In this document: positions 1 to 64,000 of the stretch, in pieces
Position numbering within the stretch: position 1 is the stretch's first letter
Layout of the letters: each line of letters starts with the position of its first letter
Source: Rhyzopertha dominica
Lineage: Eukaryota > Arthropoda > Insecta > Coleoptera > Bostrichidae
DNA: 64,000 nucleotides
Direction of reading: 5' to 3'
Assembly (NCBI GenBank): GCA_025024175.1
Contig: QCXZ01000137.1
Coordinates: 19,282,001 to 19,346,000, forward strand
Position numbers and translations under genes: made by a program
Notes under the pieces: model-generated
The model's database searches: none
Told to the model about the DNA's origin: nothing
The model's input: the letters and a program-made list of their open reading frames with translations, nothing else

Positions 1-1890
1 ATGCAAGGAAAATAAATAAATATATGGAGCTTTCAATCGAACTAAAACAACTATGGGGCCTGTCGGGAGTGAAGATCAAACCGACTGTAATATGAATCAC
101 TAAATAATATAGCTCATTGTAAACAAAATAATAATAATAAAGTAAGCAAGATACAATTCAATATGAAGCTCANCTGAATAAAATCCAACAATTACCCATA
201 CAGTTCTTAACCTTGTTTGAACTATTGACTATGCAATAGGCTGTAAGATAGTTGTATAATCTAGCGTGGTCGTAATTTTTCATAAGCTCACGTTTTATGC
301 CGAGGATACAATATTTGATATTTGCGTCTCACGTTGATATTATGCATGTTCGTATTAAACTTAATTTTGTCGTACCTGCTACGTATAATAGCTAACCAAT
401 TTCAGTGCATTTCTGCGGCATTTCTCGTACACCAAATATAAAGGGCAGACACGAGTTCTGTATTTTATATTTTTCTTGTAAACCAAGCAGCGGTGAAGAG
501 GTCTTTGCGACGATGTTAAAATAAGACAGAATTATGGATTTCGTTAGTAAGGGTTTTTGCTTGACTGTCAGATAAGACTTGTAAGGATAGAGAAACCGAA
601 GCGGGGCACAGTTTGATACATTGCTGTGAAACCAAAGATAGTTGTCCGTTGTACAAACCTATATTTTTATGCTTCCCTAGTAGAGGTGCAGTGACTCCAC
701 TAATTTTGTATTGTTAGGGGCCAAATAATAAAGCAGCAGTTTCGCTGGGATTGAGCATACCCACTGTTGCTTGTCGCATCCGATACGGATATCTTGGATA
801 ATATGGAAAGGTGAAGAGCTGTAGCAGATCTGTCTATCGTCTGTATATAGAAGCAGATTACAGTGGTCGACCAACTAGTGATAAAACTGTGTGTAGATTG
901 AGAATAAAGGAGGCCCAAGAATTACCCCTTGAGGCTCTCCTTTTCTGGCATAAACTTTTTCAGATAATTCACCTGTAGCTTTACACGATGAGAGCCAGGG
1001 GCGGCGCTATACAAGTGCAAACGGTGCAAAGAAGTATCACCCGTTCATAAATCTTATTAAATTTAGGAAAATTTTCATAATGTAGCACCGGTGAGTATAA
1101 CTACAGTAGGTAAAATGACATGGACGAAGCGGACGAAAATATACTGCTCCAAGGTTCCTTAAGTGCGCCAGCATTTTGAAGGTAAGAACGCTCCTGCGAG
1201 CTGAGAAAATTTAGATGGTTTTACATGCGGCTAGTAGAGCTCCACGCACTGCGTTGGTATGTAATACAAAATTGAACTAGTGACGAATTATAGATAGATC
1301 TGTAATAGAACTCGCAAACTGGCCATCACCGTAAAGGTACAGAGCACCAATACTCAATGGATATCTTTATGAAGTATAGGTAATTTAAGTCTTATTATTT
1401 CAAAAAGAAAAATGAGATTTATGTTGTTTTTACTGCCATTAAGTTATCACAAATCTGGATATACATAGCCTTTCCGATTAAGATTAAGATGCTAATGGTT
1501 AATGGGATAGGTATAACAAAAGCTTGTTTCCATACTTCCAGAAAATACAGAAAGATAATTTAAAGCCAATGATATTTAATAAAGTTACAATGGATATCGT
1601 CATAGCCTACAGAAAAAGTAGTGATATCAATCAAAACTTTTATCAATTAAATCCTCATCTACTAAGTCATAGCGGAAGTTGATGAGAAATTACACTTTTA
1701 GCGAGAAGAGTAGAAATTTATATTAGCTTGTATCTTGACTCTAATCCTCTTTATTTTGGCATCACTATTTGAAAACTAGGTTTTCTCAAGATTAAATGCA
1801 AACGTAACTTAACTCTCTGGAGCATTCGATACCTTTTGATACTTGATAGTTGCATGCAGACAGCAGCAAATAAAATTGCTTTTTGTGTTG
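1..1890. other. Gene-free AT-rich stretch
   Basis: No coding frame, RNA gene or repeat that I can support. The short frames at 677-918 (minus) are low-complexity and overlap each other in two frames, as chance AT-rich frames do. Confidence 0.6.
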
Positions 1891-1897
1891 CTTAAAA

Positions 1898-2536
1898 TCA
1901 CTGCATATCTACTCGGGGTGTGGTAACTGGCTTCCGCCAGCGCAATCTTTGATGTAAATAGAGCAGAGCCTGGTGACCTTGCCTACTCATGCCCTGGGCA
2001 TCGATCTCCTCCCTGAAACAGCTAATTACGCGATTTTTTCGCTTTCTGGGCAAGCCAGTTCGAGTTTCACGCAAAGCTTGCAAATTTTTCTTTCCGAGCA
2101 GTCCAGGAATCTGTAAAGGTAGGACGGGATGGTTTGACGTCGCAGCCTCCGATTTTTGATGAGTCACATTTTGTTCACATTCCTCGCGTCTGTTGAAAGG
2201 ACAAGAGGCGATGATCTTGTGAAGTAATTGCACAAAACTGCATTTATGTTGGGCAGCTGTCTAGTTTTACAAGGGGACTCAAGGTCAAAACAAACTATTA
2301 CTTGCGTTATTACTTTCGATTACGCTTCGCTTTTTATACACTTTCTTAATGTGTTATATAAGGAGCACAATAACGTACAAGCACGAGCGATTAAAATGGC
2401 TGAACATGATGCAGATGAAGTGGCGCGCGCTATTTTTCATAAAATAAATGACGGTTGGACTACGGCACTTGTTTGCGTAAAATGCGTATCCTGGCGCAAT
2501 TTGATCCTACACAAGGGTTCAAGGCATCGAGGCTGA
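1898..2536. other. Divergent pair of unassigned open frames
   Basis: A 111-codon frame on the minus strand (1898-2233, GTG start) overlaps by a few bases a 102-codon frame on the plus strand (2228-2536). The minus frame is rich in Arg, Lys and Gln and resembles no family I recognise. The plus frame has an inner ATG at 2396 preceded about 40 bp upstream by a TATA-like GTTATATAAGG at 2353. The DNA is more GC-rich than its surroundings, so it may be a transposon fragment or an exon, but neither frame shows a domain motif. Both could be chance. Confidence 0.15.
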
Positions 2537-2856
2537 CCAGGGTGCAAGCGGTGCTATAGCCCACGCTGTAAAGGGGCTCAGTGTTCAACTGCAAGTGTAC
2601 TCCAAATACAATTAATAATTAATTAATTAGTAATTCCGAATTATTGGCATATTGAATAAAATTTTGCAAAAGCAGATGGAAACTGCGAGCATATAGAATA
2701 AGAAAAAATAACGATAACAATAAAAAGAAAACAAAAATAGTTAAAACAGAAAAAGTAAACGTTCTATTTAAAAAAATCCAGTTGCCGATGATCCATTTGT
2801 CGAAGTAAAAAAAATATCATGTACTGCATTTTAATAGAATTTTTCACGCTCTAAAG

Positions 2857-3141
2857 CAGCGTTTCTCACCCTGGGGGTCGACCCTCAGAAAGTCACCTTC
2901 ATGAACAAGGGGGTCGCGTATTGTCAAAAAATAAGACCAGTAGACGCGTCATCCGTTTATTGACAATAAAGTATGAATTATTTTTTAAATGCCACTGAAG
3001 TTAAACAAAATTAAATAGATATTAGTTTACCTCATCCCAACAAAAAAAAATAGTTCATTATAGTGAGAGGGTCGCAAAGTACATTTCATATTTTTTTCGT
3101 TATTTAGGGGGTCGCGACATCAAAAAGGTTGAGAGACGATG
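2857..3141. mobile_element. hAT-type MITE
   Basis: The 285-bp segment begins CAGCGTTTCTCACCCTGGGG and its reverse complement begins CATCGTCTCTCAACCTTTTT, so the ends form imperfect terminal inverted repeats of the C-A-x-x-G type common in hAT elements. GGGGGTCG motifs recur just inside both ends. The flanks CTCTAAAG (2849-2856) and TTTTAAAG (3142-3149) look like a decayed 8-bp target duplication with 6 of 8 bases matching. No coding capacity; a non-autonomous copy. Confidence 0.7.
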
Positions 3142-3289
3142 TTTTAAAGGATGGCGAAAACTGCGAATCGCCCTCTTTTTTCTTCGAGATATTCGTTATT
3201 TTTGATTATGTTGCAAATGTCAAGGCTTTTAAAGGTCATATAACCTCGAAACAGTGGACTGTGGGGATAGTAAAACGCCCCTAAATTTT

Positions 3290-3460
3290 GACAAGGAATT
3301 TAATTTATTTAATAATATACAGGGTGTTCCTTTTAAAATAGCAGAGTAAATTCCTGTTCGTTGTAAATAGAATACCCTGTACACGTGAAATTATTTTTGC
3401 CATACAGACTTCAAAAAGCTTTTGTAATAAAGATTTTTTTTCTCTGTGATTATAATAATG
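3290..3460 (+). repeat. Dispersed repeat, copy 1 (ACAGGGTGTTCC ends)
   Basis: ACAGGGTGTTCC at 3321 is mirrored by GAATACCCTGT near 3380, giving a small inverted pair. The same sequence, diverged, recurs at about 9460-9620, where GGAGTGTTCTATTTGAAATA and AAGATACCCAGC hold the corresponding places. This is consistent with an old MITE. Confidence 0.4.
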
Positions 3461-6400
3461 TCTGCTTTATAACGAACCTGAAGAGACCTACGAAAACGGT
3501 TCGCTATAAGCGAAGTTCGCAATAATCGGTAAAAAACCTTTTATTTTTATCATTCATTCGCAAGAACCTCCGAGGTTATCTAAACCCGCAAAGGACACGG
3601 CCTAAATGCGCTAAAAATTGTTCTGTTAAAAAAGATAACTAAATCTGCCTGAAAACACACTCCCTTAGGACGTTAGGAGACATGCAATACTACACACCAT
3701 AGGAAAAAACACTCCACCTCATATAGAGTAATTCCAAACTGAAACGCATATTTCTCAAGAACCAGACGCGACCACAAGAAACGAATTTCAGATTCGTGTT
3801 CAGTAGGTCATTTTCTAGAGCTACGCAAAATTGTAACTCGATAGGCGTTGGGACGCTATAGTAAACAAGTAATAATTCTTCAAGTAAAAGTTTTACCGCA
3901 CGGCGCAGAAGCATGCAACAACATTAAAAAATCAAGACTTGTCTTTTTATGGAAAATATAGAAATTAGTGACTTTTAATGAGACGTTTGGTATTTTAGTT
4001 TCAGTACTGATTTGTATGCTTTTACAAGCACACATTTTTTTTGCCTGGAGCTTCCTGTAAAATACTCACATTTCGTGTGATTGCACGCACATTGATGAGC
4101 CTGGCAACAACACACTTATTTTATTCTGCGCGTGCTCAACATAACACATCTGAATCCCTTGCTTGCTCGATAAAGNTCCGTTTTAAGTTCCTTATAACAG
4201 AAAGTTTTTACGGTTGGGCCAAAAATTTAAGTTTTTAACCAAGTGCTTGGGGGTGTTCTTAGAGCTATTTGAGCTGCTACTGTTCGAAGCAATCTTGACA
4301 GCAGCCGAAACGGGCACTAGGTATTGTTTAATGCATGATTGAATAAACCAAATCTTAAGAAGGAGTTTATTTCGTTCCCATAGGTATTATAAATATTTCT
4401 TGATCAGAACAGCTTCACTTGCTTCATTAAAAATTGAAAACTGATCAATGTGCTCAAAGTGGAATAATAATTAATTAATTCTTCTTTAAGATAATAATTC
4501 TTCAAGTGTGTATTACACTTTAAGGTTCCTTTTATTCGAAAGTTTGTTACAAACGGATTCGTTATTTGCGAAAAGTTTAAGACGCATAGAATGATATTTT
4601 ATCCGTACTTTTTAGATTGGTGGGCTATAAACGAAAGTTTGCTGTCTAGTCACACACTATCACCAAAGAATGATCAGAAACGCGAAGAACTCGGATACTT
4701 AGAATCCGATACAAATACAGTGAAACATATTCCAATTTCAAATTTTATGTGTGCCTATTTTAAATCATCCAGTAATAATATAATTATGAGACTGCAACCC
4801 TAATGTTGCAAGTAAATCCGCCATTGCTTTTTTCCCGCTAGTAGTGGTTAATTAATTATTTATTTTAATCAACCCAGTTTTGTGATGTTCTGCTAATATT
4901 CTAGCTTAACTTTGAAATTATTTACTACATTTACCTATAAATTGACTTTACTTACGCCAGCAGCGAATAACGTTGAATAAAGGATATATAAATAATGAAT
5001 GTTAATAACATAAATGTCTAAACGGTTCATCTCATTGCTTAGCTAAAGGTTTAATCTGAGATATAATTCATTTGGATCTGATCACAATCACCTGTGCCAA
5101 AAATCACCTTGACCAATTTGCCTGGCATCGTTGTGACTTCCGTTACCGATCGCCAACAGTTAACAGTCATTAGGTGTGGCCCCAACAAACTGTAAACAAT
5201 GAAAAAAGTGCTTACCGCAAATCGTATTATAATTAAGCATATGTAAGAACAGTAAGGAGTAACTGAGATATATTATTGTTAGTGTTGCACGTATTAAATG
5301 AATTATTAGCGAATAACAATGGTAAAGGCTTCACTCTTTGCCGGAATTGATTCTTGGTTATACGGCTGTGAAAGGTTTTCTAAGTATTGTTTGTAGTATA
5401 TTAGATATTAACAATTTGTTGGTATTGTAAATTGCAAACAAAATGGGTGTGAAAATTTCAAAACTGAACTCAGTTCCACATTTGGCAGTTTGTTTAAAAT
5501 GCCGATAGATCATATCGACATTATTGCTTCGTTGATTATATCGAAAGTATCACGATAATATCGTAAACATCTCCGGTATGGAGTAATGAGAGAGAAAAGA
5601 TAACTAGAAGAAAATATATTTAATCGCAAGTGTATAAAGTTTTTGTGCTGCTTATAACATGATGTGTATGCTACAGTGCAAACTTGTAGTATATTGTTAA
5701 CACAAATATTAGCGTTTCACCATGATGAGCTGTAGTCAGAGCTGTTGAAATCTATAACCGTCTGACGACTTCTGATCTGTAATTTTTCTAACGATTGAAA
5801 GCTCTAATAAATTTTTACACCAAAGCGATCATATCATTCACATATCAGATTCTTGTCTTTTTGTAGTGATCGCTATATAGAATCACTTATGCAGCGCTAT
5901 TACTACCTCATTATTTTGCGGTTTGTATGCATTCCTGTCTGTTTTTAAGTGTCATTCACCAAATAAATAATATTTGTACCAATCAACATAAATTCCCACG
6001 TTCAGGAATGCAATTTGCACCTTCTTCCCTACTCCTGCAAGAGTCAACGCATAGGTTTAGGTGAGTAGTTCGATGGTGGCATAATCGTAGTATCGGATTA
6101 CGCAACGAACATACCATTAATGAAAACCGAATGTGACTGAAGCCATTAAACAACAATAATGTGCTGCGCGTAATAGGCTATAAAGTAAATAAGATAACTG
6201 CTAACCATTAATAAACAAATTAGTGTCGATTTAGAATGGTACGTTTACCATGAAAACACTAATTACTGCAGACATACAGCAGTAGCAGTACTGGAAATGG
6301 GCTGAAAAACATTGAAGTTGTTGTAGGTTGTTATCACTTGTTTCTGGAACATCCAGAATGTTTTGTTTGTTATGTAAAAATGTATTTTTTAAATAGTGTT

Positions 6401-6470
6401 GCTTTTCGTCTTTAAACCATAACTTATTGCAGAATAGCTAGATAAAAAGAGCTGAGTGTGGTTTGAATCT
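3461..6470. other. Gene-free AT-rich stretch
   Basis: No gene is supported. Frames at 3690-3914 (minus), 4041-4238 and 4591-4803 (plus) lack domain motifs and biased codon use. Confidence 0.6.
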
Positions 6471-6473
6471 ATT

Positions 6474-6659
6474 CGAAACAGTAAAAAAAATAACCCTAAC
6501 CACAATATTAGAAATTATAATAATCTATATACATATTTCCACTGAAATTTTGGTGAGGAGAATATCCTCCGGTTAATCCGGCCAGATTTATTATTATCAT
6601 TCTTATCTACTGAAGATGGCAGCTTATTGTAATTTCTAATATTGTGGTTACTGTTTCGT
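6474..6659. mobile_element. Hairpin MITE
   Basis: The left end (CGAAACAGTA, then CCACAATATTAGAAATTATA) is the reverse complement of the right end (TGTAATTTCTAATATTGTGG, then TTACTGTTTCG). The left arm carries a roughly 12-bp A-rich insertion. The inner region of about 100 bp is unique. GCAGAATAGCT occurs at 6429 and again at 6660, just outside the right end, and could be a displaced flanking repeat. A solo fragment of the right arm recurs near 7311. No coding capacity. Confidence 0.6.
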
Positions 6660-6944
6660 GCAGAATAGCTATTCATGCAACGACTACAAAATGTGGAATT
6701 GTCAAGTTTAAAACTTACAAATGGACTTTAGTTCATAATACCTGTTCAGTGTGGGCAAGAATTAGTTTACTGTTGTCTGGATTTGAGGTTTAATTTGCCC
6801 ACAAACTTGTTTTATTTGCAGTTTCATACTTCGCAACTAGTAGATGGTTCTGTTTTTCACGTAACTCCATAAACAAATTAAGGAGCTAAATCGGGCGATC
6901 GTACCAGGCATCCGTTGATTAATGTGTTCTCGTCATAAACAACA

Positions 6945-7875
6945 GGTAAGTTTCAAATAACTTTTCCTCTACGTACGGTTCCGCTTGTAAGGCCATCAGT
7001 ACGAGTTCGTTACATAAACTGGTTAAACTAAACATCGACGAGTTCTTAGATGTTATGGAAAACTTCAAAATTCAGCAGGATGGGGGTACGCAGATATTAC
7101 AATAGAGTGGGTGTAAATAGGTATATCTAAACTGGTACAACTAATTATAGAATATGCTATATAAATAATAATTAAAACCTTGACATGTATTTAAAAAGAA
7201 TTCAACCCTTATATAACATACTGTATCAGAAAGAGTATCAGTTCTAATAAGGGACTGTTATTTTTAAAATCCTTTTAAATGTTCAAGATCCCTTTTTTAC
7301 TTTTTGGGGCAGCTTATTTAATTTCTAATATTCTAATTAGTTTTCAATTTTGCACTTATTTTCATTTGGGTGGAACGAGAGGCCAGAAATTGCTGCCCTT
7401 TGTCCCATAAGTGCTCTTTTAATCTTATGCCCAAATTTCTTTTCGTTTTTAGTATATAAAAGAGACGCCGAAAAACAAAAGGTGTTGCCTCGACCTTTTC
7501 CATCCTTCTCATGCTACAAAATTTTACACAACATTAAGCACAATACATAATTATTAGAAACGCAGGAAAGGGTGTTTAACTCACATTCTTTCTGAAATGG
7601 TATGTTTATTAAATCTATTATAATGCATTATATCCAATCTACAGCTTTTAGTTTTAATTATTGGTTTTATAACATATTCTATATTAGTTTAGATATACTG
7701 GTACTTGTTATACCCACTCTATTGTAATATATGTGCCTCTACCCCCGATAAATGCCGATGTTGCCCATAAAATTTAAGAACTTGTCGATATTTAACCAGT
7801 TTATGTAATGAACTCCTGACGATGGCGTAACAAGCCGAAACCTACCTAGAGGAAAGAATTTGTGAAGAAATATTA
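6945..7875. mobile_element. Foldback-type non-autonomous element
   Basis: Two arms of about 230-300 bp (about 6945-7250 and 7560-7875) are diverged reverse complements of each other, separated by about 300 bp. Shared blocks in the same order include CATAAACTGGTTAAA, GACGAGTTCTTA / GACAAGTTCTTA, ATTACAATAGAGTGGGT and TATATCTAAACT. The spacer has no supported gene; the 66-codon frame at 7350 is unremarkable. Arms this long relative to the spacer suggest a foldback transposon or two inverted copies of one repeat. Confidence 0.6.
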
Positions 7876-8084
7876 GCTACTTATCTTCGGTGGGAGCAGT
7901 ATCTTCACCTTCGCACCCAAACAAACCTTTTTAATAGAATTTGGGTTGCTTTATTTGGTTAAATCGTGAATAATTAGAATAAAGTTGTTGTTTTATGGAT
8001 AGGGTTCTCTTAAATACAGGCGCTCAACGTGGGTTTCTTGAATTATTTTTTTGAAAACAAACCTTACCAAGTTCAAATCCACCT

Positions 8085-8745
8085 TGATTGATTGATTGAT
8101 TGAACCAGCGTACGGTAGGCATTTCTGCCGCTCCCGGATATACCGCCGGGCCGGCTACGTCTACGCTGGGTTGGAGGGGTGACACGCTTGTTGCTAGTGG
8201 GCTCCCACGTAGCGCATGTTACAGGAGTTTGGGGACTGGAATGGGGAGGTTTTTAGGGCATCCAACCAGCGGATACTTTTTTATTAGCATCCGTGTTGGA
8301 TGATAGCTTAGTTCGGCTGCATTGTTCTTGTTCTTCCTCTGATGAGCTGCTGCCTGAGATTGTTTACAACTTTAGGACTTGCTTATTTATTGTTTTCTTG
8401 TCTTTTGCGATTTCTGACTATTGTTTTTTCTTCAGTTACGTTTGATTTTGCTATGATTCTCTCCACCGTTGTTGGTTTTTTACTCTTTTCTGTTGTTGTC
8501 GATATGATTTCTTCTCTTTCTCTGATTTGTATTTTGGTTGCGGTTCTTGAATAGTTTCTTCCAAGATCCCTCTGAACATATGTTTCGCCTGTGATTTGTA
8601 GTTTTTTTCTTATTTGTCTTACAAGATATTTGTGTTGCGGTTAGTAATGTTCTCAACGTATATTTGGCAGATTTTTTTTGCTAGATTTTATTTCTTGCCA
8701 AGTTCAAATCCATCTTATATTAAAATTAAACTTGGTGAGGTTCGT
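8085..8745 (-). mobile_element. Non-LTR retrotransposon 3' end, copy A
   Basis: Read on the minus strand this ends in a (TCAA)n tail, visible on the plus strand as repeated TTGA at 8087-8103. The GC-rich 3' segment, with GGCCGGCTACGTCTACGCTG and CTCCCACGTAGCGCATGTTA on the plus strand, is shared with 18394-18620 and, in the opposite orientation, with 53130-53270 next to a reverse-transcriptase remnant. The T-rich plus-strand sequence further in (about 8300-8745) would be the A-rich interior of the element. 5' truncated; the open frames within it are not genes. Confidence 0.65.
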
Positions 8746-8749
8746 TTTT

Positions 8750-11700
8750 CAAGTTAATTTATTTTTACACTTTGTGCCATTATGAACATTGTGTTCGCAT
8801 ACCCTTAGCCAGGCTACGGTATACCCTCTGGAGTATAACCACTGACTGCTCTTCATACATACATTAAAACATTCATTTGCACTTTTTAGGTGGTTATTTA
8901 TTTTTTATGATTGATTTTTATTATGAAACTATAAACATACAACGATTTCATCTTAATATTTTTAATAGAGACATCTTCGAATAAATTCTTAGTCAATAAA
9001 CAATTCCTGTGGCAAGAATAAAAAGAAGAGAAAAAGAAAAGAAGTTTGAAAGATTTAGAAAAACAATATAAAATAGCTACCAGCCTTGCACTGGGTTTGA
9101 TGGGTACTCAGAAAGCAGTTTTGATTTGTTCTTTCCTTGCTCGAATTCTTTCTGCTTCGCAAAGAACGAATTAAAATGAGTGTCAGTACCAATAAATATA
9201 ATGAGAATAGGTACACATTGAATCGTTTCTTCGTTTGATAAACAATCAAAAAATCAGTCCAATCATATAACAAAACATTAAAAAAATACGTACAGAAAAA
9301 TTATTTATTCTAAAATCGATAATTTGAACCGCACTTCCCAATGTTTATTGTGACCAAAGAACTTTCTAGACTGCCGCAAATTTAAATTCTGCAAAAAAAC
9401 AATTGATAAACTGGGACCGTCCATTTTGTACCGTACGTCATACATAAACTCTGCCTAAAATGGAGAGAGGAGTTAAATTTGCAATAATATACGGAGTGTT
9501 CTATTTGAAATAAGACAGTTTGCTTACTTCTAGTCTGTATAAGATACCCAGCATACGTAAAAAAAATGCTCGATAGAGCTGTGAATAATTTTTACTTATA
9601 GCATCTCTAATACCCAAACCACCAACCATCAAATATAGTGAACTGCCCCACTCTGTCTTGGATTTTGCAGTTTAAGACCTGAACTAACAAATACTAGTGG
9701 ATTCACTTTCTCGTTAACAAAGAAACATAAACGTTTGAAATTAAAATTGTTTTTTTCTTGTAACAGTAAATATTTCTGATAAGCCCCCCAATTCTGGTTT
9801 TAATCTAATAATCAAATACGATGATTAGCCATATATATAGTAAAGAATCTATAAGCGTAAAGTGCATCTGCACAATGCCGTAGCATTTAAATAACACCGT
9901 TGTTAAACTGTTCTTTAGTACCTCCAAAATAATCAATTTTTTCTATCGTACACGTGCATGTAGGCGCGATGTATTAGGTGAATTCCTGGTGAAAATTCTA
10001 AGGTGCAATTAAAAAATTCCCCAGGCTCTTACAACTGACGTCACTTTTTCTGCCGACCAAGGTCGACTCAGGCCACTACTTGTCCAGCATCGGTTGTTCG
10101 AAAACGATAAAAAAATTATTAACGTAATTATTATAGTTCATTCATGTTAGTGTGTTACGTATCAGCGCTGTATCTATGGACAAAACGGTTGATAAATTTC
10201 ACTGGTAGCATAATGGACTGTATGTCAAGGTAGACGGTACCCAGAAAAGGTTTTAGATTCGGTATCTGCTATTGTTGAGATTGATACCCCTGCTGGACCA
10301 CAAATGTGTTGGCTGCTTCCGCATTGTTAATGGACTGATTGATGTGTAGTGACAGGTTGCAGATAATGAAAATCTGATTTTAAATCTGCGTACTGATAGG
10401 TTGCTACATTGTTTCGATTTGATTGTTGAGCATGATTAACATGCATATAGGTATGTAAAATGTCGATTATATATCGTTTGGCGCCAAGTAATTGTATTTT
10501 TCATGCGGCTAAGTAAGTATAACCAAATTCGGAACCAGATAATGTCCCACAACTCACTGCGCTCAGTTTCTAAAATATTTTAGGAAATGTAGCCCGGTTA
10601 AACAGGAAGTTAACCACATTGTTCTTATTTGAAATGGAACGCTACTCTGTGTACTACAATTTATTTTGGATCGTTTGGGAAATTCTACTTATTTTATATG
10701 CAATATATTTTCTCAGCTGTTGCATGAAAAAGTTTTCGTTGTTAGATATATTTGCGGAGCAGTACCGCAGGATCTGAAGGCCTATACTATTGTTTATTAC
10801 AAAACATTTCTCATTTTGATTCCGATGTGTCAAGCAATCCGTAGTGCTGTCGGAACGATAATTAAATTTACAAATCTATTAACTTAAAAAAATTGGAATC
10901 TGCATTTCAAGACCAACAAATATATTTTTGAACTGTAAAATATATCATGTGCTCTTGGCTTGCTTTTAAATCCACTTAACTCAAGTATTATAATTTTTGG
11001 CCGTAATTGTGACAGATTTGCGGCAACGCATGCAATTCACATTACAACAAATGGAGATGCAGTCCCTGTTACTAATCTAGACTGAAAAATGCCGGTGTTA
11101 TACTCATTTACGGCATAAAAAAATATGATCACGTATCTCACAAAATAGCAGCGTTGGGTTGGCTTCATACGAACAACAGTATAGAGTGTCACATTCTTGC
11201 CTATTTCATAAAATTTTACTACACAAGACTCATACAATAAGATGTCTACCATCTAAGTCTGAGGCANAGAGGATTGTTCGATTTACAACTATACATTTTA
11301 TAACATAATTCTTTGTCTCAGTATATTAAATATTAAACTGTTCCTATTTTGTCTTCTAAATAATTTAAAGGAGTATATAGGTATTTGTTTGGTAGCCAAA
11401 TGAATATACCTACTTTCAAAACATTTATTATGTATTTACTTTTTGCGCACTTTCTGTTGATTTCTGGCGTGTGCTTGGGTGACTGTGATTCTGAGCTGCT
11501 TATTCTACCCAATTGCTTATTTATTTACTTTTTTTATTCAGCGGTTAAGTTCAATTATTTATACAAAAGTAAGAGTAATCGAGCCTAAAGTAAAGGCATC
11601 TTGTAATAATTCACCTCCATACTATATAAACCGTATTAAAAACTGGCCCACTCTCGTTTCCACGGTGTTTTTAAAACATAACTAAAAATTGCTTTCAAGA

Positions 11701-14700
11701 TATATGCTTGAAGCACAAACTTTTCAAATGGGAAGCCTGCTTTTTTAAATTGTGATCTTATTGAGCACTTTGTATAAGACTTCTTGTACTGTACTTGCAT
11801 TTCCCGAAAACTATTTCCTATTTATTATTTCTGTATGATTATTGTATGAGTTAATAATGTTCCTGTTACGCCAACATGCAGTTAGCATAAACAAGTGTTA
11901 TGCGCGTTTTTTTACAAAAATAAAAAGTGTAAGCCCTGAAGAATAAGTCAATGGTTCTGAAAGTTGATGGCAGAGGTAAAAGGATTGTTTTATCTATCGT
12001 GACCAACTCCCCACTTATACGCATACTTATATCTATCTAGAAAATAATTACCATTACTTACTGCAGTGCCTCCAATTCTCACGTATTTTAGCCCTGAATT
12101 TTTCAGGACAGTTGGCAATTTTATGTTTATTGTGCAGTAAGATAGGATTGGCTGGTGAAACCACATTTTTATGAGTGGCAGTATCTTTAATACAACAGTA
12201 AGTACGGACATATCTTCAATGCGTGGTAGAGGAGGTAATTAACTAAATACGACAAATTTCCAATGAGTCCAAAAGCTCATTGTGCAATGGACAATATAGG
12301 TATCTGTATTGGACGTCTGTACCAACCTACGTGGTAGTTCGAGATGCCGCATTACCGAAATTTCGCCAAATGACCGGAAAATCGGTAGTACAGGTTTGTT
12401 TAATTACAGACCGTACCAACGTTCGGAAAGCCACCGCTAGATGATTCATTACAGATTTTTACAAAATAACTGGGCAATTGACAATGTATAGGGCTCTGTA
12501 TACTTATAGACCGCACCAATCTACGTCGTAGTTCGTAGTTACCGATTTTCACAACACCACACCCAAAATGTGGCGTAAATTATGTATCTTCTACTTTACT
12601 ATGCTCAACTTTTTAACTTTATACATATACGCAATAGAACATTTTACGAGAAGTTGAAGTCACATATCTAGACAATTTGTACCATTAGAAGAAATTAGCG
12701 CATCATTTTATGAACATCACGGACACCCTGTTCACTGGATTTAACCATTCTTCATAACGGATTCCAATGAATGCACCAAACCTTTTGATTATAATAACAC
12801 CCAAAATGAGTTAAAAATTGTCCAGTTTTCCATGCTTCTTCGCCCTTTACGAGGTCGGTAAGAATAAGGAATTACCAAGTTAAGCTGGATAATCGCTTAA
12901 AGTAACGTTTAATAACATCGCAACACTCTGGCAGTCTTTTTGTTGTTTTTTTCCTTGTCCTGCTTTTATCGCTTTGAATTGCTACTTAATGGGTCTCTTA
13001 ATGCCAATACTTTAATTTTTAAATTATAGCCTGAACAGATTTAATAAATTATACCCTATTTATGACCAAGGAGTCTGTAATCAAAGAATGAGAAAGGCAT
13101 TCAGAAATTTAGCTCTTACGCCAATGAAAAAAGCTGCTTATCGAGAGCTACTTAAAAAGTGTATACGGTGTTTATTTTATAGGCGTAATTTTTAACATTT
13201 GTTAAAATCAGTTACTTCAAATATCTGTAGGACATTGAAAATATTTTTTTAATTGCATTTTTGTTTTTTAAACATAAAAAACTGTGGCTATGATCTATAA
13301 TAGGTAATACGTTTACGAGGTTTGCGGCGAACGCTTATGTTCTTCAAGATATGGAACAGCAATCATATCGTTTGTTGGAGACACTACTTACACACGCCTT
13401 AAAAAATAGCTCCCTTGGTTTGACTGCCACAGAACAAATCTTATAAGTTGTTTTGAGATTATATTTATATTTAAGCTATATTATAATTTTCTCAATACGG
13501 AACGCACAGATTTCTTGACAAAAAACTAAATATTCTATTAAATTAGTATATAATAAGCATTTTCAAAATTAACTGTCTGGTTGATATAATTCTTATAAAG
13601 GCACATTTTAATATATGCTCATGTTTGTTTATTCCATTTTGCAATTAGTTTACCTTCGTTATTTAGACGGATGGTTACTATTTACCTTAATACTTATTAC
13701 TTATATGTGATCAGTTCAAGAAACGTTTTTATAAACTATCGGGTATCTATTCATCGCTAGCCTGAGAAAGCCCTAACCGTTAAATAAACGATTGGGAATT
13801 CCGTGCACCCCACCGACTGGGAAGGCAACATGTAAATTACAATTTTTATTAAAAATTCGACCTTTTCCGTCGCTGATCCCGACAGATTCATGAGATCACC
13901 GCATCATTGTGCATGAGCTTATATATAAGAACTCCAGCTTGCTTTAATGCGAAATCAACAATAAATTATTCACAATTAATTGCCGTGTTCTCGAAGTCGC
14001 ATAAAAAGGGTTTTAAGTGAACCGTTTTAATTGCTTTATCAAACGCATTTTGTTAATCCACTAACACCTGCTTATAGTTACAAGATTCGACCATTATTAA
14101 CCAGGAATCAAACGCTATGTTGCGCAACGTGCGATATGGATAACCTTCCGTTTTCCTTGCAAAAAGGCATTCTTACCATACAAAAACGTTCTCCAGTGAC
14201 GGAGTAAAAGTTTCGTACGAAAGCGGTCTCCACCTTATATTATATGCTTGCAGCAAGCACACGTTTTCTGTGTGTCCACTGCTGATAAAGATTTATTTCA
14301 AGGCGACACTCTCATTGTTGCTAACCAAAATGTTGCTCAAATCTGCTCCTCATTAAAAATAATTTATTGCAATTCACCGCTTTGTAGTGAAATGCTCGGT
14401 TGTTAAAAAGTGTCGCTAATCTAATTTAGCTACTTATGCGCATTTTTATAGTGTTTTTGCATTGTTACGTTAGAGGGTTTTCTCTTCGTGTTTTGTTTGC
14501 NGGTATTGNCAATCGATTACTGATCATGCTGGCTCTGAATATAATAACGGTGCTACATTACAGAATTTAGCACCAAAAAGTTACTAGCAGTGTTGTTGTT
14601 GAATAACTCATTTCAGTACTACTTAACAATAGGCGTATTGTGTTTACTGCAGAATAATCATGAATAGATGTTGTTATTTTCTCAGCTTCGAGTTACACGG

Positions 14701-17700
14701 ATAAAAATTTCATTGATGAACATACACAAAAAGGTTTATCTGGCAGTGTTTTACGTAAGTGATAGTACGAAGTTAAATAACCAACGAACAATCACCAACA
14801 TTCATTGATTAGTGTATAGTAATATTGTCACAGTCACTACCTACTTACTGAAGGTCTATAGCTTAGAAATAAAGGGCTAAAGCTTGACTACCACGATTTG
14901 ATATCTAGAGAAGCCTCTGTTTAGATGAAAATTCACCTTTAGTGACCAGAGAAATAAAAAATTGTCTACTACAGATTTGTCACATCGCTGTATAACTTAC
15001 AAATTTAATTGCTGTTTTCTAAATGATGGTGTGAAACAGCAATATAGGTACTGTATGCTTGATTTCTAAATTTTTTGTAAGGCTTCTTTTACAGCAGGTT
15101 ATTTATCCAATTATAACTAGACATTATTGATGTTTAAATGCGTCTGCTAATCAAATTATAGGTATGATGCAGAATGCAAAGAAATGTAATAGAAGTTGAT
15201 AAATCTATTTTGACAAATAAAGTAAATGAAAGTGCTCTGAGGGACACTGAAATCCATTGTTCGTTATAGAAATGTATACCGCAATAACGTGAAATGAAAT
15301 GACCAAATGAACGTGATAACTGCAGCACTATGAGACCTGCAATAACCTTTGGGTTATTTTAGTTATATTGTTAACGAAAATGCATTTCGGCTAAGAGAAT
15401 AATTGTACGACTGTTCGGGTACAGCACCAAGTCGTCAAGTATGAGAAGCAAATTCTGATGGTTGAGATGAAATTCATGCTGTTGATAATTAAAAATAATA
15501 CAAAAAAGGTTGGAAATGTTTTCTCGTTCTTCTTGTTTCCACGTATTTACAATCTTTCGTATATGCCCAAGAGGTAGGTATAGAAAAAACTTTTAAACTG
15601 AGATCGCAGAATATATTATGCTTGAATACATATGCATGCTGGTATTTTACCTTTAAAACTGTATCCTTCTAAACAAATGAAAAACGTTTTGCCAAACCAG
15701 TTACCAAATTTTGTACCATTTTTTTCTTCTAAAGAACATAGAAAATATGGCTGCATGGCTGCGGCAAGGATGCTGCATTAGTTTATAAGATGCATACTAA
15801 AGCGCCTGGCCTGTACCGATTTTGCGCTACGATACTTGTAAATATTGCATTACAAAAGTATTTGTACTCTTTTCACATTCAAATGAGTGACCGCATTAGT
15901 ATTATGCGGAAATACAGTTCATTTACAATTGTTTATTATAATTTTACACAAATTGTCGCAGAGTCAAATCCAGATTACAATTTATGGAAAATGCACTCAT
16001 AAGATCAAATTCCACGTTCGATTAAACGTTATTATATGCATGACAGAAGTAAATATTTAAAGTACCTTCAAGTTCAAAGTATGTTCACTTATGATTTTGG
16101 AGCCTCTAATCCACAGTACCCAATATTATTTCGAGCGAATGCTTTAGGTAAAAACTAGTTCGCCTCCTATTATTAAACTGTCAGGCACAAAACTTTTGCG
16201 CAATTGGCTAGACTAAGACCTTTCGTGTCCAGTACAATTGTATTATCACTTTCTAAACGAAATTCCATGTAGAAGCCAAACCGTATTAACCAATACTTCG
16301 TGTTGCAGTGCTGTTCCTATCCCAATTACACAACGTGATAATCACGTCAATTTCTTCAGCCAGTGGTGTAGCGCAGGTTTAAATATTAAATATAATATGA
16401 ATACACATGAACGTGAGAAATTGTTTTTTATCGCCTGCTATACTTATTATATGCAAAACAAAAAGAAGGGAAGAAGACAGCTGTAATAAAAAAATGGAAA
16501 AATGTGAAAAGTGTGAAATGTGCCATATAGCTTTTTTGCAATTGACAAATTTGTAACTGCTGTCGACCGCGCTAACAATCCTATAGAATACTCTACTTAA
16601 ATAATCGTTTACCGTTACATCGCTGCAGCTGAANGATAGATATAGATGTCTCTTACATTTCAGGATATACACCAGTCCCCACCTTTTCCCAACGGTCTAG
16701 GCCATTCATCACTTCATGTTGTCACGTTCAGTGTTATTATAAGTTTTAATAAATTATTTATACACATTCTCTCCGATGCATCATTGTGCAAGTTGAATAC
16801 CACCATAGGATACAGCCATGTTGGACAGGTGTTCACATTTTTTCCTTCATTTCAGGGAGCAGTAATTGAAATTACTCAATAAATGGTAGTGAGTGTCAGA
16901 GTAATCCATTAAATAATAGATTTACGACACCGATTGGAATTCGATTTTTTCCAAGCTCGGTGCAATAATAGTGTCGTTGATTCCGCGTATGAGACATTGA
17001 ATTTCATTACTATTATCTATCCAAACATACACACTGCACTTGGAGGTGTATATAGTCATCTGCTTAACCTGAATTTGAAACTTTTCTAGGCAGAGGTATA
17101 AAATATTTTTATACAGGGATAGTTCATTAGTTATTGTTCCTAATAATATAGCAACACCAATCAGAACACCGGATTCATGACATTGCTAGGCAACCACCGC
17201 GGATTAAAGTCGGATTAACTTTGATCCACGTTTGTGCAACCGGCCCTTAGTGTTTCACATTATAGTATAATAATATGGCAATTAGCACCAACTTATTTTC
17301 TCCTGTATGTTAAGCGTTACTTTTTTCTACACAAGTGTTTGCCATCTTTACCAAAATGAGCAAAAAGAACACTTATTACAGCAAGAAATTTATAACAATA
17401 TGACAGAGGTATTGACTCCTTCATGCTAGGTAAATAAGAAAAAATCCTGTAAATATGCACAAGGTGCAAGATCCCCAAAAACTGTGATCGCCAAAGAAAA
17501 TATTAATTTATTTCATCACATGGATTGCAGTCAATTTATAGCAGGTATATATTTTGTAAAGACATTTTGAATTAACACGTTAATCAACTCTCTGTAACAG
17601 TTTTCATTTTGATTAGAAGATTTGATCTAGAATTAATTCATGTTACTGATGTTTAACAGACTGTGATATTTCTAACGAAAATGGCTGTGATCAGAATTAC

Positions 17701-18390
17701 CCGGACACTTCTGTTCGTAAATATTTGAATACTGAGCTATCTAGCCTCTTTACTGTTATTTTTACTACTGTAAGCAATTAAATAATTATTATTACAAAAA
17801 CGACTGAATTTAAAAGCAAAATATATATTAATTAAATAATACATTATTAAGGTGTTGAACTACTATAAAAGTCTATATACTGTATGTGTTATTTTGACTT
17901 TTTTCTCATTATAAGTTTTCTTTAATATCAAACAACTTAACAAAAACAATTAGATAAGTATAATAAATAAATTAAAATAAATTAAATTAAGAAGATATAT
18001 CAAATTTTAAGTGGATCTAAATTAGACAGTAAATTTTGTTTAATTCATTTTCGGACTGTATGTATACTGATATTTTATCTCTATTATCTGTGAATGAAGA
18101 ATGCAGGCAACGTTTAGTTTGCAAGACGTATTGCATTGGCACCAAATTTAAACCGTACAGTACAGTACAGCTCCAAAGCAGGAATAAGCCATTATGCGCT
18201 TTTTTTACTTCTATCAAACAAATAGGTAAGAAAATTGCTTGAACGACATTAAAAGAAAACATTGTCAATGCACAGCTTAGAAAAGTCAAATGCATTGCTT
18301 TTTGCTAAGAGCATCCGTTATATTTTGTGACTCGTAAATAATAAGGATAAATAACTGACCCTATTTATGCAGCATGGATGCGTAATACTG
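8750..18390. other. Long gene-free AT-rich stretch
   Basis: About 9.6 kb without a supportable gene. It contains the second copy of the ACAGGGTGTT-type repeat (about 9460-9620) and a short degenerate tandem repeat at 12282-12560. Near 17195-17250 a segment ending GCAACCGGCCCTTA resembles a MITE end, with no partner end visible. The 60-100-codon frames here are low-complexity. Confidence 0.55.
12282..12560. repeat. Degenerate tandem repeat, about 95-100 bp, three units
   Basis: The phrase GTACCAACCTACGTGGTAGT (12331) is followed by GACCGTACCAACGTTC (12409) and GACCGCACCAATCTACGTCG (12512), each preceding a similar block containing ACCGA. The units are heavily diverged. Confidence 0.4.
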
Positions 18391-18393
18391 TGA

Positions 18394-18960
18394 GTTGTGT
18401 TTATTGATTGAACGAGTGTGTGGTAGGCATTTATGCCGCTCCCCGATATACCGGGCCGGCTACGTCTACGCTGGGTTGGAGGGATCACATGCTTGTTACT
18501 AGTGAGCTCCCACGTAGCGCATGTTACAGGAAGCGGAGGATTGGAATAGTAAGATTTGCAGGGTGCACCCAACCAGTGAATGCTTTCCTTAGATATTTCT
18601 GTGTTTGATGCCGGTTTGGCTCGGCTGCATTATTCTTCTTGTTGGAGGTCGTTTAGTGTGCTGAGGCTCTGTGGGCATTTTCTATTGAGTTTCACATTGT
18701 TCATAGTTCTTGAACAGTTTTTCCAAGATACTTCTGAGCTTTCATAATGTTTTATCTAGAGTGATCCACGATAATTTTTTACACATTTCTCTTGTATGGT
18801 TTCTGTGTTTTTTTTTGTATATTTGGTGAGCCAGTATGCTTCCGATATAGCGACAGCAGCAATAATAATAGTACATAAGTACCTAATACTAGACCACATT
18901 GTGAATTAAACTTTTAGAATTTTATGTAGTTGCTCGATTTCTGTATCTTGTTTAGGTTGC
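18394..18960 (-). mobile_element. Non-LTR retrotransposon 3' end, copy B
   Basis: Starts on the plus strand with TTGATTGAACGAG (the tail, reversed). It shares with copy A the blocks TGGTAGGCATTTATGCCGCT, GGGCCGGCTACGTCTACGCT and CTCCCACGTAGCGCATGTTA, and further in a block around AGTTCTTGAACAGTTTTTCC that matches 8545-8570. 5' truncated, no intact frame. The inner limit is uncertain. Confidence 0.65.
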
Positions 18961-20120
18961 TGTTTTATGATGATGTTGACGTTTCCTTGTGTGATTTTGT
19001 CTACGTTTGCCTAATACTGTGAGTTATGTTAAACTAATAAGTTTTAATAGGTCTTAGAAACACCACAAATAAGAGAAATAATGAACGCCGATATCTTGGA
19101 AAATCTGCTTTTTTGCGTGCTTAGAAGCCTTTCCTTTAGTATCTGTGCTCCCAAGCTGCTAAAAAACCCAACTATAAACTTCAAGTGAAAATAAAATTGA
19201 TTATTGCCCTTCTAGGTATATTTATCTGAATATTTAACAATCGTCGGCTGAAGGATCAAATAACATCACCATCTGGTACACTTCTAAACGTTTGTACAAG
19301 AATACTTGCGATTACTTTCAAGTAAAAATAGTTCGTTCTTTTGCCACTTGTTTGCTTCGTTTATATAACTTCTAATATAGCTCGTTACTTTTAGAATTCT
19401 CATATAAAAGAAATAGAGTTACCTTTTGCATATTCCGGATTGATTTGCTGTAAATGTTTTTCGTTGGTAAATTTGTTGCTCTCCTTCCTCTTGAAAAAGG
19501 TAAAATTTAGTTGAAGAATTAGTGTTATATACCGTGTGTCTCAGAAAATCTTAACTATAATGAATGATAGGGAAATTAAACGTTTGCTGATGTTGTCTCT
19601 TAAGGACACTTCCACAGCTATCAGTAATGCTTCTTTCTACTAAGCAAAAACCTTTTAAGCAGCAAAACAGTTTTAAAACATCTTAAAAAACTTCAATAGA
19701 TAAGACATTTAATTATCAGCAGAGAGAGCGCGAGGCTTCAGGGTTTCAGGCTGGGAAGCTATGTATTCGGTGATCCATCATATAGGAGTTTGATTTTTTC
19801 CTTCCTTTCACCAGTCATGAGTAAAACTGAAGGGTATATTTTTTTGTTTTGCTTCAGTTTTCTAGGCTAGATGATGTAAGCGAATAGGAAATGTGAAACA
19901 CATTTACAGGAACTGTTATAATGTTTGAACATATATATATACATATTTATTTCACGGTTTCTTTGTAATTTTGGTTATGTCGCAATATGTAGTAGTTAGC
20001 TCACGTTTATGCTCACAAAGCAATATTTCCCGCGCTACGACGACAATAATCGGCGTGAATGCTATTGAAGTCAACTGTGGTTGCTAAATGTTGTTCCCCT
20101 AATTTGAACCGCGTAGTTTC
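18961..20120. other. Gene-free stretch
   Basis: No supported coding region, RNA gene or repeat family seen, apart from short AT runs such as the one near 19930. Confidence 0.5.
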
Positions 20121-20387
20121 CACATTCTAAACGGCCTTCCCAGAAGATCATCACACAAAAGCGTCAACCGCAGATGGATTATTTGTATCCGGAACTCGCG
20201 GATATCTGGAGCATGCCTTTTATGATGTGACCCTGAAACCTACAGCTTTGCAAACGTATGAGACGGCAAAAACCTATTATCTTATGCAGCGCCTTAGCAC
20301 GCAGTCAGGAAAACTGTCGGACAGCAGTGACAGTTATGCGAAGCGTGGCCCTGACGTTTCGGAAATTTGGTGCATTATTATGCTGTA
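20120..20387 (+). other. ATG-less open frame, possible exon or relic
   Basis: One plus-strand frame stays open for about 87 codons, between a stop at about 20115 and TAG at about 20387, in DNA richer in GC than its flanks. The translation looks protein-like (for example GLFVSGTRGYLEHAFYDV, then ALQTYETAKTYYLMQRLSTQ) and has no Met near its start, as expected for an internal exon or a decayed gene. TTCCCAG near 20130 could serve as a splice acceptor; no convincing donor follows. I do not recognise the family. Confidence 0.25.
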
Positions 20388-21144
20388 GGTATTTTGATGG
20401 GCACTCAAAAGTTGGTATTGGACTTTGAGACACGCGACCTATCGCTGAAGGTGTTGGCTGTGACACTGTGGTCGGTGCTCAGCTGTTTTAAGGTCGAGGG
20501 CTAGCCTCTAAATTTCTGCTATAAAAAGAAAAACGAAGCATCTCAAAACTTTAAATGCTGAAAAGTCAATGAAACAAATTTATTTTAATAAATTTATGCA
20601 AATTATAATGATGGAATCCCATCTTTTGTTATTTACTGAAAGTGCTGTGGCTCGCCTTTGAAAATTTCATAAGCTGCATAGTCATGAGGCAAACTTAAAA
20701 AAAACAAGCATATATTCAAGGTTTCAGTCCCGTTCTGTGCCCAGTTTACTAGACGATAGGAATGACTTTCATATGAAAGGCTGGTATTTACTTTGGAATT
20801 GGTTTTGCTTGTGTAAATGATAGTAATTTGCTTTCTATGTAGAGAGTCTACAGAAAGACAGAAAAGTTCTATAAAATGTTTAGTACCTAGATATTTAAAA
20901 CTGAACTTTATTAAATAATAACACAACTTTAATTAAAAAGTTATATTTAAGAGGAATGTTGCAAGAATTCGCACATTGTTAAGGTAGAAAACCTGGACAC
21001 GGGTTAGGAGTTTAAGATGATGAACACTGCGCAATTTACTGCTAACATGCATCCAAGGCAGTAGCTGTTTAGTAGATGTCACTTAAAATAAATTAGTATG
21101 TTTTCAAACGTAAATAATGACGTTTTCAGAATGAATTTATTATT

Positions 21145-21176
21145 AGCAATATGAGTGATTTATTACTCATATTGCT
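21145..21176. other. Perfect 12-bp hairpin
   Basis: AGCAATATGAGT and ACTCATATTGCT form a perfect 12-bp stem around an 8-base loop. No terminator-like context; it may be a MITE remnant or chance. Confidence 0.5.
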
Positions 21177-21389
21177 TGGTAATTTCTTCAAGCTGCTATA
21201 GTCCCTACTACAGTCGTATTCTAAATTCGTTACTAGCAATGTTTGAGGAGCGCGTGTAAACTCAATTTGCTTATTTCAACTCTGTTTTCGCTTGTGTATA
21301 AGGTATAAGCCCGGCGTAAATGCAAACGCAACTTATAATACATTTTCAAAGCAAATGTGGTTATTTTATTTACGGTACTATTAAAAAAT

Positions 21390-22060
21390 ATGGAAATTCA
21401 TGGCAGCTATACTGCCAGTCTGTTTTTATTTCAAACCAAGTTGAATTCAATTAAGGAAAAAAGCGGTTTCAGTATCTCATCAGTACGTCAAATAATAAGG
21501 ACAATACATTCTATCGGTATCACGTGCAATGAGTTCAAGTTTTAAAAGAGGCGGATTATTCTAAAAGACTTTTTTCGAAAAAACCCAAATTTGGATGCCA
21601 GATTTTACGGTAATACTTGTCTCTGTGATGATGCAACACTTTCCAATAATATACATTACTATTCGTTAGAAAATCCTCGCTGGATTCGGGAGAGGCATCT
21701 TCAAACCATTAAATGTCTAGTGCGGAATATTGGCTAATCAAATCATCAGGCCTTATTTTTTTCGCGATAGTTTAAACGGAAACAGTTAATTAAAAGGTTT
21801 TAAGAAGCATTTTATCAGCGCTTCTTGAAAATATAAATTTACAATTAAGACAATATCTATGGTTCCAGCGAGATGGGACACCAATGAGTTGCCAAAGAAT
21901 AGTGTGAAATTATCTTGATTTTGTTTTAATTAACCAATGGATATGAAAAACTTTTTTGTGGCAAATGGCAAAAGAACACCAAATGATAGTGTAGAAAATA
22001 CGCGATGCCTATAGATTAGTCACTCCAGAAATGTTAGTACGTATTAAAAGGTCGNTTTGG
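21390..22060 (+). pseudogene. Decayed Tc1/mariner-type transposase (DDE_3-like)
   Basis: Reading across several frames gives, in the right order, landmarks of Tc1/mariner-type insect transposases. There is a helix-turn-helix piece (SGFSISSVRQIIRTI, about 21460), then CDDATLSNNIHYYSLENPRW (about 21620-21680, covering the first catalytic Asp). INLQLRQYLWFQRDGTPMSC (about 21835) covers the second Asp, where the family usually has HDGAPPH. KIRDAYRLVTPEMLVRIKRS lies near the C-terminus (about 21995-22056). Frames change several times and stops intervene, so this is an inactive fossil. The 62-codon frame at 21357-21545 is its N-terminal part. Identification rests on remembered family motifs; no alignment was run. 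Confidence 0.7.
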
Positions 22061-22380
22061 GCACGANTTCTTATAAGCTTATAAAAACAGCGGGGGTGGG
22101 GGAAAAAGGTATATTTNGAGCACTTNCTACGTAAATGTTATTGAACGAAACTNTCTTTAAAATAATANGTCTTTGCAATTTCAATTTAATTAAAGTAAAT
22201 AATGGAAGTTNACTAATTNATACAGCTATCTATGTTTCACGTTTTTATTTTGGATAGGATTTTCAATCTTGCCAGACTTTATTTAATTAAAAAAAATCAC
22301 TTCAGCATGCTTTTATCAGCTGACCTATTGCATCATCTAAAAACATAAACAATGATATTTCTTTTTCTATTGCATTGTTT

Positions 22381-22690
22381 TAAACAGTTTTTCCCGCGCT
22401 GACTTACCGTGGTGACGATAAGCAGACGGTTGGTCAGTGCGGCGCACATGTCGGCTGTTTCACATCATTCTGTACCACTCTCACTCGCCCGACCGCGCCC
22501 CAGCGTACTCCGCGAGACACTGCATGGCACTGAAGCTGCTGCTGCTGGCGCGTGGCGCCGTCCCGGACTAGAATGAGAATGACTCCGGGACCGGAGCGGA
22601 CGGGCCGCTGATACCGAGGAGAACGTGCGCGGAATATCGCGGTGTGATAACGCGGGTTCGTGGGATGGTCCACGGGGGTCGAAGCCTAAA
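22381..22690 (-). promoter_or_regulatory. CpG-rich island with candidate first exon
   Basis: A sharply bounded GC- and CpG-rich block of about 300 bp in AT-rich surroundings. On the minus strand an ATG at 22449 opens a 14-codon frame (MCAALTNRLLIVTT) that runs without a stop into ACG|GTAAGT at 22408/22407, a consensus splice donor in phase 0. A short upstream frame starting at the minus-strand ATG near 22525 also lies in the leader. The pattern fits promoter, 5' UTR and short first exon of a host gene, the hydrophobic N-terminus hinting at a signal peptide. Downstream exons are not identified. The long minus frame at 22434-22673 is in another phase and starts only with GTG. Confidence 0.4.
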
Positions 22691-25600
22691 AGTTCAACAA
22701 GAAAGATGGGCTATCCATTGGCAGTTTCATGAGCTTTAGGTTACCATTATTCGTCTCCTTTCCTCGTATGTTTCCATTCCGACAATTCCATGTTAAATTC
22801 AAGCACCTTCGACAAAAAAAACACTTTTTGCGAATGTCTTTCCTTCAAAAACAATAGAAAATCAAAAATCTATCTTTTCAATTTAGAATATGTGGCCATA
22901 TTGATTTTACAAGAGGAAAAAATTTATCTTTGATTTTACTCCAAAACTGGAAAGGAAAAACATTTTTGCTTCTCCTGAGACCAGCATATGTAAATAAAGT
23001 TTAAATTTTTTTATATAGTGATAATTTTTCTCTGCTTTTTAAATCCCACCTCACCGGGGGTTTATATTTTTACAACGATGTCACATTGACAAATGAGCTT
23101 GCGCAAGTTAAATAATAAAGATGTTTGTGAAACACATAATCGTAATAAATGACAACTCAAGGAAACAGGTTTAAGATAAAATATAAGTTCTAAATTATCA
23201 AGTCCATACCTAAATATGTTTGCTGATTAACGTTGTTATAAAAAAGTATGGACCTATTATCCCGTGACAACCAATGGCATGTCATACCTTTAGGTACTTT
23301 GGCAAAATACTGGTGACTTTTTAAAATTCTGAAATGCGAATCAACATCGTTCCAATATCTTACATGCTATGCGGTAACTGTCCCATTTGTAGGAAACGTT
23401 GCCTCTTCAGAAAACACACGACTCAAGTTTTGATCTCTCAATATTTGGTCTTCCGCAAACATAAATATAATCGTTTTTCCAATGGTTCCAATGTATGATT
23501 AAATTTCGGTTTGAAAAGATACTTTTTTCAAAATAGTTTAAATGTGGGATTAATTAATGCGCAAATGAGGTGATCGCGTGTTTGTGAAGCTTTTGGATGA
23601 ACCTACACGGATTTTAACACCAACACGGTAGCAGCACCTTCTGTTTCTTGTAATCCTCAACAGATTTAATTGTTAATAATTTTTGTATTTGTATTTGGAA
23701 CCTCAAATATGAACTGGCTGAATCAGAATTAGTTTTCAAACTTTTTCGACAGGTGCAGTACCTACTGATGCCATTGACGGTGCCTTGAACCTTGCAAGTC
23801 TGTTTCCATCACTTAGCAACCATACAGAAGCATTTTTTTAAATAACTTATTGCGTCTTATTTAAGGCAGACACAAAAACGAATGGTCTAAAGTGAAGTCG
23901 GGCGATTTTGGAAATTATTAAGGTCTAATTCACATTAATAATTATACAAGCATCTTCGGCAGCATCCCGTTTTTCTCCAAACTCGAATATTTCTCAACAC
24001 TGTCTAGCAATTACTACGTCCGCAGAATTATCTCATCGGCTCTCTCTCCCTCACAATCCTTAGATTTATTATTTAAAACAATTTTTGCAGGAAACCGTGT
24101 TGAAAGTTGCATACCCAATAATACCGTTCTACCTTTAGCACGCTGCAGAGATAGTAACACTATTCTTTCTATCTTTTGGTAATGGGTTAACACAGTTATG
24201 TGCTTCAGAATTACTTACTACGCTACACCTTGGCTCGCCTGGAAATATTCGTATGTACGGATTATTTAAGGTTGATATGTCTTATATGATAGTTCGATTA
24301 GATGACTTTGTGGCATGACATAATTTCTCGTTGGTAACACAATAAAAGGTTTTAGCAACCTGGTTCCTAAATTTTGTTGCAATATGTATATAGCACTGTA
24401 CAAAAGAAACCTTGTTATTTTAATTCCTCTAGAATACCACTCTTCATTTCGGTATTCACTGTCATGTAAAAGAATATCCCATAATATTTATTCCGTGTTT
24501 CATTGCCATTTGTTTCATCTATCCCCTTCTGTTCTGTACGTCACTACAAGTAAACTTGTTGTATGCCCCAAAAAAGGCTAAACAGAAGGGTGCTGAGGAT
24601 GTGGGGAAGAGAGTGATGATGACATGATCCCTGTGGACGAAGTAATTGCTAGACAAAGTGTTGATGAAACGTTAACGAAGAACGTAATGATGCAGAAGAT
24701 GCTTGTGTAATTATTAACCAATGTGAATCAGACTTAAAATTTCCCAAAACGCCTGATTACACCTTCTTAGGCCAAAAAGCAATATGCCATTAAAAAAACT
24801 ACATGTTTTTCCGAATATGCTCATTACAGAATACGCATGTTGAATTTAATGATGAACAAAAAAAGGTTTAAGAAAAACCGCAAGAAGAGGCATACGTGTC
24901 TCGAGAGCAGTAAGAGCACAGGATTAAAAAATTAGAATAATGTAATCCCTGTTGTTTCTTGTTCATTTCATACCCACCTGGCTATTACACTTAATTTCCA
25001 TTTCATTGTAGTGATTTCTAGTACATAATAAGGTGAAGTGGTTTGTACGTGATTCATTTTATTAAACGTATTAATTCTCTTGTTTATTACATGTAAACAT
25101 TCTGAACACCTTGTGTGGCGCAACAACCAAGTTCACACGCAATGATAATTTTCTAGGAGAATGTTATTTATTGGCATCGTGACAGTTCGCTCTATGTTAT
25201 TAATCCATAAACTTTGTAATAATAGTGGGCATGATGCGATTAATGTAAAGCTTACGTTTTTCCAACTAAGCAGTATTGAACTAAAGTGTTGCTCGTGTTT
25301 ACGCTGTAATTTGTGTAAACTGCATGTGGTTTATAATTCAACAGTAAGTCAACATCTTCAACATCTTGGCATGCAAAATTATTTAAAACTAAGTGACTTT
25401 ATTGCCACTATTAGCCTAATTTACTTCGCCTGAAAAAGTCGTAATGAAATGTATATTTCTCATGGTGTTTTCTTACTTGTATAAAACGTAACAGCTATTT
25501 GCAGATTTCTCTTACCTGCAAACTTTTATATTCTAATTTATTGACTCGTTACATTCGTTCTGCTAGTTTTAACCAAGTGTTGCAAGCAATTTAACACTCC

Positions 25601-26329
25601 GCGGACGAAAAATTGAACCGGCAATTAACTGTAGTTTTGTAAGAATAATCACGTACTGCCAGATGGAAAGATGTCATTAAGCATTTTTTTTACAGAAAAA
25701 CTAAAGACGTCACAAAATAATATCGCATAATCAAAGAAAAGAAATAAAAACAAATCTGGAAATTATGTACTTTGGCAAGTGTACAATACCTTTTGCCTAC
25801 TTCTAAAATTGTTCGTATATTTTCAATTTTCTACCTCATTATGTAGAACAAGTGCTGGTATTTTGGTTCACATCATTTGCCCGCGGCTGCAGAATAAACA
25901 AGTTCTTTGACCGCGGTGCCACAAAATCAATTAGCGCTTTTTATTACTGTTCGCATTGTGATCCCAGTTTTTCTTGCTATTTTCGCTTATCGCGCCTTAC
26001 AGGGTCGCACCAATAAAATGATCGCTTTTCCAAGCATATCGGGACTGTTTGTTGGATAACTTCATTTGAATGGACCATAGAGACCATTTATTAGTGTTCG
26101 AGGTAAATAGGGATGATTAATTTCAGTACGTTAGTAAATTTTGCTTTGCTCTACGGTTGCTTGACCTCATTTCGAATTAATGTGACGTAACAAATAAATT
26201 TATTTCTATAATTAAAAGAAATCTTATGAGTAAGAATTTATTATTGGCATGTTGTATCTGCAGATCACTTGGGATAGGTATAATTTACTAAATTCCTAGT
26301 TCAGCTCAGCTCAAACATCGCTAGTGTGT
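22691..26329. other. Gene-free AT-rich stretch
   Basis: No supported gene. Frames at 24384-24581 and 25161-25433 are Cys- and Leu-rich chance-like frames. An Asp/Glu-rich piece near 24615-24700 (ESDDDMIPVDEV in one frame) might be coding debris but is too short to name. Confidence 0.5.
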
Positions 26330-26790
26330 CTCTCATGTATTTATTTCATTCGTATTCTTTCCCATTATTTCGCATCCCATACCTATTATGTCGTCTACTG
26401 TTTGTCGTGCTAGTTACAATGTTAGCTCTTCTTGTATTATTTTATTTGTGATATTTCTTGTTATATTTTTGACCCGGTTATCATATTATTAGCATTGACC
26501 TGTATTCTCTTGTAGACTGTTATTTTGATTTACCTGCTCATTTCTCTTAAGTGCCCTACAAAGAGAGTGAACTGCCTTTATAGCGCTACTAATTCTAGGT
26601 TTACTCCCTTTTCCATTTTTCCTTTACTTTACGTCGTAACTCCCAGGCCTTAAAGTTTCGGATTTCTTGTCTTGTTTTCGCCTATCATCAGGGTTTATGT
26701 TTATATCTATATTGCGCTGTAAGTTGCTCTTACTTTCTGGACATATATCACAATTTATCCATAAATGCACAATCCGCCAGCTTCGCCGCC
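26330..26790 (-). mobile_element. Possible non-LTR retrotransposon remnant
   Basis: The plus strand is T-rich and poor in A, as in the other reversed LINE fragments here. The minus strand has short coding-like pieces (NFKAWELRRKVKEKWKRE and, in another frame, AIKAVHSLCRALKRNEQ) that fit the basic linker regions of LINE ORF2 proteins. Heavily decayed; assignment is by style, not by a catalytic motif. Confidence 0.3.
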
Positions 26791-26851
26791 GCTAGATTGC
26801 TGAAACCTCTAAGTCTATCACGGCTGCAAGTTGTTTATTCTTTAATACGAG

Positions 26852-27573
26852 CAGTGATGGGCGCGTAGAATACTCCACGTAGATTACGCCATTATCTACG
26901 CGTAAACTATGTAATATTCTACTTTAAAAGTCTACTGTAGAAAATAACTTATGTAGATAAACAGCAAACTAGTAATATGACAGTATTATTTTGTATTTTA
27001 TAATTTTTGTTGCTTCCTAACTAAACAAAATACTACTTCGTTGTAACTAAAATAACTAAACACACGTTAAAAATTTAAAAACTTGTTTCGGCATACAGTT
27101 GTTTGGGCGAGAAGGCACAAGCGTGCTTTGGAGCCCTCAATCGGTCAATGGGTTCTTAAATGACTGTAAACTGTGATTTTATTATCTTTCTTGTCTATAA
27201 ACGGAAGAAGACGGGCTATTTCATATGCTACCTATTATACCTAATATACTCGTAGAAGAAAAGACTTCGAAACGCATGTTTTGTCCCAAAGAAGTAAGAA
27301 AACCGTTTGGGTATTCTGATGACTTACTTAAATAAGTTATGCAAATTTTTAATATAAATATTAAAAAACTGCAGTGCTTAAAAAATTTTTAGGAATTGAC
27401 CCATAAAACAGGGAAATTGGAACAAAATAATTTGCACAATACACCTAATATACAGTAGCCATAATATACTCGTCTCATATTTTCTACTCAAAATCTACGC
27501 CAAAACGCTTTATCTACATTTTCTACGCGGGTAATGTAGAAAATTATAGTTTACGCGTAAACGCCCATCATTG
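26852..27573. mobile_element. hAT-type non-autonomous transposon with perfect TSD
   Basis: The 722-bp element starts CAGTGATGGGCG and ends CGCCCATCATTG, inverted repeats with one mismatch in 12. The flanking 8 bp AATACGAG (26844-26851 and 27574-27581) are identical direct repeats, the target-site size made by hAT transposases. Further inside both ends carry TCTAC/GTAGA and TTTACGCG motifs in inverted orientation (26870-26960 and 27480-27560). No transposase frame. Confidence 0.85.
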
Positions 27574-27887
27574 AATACGAGGCATATTCGTAATAGAGGG
27601 CAGCAAAACCAGCACGTCTTATAACAGATCAAATGTAACACTACCCTCTTTCTACCGCGATAATAGATCACTAGCAAAATCCTAAAGCATTCAGGAAGCC
27701 AAAACAGTATTAACAGTAGTTATAACGAACAGCTAACCAGCAGGAAAAATAAAAACAAGTTTTTGTCTTTTTGGACTTTCTTTCGTGAAATGAAGAAGAC
27801 ATCTCTTACAGTAACAACAAATCAACAAAAGAAGACGATAATTCATATACATAAGGAAAAGAAAGAATGCTGGAAACCAGGGTTGAG

Positions 27888-29600
27888 CGTCGAGGCGTCG
27901 ACTAACATTGTCGACATCGACACGTTGACAACATGTACATAATGTAGACAACGTCGACAATTAGGCTTTTTAAGATTGCGTCATCCAATATGGCGTCCAG
28001 GGGGCAAAAAGCGCACGCATGGGACGCGCCTGCGAAACCCTGGAAACGGACGCGTGGCTGATAGAGTTGGGTCCTTCATGACCAAGTCGTTCAAATTGAA
28101 TGACTTATGCCTTGATTTGGCTCACAGCTAATGAATCAGCGTCGTTCGTGCGTCGTACATGGTTAACAACTGACGACAGCACACGACGAGAACACATCAT
28201 GACAGCATATTTAAATGTTGTGGCGAGACAGGAGACTCCGCTGTCACTTTCAATTCCCGATCCATATGTCTTTAAGCAGGTCCAAACAACTCGGGAACTC
28301 GTTCTCAGTGATGATTCATGAACGACTTGAATGATCCGAATCTACGCGATTGATTGAACGATTTGAATTGAATCGAATGTCCCAGCTCTAGTGACTGACG
28401 TTGGCATTAAGTAATGGGGTTTCTATGACAGCACGCTAGAAGCTGTATCGTTATGACATTTGCCCCCTGGCAGTCGCTCCGAAAGTCACGTGTTCTAAAA
28501 AGCCTAAATTCAAAAGTTAGGTTATGTTTGTGTGGTCAGTTGTGTGTGTGTGTAGTCTGTTAATCTAGTGCTCTTGATTTCTTCTTTGAAGCCAGCCATG
28601 AAAGTGAAACTGTGTTACACATGACGAGCAGGAAATATATAGGAACTTTAAGCAGCTAAAATTTGAACAAATTAAAGTCAAGAGCAAACATTCGGCAAAA
28701 TGCAATTACTGCGGAAATGTAATTAAAATACGATGTTTCAGCGAGGCTATACTGCCATAGGCAAGAAACATGATAAACATTGTTATTTGTTTATTTACTG
28801 AGACAACATTTTAACTAAAACTTTTATACCAATTAATTATTGTTTAGTCATTGTTTACGTTGTCGACATTGTTCACATCATTAAGTTAGTCGAAGTCGAC
28901 GGTATTGTCGATGCCATTCAAGTCGTTTAAGAATCATTACTGAGAACGAGTTATACGGAGTTGTTAGACCTGCTTAAAGACAGCTGCAACATGTGTCCCG
29001 TAACAGTAGCCACCCAGCTAACGTCAACCATGACCGACGCACGAACGACGCTGATTCATCAGCTGTGAGCCGAATCAAACGAATCATGGCAAGAGTCATT
29101 CAATTTGAACGACTTGGTCATGAACGACCCAACTCTATCCGCTACGCGTCCGTTCCCACGGTTTCGTAGGCGCGTCTCATGCGCGCGCTGGGTGCCCCCT
29201 GGAAGCCATGTTGGATGACGTAATCTTAAAAAACCTAATTGTGCCTATTTTTAACAATCAAATGGACGCTGAATTTTTAAAAAGGCAAACAATGATAATT
29301 TGCGTTCATATTATTATAAATAAATTATTATTATTGCTTGTTTGGTTGTAGCTTTCTAGATCTGTAGGTGAGTCGTATGGAGATTATGCTATAGGTTATG
29401 TTCAGTTGAAGCAAAGCGGTAATTAGGCTTTTTAAGACTACGTCATCTAACATGGCTTCCAGGGAGCACCCAGCGCGCGCATGGAACGCGCCTACGAAAT
29501 CGTGGAAACGGACGCGTGCCTGATAGAGTTGGATCGTTCATGACCAAGTTGCTCAAATTGAACGACTCATGCCTTGATTCGTTTGATTTGGCTCACAACG
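27888..29600. mobile_element. Nested inverted MITE cluster
   Basis: Three copies of one repeat lie here: plus orientation from 27962, inverted at about 28912-29245, and a truncated plus copy at about 29421-29600. Shared blocks include TTAGGCTTTTTAAGA at the end, GATAGAGTTGG, TTCATGACCAAG and GAACGACTCATG-like runs. A GTCGAC-rich block at 27888-27960 has its reverse complement at about 28849-28912, so the whole region can fold on itself. The 73-codon frame at 28100 lies inside the repeat and is not a gene. Confidence 0.65.
27962..28513. mobile_element. MITE with TTAGGCTTTTTA termini
   Basis: The left end is TTAGGCTTTTTAAGATTGCG and the right end is the reverse complement of TTAGGCTTTTTAGAACACG. 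Both ends carry CCAGGGGGCAAA about 35-50 bp inside. About 550 bp with no coding frame. The target duplication is not clear; flanks are A/T only. Confidence 0.55.
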
Positions 29601-30240
29601 AGGAACATACAATCATAACCAGAAGACGTATTAAATCTAGCTGCTAAAGCGTTTGTCTGTTTTGCTCCTCTGTTTATTTTTGTCTATTCTGGTGCGATGT
29701 GATCGGCTTTACTTCTTTCTCTGTAAGCTTTCTTATGTTCTCCTCTTATTTACCGTCTTCTTTATCTAACAATAATTTTCAGCTTTGCCCTGCCTGTTTC
29801 CTCACCTAATATCAAAAGTTCCTTAAGAATCCCCCTCCCCATCTACTCGCAGTCTGTTAGCATTTTACGTATTTGCTCTTTACTTGATTAGTTCCATACT
29901 TAAATCTTATCTTTTTACGTTTTTTAGGGTTATACAGAATACTTGCTCGTTAGCTTTGTTAACACCTTCCATTTTTGTACCAAACTGTTCCCAAGATGCC
30001 CTTCTTGACATTTTGAGTAATTCTCGAGCTATCACTCTGAATCCTTTATCTATTTTTTTATATTCCAACAGGTATAGCTTCTGTTTTTGGTCATGTTTAC
30101 ACCCATGTGTTTGTTTATTCCTTTACCTATTATAATTACCCCAAACACCTCCCTCACTGAGTATAAGTATCTACTAGTGTTTCTTTCAATTTATGTTATT
30201 TTTTCTCCAAATTATTTCTGTTAAATTCATTTTTTTCAGT
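29600..30240 (-). pseudogene. LINE ORF2 remnant (linker before reverse transcriptase)
   Basis: On the minus strand one frame reads SRRASWEQFGTKMEGVNKAN followed by EQVFCITLKNVKK (about 30040-29920). This matches the pattern between endonuclease and reverse transcriptase in insect LINE ORF2 proteins: Ser-Trp-Glu-x-Phe-Gly-x-Lys-Met-Glu, Asn, Phe, Leu-Lys. Flanking codons are interrupted by stops and shifts. It may belong to the same family as the fragments at 8.1, 18.4 and 52-53 kb, but no overlapping segment proves it. The 83-codon plus-strand frame at 29884 is its shadow. Confidence 0.5.
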
Positions 30241-30459
30241 TGGTTTTGTGTACTATTAGTCTGCTTGGATGGAAAGCAATATAACGATTCTACTAAACAG
30301 GCATTTCTATCATTTTCAGAACTGGTGTTGATTTAGGTGCTAATGTAATATTACTAAAAATATTTGTGAGTGCAGAATAGGCATCATGCAGTTTTAATTT
30401 GTCTGTCTTGAGAAAGAAGTATGTTTTGATAGACGAACGCGTTCTGTTTTTCCTGCAAA

Positions 30460-30860
30460 GTTATCATGCCTTGCCCCCTGCAGAAAGTCCGTCGACCCGT
30501 TTCATCTGAATTTCGCATAAAAGTTAAGATTAATAAGTTGGCCAAGAGGCGTGGAATGCAACAAGAGCAAGATGCGATCTGGTGGCGCCGGGAAGTAGCT
30601 TTCGGTAAATCATGGTGTCAGGTAGACAGGCATTCCTGCTGCTCTTATATAAATTCCGACCTGCACTACATACTTCGCCGATAACAAAGCAGAATGGGGA
30701 CGAGGTGTTTACATCGTGCAGTGCGATGCCGGTGCAAAACGCTGAGGTAACACCGAGGGTAACACCGATGACGATGATCGTTGTTTCATATACCACTCCC
30801 AAGTATGCGATGGTAGGTGTAAATAAATACGCTTTTTTGGCAAACTTGTAGAAGTTTTGC
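30460..30860. other. Unassigned open frames on both strands
   Basis: About 400 bp of more balanced base composition is open for 72-90 codons in two plus frames (30466-30684, 30612-30851) and one minus frame (30530-30802, which stays open upstream to about 30850). The minus frame starts with a hydrophobic stretch (TTIIVIGVTLGVTSAF) and has a Cys-rich middle. I recognise none of them. This could be an exon or a fragment of an unlisted repeat. Confidence 0.2.
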
Positions 30861-31309
30861 GTTTAATCGAAATAATTTCTCACATTGATGGTTTAAAATC
30901 AGTCTGAAGTGCTTTTTGAGATAACATCTTCGAAAGCGTTTAAGATATATTGAAGGCATGAGAGAACTACGCAGCCTGTTGCATATTAATTTGATGCGTT
31001 TCTTTAGATCGTTTAATGTAAGTTCCCATTTTTTATCGAATGTCCATCAGTCTAGTAATAATTACTTTTGATCCTCCTTAACTTTTTTATGCTAGTTCGA
31101 AACTAATTTTAAAAGTGTGAGGTGTATTTCTTCATATTTATTGCCGCCATGGATAAAGTAAATCATGTGACTAAATACATATAATCTAATGTGATATTTT
31201 TTATACTTTCTAAATACAAATTATTTAACACCCCTATTTATTGGACTTATGTATCCAAACATCCAGCTTTGTGGTACTGTTACATAAATATTTTATATTA
31301 GATAGTGCT

Positions 31310-31690
31310 AACCTCGAGACGGTTTCGGCAATGTGCCACACTTTGGAGTTCTTTCATCTGATGATGAATTTTCCAGAATGTTTTATGAAAAAAAAATGTC
31401 GATTTTTGACATCTTCACCGTGAGACGGCTACGACAATATACTACACTTGAGAGTGCTTTCGTTTTTTATTGGATGTTCTATGACTTCTCGAAACCACAA
31501 TCTTCGACATCTACACCATGAGACGGTTGCGTCTCTCGTCATCTATTAAATGTTCTAGAATCTTCCGAGACCTTGAAATGTCAATTTTCGACATCTCCAC
31601 CAGCAGACTTTGGGATTCCTTCGTCATCTATTGAATGTCCTAGAATGTTCTATGAACTTCTCCAAACAACGTAGTTAGACTACGTCCAGC
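31310..31690. repeat. Degenerate minisatellite, about 100-bp unit
   Basis: About four imperfect units. GAGACGG recurs at about 31316, 31420 and 31520 with a weaker GCAGAC at about 31602. Each is followed by a TTC(A/G)TC-ATCTATTGAATG-like block, TCTAGAATGTTCTATGA-like text and GACATCTTCACC-like text. Confidence 0.5.
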
Positions 31691-31952
31691 ACCGGAGATG
31701 AAAGGACCTCTGAAGAAGCTTGCTACTCATGCTAGCGAAACGTTAGGAAACAATTCCAGTCCACGACGGCCTTTAGACCCGAATCAGTTCAATATTGTTC
31801 CATTTATTTCGTATAATGGACATAAACTAACCTGGATTGGCCCTTTTTTACCCATCTTCCATTTCTTGATTTCTAATACTTGTAAAGACCACGATCAGTA
31901 CTTAGAACTAAAAGGTTCAAGAATATTTTTTGTATGTTTGTAATTATTATGT

Positions 31953-33057
31953 AGTGATTTGAATAATTATTTTTAAAAAGTAAATCGTTACAATTATTCA
32001 TTACTTGGGCAGAATAGTAATAAATTACAATTACTGATTACTTCAAAAAAGTAATGCATTACTCTTAACATTACTTATGCTGTGCTTAAAAAATGGACTG
32101 TTTTCGTTAGTTTTAACCAATTCCAATATTTCTTTTCATTATTAACGATATTTTTGCATTAAAAATATGGTAAATTTCAATGCTGCTCACCAATATTGTA
32201 TTCTTATTCTTGGACTCGTTTAGCACAGCGGATGGAAATTATAATATTGAGGGTACACAGAGTTCGAGGGATTTATTTCCACCACTTAGAAACATCCATA
32301 TATGAAATTAGATATTTCTAAAGTTTTATTTTGGTTCCCATACAGTAAACCCCAAAAAAGGAAAAAATTGCAAAATAAATAATTATTTTAGGAGAAATTA
32401 TTTAAGAGCCTGCTCCTTAGACAAATATGAATTTAAACGATGTTATAGAAAAAAAATACTGCTACTTCATATATCGTTTATAATTTTAGTAGCCACAATT
32501 TATCAATTTAGCTACTGAAAACAATTTTTAATTACTATACTATAACCTTTTCTTTCTTACATTTTACTCTCAACGTGCAAGGTATTCACTGTTACCGGAA
32601 TATCAATTTATTTGTGTTTTGTTAATCTTATTTTTATCACATTATTTGATACGACTGCGACCTACCCTAATTCGCTTAGGAGATTATGCATTGTACAAAA
32701 TCCGAAAAAAAAACGAAACAGCCCTTGCTTACTTTTAAACGGAAAATTTGTGGATATTCCAAATTATAAATATTTAAGCCGCACTATGTTAAGCTTTGAT
32801 ATTTTTATCTTTATAGCATGTACCCCAATAGAGGCCACATGCGGCTTCAGATGAGTAAATTCCATAAATTTAAGGAAGGAATTGCTGAAATATCCGTTAT
32901 AAAATAAAATGTAATTGTAATTGAAATTTCAATTACCTTAAAAAGTAATTCATTACCATTATATATTACATTTTTTTAAATAATGCATTACTATTACTCA
33001 TTACTAAGAAAAGTAATTTAATTACAGTAATTGAATACTTGTAATTTCCGATCACTG
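31953..33057. mobile_element. TIR-like element rich in GTAATTAC motifs
   Basis: The right end read inward is CAGTGATCGGAAATTACAAG and the left end is AGTGATTTGAATAATTA. Both subterminal zones (31960-32065 and 32900-33050) are dense in GTAAT/ATTAC repeats, in inverted arrangement. This resembles hAT-type ends, but the immediate flanks do not match, so no target duplication supports the limits. The inner 80-codon frame at 32612 shows no transposase motif. Confidence 0.4.
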
Positions 33058-33187
33058 CTACTAACACAGCATTCGGCCTAAAACAATAATATTGAATATT
33101 TGTCCGCGTTGGACTAATATACAATTACAGTAGGCTCCGATTATAACTGTCTCTGCTGTAAAAGAAACCAATCGACGGAAACGGACG

Positions 33188-33196
33188 TATTTTGCA
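33188..33196. repeat. Left target-site duplication
   Basis: TATTTTGCA. It matches CATTTTGCA at 48750-48758 in 8 of 9 bases; the inner 8 bp are identical. Taken as 9 bp, the element between has exactly symmetric ends. Confidence 0.7.
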
Positions 33197-33362
33197 ACCG
33201 GTGTGAAAGCAGCAGCCAAAGATAGCAGCCAATTTTTCCGAAGTTACACGAATGGACATAGGCGTGCGTTACATACAACGTATGTATTAATATTAAACGC
33301 GCCTGCAACGCTAATAATTAGAATCATCACATTTATTTCAACGTCGTATTTGTTACGAAGAT
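33197..33362 (+). repeat. Outer end of left arm
   Basis: About 166 bp of non-tandem sequence at the extreme end, inverted copy at 48584-48749. It contains ACAACGTATGTATTAATATT and AGCGTTGC-type inverted motifs and leads directly into the first tandem unit. It is the likely recognition end for the transposase. Confidence 0.7.
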
Positions 33363-36160
33363 TATAAGTGACATCCCCTTCCGATGGGACCCAGGGAGCA
33401 AAACAACCCCGAAAATATTGTAAAAATTCATATCGCGGAAATCGCGCATACGAAATTATTCAAACTTACACATTTATTTTAGAACACCATATTCTACATA
33501 GTCTATGAGTGGCATCCCCTTCCAAATGGATCCAGGGGGTAAAACAACCCCGAAAACACTGAAAAAAATTATATCACGGAAACCGCGCATAGGAAATCAT
33601 TTAAACCTATAAATTTATTTTAGAACAACATATTCTACATAGTGTATGAGTGGCATCCCCTTCCGATGGGATCCAGGGGGTTAAACAACCCCGAAAACAC
33701 AGAAAAAATACATATCACGGAAACCGCGCATAGGAAATCATTTAAACTTAGATATTTATTTTAGAACATCATATTCTACATAGTGTATAAGTGACATCCC
33801 CTTCCGATGGGATCCAGGGGGTTAAACAACCCCGAAAACACTGAAAAAATACATATCACGGAAACCACGCATAGGAAATCATTTAAACTTAGATATTTAT
33901 TTTAGAACACCATATTCTACATAGTGTATGAGTGGCATCCCCTTCCGATGGGATCCAGGGGGTTAAACAACCCCGAAAACACAGAAAAAATACATATCAC
34001 GGAAACCGCGCATAGGAAATCATTTAAACTTAGATAATTATTTTAGAATACCATATTCTACATAGTGTATAAGTGACATCCCCTTCCGATGGGATCTAGG
34101 GGTTAAACAACCCCGAAAACAATGAAAAAATTCACATCACGGAAGCAGCGCATAGGAAATCATTTAAACTTATAAATTTATTTTAGAACACCATATTCTA
34201 CATAGTGTATGAGTGGCATCCCCTTCCGATGGGATCCAGGGGGTTAAACAACCCCGAAAACACTGAAAAAATACATATCACGGAAACCGCGCATAGGAAA
34301 TCATTTAAACTTAGATATTTATTTTAGAACATCATATTCTACATAGTGTATAAGTGACATCCCCTTCCGATGGGATCCAGGGGGTTAAACAACCCCGAAA
34401 ACAATGAAAAAATACATATCACGGAAACCGCGCATAGGAAATCATTTAAACTTAGATATTTATTTTAGAACATCATATTCTACATAGTGTATGAGTGGCA
34501 TCCCCTTCCGATGGGATCCAGGGGGTTAAACAACCCCGAAAACACAGAAAAAATACATATCACGGAAACCGCGCATAGGAAATCATTTAAACTTAGATAA
34601 TTATTTTAGAACACCATATTCTACATAGTGTATAAGTGACATCCCCTTCCGATGGGATCCAGGGGGTTAAACAACCCCGAAAACACTGAAAAAATTCACA
34701 TCACGGAAGCAGCGCATAGGAAATCATTTAAACTTATAAATTTATTTTAGAACACCATATTCTACATAGTGTATGAGTGGCATCCCCTTCCGATGGGATC
34801 CAGGGGGTTAAACAACCCCGAAAACACTGAAAAATACATATCACGGAAACCGCGCATAGGAAATCATTTAAACTTAGATATTTATTTTAGAACATCATAT
34901 TCTACATAGTGTATAAGTGACGTCCCCTTCCGATGGGATCCAGGGGGTTAAACAACCCCGAAAACACTGAAAAAATACATATCACGGAAACCGCGCATAG
35001 GAAATCATTTAAACTTAGANATTTATTTTAGAACACCATATTCTACATAGTGTATGAGTGGNATCCCCTTCCGATGGGATCCAGGGGGTTAAACAACCCC
35101 GAAAACACTGAAAAAATACATATCACGGAAACCGCGCATAGGAAATCATTTAAACTTAGATATTTATTTTAGAACACCATATTCTACATAGTGTATAAGT
35201 GACATCCCCTTCCGATGGGATCCAGGGGCTTAAACAACCCCGAAAACACTGAAAAAATACATATCACGGAAACCGCGCATAGGAAATCATTTAAACTTAG
35301 ATAATTATTTTAGAATACCATATTCTACATAGTGTATAAGTGACATCCCCTTCCGATGGGATCTAGGGGGTTAAACAACCCCGAAAACAATGAAAAAATT
35401 CACATCACGGAAGCAGCGCATAGGAAATCATTTAAACTTATAAATTTATTTTAGAACACCATATTCTACATAGTGTATGAGTGGCATCCCCTTCCGATGG
35501 GATCCAGGGGGTTAAACAACCCCGAAAACACTGAAAAAATACATATCACGGAAACCGCGCATAGGAAATCATTTAAACTTAGATATTTATTTTAGAACCT
35601 CATATTCTACATAGTGTATAAGAGACATCCCCTTCCGATGGGATCCAGGGTGTTAAACAACCCCGAAAACACTGAAAAAATACATATCACGGAAACCGCG
35701 CATAGGAAATCATTTAAACTTAGATATTTATTTTAGAACACCATATTCTACATAGTGTATGAGTGGCATCCCCTTCCGATGGGATCCAGGGGGTTAAACA
35801 ACCCCGAAAACACAGAAAAAATACATATCACGGAAACCGCGCATAGGAAATCATTTAAACTTAGATAATTATTTTAGAATACCATATTCTACATAGTGTA
35901 TAAGTGACATCCCCTTCCGATGGGATCTAGGGGGTTAAACAACCCCGAAAACACTAAAAAAATTCACATCACGGAAACAGCGCATAGGAAATCATTTAAA
36001 CTTATAAATTTATTTTAGAACACCATATTCTACATAGTGTATGAGTGGCATACCCTTCCGATGGGATCCAGGGGGCTAAACAACCCCGAAAGCATTGAAA
36101 AAAATCATATCACGGAAACCGCGCATAGGAAATCATTTAAACTTACACATTTATTTTAGA
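33363..36160 (+). repeat. Left tandem array, twenty 141-bp units
   Basis: Units start at 33370, 33511, 33652, 33793 and so on to 36047, spaced 141 bp except for two 140-bp units. Two unit types (ATAAGTGACATCC and ATGAGTGGCATCC) mostly alternate, giving a 282-bp higher-order period broken by one doubled GTGGC type (33511/33652) and one doubled GTGAC type (35201/35342). Each unit carries the self-complementary GGGGTTAAACAACCCC or a close variant. The outermost units are the most diverged. Confidence 0.95.
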
Positions 36161-36291
36161 GATTAAAAATCCACCTAGGGACGTTAAAAGTTGGCTGACA
36201 GATCCCAGCTTTCTCGAATTTTTTCTTGTGCCGTTGGCGCTGTTAATAATAACGGGTTTAGTTTTTTATAAACTGAAATATTATTGCCTAC

Positions 36292-38295
36292 CTAGTACTG
36301 ACGGCAAAGATCACAAATGCTGTTTACGTAGTGATCAGCGGGTTTTATTCCTTTGTCAATTTCGGGTTTTGTAAGGACACACTTTTTGTGTGCACTGCGC
36401 TTACATGCAGTGCACGTTAATACGTCATTTCCTGCCGAACGGCCACAAAACATACAAGCATTTCCCACCTCGCAAGAATGAGTCAAAAGCATTTTTTGTA
36501 TCTGCGATCGATATTTACGCATATCCTTGTAGGTTAAGAGGTTTTCTTCCTTGGCAATACAGCGGAAGAAGTAGATGACATATAATCCGCAATTATAACT
36601 GTCCTCTTGCCGTATGTGGTCAGGAGCAAGGTGTTGCCAGTTGTCAATGGCAAAGTTGGAATTATGCGTAATATTATGTAAATGCAGAAATTTACGAAAT
36701 TTTTTAAAATAGATCGAAGTTTTATATTGCGTGCTTCCTAATGGATCTAAAAAGATGAAGGTCTTATCTTCAAAATTTGCTACGGCTAAGCAAAAGTGAT
36801 TGTTGTTAATAATAATTGGCATTGCTATTTTGGTTTTATTTACTTTAGTGCCATCCATAAAATATTTTGTAAGTCGCGATGAATCACCGTTGTATATAAT
36901 TGTTGATCTTTCTGTACTTATGACTTGAAACACGTCGTTATGGTTATATAGCCTCAGTGATACATCGACAACTAAACTGCTCAACCAAGATGTTCCATTA
37001 AGACTAACGAAATCGTCAATAAGAATGTCCGGCATATTTGAATCTAAATGCTGATATCTGCAAACGATGTATCCTCTGTTGTTTGGAAAATTCTTGTAAT
37101 ATGTGGGATCATCCACTAGGCCGTTTTTTAGTAATACAATATGTTTTGTTGACGTCCATTTTATTTCTGCGGAGGAAAATGTTTCGCCAGGTAGGGCCAA
37201 TCGGGGAAGCATGTAAAAGTGATAGAACGTTTTTAACTTGTGGTATATGCTGTTCCAGAATTCTTCGTCCCGTTGAACTCTGACAATTTTAATGCCCTTA
37301 TAAGTGTATAACACGAAGTCGCACCAGAATTTGTTAGACACTTCTAAGCTACCTTGCACTTGGTAGTAGTACGGATGGGACTTCTTTAGATTCCCGGCAT
37401 CATCAAGGCAGTCAAATCGAATGTCGTTGGGATGCTTTGATTTGTATTTGAAAGGACATTTCACTTCTACAATGCCGTCTGTTCCTGTTACTACAGCATC
37501 TGGGGACGCCCCGAGGAAGAAATGTTTTCTATGAATATGTAAACCGGCCTTTCTGCATATTCTGCCCGTGAGGTTTTCATAGGCTGCAATAGCATTGTCT
37601 TCGTTATCTATACCGTGCTTAATGGAAGGTACATACGATATGTCTGTTGGTCGCAATACGTCTTTAAGGATTCTCTCAAATGCGGTTTGTGCTTTACATT
37701 TGCACACTCGCGCGAAGTTCGAGGCCGTCAAGCGTTTCTTGCGCTCCTCGACCCATATTCGTGAAAAACGTTGTTTACGCGTTGTCACCTCCAGTTTTCT
37801 AATTTCATCTTCCGTCATGTACAGTGAATCAAGGAACTGATTGCATTTTTCAGACAAGTCGTATGATTTGTTCTCTTTTGCTAACAAACCTTCTTCGGTA
37901 TTTCTACAGCACATTTTGCACATGAAACTTCCACTAAAAGATTTGTCGCAAGAGGTTTCGCAGTGTTGATGTATCCAACCGTCGCAAATGTCACACTGAA
38001 CCCAATCTACTGTGGTGTCCAAACGCGCATATCCACAATACAAACATCTAGGTTGGTCGTCTAAAATAATTTCAGATTTATTTTCTATTGCTGTCTTCAT
38101 GGAGTGTTTTTGCTCTTTTAGATAGCGGCCGGTAAAATGTGTGTCTCTTATCGTTCGATGTCTTTTCCAAGTTTCTTGTGACAGTCTTTCATCAGCATCA
38201 TCTATATGTAACTTCCTTTTATTTTTTGCAGTCAACCCGGACTTTCCGATATCCATTTTTGCTTCTTCGTATAAAGACAAAACGTACTCTCGCAA
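36292..38295 (-). CDS. PHD - YqaJ exonuclease - Ulp1 protease - PHD polyprotein (left copy)
   Basis: A 667-codon uninterrupted frame forming the C-terminal half of the element's protein. Residues 84-129 form a C4HC3 PHD finger (C84, C87, C101, C104, H109, C112, C126, C129; CDGWIHQHC core). About 178-345 is a YqaJ/lambda-exonuclease-type nuclease: TASNF (190-194), E232 in HGIDNE, SPD (264-266), EVKC (277-280) and Q312/Q314, the expected metal- and DNA-binding set. About 425-600 is a C48/Ulp1-type cysteine protease with H500, D517, Q563 and C569 (NCGLYV). Residues 614-664 are a second C4HC3 finger ending four residues from the stop. The Met start is only where this open segment begins; the frame continues the upstream transposase (REYVLSLYEEAK is shared with the other copy). 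Expected to act in the nucleus: DNA end processing plus removal of SUMO-like modifiers. Those roles are inferred from domains. Confidence 0.9.
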   Translation of the reverse strand: MREYVLSLYEEAKMDIGKSGLTAKNKRKLHIDDADERLSQETWKRHRTIRDTHFTGRYLKEQKHSMKTAIENKSEIILDDQPRCLYCGYARLDTTVDWVQCDICDGWIHQHCETSCDKSFSGSFMCKMCCRNTEEGLLAKENKSYDLSEKCNQFLDSLYMTEDEIRKLEVTTRKQRFSRIWVEERKKRLTASNFARVCKCKAQTAFERILKDVLRPTDISYVPSIKHGIDNEDNAIAAYENLTGRICRKAGLHIHRKHFFLGASPDAVVTGTDGIVEVKCPFKYKSKHPNDIRFDCLDDAGNLKKSHPYYYQVQGSLEVSNKFWCDFVLYTYKGIKIVRVQRDEEFWNSIYHKLKTFYHFYMLPRLALPGETFSSAEIKWTSTKHIVLLKNGLVDDPTYYKNFPNNRGYIVCRYQHLDSNMPDILIDDFVSLNGTSWLSSLVVDVSLRLYNHNDVFQVISTERSTIIYNGDSSRLTKYFMDGTKVNKTKIAMPIIINNNHFCLAVANFEDKTFIFLDPLGSTQYKTSIYFKKFRKFLHLHNITHNSNFAIDNWQHLAPDHIRQEDSYNCGLYVIYFFRCIAKEENLLTYKDMRKYRSQIQKMLLTHSCEVGNACMFCGRSAGNDVLTCTACKRSAHKKCVLTKPEIDKGIKPADHYVNSICDLCRQY

Positions 38296-38394
38296 TTTTC
38301 GTACAAAACGGGAACACTTTAAATATTTTCATTGCACAGTACATTCCTTTTGACGTTTCCGAAATAGTTCTCAACTACTGAATTGCTTATTCTT

Positions 38395-38736
38395 TCAACT
38401 GTGTGAGGTAAATGTAGACCAGTCCACAACGGGCAATATGGAACATATTTTTGTGAGGATAACTTCCAAAAATTCTGGATTGTAGTATTCGTTTATATTT
38501 TCCTTTTCCGCTTTTGCATTATTTTGAACCGACGATTCGTGTATTCTCTTAAATAGTTTGTAATACGGGCTGCTTTTATATAATGGACCATTCAAATCGT
38601 CATTATCATCTATTTCATCAACAGTTAATTCTTCATGAGAATACGTTTCTCCGTCGCAGCAATAAAAGTAGCAAACTAAAATGAGCTTTCTTTGCGTTTG
38701 TGTCGTACATTTCAGAAGATAACAAAACACATACAT
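38395..38736 (-). pseudogene. Transposase segment, left copy (between CxH and catalytic Glu)
   Basis: 113 codons. Contains an acidic stretch (DEIDDNDDLNG) and matches the plus-strand copy at about 43280-43550. The matching sequence in the other arm continues into VENYFGNVKR, the presumed catalytic Glu region. Here the frame is lost by small indels on both sides, so the catalytic Glu segment is out of frame in this copy. Confidence 0.75.
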
Positions 38737-38760
38737 CTCTAAACCAGTTTTCTAGAGATT

Positions 38761-39126
38761 CTATGCCTTTTCATTTGTAATTGCCGAAGCAATCAATTCC
38801 GTAAATAATTTATGCTGTAATGAATTCTTTGAAAAGCGACTTATGTCATTTATGACCATTTTCATAAAATGAGCACAGCACAAGTGAATCGTTATAAACG
38901 TAGTGCTTCTAACATAGACGTCTTTCAATGTCATCTGATAAGAGTAGTTCAAATAATCAAGCAGGGTCATACGGTTGAAAGCTTTACATACTGCATGTAA
39001 GCTGGCAAAACTAAAGTCTGTGATTACACTGCTGAATAACGGCCATTTGTCATTTTCCTTCGCAAAGGTTCTGAAGTCGTGTAGTATTTTGAAGATTGCT
39101 TTGGAATAGTGTACGGAAGAAATCAT
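38761..39126 (-). pseudogene. Transposase catalytic core segment, left copy (second Asp and CxH)
   Basis: 121 codons beginning MISSVHYSKA. It carries VITDFSFASLHAV (second catalytic Asp) and HLCCAHFMK, the Cys-x-His motif inserted between the second Asp and the Glu in MULE, hAT, P and KDZ-type transposases. It differs from the right copy by short frame slips near residue 21 (AKEN versus CEEN). Part of one long protein, not a separate gene. Confidence 0.8.
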
Positions 39127-39476
39127 GTAAATATTGGGAAAACGCGCCCAGCCCGGGATAGTCTTATTACCGCAGAATAGAGGTACACTCTTTTTGAACC
39201 TGAGGGATTTCTTACAATTCCACCAGTAGCATCAAAGTTGTATAGGTAACCATTCTTCTTTTGCTGACTGTTTTTCTAACACATGCAGTTGTTGAATGCT
39301 GTACATTTTAATATTGAAGGGAAAAGCGACTTCTTTTATGTACTCTTCGTGACGTTTTGCATTTCAATTATATCCAAAATATCATTCTTGTCTCTGTCCA
39401 ATATAGATGTCGCTTCAGCCTTAATTCGCCGCAGGGTGGAATCGGACTTTATATCTTGTAGATTATCCTATTTTAA
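39127..39476 (-). pseudogene. Transposase first-Asp segment, left copy, frame broken
   Basis: Matches the right-arm sequence at about 42470-42821 that encodes PIHFDATGGIVR. In this copy an extra base near 39240 (TACAACTTTGATG versus TACACTTTGATG on the coding strand) and others break the frame, leaving no open segment of useful length. Confidence 0.7.
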
Positions 39477-40049
39477 CTAAGTTCTTATCAGAAGAAAGTA
39501 TTGTTCTCTTTTGTATTGAGACGGCTTAACATGATAAAGTTTTTTTCGAATTAAGCACCTTTCTATTCCCTTAACGTAAGTTGTGAGCTTTTGTTTATGG
39601 CAATAGTTTAACGAAGTGCTAAACACCTTTACCCTTCTGTTTTTGTCTATCACGATCTTAAATTTTTTACAGGAATGGTTGTTGTGTATGCAACTGGCAA
39701 ATAATTTTATATTTTTTTCTTTTTTGAGATACTTTACAAATTTGAACGCCAACTGGCATGTATTATTGACAAATTTCACTATACGGTGCCTTATATAAAA
39801 TGGATAGTGCTTAGAATTCAATTTGCTACCGTCATAAATTACTCGCCACATTTTATCATCGATACGAAATTCTCCTTCGAAAACAGTGCAATCTTTGTAA
39901 TTTAAAACCACGTTTTCTCTCAAACTCTCATTTTTTGAGTTTATAGGTAAAACTGGAGTACCTACATTTGCATCAGATAAATCCAACATTTCAGTTGGTA
40001 TGTCGAAATCTGCTGTTGTCACATCTGCATGAGATGTGCTTTCATCCAA
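39477..40049 (-). pseudogene. Transposase N-terminal zinc-binding segment, left copy
   Basis: 190 codons. Includes CTVFEGEFRIDDKMWRV and, further on, NNTCQLAFKF followed by CIHNNHSCKKF, a Cys/His cluster that could be a zinc-binding DNA-recognition domain of the WRKY-GCM1/FLYWCH kind seen in Mutator-like transposases. In this stretch the left copy holds the frame where the right copy breaks (42050, 42118, 42190), which shows that the breaks are not shared. Confidence 0.7.
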
Positions 40050-40127
40050 TACCTTTTTTTTCTAACTTAGGAATTGGCGATGGTACATCTACTTCTATTT
40101 GACCATCAGACTTCGAGAAATCTTCTT

Positions 40128-40487
40128 TTAAAGGAGTAGACGTATACACACCATGGAATAGTTTTCTTTTGCAAGATAATTTAGGAGATTATATACAGAT
40201 AATTCTTCATTAATTTTTACAGGCGTTTGAATCTCCAAAGCGCTGTTATAATTCTTTGAATTATCGCTTTCATTATCCCGTGCGTTTATATGAGTATCAC
40301 CACAGAATAATTTATCTTCTTCGAAGATTTTGTGAGAATTAATTTCCGCACGCCAAAAGCGGTATAGTTGATATCTATTTTTCAATGTATTCTTTTTACG
40401 GAGCAGTGCGCACATTTTACCGAATAAAGATTGCTTTGACCTGTGGGATTTATCTAAATTCGCGACATCTGTGCCTAGCATATCCAA
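40128..40487 (-). pseudogene. Transposase N-terminal region, left copy, second segment
   Basis: 119 codons, low-complexity and hydrophilic toward the end (INARDNESDNSKNYNS), corresponding to about 41450-41810 on the plus strand. Frame lost at both ends by indels. No domain recognised. Confidence 0.7.
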
Positions 40488-40531
40488 AGCAACTCTAAAA
40501 CTCTGCCACTGTCACTGGTTTTACATGTGCA

Positions 40532-40759
40532 TCATCTCCTAGAAAACAGTCGACTGAAAACCTTTTCCTTACATATTACCCTATACACTACACTAGGGTA
40601 CTTATATTTCGTTTTTGGAAAGTAAGACGACACCCTTTTGAAAAAATCATCCTTGGGTTTAAGTTGCAATAATTGTTGGTACGTACATATTGGCAGTTCC
40701 CTTTTCACAACATTAAATATCTCTTGCAAATGATTGTCTTTACCTTTTTTGAAAACCAT
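40532..40759 (-). pseudogene. Transposase N-terminus, left copy
   Basis: 75 codons from the presumed initiator ATG at 40759 (MVFKKGKDNHLQEIFNVV). It aligns with the start of the right copy at 41185. Lys/Arg-rich, no recognised domain. A T-run one base longer than in the other arm (TCGACTGTTTTC versus TCGACTGTTTC) ends the frame. Confidence 0.75.
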
Positions 40760-41073
40760 TTTAACAAGCTGAACCTGTAATATGCAGGATACACCAAATC
40801 AAATGCTTAACAATACACTACTATATTATTTACACTACCCTACTAAACCAAAACAGTAATAGTAACTACTATAATTTGTAACGCTTTATTCATACAACTG
40901 AACAGTGCTCTCAAACAAAGAAAAGTAACACGAATTCTAAGTATAAATAATTATTTATAACAAATAAGGAATAGATCTCAATAGCAACGCCGTCACAAAC
41001 GGTTATATAAACCTAAATATGTACAAATAAACGGTACCTCTGGTGAAAGTGAACAAACTACTAATCACCAGGT
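40760..41073 (-). promoter_or_regulatory. Central region upstream of the transposase gene
   Basis: About 314 bp upstream of the left ATG, present only in this arm because the right contig starts 11 bp before its ATG. GGTTATATAAACC at 41001-41013 includes a TATA-like core readable on either strand. CTGCATATTACAG just upstream of the ATG could be a 5'-UTR splice acceptor. CTGGTGA (41040-41046) and TCACCAG (41065-41071) form an inverted pair immediately beside the gap. Promoter function is inferred. Confidence 0.4.
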
Positions 41074-41173
41074 NNNNNNNNNNNNNNNNNNNNNNNNNNN
41101 NNNNNNNNNNNNNNNNNNNNNNNNNNNNNNNNNNNNNNNNNNNNNNNNNNNNNNNNNNNNNNNNNNNNNNNNN
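41074..41173. other. Assembly gap, 100 N
   Basis: Exactly 100 Ns, a conventional length for a gap of unknown size. It separates the two inverted halves of the palindromic element. Confidence 0.98.
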
Positions 41174-41184
41174 AGCTTGTTAAA

Positions 41185-42090
41185 ATGGTTTTTCAAAAAA
41201 AGGTAAGAGACAATCATTTGCAAGAGATATTTAATGTTGTGAAAAGGAACTGCCAATATGTACGTTACCAACAATTATTGCAACTTAAACCCAAGGATGA
41301 TTTTTTCAAAAGGGTGTCGTCTTACTTTCCAAAAACGAAATATAAGTACCCTAGTGTAGTGTATAGGGTAATATGTAAGGAAAAGGTTTTCAGTCGACTG
41401 TTTCTAGGAGATGATGCACATGTAAAACCAGTGACAGTGGCAGAGTTTAGAGTTGCTTTGGATATGCTAGGCACAGATGTCGCGAATTTAGATAAATCCC
41501 ACAGGTCAAAGCAATCTTTATTCGTAAAATGTGCGCACTGCTCCGTAAAAAGAATACAATTGAAAAATAGATATCAACTATACCGCTTTTGGCGTGCGGA
41601 AATTAATTCTCACAAAATCTTCGAAGAAGATAAATTATTCTGTGGTGATACTCATATAAACGCACGGGATAATGAAAGCGATAATTCAAAGAATTATAAC
41701 AGCGCTTTGGAGATTCAAACGCCTGTAAAAATTAATGAAGAATTATCTGTATATAAATCTCCTAAATTATCTTGCAAAAGAAAACTATTCCATGGTGTGT
41801 ATACGTCTACTCCTTTAAAAGAAGATTTCTCGAAGTCTGATGGTCAAATAGAAGTAGATGTACCATCGCCAATTCCTAAGTTAGAAAAAAAGGTATTGGA
41901 TGAAAGCACATCTCATGCAGATGTGACAACAGCAGATTTCGACATACCAACTGAAATGTTGGATTTATCTGATGCAAATGTAGGTACTCCAGTTTTACCT
42001 ATAAACTCAAAAAATGAGAGTTTGAGAGAAAACGTGGTTTTAAATTACAAAAGATTGCACTGTTTTCGAAGGAGAATTTCGTATCGATGA
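41185..42090 (+). pseudogene. Transposase N-terminus, right copy
   Basis: 301 codons from ATG 41185 (MVFQKKVRDNHLQEIFNVV). It joins what are three separate segments in the left copy and ends where an extra A (AATTACAAAAGATTG versus AATTACAAAGATTG) shifts the frame near 42050. N-terminal part basic, middle acidic and Ser-rich (41700-41990). No domain recognised in this part. Confidence 0.8.
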
Positions 42091-42246
42091 TAAAATGTGG
42101 CGAGTAATTTATGACGGTAGCAATTGAATTCTAAGCACTATCCATTTTATATAAGGCACCGTATAGTGAAATTTGTCAATAATACATGCCAGTTGGGCGT
42201 TCAAAATTTGTAAAGTATCTCAAAAAAGAAAAAAATATAAAATTAT

Positions 42247-42825
42247 TTGCCAAGTTGCATACACAACAACCATTCCTGTAAAAAATTTAAGATCGTGATA
42301 GACAAAAACAGAAGGGTAAAGGTGTTTAGCACTTCGTTAAACTATTGCCATAAACAAAAGCTCACAACTTACGTTAAGGGAATAGAAAGGTGCTTAATTC
42401 GAAAAAAACTTTATCATGTTAAGCCGTCTCAATACAAAAGAAGAACAATACTTTCTTCTGATAAGAACTTAGTTAAAATAGGAAATCTACAAGATATAAA
42501 GTCCGATTCCACCCTGCGGCGAATTAAGGCTGAAGCGACATCTATATTGGACAGAGACAAGAATGATATTTTGGATATAATTGAAATGCAAAACGTTCAC
42601 GAAGAGTACATAAAAGAAGTCGCTTTTCCCTTCAATATTAAAATGTACAGCATTCAACAACTGCATGTGTTAGAAAAACAGTCAGCAAAAGAAGAATGGT
42701 TACCTATACACTTTGATGCTACTGGTGGAATTGTAAGAAATCCCTCAGGTTCAAAAAGAGTGTACCTCTATTCTGCGGTAATAAGACTATCCCGGGCTGG
42801 GCGCGTTTCCCAATATTTGACATGA
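42247..42825 (+). pseudogene. Transposase segment, right copy (zinc-binding motif and first Asp)
   Basis: 192 codons. Begins in the Cys/His cluster (CIHNNHSCKKF) and ends with PIHFDATGGIVR (D157, presumed first catalytic Asp) and YLYSAVIRL. The frame ends where one base is missing in GCGTTTCCC; the left arm has GCGTTTTCCC at the same place, which would continue as GRVFPIFDMISSV. Confidence 0.8.
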
Positions 42826-43427
42826 TTTCTTCCGTACACTATTCCAAAGCAATCTTCAAAATACTACACGACTTCAGAACCTTTTGCGAAGAAAATGACA
42901 AATGGCCGTTATTCAGCAGTGTAATCACAGACTTTAGTTTTGCCAGCTTACATGCAGTATGTAAAGCTTTCAACCGTATGACCCTGCTTGATTATTTGAA
43001 CTACTCTTATCAGATGACATTGAAAGACGTCTATGTTAGAAGCACTACGTTTATAACGATTCACTTGTGCTGTGCTCATTTTATGAAAATGGTCATAAAT
43101 GACATAAGTCGCTTTTCAAAGAATTCATTACAGCATAAATTATTTACGGAATTGATTGCTTCGGCAATTACAATGAAAAGCATAGAATCTCTAGAAAACT
43201 GGTTTAGAGATGTATGTGTTTTGTTATCTTCTGAAATGTACGACACAAACGCAAAGAAAGCTCATTTTAGTTTGCTACTTTTATGCTGCGACGGAGAAAC
43301 GTATTCTCATGAAGAATTAACTGTTGATGAAATAGATGATAATGACGATTTGAATGGTCCATTATATAAAAGCAGCCCGTATTACAAACTATTTAAGAGA
43401 ATACACGAATCGTCGGTTTCAAAATAA
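42822..43427 (+). pseudogene. Transposase catalytic core, right copy (second Asp and CxH)
   Basis: 201 codons. D37 in VITDFSFASLH is the presumed second catalytic Asp and C84-x-H86 in LCCAHFMK is the inserted motif. The segment continues with LENWFRDVCVLL and an acidic stretch. The overlap with the previous segment is a frame slip, not true gene overlap. Confidence 0.85.
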
Positions 43428-43713
43428 TGCAAAAGCGGAAAAGGAAAATATAAACGAATACTACAATCCAGAATTTTTGGAAGTTATCCTCACAAAATAT
43501 GTTCCATATTGCCCGTTGTGGACTGGTCTACATTTACCTCACACAGTTGAAAGAATAAGCAATTCAGTAGTTGAGAACTATTTCGGAAACGTCAAAAGGA
43601 ATGTACTGTGCAATGAAAAATATTTAAAGTGTTCCCGTTTTGTACGAAAATTGCGAGAGTACGTTTTGTCTTTATACGAAGAAGCAAAATGGATATCGGA
43701 AAGTCCGGGTTGA
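43354..43713 (+). pseudogene. Transposase C-terminal core, right copy (catalytic Glu)
   Basis: 119 codons; the real match to the protein starts around residue 22. ERISNSVVENYFGNVKRN contains E74, the presumed third catalytic residue. The frame ends in AKWISES because an A-run is one base shorter here (CAAAATGG) than in the left arm (CAAAAATGG, giving AKMDIG), which would read straight on into the PHD-exonuclease part. Confidence 0.8.
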
Positions 43714-44252
43714 CTGCAAAAAATAAAAGGAAGTTACATATAGATGATGCTGATGAAAGACTGTCACAAGAAACTTGGAAAAGACATCGAACGATAAGAG
43801 ACACACATTTTACCGGCCGCTATCTAAAAGAGCAAAAACACTCCATGAAGACAGCAATAGAAAATAAATCTGAAATTATTTTAGACGACCAACCTAGATG
43901 TTTGTATTGTGGATATGCGCGTTTGGACACCACAGTAGATTGGGTTCAGTGTGACATTTGCGACGGTTGGATACATCAACACTGCGAAACCTCTTGCGAC
44001 AAATCTTTTAGTGGAAGTTTCATGTGCAAAATGTGCTGTAGAAATACCGAAGAAGGTTTGTTAGCAAAAGAGAACAAATCATACGACTTGTCTGAAAAAT
44101 GCAATCAGTTCCTTGATTCACTGTACATGACGGAAGATGAAATTAGAAAACTGGAGGTGACAACGCGTAAACAACGTTTTTTCACGAATATGGGTCGAGG
44201 AGCGCAAGAAACGCTTGACGGCCTCGAACTTCGCGCGAGTGTGCAAATGTAA
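43690..44252 (+). pseudogene. PHD finger and linker, right copy
   Basis: Open frame running on from MDIGKSG. It contains the complete C4HC3 PHD finger (CLYCG, then CDICDGWIHQHC, then CKMCC). The frame shifts near 44180, where a T-run has six bases against five in the left arm. Confidence 0.85.
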
Positions 44253-45654
44253 AGCACAAACCGCATTTGAGAGAATCCTTAAAGACGTATTGCGACCAAC
44301 AGACATATCGTATGTACCTTCCATTAAGCACGGTATAGATAACGAAGACAATGCTATTGCAGCCTATGAAAACCTCACGGGCAGAATATGCAGAAAGGCC
44401 GGTTTACATATTCATAGAAAACATTTCTTCCTCGGGGCGTCCCCAGATGCTGTAGTAACAGGAACAGACGGCATTGTAGAAGTGAAATGTCCTTTCAAAT
44501 ACAAATCAAAGCATCCCAACGACATTCGATTTGACTGCCTTGATGATGCCGGGAATCTAAAGAAGTCCCATCCGTACTACTACCAAGTGCAAGGTAGCTT
44601 AGAAGTGTCTAACAAATTCTGGTGCGACTTCGTGTTATACACTTATAAGGGCATTAAAATTGTCAGAGTTCAACGGGACGAAGAATTCTGGAACAGCATA
44701 TACCACAAGTTAAAAACGTTCTATCACTTTTACATGCTTCCCCGATTGGCCCTACCTGGCGAAACATTTTCCTCCGCAGAAATAAAATGGACGTCAACAA
44801 AACATATTGTATTACTAAAAAACGGCCTAGTGGATGATCCCACATATTACAAGAATTTTCCAAACAACAGAGGATACATCGTTTGCAGATATCAGCATTT
44901 AGATTCAAATATGCCGGACATTCTTATTGACGATTTCGTTAGTCTTAATGGAACATCTTGGTTGAGCAGTTTAGTTGTCGATGTATCACTGAGGCTATAT
45001 AACCATAACGACGTGTTTCAAGTCATAAGTACAGAAAGATCAACAATTATATACAACGGTGATTCATCGCGACTTACAAAATATTTTATGGATGGCACTA
45101 AAGTAAATAAAACCAAAATAGCAATGCCAATTATTATTAACAACAATCACTTTTGCTTAGCCGTAGCAAATTTTGAAGATAAGACCTTCATCTTTTTAGA
45201 TCCATTAGGAAGCACGCAATATAAAACTTCGATCTATTTTAAAAAATTTCGTAAATTTCTGCATTTACATAATATTACGCATAATTCCAACTTTGCCATT
45301 GACAACTGGCAACACCTTGCTCCTGACCACATACGGCAAGAGGACAGTTATAATTGCGGATTATATGTCATCTACTTCTTCCGCTGTATTGCCAAGGAAG
45401 AAAACCTCTTAACCTACAAGGATATGCGTAAATATCGATCGCAGATACAAAAAATGCTTTTGACTCATTCTTGCGAGGTGGGAAATGCTTGTATGTTTTG
45501 TGGCCGTTCGGCAGGAAATGACGTATTAACGTGCACTGCATGTAAGCGCAGTGCACACAAAAAGTGTGTCCTTACAAAACCCGAAATTGACAAAGGAATA
45601 AAACCCGCTGATCACTACGTAAACAGCATTTGTGATCTTTGCCGTCAGTACTAG
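44215..45654 (+). CDS. YqaJ exonuclease - Ulp1 protease - PHD, right copy
   Basis: 479 codons in frame to the stop, and the encoded sequence matches residues 190-667 of the left copy from TASNF onward. All nuclease landmarks (HGIDNE, SPD, EVKC, YQVQG), the protease His/Asp/Gln/Cys set and the C-terminal C4HC3 finger are present. The apparent Met start results from the frameshift upstream and is unlikely to be a natural start. Stop to array distance and sequence are identical to the left arm. Confidence 0.88.
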   Translation: MTASNFARVCKCKAQTAFERILKDVLRPTDISYVPSIKHGIDNEDNAIAAYENLTGRICRKAGLHIHRKHFFLGASPDAVVTGTDGIVEVKCPFKYKSKHPNDIRFDCLDDAGNLKKSHPYYYQVQGSLEVSNKFWCDFVLYTYKGIKIVRVQRDEEFWNSIYHKLKTFYHFYMLPRLALPGETFSSAEIKWTSTKHIVLLKNGLVDDPTYYKNFPNNRGYIVCRYQHLDSNMPDILIDDFVSLNGTSWLSSLVVDVSLRLYNHNDVFQVISTERSTIIYNGDSSRLTKYFMDGTKVNKTKIAMPIIINNNHFCLAVANFEDKTFIFLDPLGSTQYKTSIYFKKFRKFLHLHNITHNSNFAIDNWQHLAPDHIRQEDSYNCGLYVIYFFRCIAKEENLLTYKDMRKYRSQIQKMLLTHSCEVGNACMFCGRSAGNDVLTCTACKRSAHKKCVLTKPEIDKGIKPADHYVNSICDLCRQY

Positions 45655-45796
45655 GTAGGCAATAATATTTCAGTTTATAAAAAACTAAACCCGTTATTAT
45701 TAACAGCGCCAACGGCACAAGAAAAAATTCGAGAAAGCTGGGATCTGTCAGCCAACTTTTAACGTCCCTAGGTGGATTTTTAATCTCTAAAATAAA
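45655..45796 (+). terminator. 3' UTR and first poly(A) signal, right copy
   Basis: About 130 bp between the stop codon and the array. The first AATAAA lies at 45791-45796, at the inner edge of the tandem array; many units repeat AATAAA in the gene's sense. The mirror signal for the left copy is at about 36150-36155. Inferred from motif and position only. Confidence 0.45.
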
Positions 45797-48583
45797 TGTG
45801 TAAGTTTAAATGATTTCCTATGCGCGGTTTCCGTGATATGATTTTTTTCAATGCTTTCGGGGTTGTTTAGCCCCCTGGATCCCATCGGAAGGGTATGCCA
45901 CTCATACACTATGTAGAATATGGTGTTCTAAAATAAATTTATAAGTTTAAATGATTTCCTATGCGCTGTTTCCGTGATGTGAATTTTTTTAGTGTTTTCG
46001 GGGTTGTTTAACCCCCTAGATCCCATCGGAAGGGGATGTCACTTATACACTATGTAGAATATGGTATTCTAAAATAATTATCTAAGTTTAAATGATTTCC
46101 TATGCGCGGTTTCCGTGATATGTATTTTTTCTGTGTTTTCGGGGTTGTTTAACCCCCTGGATCCCATCGGAAGGGGATGCCACTCATACACTATGTAGAA
46201 TATGGTGTTCTAAAATAAATATCTAAGTTTAAATGATTTCCTATGCGCGGTTTCCGTGATATGTATTTTTTCAGTGTTTTCGGGGTTGTTTAACACCCTG
46301 GATCCCATCGGAAGGGGATGTCTCTTATACACTATGTAGAATATGAGGTTCTAAAATAAATATCTAAGTTTAAATGATTTCCTATGCGCGGTTTCCGTGA
46401 TATGTATTTTTTCAGTGTTTTCGGGGTTGTTTAACCCCCTGGATCCCATCGGAAGGGGATGCCACTCATACACTATGTAGAATATGGTGTTCTAAAATAA
46501 ATTTATAAGTTTAAATGATTTCCTATGCGCTGCTTCCGTGATGTGAATTTTTTCATTGTTTTCGGGGTTGTTTAACCCCCTAGATCCCATCGGAAGGGGA
46601 TGTCACTTATACACTATGTAGAATATGGTATTCTAAAATAATTATCTAAGTTTAAATGATTTCCTATGCGCGGTTTCCGTGATATGTATTTTTTCAGTGT
46701 TTTCGGGGTTGTTTAAGCCCCTGGATCCCATCGGAAGGGGATGTCACTTATACACTATGTAGAATATGGTGTTCTAAAATAAATATCTAAGTTTAAATGA
46801 TTTCCTATGCGCGGTTTCCGTGATATGTATTTTTTCTGTGTTTTCGGGGTTGTTTAACCCCCTGGATCCCATCGGAAGGGGATACCACTCATACACTATG
46901 TAGAATATGGTGTTCTAAAATAAATATCTAAGTTTAAATGATTTCCTATGCGCGGTTTCCGTGATATGTATTTTTTCAGTGTTTTCGGGGTTGTTTAACC
47001 CCCTGGATCCCATCGGAAGGGGACGTCACTTATACACTATGTAGAATATGATGTTCTAAAATAAATATCTAAGTTTAAATGATTTCCTATGCGCGGTTTC
47101 CGTGATATGTATTTTTCAGTGTTTTCGGGGTTGTTTAACCCCCTGGATCCCATCGGAAGGGGATGCCACTCATACACTATGTAGAATATGGTGTTCTAAA
47201 ATAAATTTATAAGTTTAAATGATTTCCTATGCGCTGCTTCCGTGATGTGAATTTTTTCAGTGTTTTCGGGGTTGTTTAACCCCCTGGATCCCATCGGAAG
47301 GGGATGTCACTTATACACTATGTAGAATATGGTGTTCTAAAATAATTATCTAAGTTTAAATGATTTCCTATGCGCGGTTTCCGTGATATGTATTTTTTCT
47401 GTGTTTTCGGGGTTGTTTAACCCCCTGGATCCCATCGGAAGGGGATGCCACTCATACACTATGTAGAATATGATGTTCTAAAATAAATATCTAAGTTTAA
47501 ATGATTTCCTATGCGCGGTTTCCGTGATATGTATTTTTTCATTGTTTTCGGGGTTGTTTAACCCCCTGGATCCCATCGGAAGGGGATGTCACTTATACAC
47601 TATGTAGAATATGATGTTCTAAAATAAATATCTAAGTTTAAATGATTTCCTATGCGCGGTTTCCGTGATATGTATTTTTTCAGTGTTTTCGGGGTTGTTT
47701 AACCCCCTGGATCCCATCGGAAGGGGATGCCACTCATACACTATGTAGAATATGGTGTTCTAAAATAAATTTATAAGTTTAAATGATTTCCTATGCGCTG
47801 CTTCCGTGATGTGAATTTTTTCATTGTTTTCGGGGTTGTTTAACCCCTAGATCCCATCGGAAGGGGATGTCACTTATACACTATGTAGAATATGGTATTC
47901 TAAAATAATTATCTAAGTTTAAATGATTTCCTATGCGCGGTTTCCGTGATATGTATTTTTTCTGTGTTTTCGGGGTTGTTTAACCCCCTGGATCCCATCG
48001 GAAGGGGATGCCACTCATACACTATGTAGAATATGGTGTTCTAAAATAAATATCTAAGTTTAAATGATTTCCTATGCGTGGTTTCCGTGATATGTATTTT
48101 TTCAGTGTTTTCGGGGTTGTTTAACCCCCTGGATCCCATCGGAAGGGGATGTCACTTATACACTATGTAGAATATGATGTTCTAAAATAAATATCTAAGT
48201 TTAAATGATTTCCTATGCGCGGTTTCCGTGATATGTATTTTTTCTGTGTTTTCGGGGTTGTTTAACCCCCTGGATCCCATCGGAAGGGGATGCCACTCAT
48301 ACACTATGTAGAATATGTTGTTCTAAAATAAATTTATAGGTTTAAATGATTTCCTATGCGCGGTTTCCGTGATATAATTTTTTTCAGTGTTTTCGGGGTT
48401 GTTTTACCCCCTGGATCCATTTGGAAGGGGATGCCACTCATAGACTATGTAGAATATGGTGTTCTAAAATAAATGTGTAAGTTTGAATAATTTCGTATGC
48501 GCGATTTCCGCGATATGAATTTTTACAATATTTTCGGGGTTGTTTTGCTCCCTGGGTCCCATCGGAAGGGGATGTCACTTATA
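45786..48583 (-). repeat. Right tandem array, twenty 141-bp units
   Basis: Inverted counterpart of the left array with the same number of units, the same order of the two unit types, the same two phase breaks and the same rare variants (TGTCTC in the fourth unit from the inside, GACGTC in the ninth). Total length equals the left arm to the base. Confidence 0.95.
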
Positions 48584-48749
48584 ATCTTCGTAACAAATAC
48601 GACGTTGAAATAAATGTGATGATTCTAATTATTAGCGTTGCAGGCGCGTTTAATATTAATACATACGTTGTATGTAACGCACGCCTATGTCCATTCGTGT
48701 AACTTCGGAAAAATTGGCTGCTATCTTTGGCTGCTGCTTTCACACCGGT
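48584..48749 (-). repeat. Outer end of right arm
   Basis: Inverted copy of 33197-33362, ending CACACCGGT. Confidence 0.75.
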
Positions 48750-48758
48750 CATTTTGCA
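48750..48758. repeat. Right target-site duplication
   Basis: CATTTTGCA; see the left copy at 33188-33196. Confidence 0.7.
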
Positions 48759-48956
48759 TATGTTCAGCAAATGCAAGTAAAGAGTCAAATAACACAGCCG
48801 ACCTTATGAACCATACAACATTGAAGCAATTGGGTATTATCACTTTTTTTGAAAATTACGTAAAATGAATCTCGAAGTCCATATATATCGTACGCCATGT
48901 TAAAAAAAAACATTAAAATATCTGTAGCTAGAAAGTTTCAGGTCTGAAATTCGAAT

Positions 48957-49941
48957 CTTAGGAGTCACCGCCAAAACGCTTCTATCCAAGGTTATTCAAC
49001 TCGTGACGTCAAGTGTCATGTAAACATTAACGAGGAGCATGCTGTTTAATGGTGTAGTATTATTCTTGTATTGGAAAGGCTTTTGTGTGGTGTTTATTGA
49101 AAGGACGGTGTAAGAGGTCGCACCAAAAAGTGATGTGTGTAGTTTCACAAGCATCTATTATGTATGGGAAACAAAACAAGTGTTGTTTTGTACGTGGTTA
49201 TAAAAGTACTTCAGTCAGTACAGCTAACAAAATTTTTGTAAGCATTCCTCGAGATTATCAGCGTATGAAAAAGTCGTTTAAGGCCCCTAGATGTGATATG
49301 CCGAAATCGAAAAATTTGTTTTTCTGTTGTGAAGATCATCGTAATCCTTACTGTAACTTTTATTATTCTTTTTGGGGTTATAAGTGTTTACCATTCAGTT
49401 TCCATTTTATTATAGCTTGAATATATGCGTTTTAAGTTGATAAAGGGAAATGTTATAATAAAGAACGACGTTGTTCCCCATATATTCTATTGTTAGCCAG
49501 ACCGGAAACGAGCCGCAAGAGCAATTTATATTTATTCTGACCTCTAAAATAAGTGTCAAGGTTAGGGTACATTTTTGATTCTTGCATTTTTATGTTTACA
49601 AACAGTATGTTGCCAGTAACCCACTATCAATGCTACGTTAATTTGATAAAAAGTTCACTTATGCTGTTGCTTTTACGTTCCTCATCTCTGTCGCGTTGAA
49701 CCGCTCGTTGCTGTACACAAATTCCATAACAATGAACATGCCTTCAGAAGTCATAACTAAATATTTCACTTTTTCTTGGCATATTTTAATTCGCTTGCCA
49801 CAAAATGAACGCAAACAACAAACTGATAAATTGACAGGCTGAAGCTGATGCGTTACGAGCTGGCCCCAGATGTAAGCAAACGGCCATTTACAAGACACCT
49901 GACGTCATGGCCAGTATGTTCGCGTTTTGGCGGTTCCTTTA
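48957..49941. mobile_element. Possible THAP-bearing transposon fragment with weak TIRs
   Basis: Left end: GGAGTCACCGCCAAAACGC, then GACGTCAAGTGTCATGTAAA. The right end, read as reverse complement: GGAACCGCCAAAACGC, then GACGTCAGGTGTCTTGTAAA. The order and spacing agree, so these look like imperfect inverted repeats around the THAP frame. THAP domains occur at the N-terminus of P-element-type transposases, which would fit. No further transposase sequence was found inside, so it would be a deleted derivative. The element limits are approximate. Confidence 0.45.
49085..49420 (+). pseudogene. THAP-type zinc finger exon, degenerate
   Basis: A 111-codon frame (GTG start; the inner ATG at residue 26 is likelier). 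Residues 33-85 follow the THAP pattern: KCCFVRGY, KSTSVSTANKIFVSIPRDY with the conserved Phe/Pro, a basic stretch, and FFCCEDH with the final Cys-x2-His. The second zinc-binding Cys is Tyr (residue 39, RGY where GC is usual) and the usual Trp is Phe (65), so the fold may be lost. Codons after CCEDH look intronic; ATC|GTAATC could be a donor. Role if active: sequence-specific DNA binding. Confidence 0.55.
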
Positions 49942-52029
49942 AATATTCACATTTTTAATATTAAAAATACACCTTACGATCCATTTTTTCGAATTTATAA
50001 ACTGTCACAGCTGTTTTGTGGATTAGATGCTACCTATTATTATGCAATTTAATAAAATATAAATACATGGTAAATACCCAATTCGTGATTGCTTATTTTG
50101 TAGGTGAACTTTTTGGACAGTCATATATATTTTTCAAAGATAATACATAAAATATTAATAAAATAAACTATGTTGCACCTTATTACCTTATCCTAATAGA
50201 TGACAAAGGTCATTTAGATCTATATTTATGTTAAAATTTAGTGTAATTTTAATCGCACTGTTTAAGTTATATGCCTTTTCGAAACAAAAGGTTAATTACA
50301 TAACCTACTCGATAACCTATGATCGTCATTTCATTCGAATGTAGATCGCCCTTGGTTTTTCTTTTAGGATACTCAGCCACAACAGGCCGCACTTGAAATT
50401 TCTGTAATACAGGCCATCGTATCCTAATATTTTGGCCGATTGTATTAATCTAATGTAATTATATTATTTCCACATTCCTGTAACGGTCTGTTTGAAATTG
50501 TCATGTGGTTTTTAACGAATGTATTCACCAAGTAAATGCGAAAGTGGCTAACGCCTTTTCGCGATTTTGCTACAAGATTTAGCACTTAGCTATATTCTTC
50601 TAACCTCCGATGACGGTAATATCCGTAAGAATGTTCAGAAACGATCTTTTTGATAAATAACCTATGATTAGGATGGCGTGTTACCTCTAGCTGTTTGAGC
50701 GTTGTCTATATATCCGATAACATCGCGGCATCGGAGAACTGATGATTAATACCTAAAAATTTACCAGAAAATATATTAATTTGCTTGGGAAGCCCCTGGG
50801 TCTTTGACCGCGTGCTTATTTGCTGTTACAAGTTGTAAATAAAACAAGGCGCCAGATGATTTAGGGTATTGTAAAAAGTACAAACACAAAGCTGCAAAAT
50901 TCCTTTTGTCGTATGCGAACAGCATACATTAGCAGCTTCTGTCAGAGAACTTAAATTATGCGCCCAAAATGCAAATAATCGGGTGATATTTGGCTAGTCC
51001 CGTGCCCGTTCTCAAGTTCCTTGACCACCAATAAAAAAGGCGTAAATTACAAATGCAAACGCAGTTTTAAAGCTATTAAGCCCGATGCTTTTATTCCTTT
51101 TCACGCTGGCAAAAGTTTTATTGCATTCTTGCAAAGGACACTCTTCGATTTTTTCGATCGCAGCAGTCTAGATTCTGTGTCCTTAATCACTGTGGGTGCA
51201 CGCACAAGGATGTTCTTTGTGGCTTCATTGCATTTTTTAAATTGCTCCTTACTGCAGGTGTAGCCGATCATAAAAATATATGGCAAACAGTAAAGCACCG
51301 AGATAAGAACTCGAGAGTCTTAAATGGACGTTTCTGTCTTCTGAAAAGAACAGTGCTCTCGTCAGCGTGACTCAAGTAGCCTAAGGACAGGATTGACAGC
51401 TGAGATTGCGGAAAATTACACCCACGGGTTTGTGGTTGTAAATTACGTAGAGCTCATGACTGAAATATTTCGAAGCTGTTAAAGTCCTACATTATAAATT
51501 TTAGCCGCAGTGATGAGCACATCTATATTGCTAATGATTTTATTCTAGGGCTTTGAACTTGCAAAGATAGCACAGTGCGTCGCCGTACGCTATTTGAGCA
51601 CAACTGGATACAAAAAGTTTTGCCTGCGTCTATTAGCAATAACCTAAACGTTTGTTGTCTTCACCTACCTTCAACGTTTGCAAAAATTTCTGCTTGAACG
51701 GTTTTATTTTTGTCAAATATTTTACATTTAATTATTAGTAAGATAGTAGCTCTCTTGCGTTGACCAGTAAAAATTCACTGCACTGAGTAAGAAAAGAGAC
51801 GCTGCAGCTCCATGATAAATACATTGCGTCGGGGATATCATGTCGAATTTTTTGCAAGCTTCCTGTTATCTCGCGCACCAGCATCACACAATCCAATTCC
51901 TTTAATTTCCTATTCAATACTAAGGCATAAGTATTATGCCCCATTCTTACTAGGAGAGCTGGAAGAATAGGTATCAGAAGTACCATAGTAACTAGCAGCC
52001 TTTGCAAAAAATACATCAGCTGTTTACAG
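49942..52029. other. Gene-free AT-rich stretch
   Basis: No supported gene. A minus-strand frame at 51101-51298 with an upstream CTGCAG acceptor-like site was considered as an exon but has no recognised domain. Confidence 0.5.
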
Positions 52030-53275
52030 TGAGAAGAATTCTATAGGAGAAATGGAGAGATAGCCCTAGAATACTGGTGATGGCCATAGATCTACAGAAT
52101 TCTTTTGATACGATGAACCATGAGATAGTGCCACAAATTCTCAGTCAAAGGGGTCCTTCACTACTTAATCAACAGGATAATAAAAGAGTGGTTTGTACAA
52201 ACCACACCAACGAAACAGAAAAACAGAAGCGTAACACATGGAAATCCAATATCCTTCCGTATTTTCACTGTCGTAATAGATGAAGCACTCCAAAACACCA
52301 TAAACAACATGGAAAACATTAATAAGCAGGAGAATGAAAGAGTACTATCTATAGCCATTGCATATGCAGATAACCTGATAATAATGGCGAAGATGAAAAA
52401 GATTTGACAGGATTCTTAGAAAAGACAGAAAGCGAACTCTACAAAAATGGACTGATAGTAAACTACTCGAAGAGCTACATCATGATAAGAGATCCTTCAA
52501 ACAGAACAATCCTAGAAACGGGAACAAAATACAAGATTGTGAACCGTACTTTGAGAAGAACGAACAAAATGAAATAGGTACATACATAACCAGCCATCTT
52601 AGCAGCAGAAAGGCGGTTAGAGAACGGATCAAAATTGTACACAGAGTGATCAGATCAATATTATCATTTATAGAGAAACATAAACCATAGTGGAAATTGA
52701 TAAAGATTCTATATGTGGCAATCATTACGCCAGTCATGACACCAAGGAGTAAAAATGTCGTAACTGCAAAGGCATATAGGAGGCGGAGAACGTATTATAC
52801 AACTTCTAGCTAAGGCAATAAATGAAAACGAGAAAAAATGTGATATAATACTGAGGACACTTCCAAAGCAAAGAGGTAGACCATATATTAAGAAAGGCCT
52901 GGGAGCTAAGCAAAGACAAACTAAAGAAAGGTAGACCGTGCTATACAAAGAAAACAGCTATAGTAATGATAATCCAGAAATCAGGTATGAATGAAGAACA
53001 ATGGCGTTACACGGTTACACGGCGTACCAGAAACCAACGACTCTGAAATGGACCAATGATGTCAGGATACCCAAGGAAACATTGAAAGAATATGAATGTA
53101 CCTATGTAACCTTCCCACTCCAGTCCTTATGTGTGTCCTTAACATGCGCTAGGTAGTCGTACTACTAACAACCAGCATGCACCGCTCCAACCCAGTAGAG
53201 ACGGCCGGTCCGGCTGTTACCCGGGAGTGGCAGTAATGCTGACCGCATGCTGGTTCAATCAATCAATCACAACTA
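52030..53275 (+). pseudogene. Non-LTR retrotransposon: reverse transcriptase remnant to 3' tail
   Basis: In shifting frames the plus strand gives ordered reverse-transcriptase landmarks: MAIDLQNSFDTMNHEI (52080; Asp-x-x-x-x-Phe-Asp), a GNPISLRIFTVVIDEAL-like piece (52240), IAIAYADNLIIMAKM (52350, the YADD box with Asn for the second Asp) and KNGLIVNYSKSYIMI (52445). It ends with the GC-rich 3' segment shared with 8.1 and 18.4 kb and a TCAATCAATCAATCA tail at about 53257-53271. This links the three copies as one family. Inactive through stops, shifts and loss of the catalytic Asp. The clade is not determined. Confidence 0.7.
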
Positions 53276-54900
53276 AGGCATACGCATTTTGTGTTCTTTT
53301 AACGCCTTGACGTGGAATTGAATCGTTTACTTCTTCAGCCTCGAATTTTATAAAAAATCTTAAATGTAAAAATGCAGATTTTAAGAAATTCGGAATATGG
53401 TTCTGAAATTAGATCATGAGGAACTTTGTTAGTAACAGTTTTCGGTACCTTTATCGCAGAGCAGGTTCACAGTTGCAGCTGATAGAGGTGACACTTTATA
53501 TTTGACCAGAATGCTCCTCAAGAATAATTTCACTATATTCTACATCTCCATAAACGAACATACAAGGGCCACATTGTGTGGCCCACACACTATATTATTG
53601 GCTTATGTTGGTTAACATTTACCACCACAAAGGTGGGAAAGAAACGCCTGGAAACAATAGTTAGTGCAGAAAATCGTGCAATTTTGCAGTTTTGAATCGG
53701 CATTTCCACGCTTCAATTTATCACATTATTCTGTATTCCAGAAAAGTTATAATTAGACTAACACTAAAAAGAAAAATATCTAGACCAGGTTTGAGCCTTG
53801 TATAAAACGCGGAATTTAAGATTGTTAATGTAATTAATCATATTGTTTTTTTGGACAGATTTCTCATAGCGAATCATTAACAGGAATTGTTTTGTAATAT
53901 CAGAATATTTTAGTTTCAGGCACATATTTAAAAGCATTTTTGTATTTATAACTACATATTATACATGTGCGTGTGTGTGTTGTTTGCGTCCTAAAATTGT
54001 AATTTCCAATCAATAAAGCACCACAAATATTTACAAGAAGCGTCCTTTATCACTTTTGTTAGAAACTAAACTTGAAACATAAAAGACTGCATTATCCGAA
54101 ACGAAGTATCAACGAAGAATAAAATTTTGTTATCTGCGTCTTACAACCGATTTTTAGCCTTTGCAGCTGTTTTATTAATCAAACGTGATATATTAAAGAA
54201 AAAGTTTTCCTTACTTATTGTATATAATTAATCACATTAAAACAGCTATCAGTATAGTCTAAATATTCTTTTTCAGGTTTTAAGCAATGGAAAAATAAAT
54301 ATCTGGAGTACCTTATAAGCTTTTTTGTTGTCGAAATTTTATAGCTAGGTAGCTATGCGTAATGCAGGATGATTTAATACACAATATCCAACTTCTTAAA
54401 AGTGTCTATAGGAATTGATAAAAAATATATTAAAAAGTATGTTACCTTTTTTACAGTCTTTAATGGATGTTGAAAGAAAGTAGTACATGATATTTCTGAA
54501 TTTAGATGAAGAATGAAGTAATACTGTCATAATACATCCAAAAAGGAGAAGTTTTGAATTTTTCTTAGCTAAAATAAAAATAGAGCTCAAGGCAGTAACG
54601 TCTCCATGGAAGATATTTACCAGATAGTTTGAGTGATGTTGTTCACATGGAAATGAACTAATATTTTTATGCACGATTACATTATAAAATCACAATTTAA
54701 ACCAAATTTATTTGACGTAAACGTCTTTTTATAGTCCGTGGGGGGTTATTACGTTATTATGACCAGCTGGGCTATAATGAAAGGTCAAAAATTAAGAATA
54801 AACAGAAAGTTACTAATGTATTCCAAGTTTTATCTAAAGTTTGGTCATGTTATGTTATTTCTTTAAAAAACGATAAGAGGTTATATTACAATTTATTTTA
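53276..54900. other. Gene-free AT-rich stretch
   Basis: No gene or repeat supported. A short (GT)n run lies near 53967. Confidence 0.55.
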
Positions 54901-54902
54901 TA

Positions 54903-56234
54903 CGAGGCATGTTTTTTAAGTAAGTACCGTTTTGAAATTAAAAAAAAGACGTGCAAAGATATCGCAATAATTTTATCTTACATGAAAGCCTGTACCTTAA
55001 TCTACTTTTCTACACAATTTCCGTGAATATTGAGGCACTTGTCATAACGTGGCACCAGTTTTTGAATACCCTCCTCATAAAATTCTGCCGCCTGACTTGT
55101 TAACCACTGTATCACAAATGTTTCGACTTCGTTATCGTCTTGAAGACGCTGACCACCCAGGTGTTTCTTCAAGTGCAGGAACACATGGTAGTCGCTAGAC
55201 ACCAGATCAGGGCTGAATGAAGGATGATCTAGAGTTTCCCATTTAAAAGATTTGATGAGATCTTTGGTCCGATTAACCACATGTGGACGGGCATTGTCAT
55301 GCAGCAANACGATACCCTTACTCAACTTGCAACGTCTTTTGTTCTGGATTGCACGACGCAGATTGTTCAATGTCTTACAATAAGACGCTGCATTGATTGT
55401 CTCATTACGAGGCAGAAACTCCACTAGCAATACTCCTTTTCTGTCCCAAAAAACTGTGCACATGATTTTCCGGGCAGAAATTGTTTGCTTAAACTTCACT
55501 TTTTTGGGTGATGATGAATGTCGCCATTCCATGGATTGTTGTTTCGATTCTGGTGTGACGTAGGCCACCCATGTTTCGTCACCAGCAACAATTTGGTCTA
55601 AAAAATCTTCACCTTCATTGTGGTACCGCTCAAGGAAAGTCAATGCACTGCCTAAACGTTGGGTTTTGTGCAAATCCGTCAACATTTTCGGAACCCAACG
55701 TGAACACAATTTCCGGTAATTCAAGTTCTCTGTCACAATGCGATACAAAACACTACAAGAATATTGAGGAAAGCAGTCGCACAATGATGAAATTGTAAAG
55801 CGTCTGTTTTCTCTCACCTTTTCGTTCACTTTCTGCACCAAATCTTCATTAACGACCGAAGGACGCCCACTCCGTTCTTCATCATGCACATTNATGCNGC
55901 CATCTTTAAATGCTTTCACCCATTTCCTTACCATACCATCACTCATAATGTTTTGTCCGTAAACTTCACAGANCTCACGATGAATATCGATCGGTTTTAC
56001 GCCTTTAGCACTAAGAAATCGTATAACAGCCCGTACTTCACAATCGGCGGGACTCACGATTGTCCGAGGCATCTTAAACACTCAGTAAGCAACGTATACA
56101 ATGAAGAATCAAACCGTAATGGCGTCAGTGCGTAGACAAGAGATGTAGGTAACCAGCGCGCATGCGCGGAACGCCGACCGTAGCGCTGCGGCGGCGGAAT
56201 CGCAAAACGGTACTTACTTNAAAAACATGCCTCG
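54903..56234 (-). mobile_element. Full-length mariner element
   Basis: 1,332 bp between TA dinucleotides (54901-54902 and 56235-56236), the mariner target duplication. The ends CGAGGCATGTTTTTTAAG and its inverted partner extend over about 31 bp (to 54933 and from 56204), identical except for one N. One transposase frame fills the minus strand. The single Ns inside suggest a consensus over several near-identical genomic copies. Confidence 0.93.
55002..56081 (-). CDS. Mariner transposase
   Basis: A 359-codon frame with no stop, a little over the usual mariner length of about 345. The second ATG (56072, MPRTIV) is a plausible start. The N-terminal half carries two helix-turn-helix regions with RSGRPS between them; WVPKML (129-134) stands where mariners have WVPHEL. 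The catalytic triad is D168 (GDETW), D262 (HDNARPH) and D297 (SSDYH), with 34 residues between the second and third, the D,D34D signature. The usual YSPDLAPSDYH is FSPDLVSSDYH. Codons at residues 37, 62, 63 and 258 contain N. It would cut and rejoin the element at TA sites in the nucleus. The frame looks functional; activity is unproven. Confidence 0.93.
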   Translation of the reverse strand: MFKMPRTIVSPADCEVRAVIRFLSAKGVKPIDIHREXCEVYGQNIMSDGMVRKWVKAFKDGXXNVHDEERSGRPSVVNEDLVQKVNEKVRENRRFTISSLCDCFPQYSCSVLYRIVTENLNYRKLCSRWVPKMLTDLHKTQRLGSALTFLERYHNEGEDFLDQIVAGDETWVAYVTPESKQQSMEWRHSSSPKKVKFKQTISARKIMCTVFWDRKGVLLVEFLPRNETINAASYCKTLNNLRRAIQNKRRCKLSKGIXLLHDNARPHVVNRTKDLIKSFKWETLDHPSFSPDLVSSDYHVFLHLKKHLGGQRLQDDNEVETFVIQWLTSQAAEFYEEGIQKLVPRYDKCLNIHGNCVEK

Positions 56235-56239
56235 TATAT

Positions 56240-57100
56240 TCAATATATTAATCGTGAATTAAGTTTTGTAGGCATTTTTATGCTCCTACAGCGCATTTTT
56301 AGCCCTCGCACTGAGCGCCTCTTACCATAAAAATCTTATTATGTCCTTAATATTTAAATTTTATTCACTTTATGAAAATTCGTTAATTTAAGAGACTATA
56401 TAATATACTCTTGGATTATTTTTTTGCTTCTTCTTTAGCAAGAGCTTTATGATTCACCCAAAATACCTAATTCGAATTGCAGACCAGAGCAGTAAGTAAT
56501 CTATAACATTCCTTTATTTTTCTTTTAACGAGGTAAATTACTTTAAGACCTCAATTAGCACCTTTTTGCCGCGAGCTCGCTGGCAGATTAATGGTTACAT
56601 ATTGTTCCAACTCTTAATTTCTTCAACATGCCTTAGTGACGCTCTATTAAACACAGTACTTTCCACACATCGGCCGTATTAAGACCCAGAAGCTTATACA
56701 TCACGTTGTCAGTTGTTTCTACACTCCCGGTATTTAATAAACACATAATTGCAAATTGTGTGCACCGGATATTGTCCTTGTGCGTTATTATGTATTGTAC
56801 ACACCTGCGAGTAATGGGTATGGCTAGGGTTGGCAAGTCGTCTTGTGTTTAATTCATTTGGTTCAGTAACTTTAAAATTCACCCAATAAATTTTATTTGC
56901 ACGATTATTTAGATAAAACATGTCATCGCATAAAATTATCCAAATGCTCTGTTTTAATCAACTGGAAGCCTAAACCATAGACCGCGTTATATTTTCGTAT
57001 TTCTTTTCTTTACTTACTTATTTCAAAATTACGACTTTTATTTCTTATTGTAAACATTTAAACACTAGCACTACATTGTGTTTGTACAAGTACAATTAAA
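56240..57100. other. Gene-free AT-rich stretch
   Basis: No supported feature. The frames at 56633-56921 (minus) overlap in two phases and show no domain. Confidence 0.55.
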
Positions 57101-57110
57101 AAAAAATCTT
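57101..57110 (-). terminator. Pol III oligo-T terminator
   Basis: On the minus strand the tRNA is followed after three bases (AAG) by a run of T (AGATTTTTTTTT), the standard RNA polymerase III stop. Confidence 0.75.
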
Positions 57111-57182
57111 TAGCAGAGCGTGGTTTCGATCCACGGACCTCTGGGTTATGGGCCCAGCACGCTTCCACTGCGCCACTCTGCT
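57111..57182 (-). tRNA. Initiator tRNA-Met (CAT)
   Basis: 72 nt on the minus strand. The acceptor stem AGCAGAG pairs with CTCTGCT, followed by discriminator A. The D-arm region carries the A-box-like TGGCGCAGTGG. The anticodon stem GGG/CCC around CAT (57150-57148) has the three G-C pairs typical of initiator tRNA. The T-arm reads GATCGAAAC rather than GTTCGAAAC, the eukaryotic initiator hallmark, and acts as B box. There is no intron. All helices close, so it is very likely functional. Confidence 0.95.
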
Positions 57183-58555
57183 CTTGAGCACAGGTGTTCA
57201 GGTAACACTATATCAAGATAACTACTTGAAATAATTCAATATGAATAATTATAAAATACAAGTATTTATTATAAATGCGTTGGTAGCATCTTATAATAAC
57301 TAGATTTGCAGATTCAATCACATATTAAATTATTAATGTTCTGGAAAACAGTCAGTTATTTGCCCTGCACCGTTGTATGAAGGGTTGCCTAGACGTAGTA
57401 TTATAAAAAATACGTAACTAGAAATACCATACAATATTACTCTGCAACGAATTCCTGTAATAAAAAGGTGACAAGTACAATGCGCTACGTCACTTACTTG
57501 CAAGTGAATTTATTAAAAATTTAATAATGCTCCATTTAATAACTAGCAATGAAAAAAATTTTTTTTAAATTATACCCAACGTTAAAGCCACTTTATTAAT
57601 TATATGGTAAAGCGTTTTCATCAAACTACATAATAGTTATTCTACCAGAACCAGAACCGAACCATTAGAACTAATAAACAAAAAGGAAACTTTTACAATT
57701 ATTTTGACTCTCAAAAATATAGAGACAAGCAAACCTGACCTCAAACCAAAGAGCAGCGTACATACATGCCAGCAACACAAACGTAATATCAATTTATTTC
57801 AAATAAATAATTGTATACTGGGCATTTGATATTACAAAAATCATTTAAAATAGTAAATTCTTATTAACCAATAATTTTATAAATTTTTAGTTTCCAAATA
57901 ATATAATTTTTATTGCTCAAATGTAATTAACTGAAATGCCTAGCATGTTAATTTGTTTATTTAACGATGAATGGTTAGGTTTGAAAAATGGTCATGAACA
58001 TATTAGTTTTATTAAACAACGGTTACTGTAATTAATATTTCCTTCATTACAACCTATCTACTTGATTATTTTTTGTTTGGGAGCTTTTAGCGTTATTGTT
58101 ATGATCATTAGGCTTGTTGTCGGTCGTTTAATTCTTTATTTAATTAGCAAACTACATATTTTAGAAAGGTATAAGCATGTCGTGTCAATTAAGGTTGGTG
58201 CAAGTTGCAGCTAAACGTTTTTTATGCCAAACTTGCATAGTCGTTTCAAATTAGAGGTATTTAGTAATAAAAGTATCAAGACTCTAAATATTGCAAATAT
58301 TAAAGTTATTAATAAATTAAATGCGGGGCAGCGGTACAAGATAAAAATTATAATTTTTCACATTACCACAATAGATATTTGTATCAAAATCTTATTGTGT
58401 CCACATATTATAACTATTGAAGGTTTTCTGGCGTTAAGTTTCACTCTAGAACAACGAATCTTCCGTCCACTGCTTTCCTATATTCTGAGATGGAAGTTCA
58501 ATGTTTCACCGAACTAAAACATTAGCAGTTTAATGAAGATAGGCGTTGATAATGA
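57183..58555. other. Gene-free AT-rich stretch
   Basis: No supported feature. The 97-codon frame at 58224-58517 is Lys/Ile-rich and unrecognised. Confidence 0.5.
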
Positions 58556-58559
58556 AGTT

Positions 58560-59540
58560 CTAAACAACTTCCACCTGAGAGTAGAGAGAAAACATATTCC
58601 CAGGTCTCCAACATCCTTATGAAAAAAAATACAGAAGAAGAAAATAACGGACAATAACTTATTGATTCCCAAGACAGACAAGAGTAATGCTTAGTTATTC
58701 TACAAAAAGACACATATAAAGAGGAAATTCTAGAACTTCTTTCATTAGACTCTTTTTCTATAGTTAATAGGAATCCTATAATCCAGTTTACTACCCTGGT
58801 CAAGAACACATTTCAGGATGTTGCAGATTCCCTTGAATTCTGGTTTTTAGATCAATTTTAAACATTAATAATAAATATTCACTGATCAATAGTCTAGACT
58901 TCACCTCTAAAATCAAAAACTATGAAGTGCTCCCAGATTTTTTCTGGTTATTTTTGACTTTGTTAACCTTTTTCCTAGCATTCCTTCTAAGGGATCTGCT
59001 AAAGAATTTACTTCTGGACTCGCCGGTTCCTGTTAGACATGCTCTAAATGTGTACACCTTAGCTGAGTTGGTGGTAAACCAGAATTTCATTCAGGTTTGG
59101 GTTTAGGTGTGGATTCGGGCCATTTTCATTTATTGGTAGAAATTTTTATGCCACACCTTGAAAATAAGGATATGTCAAACCTTCAGTACTTTAGTTATCT
59201 GAAGTTCTGGTATGGATATGTGGATGAAATTCTGGTGCTTTTCGGGGTCTCTCATAATGATTTGAATGTTGTTATCTGCCATTTAAGCTCTCTCCACCCT
59301 ACTATAAAACTTATATACTTCCCGTTTTGGACCTTTAGGATTTCAAAAAGATCACATTAACTTTGAAATATATAGCAAACCAACCCGTACTGATACTGTG
59401 ATACCCCTTGCTACTTTCCACCCTTCGTTAATTTCAACGTTCCAGATTCTTGCCCATTGCTTTGTCAGAAGACGCGTTTGAGAGTGAAAATATCATTTTT
59501 CAGTTAGCTTCAAACAATAAATTTCCACTCAATTTAATTC
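58560..59540 (+). pseudogene. Penelope-like reverse transcriptase remnant
   Basis: Plus-strand pieces in shifting frames follow the Penelope-like order. VILQKDTYKEEILELLS (about 58695-58750) is the N-terminal region, then FVNLFPSIPSKGSAKEF (about 58960), the first Asp region with Asp replaced. HFHLLVEIFMPHLENK (about 59120-59165) is where an MGSPLSP-AEIFM-LE pattern is expected. GYVDEILVLFGVSHNDLNVV (about 59215) is the YVDD box with Glu for Asp, followed by LSSLHPTIKL. FEIYSKPTRTDTVIPLATFH (about 59360-59430) corresponds to the YRKPTHTD motif. The 87-codon frame at 59097-59360 is its longest open piece. Inactive. No GIY-YIG endonuclease part was recognised downstream. Confidence 0.7.
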
Positions 59541-60207
59541 ACACTATTTACTAGAAATATTTGATTAAATATAAATTACAATTTCATGTCATTAAACATT
59601 ATTCTATTTTGTCTTCACAACCTGAGGTTGCCAAATTTACTTCTTTGTTATACAGGGTGTTCACGCTAACAGTCTAAAATAGCTAACTTTTTTATTTAAA
59701 ATAGTATAATAGTGGTTTAAAAAGGAATATATAAATTGAACATCATCTGTTAAAGATATTGACTACAAATTTGTTATTTTAAATAGAAGGACCCCACTTT
59801 TAATAGCGCATTCGATTCGCCATTTTGAGATATTTCAGGTGATATGATTTCTGTTCATGAAACGGTTTACAACAGCTAACTTTTTTATTTAAAATCGTTC
59901 AACTGGTTTTGTTTGTATACACCATCAAATTATTCTCAAAAAATCAAGAAACTTTTCCATTTAAACCACTATTCTACGATTTTAAGTGAAAAAGATAACT
60001 ATTGTAGACTGTTTCGTGGACACCAGTCATATTACCTGAGATATCTCAAAAGCAAATGACTATAGGGTATCTTAATACTTTTTTATTTAATTTGATGTGG
60101 TGAATAGAATGCGCTATAAAAAGTTGAATACTTTCAACAGTGTACTNTTTGTGAAACAAATTGAAATCATNATTCCAAACAGTTTGTAAACGAACTTGTT
60201 TTTGTTT

Positions 60208-60347
60208 GTGCTTGGTTTCATACTATTTATCGAATAATTGAACGATTATTTCGAACGGATGAATGGTCACTGTCAGTTTTGTATCTTTCTTGATAACTTG
60301 GTCGAATGATCGTCGAAGAATTCGATAAATAGTGTGAAACAAAGCAC
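60208..60347. repeat. Inverted repeat pair with 40-50-bp spacer
   Basis: GTGCTTGGTTTCATACTATT at 60208 is matched in reverse complement by the segment ending ATAGTGTGAAACAAAGCAC at 60347. The arms are about 47 bp with several mismatches, including shared TATCGAAT and GAACGAT-like blocks. Possible small MITE. Confidence 0.5.
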
Positions 60348-60373
60348 TATATAGCAAGATATGCTATATAGTG
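60345..60373. other. Perfect 12-bp hairpin
   Basis: CACTATATAGCA and TGCTATATAGTG pair perfectly around a 5-base loop, at the outer edge of the preceding inverted repeat. Confidence 0.5.
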
Positions 60374-60433
60374 ATTAATATCTATTTGGTGAAAAACTGT
60401 AAACTGCAAGTCCAAGTTCAAAACACGGTATTT

Positions 60434-60455
60434 TCGTGGTGTAAGTACACCACGA
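60434..60455. other. Perfect 9-bp hairpin
   Basis: TCGTGGTGT and ACACCACGA pair around the loop AAGT. Confidence 0.45.
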
Positions 60456-60468
60456 TGCTATAAAAGAA

Positions 60469-60735
60469 ATGCTTTTCCACAAGTCCTTGAAGGGTCAGTG
60501 CTATAGGACAACAAATCAAGTTTTTAGTCTTTGTAATGGCTGTAATTTCGATAGCTTCCAAAATTGCATTTTACAGTTCAATGTAACAGCCAAAGCACAA
60601 AAAATGACTAAAATAGCTCAAAAGCCAGTAATTCCATTTTGGCATTCGTTCGTATTTGTAGGTTTTCTTAATATTTACATATTATTTTGCATTGCATTAT
60701 ATTGGACCTGTACGGGGTATTTACTTATAGTTTAG
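60469..60735 (+). other. Unassigned open frame
   Basis: 88 codons ending in a hydrophobic C-terminus (FVFVGFLNIYILFCIALYW) within the repeat-rich region. No recognised family; probably chance. Confidence 0.12.
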
Positions 60736-61250
60736 TTGTTAAAATGAGCTTGTCTTCAATAGCTGGAATATATATTTTATATAACCGCTGATCTATAAAT
60801 TAATGAGTTTTCTGGTAATGCAGTAGCCTCGCAAGTACCATATATAGTAATTGTACCCGTAATTTTGTGTTAAATTCTTCGAAATTGCGACCTTTTTCCA
60901 TAGAACAGTACAACCAAGTTTATTTTCTTAAAAATTCTGCCAATATTGATATTGATTGAAATGTGGCCTATATACAGGGTGTTCACGCTAACAGTTTACA
61001 ATAGCTATCTTTTTTATTTGAAATCGTAGAAAGTTTCTTGATTTTTCGAGAAGAATCTGTTTACAAAAAACAATTGAACATCATCTGTCAAAGATATTGA
61101 CTACAACTTTGTTATTTTAAATAGAACGACCCTTCTTTTTATGGCGCATTCGATTCACATCAAATTAAACAAAAAAGTATTAAGATACCAACACCCTATA
61201 GTCATTTGTTTTTGAGATATCTCAGGTAATATGATTGGTGTTTACCATGA

Positions 61251-64000
61251 TGTCAAGCCAAAAATCAATCTTTCGAGTAGTGTTACTGTTCTATAAAACA
61301 TAGATACAGTTATTACTATGTTTTTTTTGTTTTAAGAAATGACAATAAATTGTGGTTTTTCTTCTGTAGAAGTCTTCTACCTGTACAATATTCAAATAAA
61401 ACCCGTCGAAGAGTTTTAACTTTTTTTGATATGCTGACCAATTCTTATGGTAGTACTCTCTAGTAAGTAGTGTGTATTGATTTGTATTTTAATTTCGAGT
61501 ACCTAAAGACATTAGCTTTGCCTTGAAGTCCTTGCCTCCTCATTTTTATAAAGGTGATCTAAAAGGTCAGCTAGATGTGTATAACCACATCTTGCACCTG
61601 TCTGATAGTTTGTTTTTGCCCAAACGCATAGTTTTCTGGGGCAATTCGACAGTTTGTTCTAGATTGCTATATATTATGTATGATTGTAAGCAGTCGTGTG
61701 TGTTGTTTTTAATACGTATTACACTTTACGACGCATGACAGGCTAAGTATATTTGAAGGTGTGTTAAAATAATTAAGATAATAACGTCGAGAATGCGAAA
61801 CACCCTGCAAATATGTGAATGTCGTTCACTATTCCAAACGCTTATTGAAATCAATCATTTGTCAGATGGATTGTTCCAGAGAATTAAACAATTACGGGCT
61901 CATGCCCGTCGTACCTGTTCCTTGTAAGGTTTTCAGAAAGCAAACAAGTGTCAACGTTAAGTCACTAGAATGTAATTTTGACAAGATTTTAGTTCCTACT
62001 ACTAAAGGACCATTGAAATGTATAGTTCAACTCGGGGAATGCGCTATTTATATGCACGAGGGCGATCAGCAAAATTACCCAACACTACACATCCGTTGTG
62101 CGAAAGTACTTTCGTTTCAGTGACAATAGTTTTTATTACTATAAATAGTGGGTGCACAGAATACAGACCACTATATTACACTACTTAATTTATTATTTCG
62201 AAGAAGAAGTATAAAGAGTGGTGTGAAATGTGCTGTAATATTATTTGAGCAGTTTTATAGTTGGGGTAATACAGGAATATATGTAATTGAATAAATATTA
62301 AAAGGTGATAATTTATTTGCGTTCTTGGATAATAGTATTATCCATATCCTTATTTAAAATCACTTTGATGGTACTACAAAATGTATATTATAGCATGGTT
62401 GATGACTGAGTTATCGTATTAAATCATTCAGTCACCAATACTTCATGCTGGCCAGAACCTTTTAGATGAATGTTTCGATCATCACAACTAGAAATAACTA
62501 CTTTATTGAGCACTTTTACTTATAAGCAATAAGTACATATAATTTTGTTGGTATACCAACTTAATGAGTATAGTGCCTTATATAGGCGGTGTAATTCCAA
62601 ATGAAATGGTTTATTATTTTGTCTCGATTTCTTTATATCAGAACGATATTAGTGATTGTTCACTAATTAGCAACGACCAATACCTCAATACAGCATCAAA
62701 GCAAACTAAATTTACAGGCTCAATCTCTCTCATTGTTGTAATAAGAAAAATTAGGCAAGAAAATTTATCTAAGAAGGCTAACTTTATTAAATGGCAGCAG
62801 ACCATGAAATATAAAGAAAAACTATTTACTCAAATTTATCTTAGTCCGATAGAACTTGTTTAACTACTTATTCTGTCTTAAAGTCCGGAAAAATAAATAT
62901 CTTTTGTAATATAGAATGAAAACTGATTTCATGATTCCCACAAAACTCGGCATTCTGTCTTTAATTCGTACAATGTTTAAGTTAGATTAAGTTAATTTTT
63001 GCATACACTTTTCCTAGTCCTTAATGAATTTTAACAGGTTTTCTTCGTTTAGATGAATGGCACTTAAGAGAGCAATGGCATATGGCATATGCATTGAGAT
63101 TTATGCGTAACTGTGAGAATTCCACAAGCTCTTCAAAGCCTGTATGAGCGTTTTTGGAAAGAGGACTGCTTTATGCTTTAATGTATCTTGCGAAGGTTTG
63201 TCAATGTAACTATAAAATCTAACAAATGGTCAACAAATCAGTCCCAAAGGTAGTTTTCTAAGTTTAGCTCTCTTTGCTGGAGGTCATCATCAACCGATTG
63301 CAGGTAGAATCCAGCAGTCATTGGTTTCTTGGAGAGAAAAAACATAATATTTTTCTTCCGAGTAAGCATCATGTTAGACTTCTTCATCCTGGTCCGCAGC
63401 TATCTAGTATTAGCTTCTACTGGAAGTAAGTTTTGGCCCCTAAATGAAATAAAAACTTGGCTAAAATGGTTACTAGGGAATAATGTTGTCAATAGTGATT
63501 GCGGTTACAACAAACTTAACTAGTTTAAAAAACCGGTTACGTTGAACCGGTTTATTCTAACCGATTAACAAGTCTTCTGGATAGTCGGCTGCTTTATATA
63601 CATAGAGACTTTTTCCCATTACAAAATACAAACGTTTGCAGTTATCATAAACTAATTTTAGGGTTTTAAATAACACTGTTAATAATGATCTCCGTGTGCT
63701 GTTCAATAGTTAATAAGAGTTTAAGCGATTAGCTAGGATTTTCGTTGATATGATAGAACCGTTGGTTTTAAACGTTATATTATTTAAACTGTTTGCTTAA
63801 TGTCATGAGCCTAAAATCCAGTTTTAAGAGCGTTAGTTAGGTAAACGTAACGAGCTTTTAACAATTTGACTTAAATTAATTCTTTGGTTGTTATCATAGA
63901 GTCTCGCTTTGCGCACATGGCAGTTATGGTTATTTTAAGTTAATTTCATAACCAGTTTGTTTTTGACCAGTTATGAAGGGGCTTTTGCCTAGGTAGCGAG
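61251..64000. other. Gene-free AT-rich stretch
   Basis: No supported gene. The frame at 61815-62123 (102 codons, GTG start) has a mixed protein-like composition (VPTTKGPLKCIVQLGECAIY) but no recognised domain; 62564-62863 is AT-rich. AACCGGTT motifs in inverted order occur at about 63531-63553. Confidence 0.5.

Follow-up and report, generated by a model that had tools for sequence, protein, structure and literature searches.

The plus strand at 41185-45654 of the window (the whole 64,000-nucleotide stretch of Rhyzopertha dominica DNA that was analysed) encodes, with no introns, a protein composed of a DDE transposase, a PHD finger, a YqaJ (lambda-type) exonuclease, an Ulp1 protease and a second PHD finger. 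The gene sits inside a 15.55-kb inverted repeat (33197-48749), and we assign a probability of roughly 0.75 to the reading that the element is young, a MULE-related DNA transposon of the Rehavkus type in which a single ORF specifies a multifunctional transposase of ~1490 aa. The features are listed below, with residues numbered as in P0121, a 1487-aa protein from a separate data source that represents the intact gene.

33188..33196, no strand: left target-site duplication TATTTTGCA, 8/9 identical to the right copy
33197..33362, no strand: left terminal inverted repeat tip, 166 bp, starting ACCGGTGTG, 100% identical, inverted, to 48749-48584
33363..36160, minus: left 141-bp tandem array, 19.9 copies
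36292..40759, minus: copy of the multidomain transposase gene in the left arm, frame broken
38328-36295, minus: one open frame in the left-arm copy, 678 aa, spanning from the transposase C-terminus to the second PHD finger
41074..41173, no strand: run of 100 N, assembly gap at the palindrome centre
41185..45654, plus: right-arm gene copy, the subject of this report, frame broken into 12 segments; intact form P0121, 1487 aa
42187..42360, plus: putative zinc-binding four-stranded domain; invariant C356, C363, H387; strands from the P0138 model
42703..43590, plus: DDE RNase H-like catalytic core; D509, D581, C627-x2-H630, E795
43899..44036, plus: first PHD finger, C4HC3, from relatives' Pfam scores and alignment; the window's copy scores below cut-off
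44191..44613, plus: YqaJ/lambda-type exonuclease; D1086, E1097, K1099
44806..45471, plus: Ulp1/SENP-type cysteine protease; H1320, D1337, Q1383, C1389
45490..45642, plus: second PHD finger, C4HC3, from Pfam and alignment
45786..48583, plus: right 141-bp tandem array, 19.9 copies
48584..48749, no strand: right terminal inverted repeat tip, 166 bp, 100% identical, inverted, to the left tip
48750..48758, no strand: right target-site duplication CATTTTGCA, 8/9 identical to the left copy

Domain order and reading frame

The gene begins with an ATG at 41185 and ends with a stop codon at 45654, which confirms the boundaries given in the preliminary description. That description also proposed an intron-free protein of 4.47 kb. 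Mapping P0121 onto both arms by exact matches revealed no intron-like jump, which upholds the intron-free part of the proposal, whereas the window's own frame is broken in both gene copies. On the right arm, 12 exact segments of P0121 cover 1470 of its 1487 residues; on the minus-strand mirror copy in the left arm (40759-36292), 15 exact segments cover 1479. Combined, the two arms account for all 1487 of 1487. The frame breaks look like consensus errors, because the differences between the arms lie nearly all in the inner 3 kb, near the two contig ends that face the 100-N gap.

Read through, the gene presents the motifs FDATGG, ITDFSF, CCAHF and VENYFG, the first PHD finger, TASNF, SPD, EVKC and QVQ, the protease motifs and the second PHD finger, in that order. 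Nine proteins, P0121 included, are full-length single ORFs with the same five-part order by alignment. The earlier claim of one polypeptide with this order is thus borne out, and intact copies elsewhere, inspected for two separate genes, proved to be single ORFs.

Using the window's own 678-aa frame, profile searches for the nuclease and the protease both succeeded, with Pfam matches to YqaJ (E=2.1e-17) and Peptidase_C48 (E=1.7e-10), as well as to the second PHD finger (E=5.9e-6). The D...E-x-K active site and the lambda-type exonuclease fold are both present in the YqaJ part. The protease (C48) has the His-Asp-Gln-Cys site and the Ulp1/SENP fold; His, Gln and Cys are invariant in 7/7 proteins, and the catalytic Asp is replaced by Asn in P0126. 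With the P0138 model as query, the best 50 Foldseek rows were all Ulp1-fold (clan CE type) proteases. On Pfam matches, PDB sequences and modelled folds, we conclude that these modules are a YqaJ nuclease and an Ulp1 protease, as the conserved catalytic residues had led the preliminary description to propose. The first PHD finger of the window's own copy scored 15.8 bits, below the Pfam cut-off of 24. By whole-protein score it passes the cut-off in five relatives (P0124, P0127, P0135, P0136 and P0137), in which the best PHD stretch is the first finger, and none of this finger's eight zinc ligands varies among the 7 aligned proteins.

The DDE part has an RNase H-like core with D, D, C-x2-H and E as in MULE/IS256-like transposases, with the fold taken from a relative's model of middling confidence. 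In a relative's structure model this part resembles the ISCth4 and P-element transposases, a result that comes from a second aligner rather than from Foldseek's top rows. Profile searches with Pfam transposase families, MULE among them, gave no match to the DDE part in the sets of 6 and 7 family proteins. Upstream lies the putative zinc-binding domain, which we take to be WRKY/FLYWCH-like and which perhaps binds the element ends.

Family members with a named source number two, both from beetles: P0128 from Ceutorhynchus assimilis and P0136 from Phaedon cochleariae. Relatives that lack YqaJ exist, which shows that the protein is modular. In a DDE tree of 13 rows, which excludes P0128 and P0001 (core missing) and scores P0137, truncated inside YqaJ, as having it, the three rows lacking YqaJ sit on long branches and fail to group together; the tree does not indicate the direction of YqaJ gain or loss. 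In a YqaJ tree of 132 rows (of 140 proteins, the remaining 8 having no domain match of sufficient length), the 11 family domains form one clade with support 100/96, which five neighbouring short proteins join at 89/84 only. YqaJ occurs together with the Mutator-type domain PF20700 in 52 proteins among the best 120 of 137 matches.

Element ends and the palindrome

The right array begins 131 bp past the stop codon, and only short words (best E 0.15) were found when a binding motif common to the 166-bp tip and the 141-bp array unit was sought. The 9-bp duplication TATTTTGCA/CATTTTGCA is 8/9 identical and symmetric with identical tips; an alternative reading is an exact direct repeat of 8 bp, ATTTTGCA, whose register is off by one base. 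The chance of an 8-mer match at the flanks is ~2.6e-4 with 9 offsets allowed. The duplication indicates that the two sides stem from a single insertion, on which the two explanations of the palindrome agree; both bear on the palindrome only and leave the protein unaffected.

It is an even chance that the palindrome is a misassembly of a true element with one gene between two array-bearing ends. One contig would have passed across the 3-kb inverted repeat of the ends and continued on the wrong side, so that the gene would be seen twice, and the scaffolder would have joined the two contigs with 100 Ns. This route is consistent with a central gap that measures exactly 100 N and with the identity of the arms, 99.54% over 7591 columns; of the differences, 32 are single-base gaps and 3 are mismatch columns, and almost all fall within the innermost 3 kb. 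Rehavkus-1_TC of Tribolium castaneum, which is 9.5 kb long and has satellite arrays within its inverted termini, also fits. However, a simple read foldback is ruled out, because the two flanks are unrelated beyond the 9-bp repeat.

The probability is just short of even that the palindrome is instead real, an inverted duplication that arose when, during gap repair, the two broken ends each copied the same template half through the common inverted repeats and then were joined off-centre. Both flanks, the duplication, the tips and the arrays are intact, the left arm extends ~303 bp further inward than the right, and the element encodes a resecting-type nuclease, all of which fit such an event, but the junction falls within the N gap, where the sequence is unreadable.

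Placement among DNA transposons

The nearest known kin of the element is an obscure insect transposon group, Rehavkus, a likeness judged from published descriptions rather than from Rehavkus sequences. The accessible part of PMC6446971 (2019) treats Rehavkus as an outgroup of MULEs and calls the superfamily described in Repbase only, and the present element begins to fill it in. The traits tabulated there are a single ORF, a PHD finger, a 9-bp duplication, a minisatellite before the 3' terminal repeat, terminal inverted repeats of 26-400 bp and arthropod or annelid hosts. The element likewise has one ORF (intact in P0121), two C4HC3 fingers in the transposase protein, a minisatellite before the 3' terminal repeat (141 bp x 19.9, versus a unit of 164 bp in Rehavkus) and a 166-bp tip outside the arrays that lies within the length range, the whole inverted stretch being far longer. 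Its duplication is of the 9-bp type at 8/9 identity, with the exact 8-bp reading also possible. The same part of PMC6446971 contains neither ulp1 nor words beginning nuclease or peptidase, and YqaJ is likewise unmentioned in the accessible descriptions of Rehavkus.

Kinship of the DDE domain with canonical Mutator (PF20700) was rejected, since there was no profile similarity and only the C-x2-H stretch is shared. The PF20700 profile gave no match in a set of 6 proteins searched at E up to 1 or in one of 7 searched at E up to 0.5, and hhalign of 13 family members against 15 PF20700 proteins (from 20 tried, 52 found) gave a probability of 0.6%.

The preliminary description took Zisupton as the nearest comparator. 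Zisupton, also a DNA transposon, carries an Ulp1 protease, and we know of no PHD finger or minisatellite in it. Zisupton makes 8-bp duplications (PMC12730594, accessible portion), which would suit the exact 8-bp reading. However, Rehavkus is matched by the PHD finger, by the minisatellite, and by the duplication when it is read symmetrically as 9 bp with identical tips, and the main text of PMC12730594 contains none of ulp1, yqaj, phd or c48. Because the PHD finger, the array beside the terminal repeat and the 9-bp-type duplication match the table in PMC6446971, the published features of Rehavkus fit the element better, and membership in Zisupton/KDZ is improbable. A domesticated host gene would also show conserved active sites, but the terminal repeats, the duplication and the two near-identical inverted copies make this very improbable. 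That a transposase and a neighbouring YqaJ-Ulp1 protein were read as one, as the listing of P0001 (693 aa) as the C-terminal half only might suggest, has a negligible probability given the nine full-length single ORFs and the start of P0001 just upstream of the motif with the third catalytic residue, which argues against a separate gene start.

Proposed mechanism and known systems

Returning to the Rehavkus-type reading, we propose that the N-terminal zinc-binding domain, perhaps also the arrays, would bind the transposase to the element ends and that the DDE core would cut and join with a 9-bp stagger. Anchoring of the complex to histone marks, on either the donor or the target chromatin, could fall to the PHD fingers, and at the break the Ulp1 domain could remove SUMO from repair or silencing proteins of the host. 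The YqaJ domain may resect 5' ends at the excised donor site and thereby steer repair to copying from a homologous template, which would restore the donor copy. Because both ends have the ~3-kb inverted repeat in common, repair of this kind could copy one and the same half from either side, yielding a palindrome as seen here. The hairpin or palindrome processing and anti-SUMO roles suggested in the preliminary description are likewise conjectural. The complete scheme, a transposase with its own repair kit (cutting, 5' exonuclease resection, SUMO removal and chromatin reading) that couples excision to templated copying, with array-bearing inverted ends sometimes yielding whole-element palindromes like the 15.55-kb one, is doubtful.

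Transposons that are otherwise unrelated repeatedly carry accessory nucleases and Ulp1 proteases. In the present element the two enzymes are part of the transposase polypeptide and their active sites are conserved, and the family includes relatives that have the nuclease as well as relatives that lack it; therefore, matched versions can be compared to learn what advantage an end-resecting nuclease and a SUMO protease of its own give a transposon.

The preliminary description knew of no family with the full domain order. The combination does appear new, but it is less isolated than that implied, given precedents in ISL2EU, KolobokE, Mutator, Ginger1 and PF20700 proteins. In the accessible parts of PMC4482050 and PMC9179366, YqaJ accompanies ISL2EU (PHIS) transposons, which likewise encode the exonuclease alongside a DDE transposase; in contrast to the present element, the nuclease is on a separate ORF and the transposase is of another type. 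KolobokE has a transposase followed by a lambda-exonuclease-like nuclease, but the transposase is of the Kolobok type, and PHD and Ulp1 go unmentioned in the available portion of PMC9587614. Ulp1 is found in Mutator and Ginger1 elements at the C-terminus, as here, and Ginger1-9_HM also has a PHD finger; however, the Ginger1 core is of the Gypsy-integrase type, and the accessible text of PMC2836005 does not mention YqaJ. The foldback elements Tetris and Galileo share long inverted termini built of tandem repeats, with target duplications of 8-10 bp in Tetris, but complete Tetris copies have no conserved ORF and Galileo is a member of the P superfamily (PMC4079207, as far as its accessible part extends). 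Taken together, these comparisons place the new part in the combination of DDE, YqaJ and Ulp1 on a Rehavkus-type backbone, with Rehavkus known here by description only.

Ends and centre of the inverted repeat

A larger inverted repeat contains the gene at 41185-45654 (+) in its right half. When the left arm (33197-40770) was aligned with the reverse complement of 48749-41174, the two were 99.54% identical. Of the 7591 columns in this alignment, 3 are mismatches and 32 are single-base gaps. The left arm reaches approximately 303 bp farther inward than the right arm, and one feature occupies the centre:

41074-41173, run of exactly 100 N

The palindrome's junction falls inside this gap. The palindrome could be an assembly error that runs through the 3-kb inverted ends, or it could be a real product of gap repair, in which one half was copied twice.

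Each outer end carries a 166-bp tip that starts with ACCGGTGTG, and the two tips are identical. Inward of each tip is a tandem array of 19.9 units of 141 bp, and the stop codon of the gene is located 131 bp inward of that array. Immediately outside the element, TATTTTGCA in the left flank and CATTTTGCA in the right flank are identical at 8/9 positions; the probability that 8 bp would match by chance at the boundaries is approximately 2.6e-4 when nine offsets are allowed. The flanks are otherwise unrelated. Both arms are therefore most likely parts of one insertion.

Several other features were observed in the window:

55002-56081 (-), Mariner-type transposase ORF, 359 aa, identified by eye; four codons contain ambiguous bases and the frame is otherwise open
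27957-29597, clustered 160-220-bp repeats, direct and inverted, 86-90% alike
59649-61241, another small repeat cluster with direct and inverted copies, 80-87% alike

The cluster at 27957-29597 lies where GC content is highest in the window (0.415) and looks like nested small transposons. Besides the 100-N gap, isolated single Ns are scattered through otherwise complete sequence (e.g., 22055-22219, 35020 and 35062), and these are probably ambiguous polishing calls.

Reading frame and intact copy of the gene

The preliminary description had read the gene as one long protein that needs no intron. Within the window, the reading frame is broken in both arms. However, P0121, an intact 1487-aa protein from a separate data source, is present on four contigs and matches exactly 12 segments of the right arm (1470 residues) and 15 segments of the left arm (1479 residues), such that the two arms combined cover 1487/1487 residues. 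Mapping P0121 onto the arms revealed no introns and a gene collinear with the genome. Nearly all differences between the arms are concentrated in the inner 3 kb; across the outer 4.6 kb, the arms differ by one substitution and two Ns. We infer that the differences represent consensus error near contig ends.

Relatives, modules and proposed mechanism

By alignment, the same module order occurs in nine full-length proteins (P0121-P0127, P0135 and P0136), and the eight besides P0121 show 38-42% identity in the search tables. This count leaves out P0128 (Ceutorhynchus assimilis, 1192 aa), which in the alignment lacks the first PHD finger and a portion of the DDE core; P0137, which terminates inside YqaJ; and P0001, which begins within the transposase and comprises the C-terminal half only. 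In P0136 (Phaedon cochleariae), the first PHD finger is present in two tandem copies, and Pfam reports three PHD stretches.

Three relatives are without YqaJ: P0138 has the order DDE-PHD-Ulp1-PHD, P0139 carries a second Ulp1-PHD-like unit, and P0140 has a different module arrangement. In a 132-row tree, the family's 11 YqaJ domains group together as one clade, and the DDE tree does not resolve a single gain of YqaJ from its loss. YqaJ and the Mutator-type domain PF20700 co-occur in at least 52 of 137 matches (52 among the 120 listed), and none of 15 compared YqaJ/PF20700 proteins showed profile similarity to this transposase domain. Three beetle gene models (P0002, P0004 and P0008) combine PF20700 and YqaJ with the LEM/MAN1-type domains PF09402 and PF03020; these models may be transposon-host gene fusions or annotation errors.

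Judging from the class of its DDE core, the element would move by cut-and-paste. By analogy with known enzymes, the lambda-type nuclease may resect ends, the Ulp1 domain may remove SUMO, and the PHD fingers may read chromatin. According to PMC2836005, one possible role of Ulp1 and OTU domains is to activate repair factors, either while transposition is under way or afterwards.

Comparison with Rehavkus

The combination of YqaJ, Ulp1, PHD and transposase is not described in the titles and abstract openings of the literature searched, and a Repbase entry may hold these domains. PHD, Ulp and YqaJ have 0 occurrences in PMC13359780 (2026, arthropod MULEs). PMC6446971 places Rehavkus as the MULE outgroup, in arthropods and annelids, with descriptions confined to Repbase, and lists as traits a 9-bp duplication, a TIR of 26-400 bp, one ORF, a PHD finger and a minisatellite before the 3' TIR. 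PMC10218199 reports Rehavkus-1_TC as a 9.5-kb element whose inverted termini contain a 164-bp satellite, for the most part as five and eight monomers. The element at 33197-48749 shares the PHD finger, ORF, minisatellite and TIR traits of Rehavkus. Its boundary repeat, 8/9 identical, may correspond to the 9-bp Rehavkus duplication. With the duplication at 8/9, we call the element Rehavkus-type on the basis of these features, a candidate rather than a proven member.
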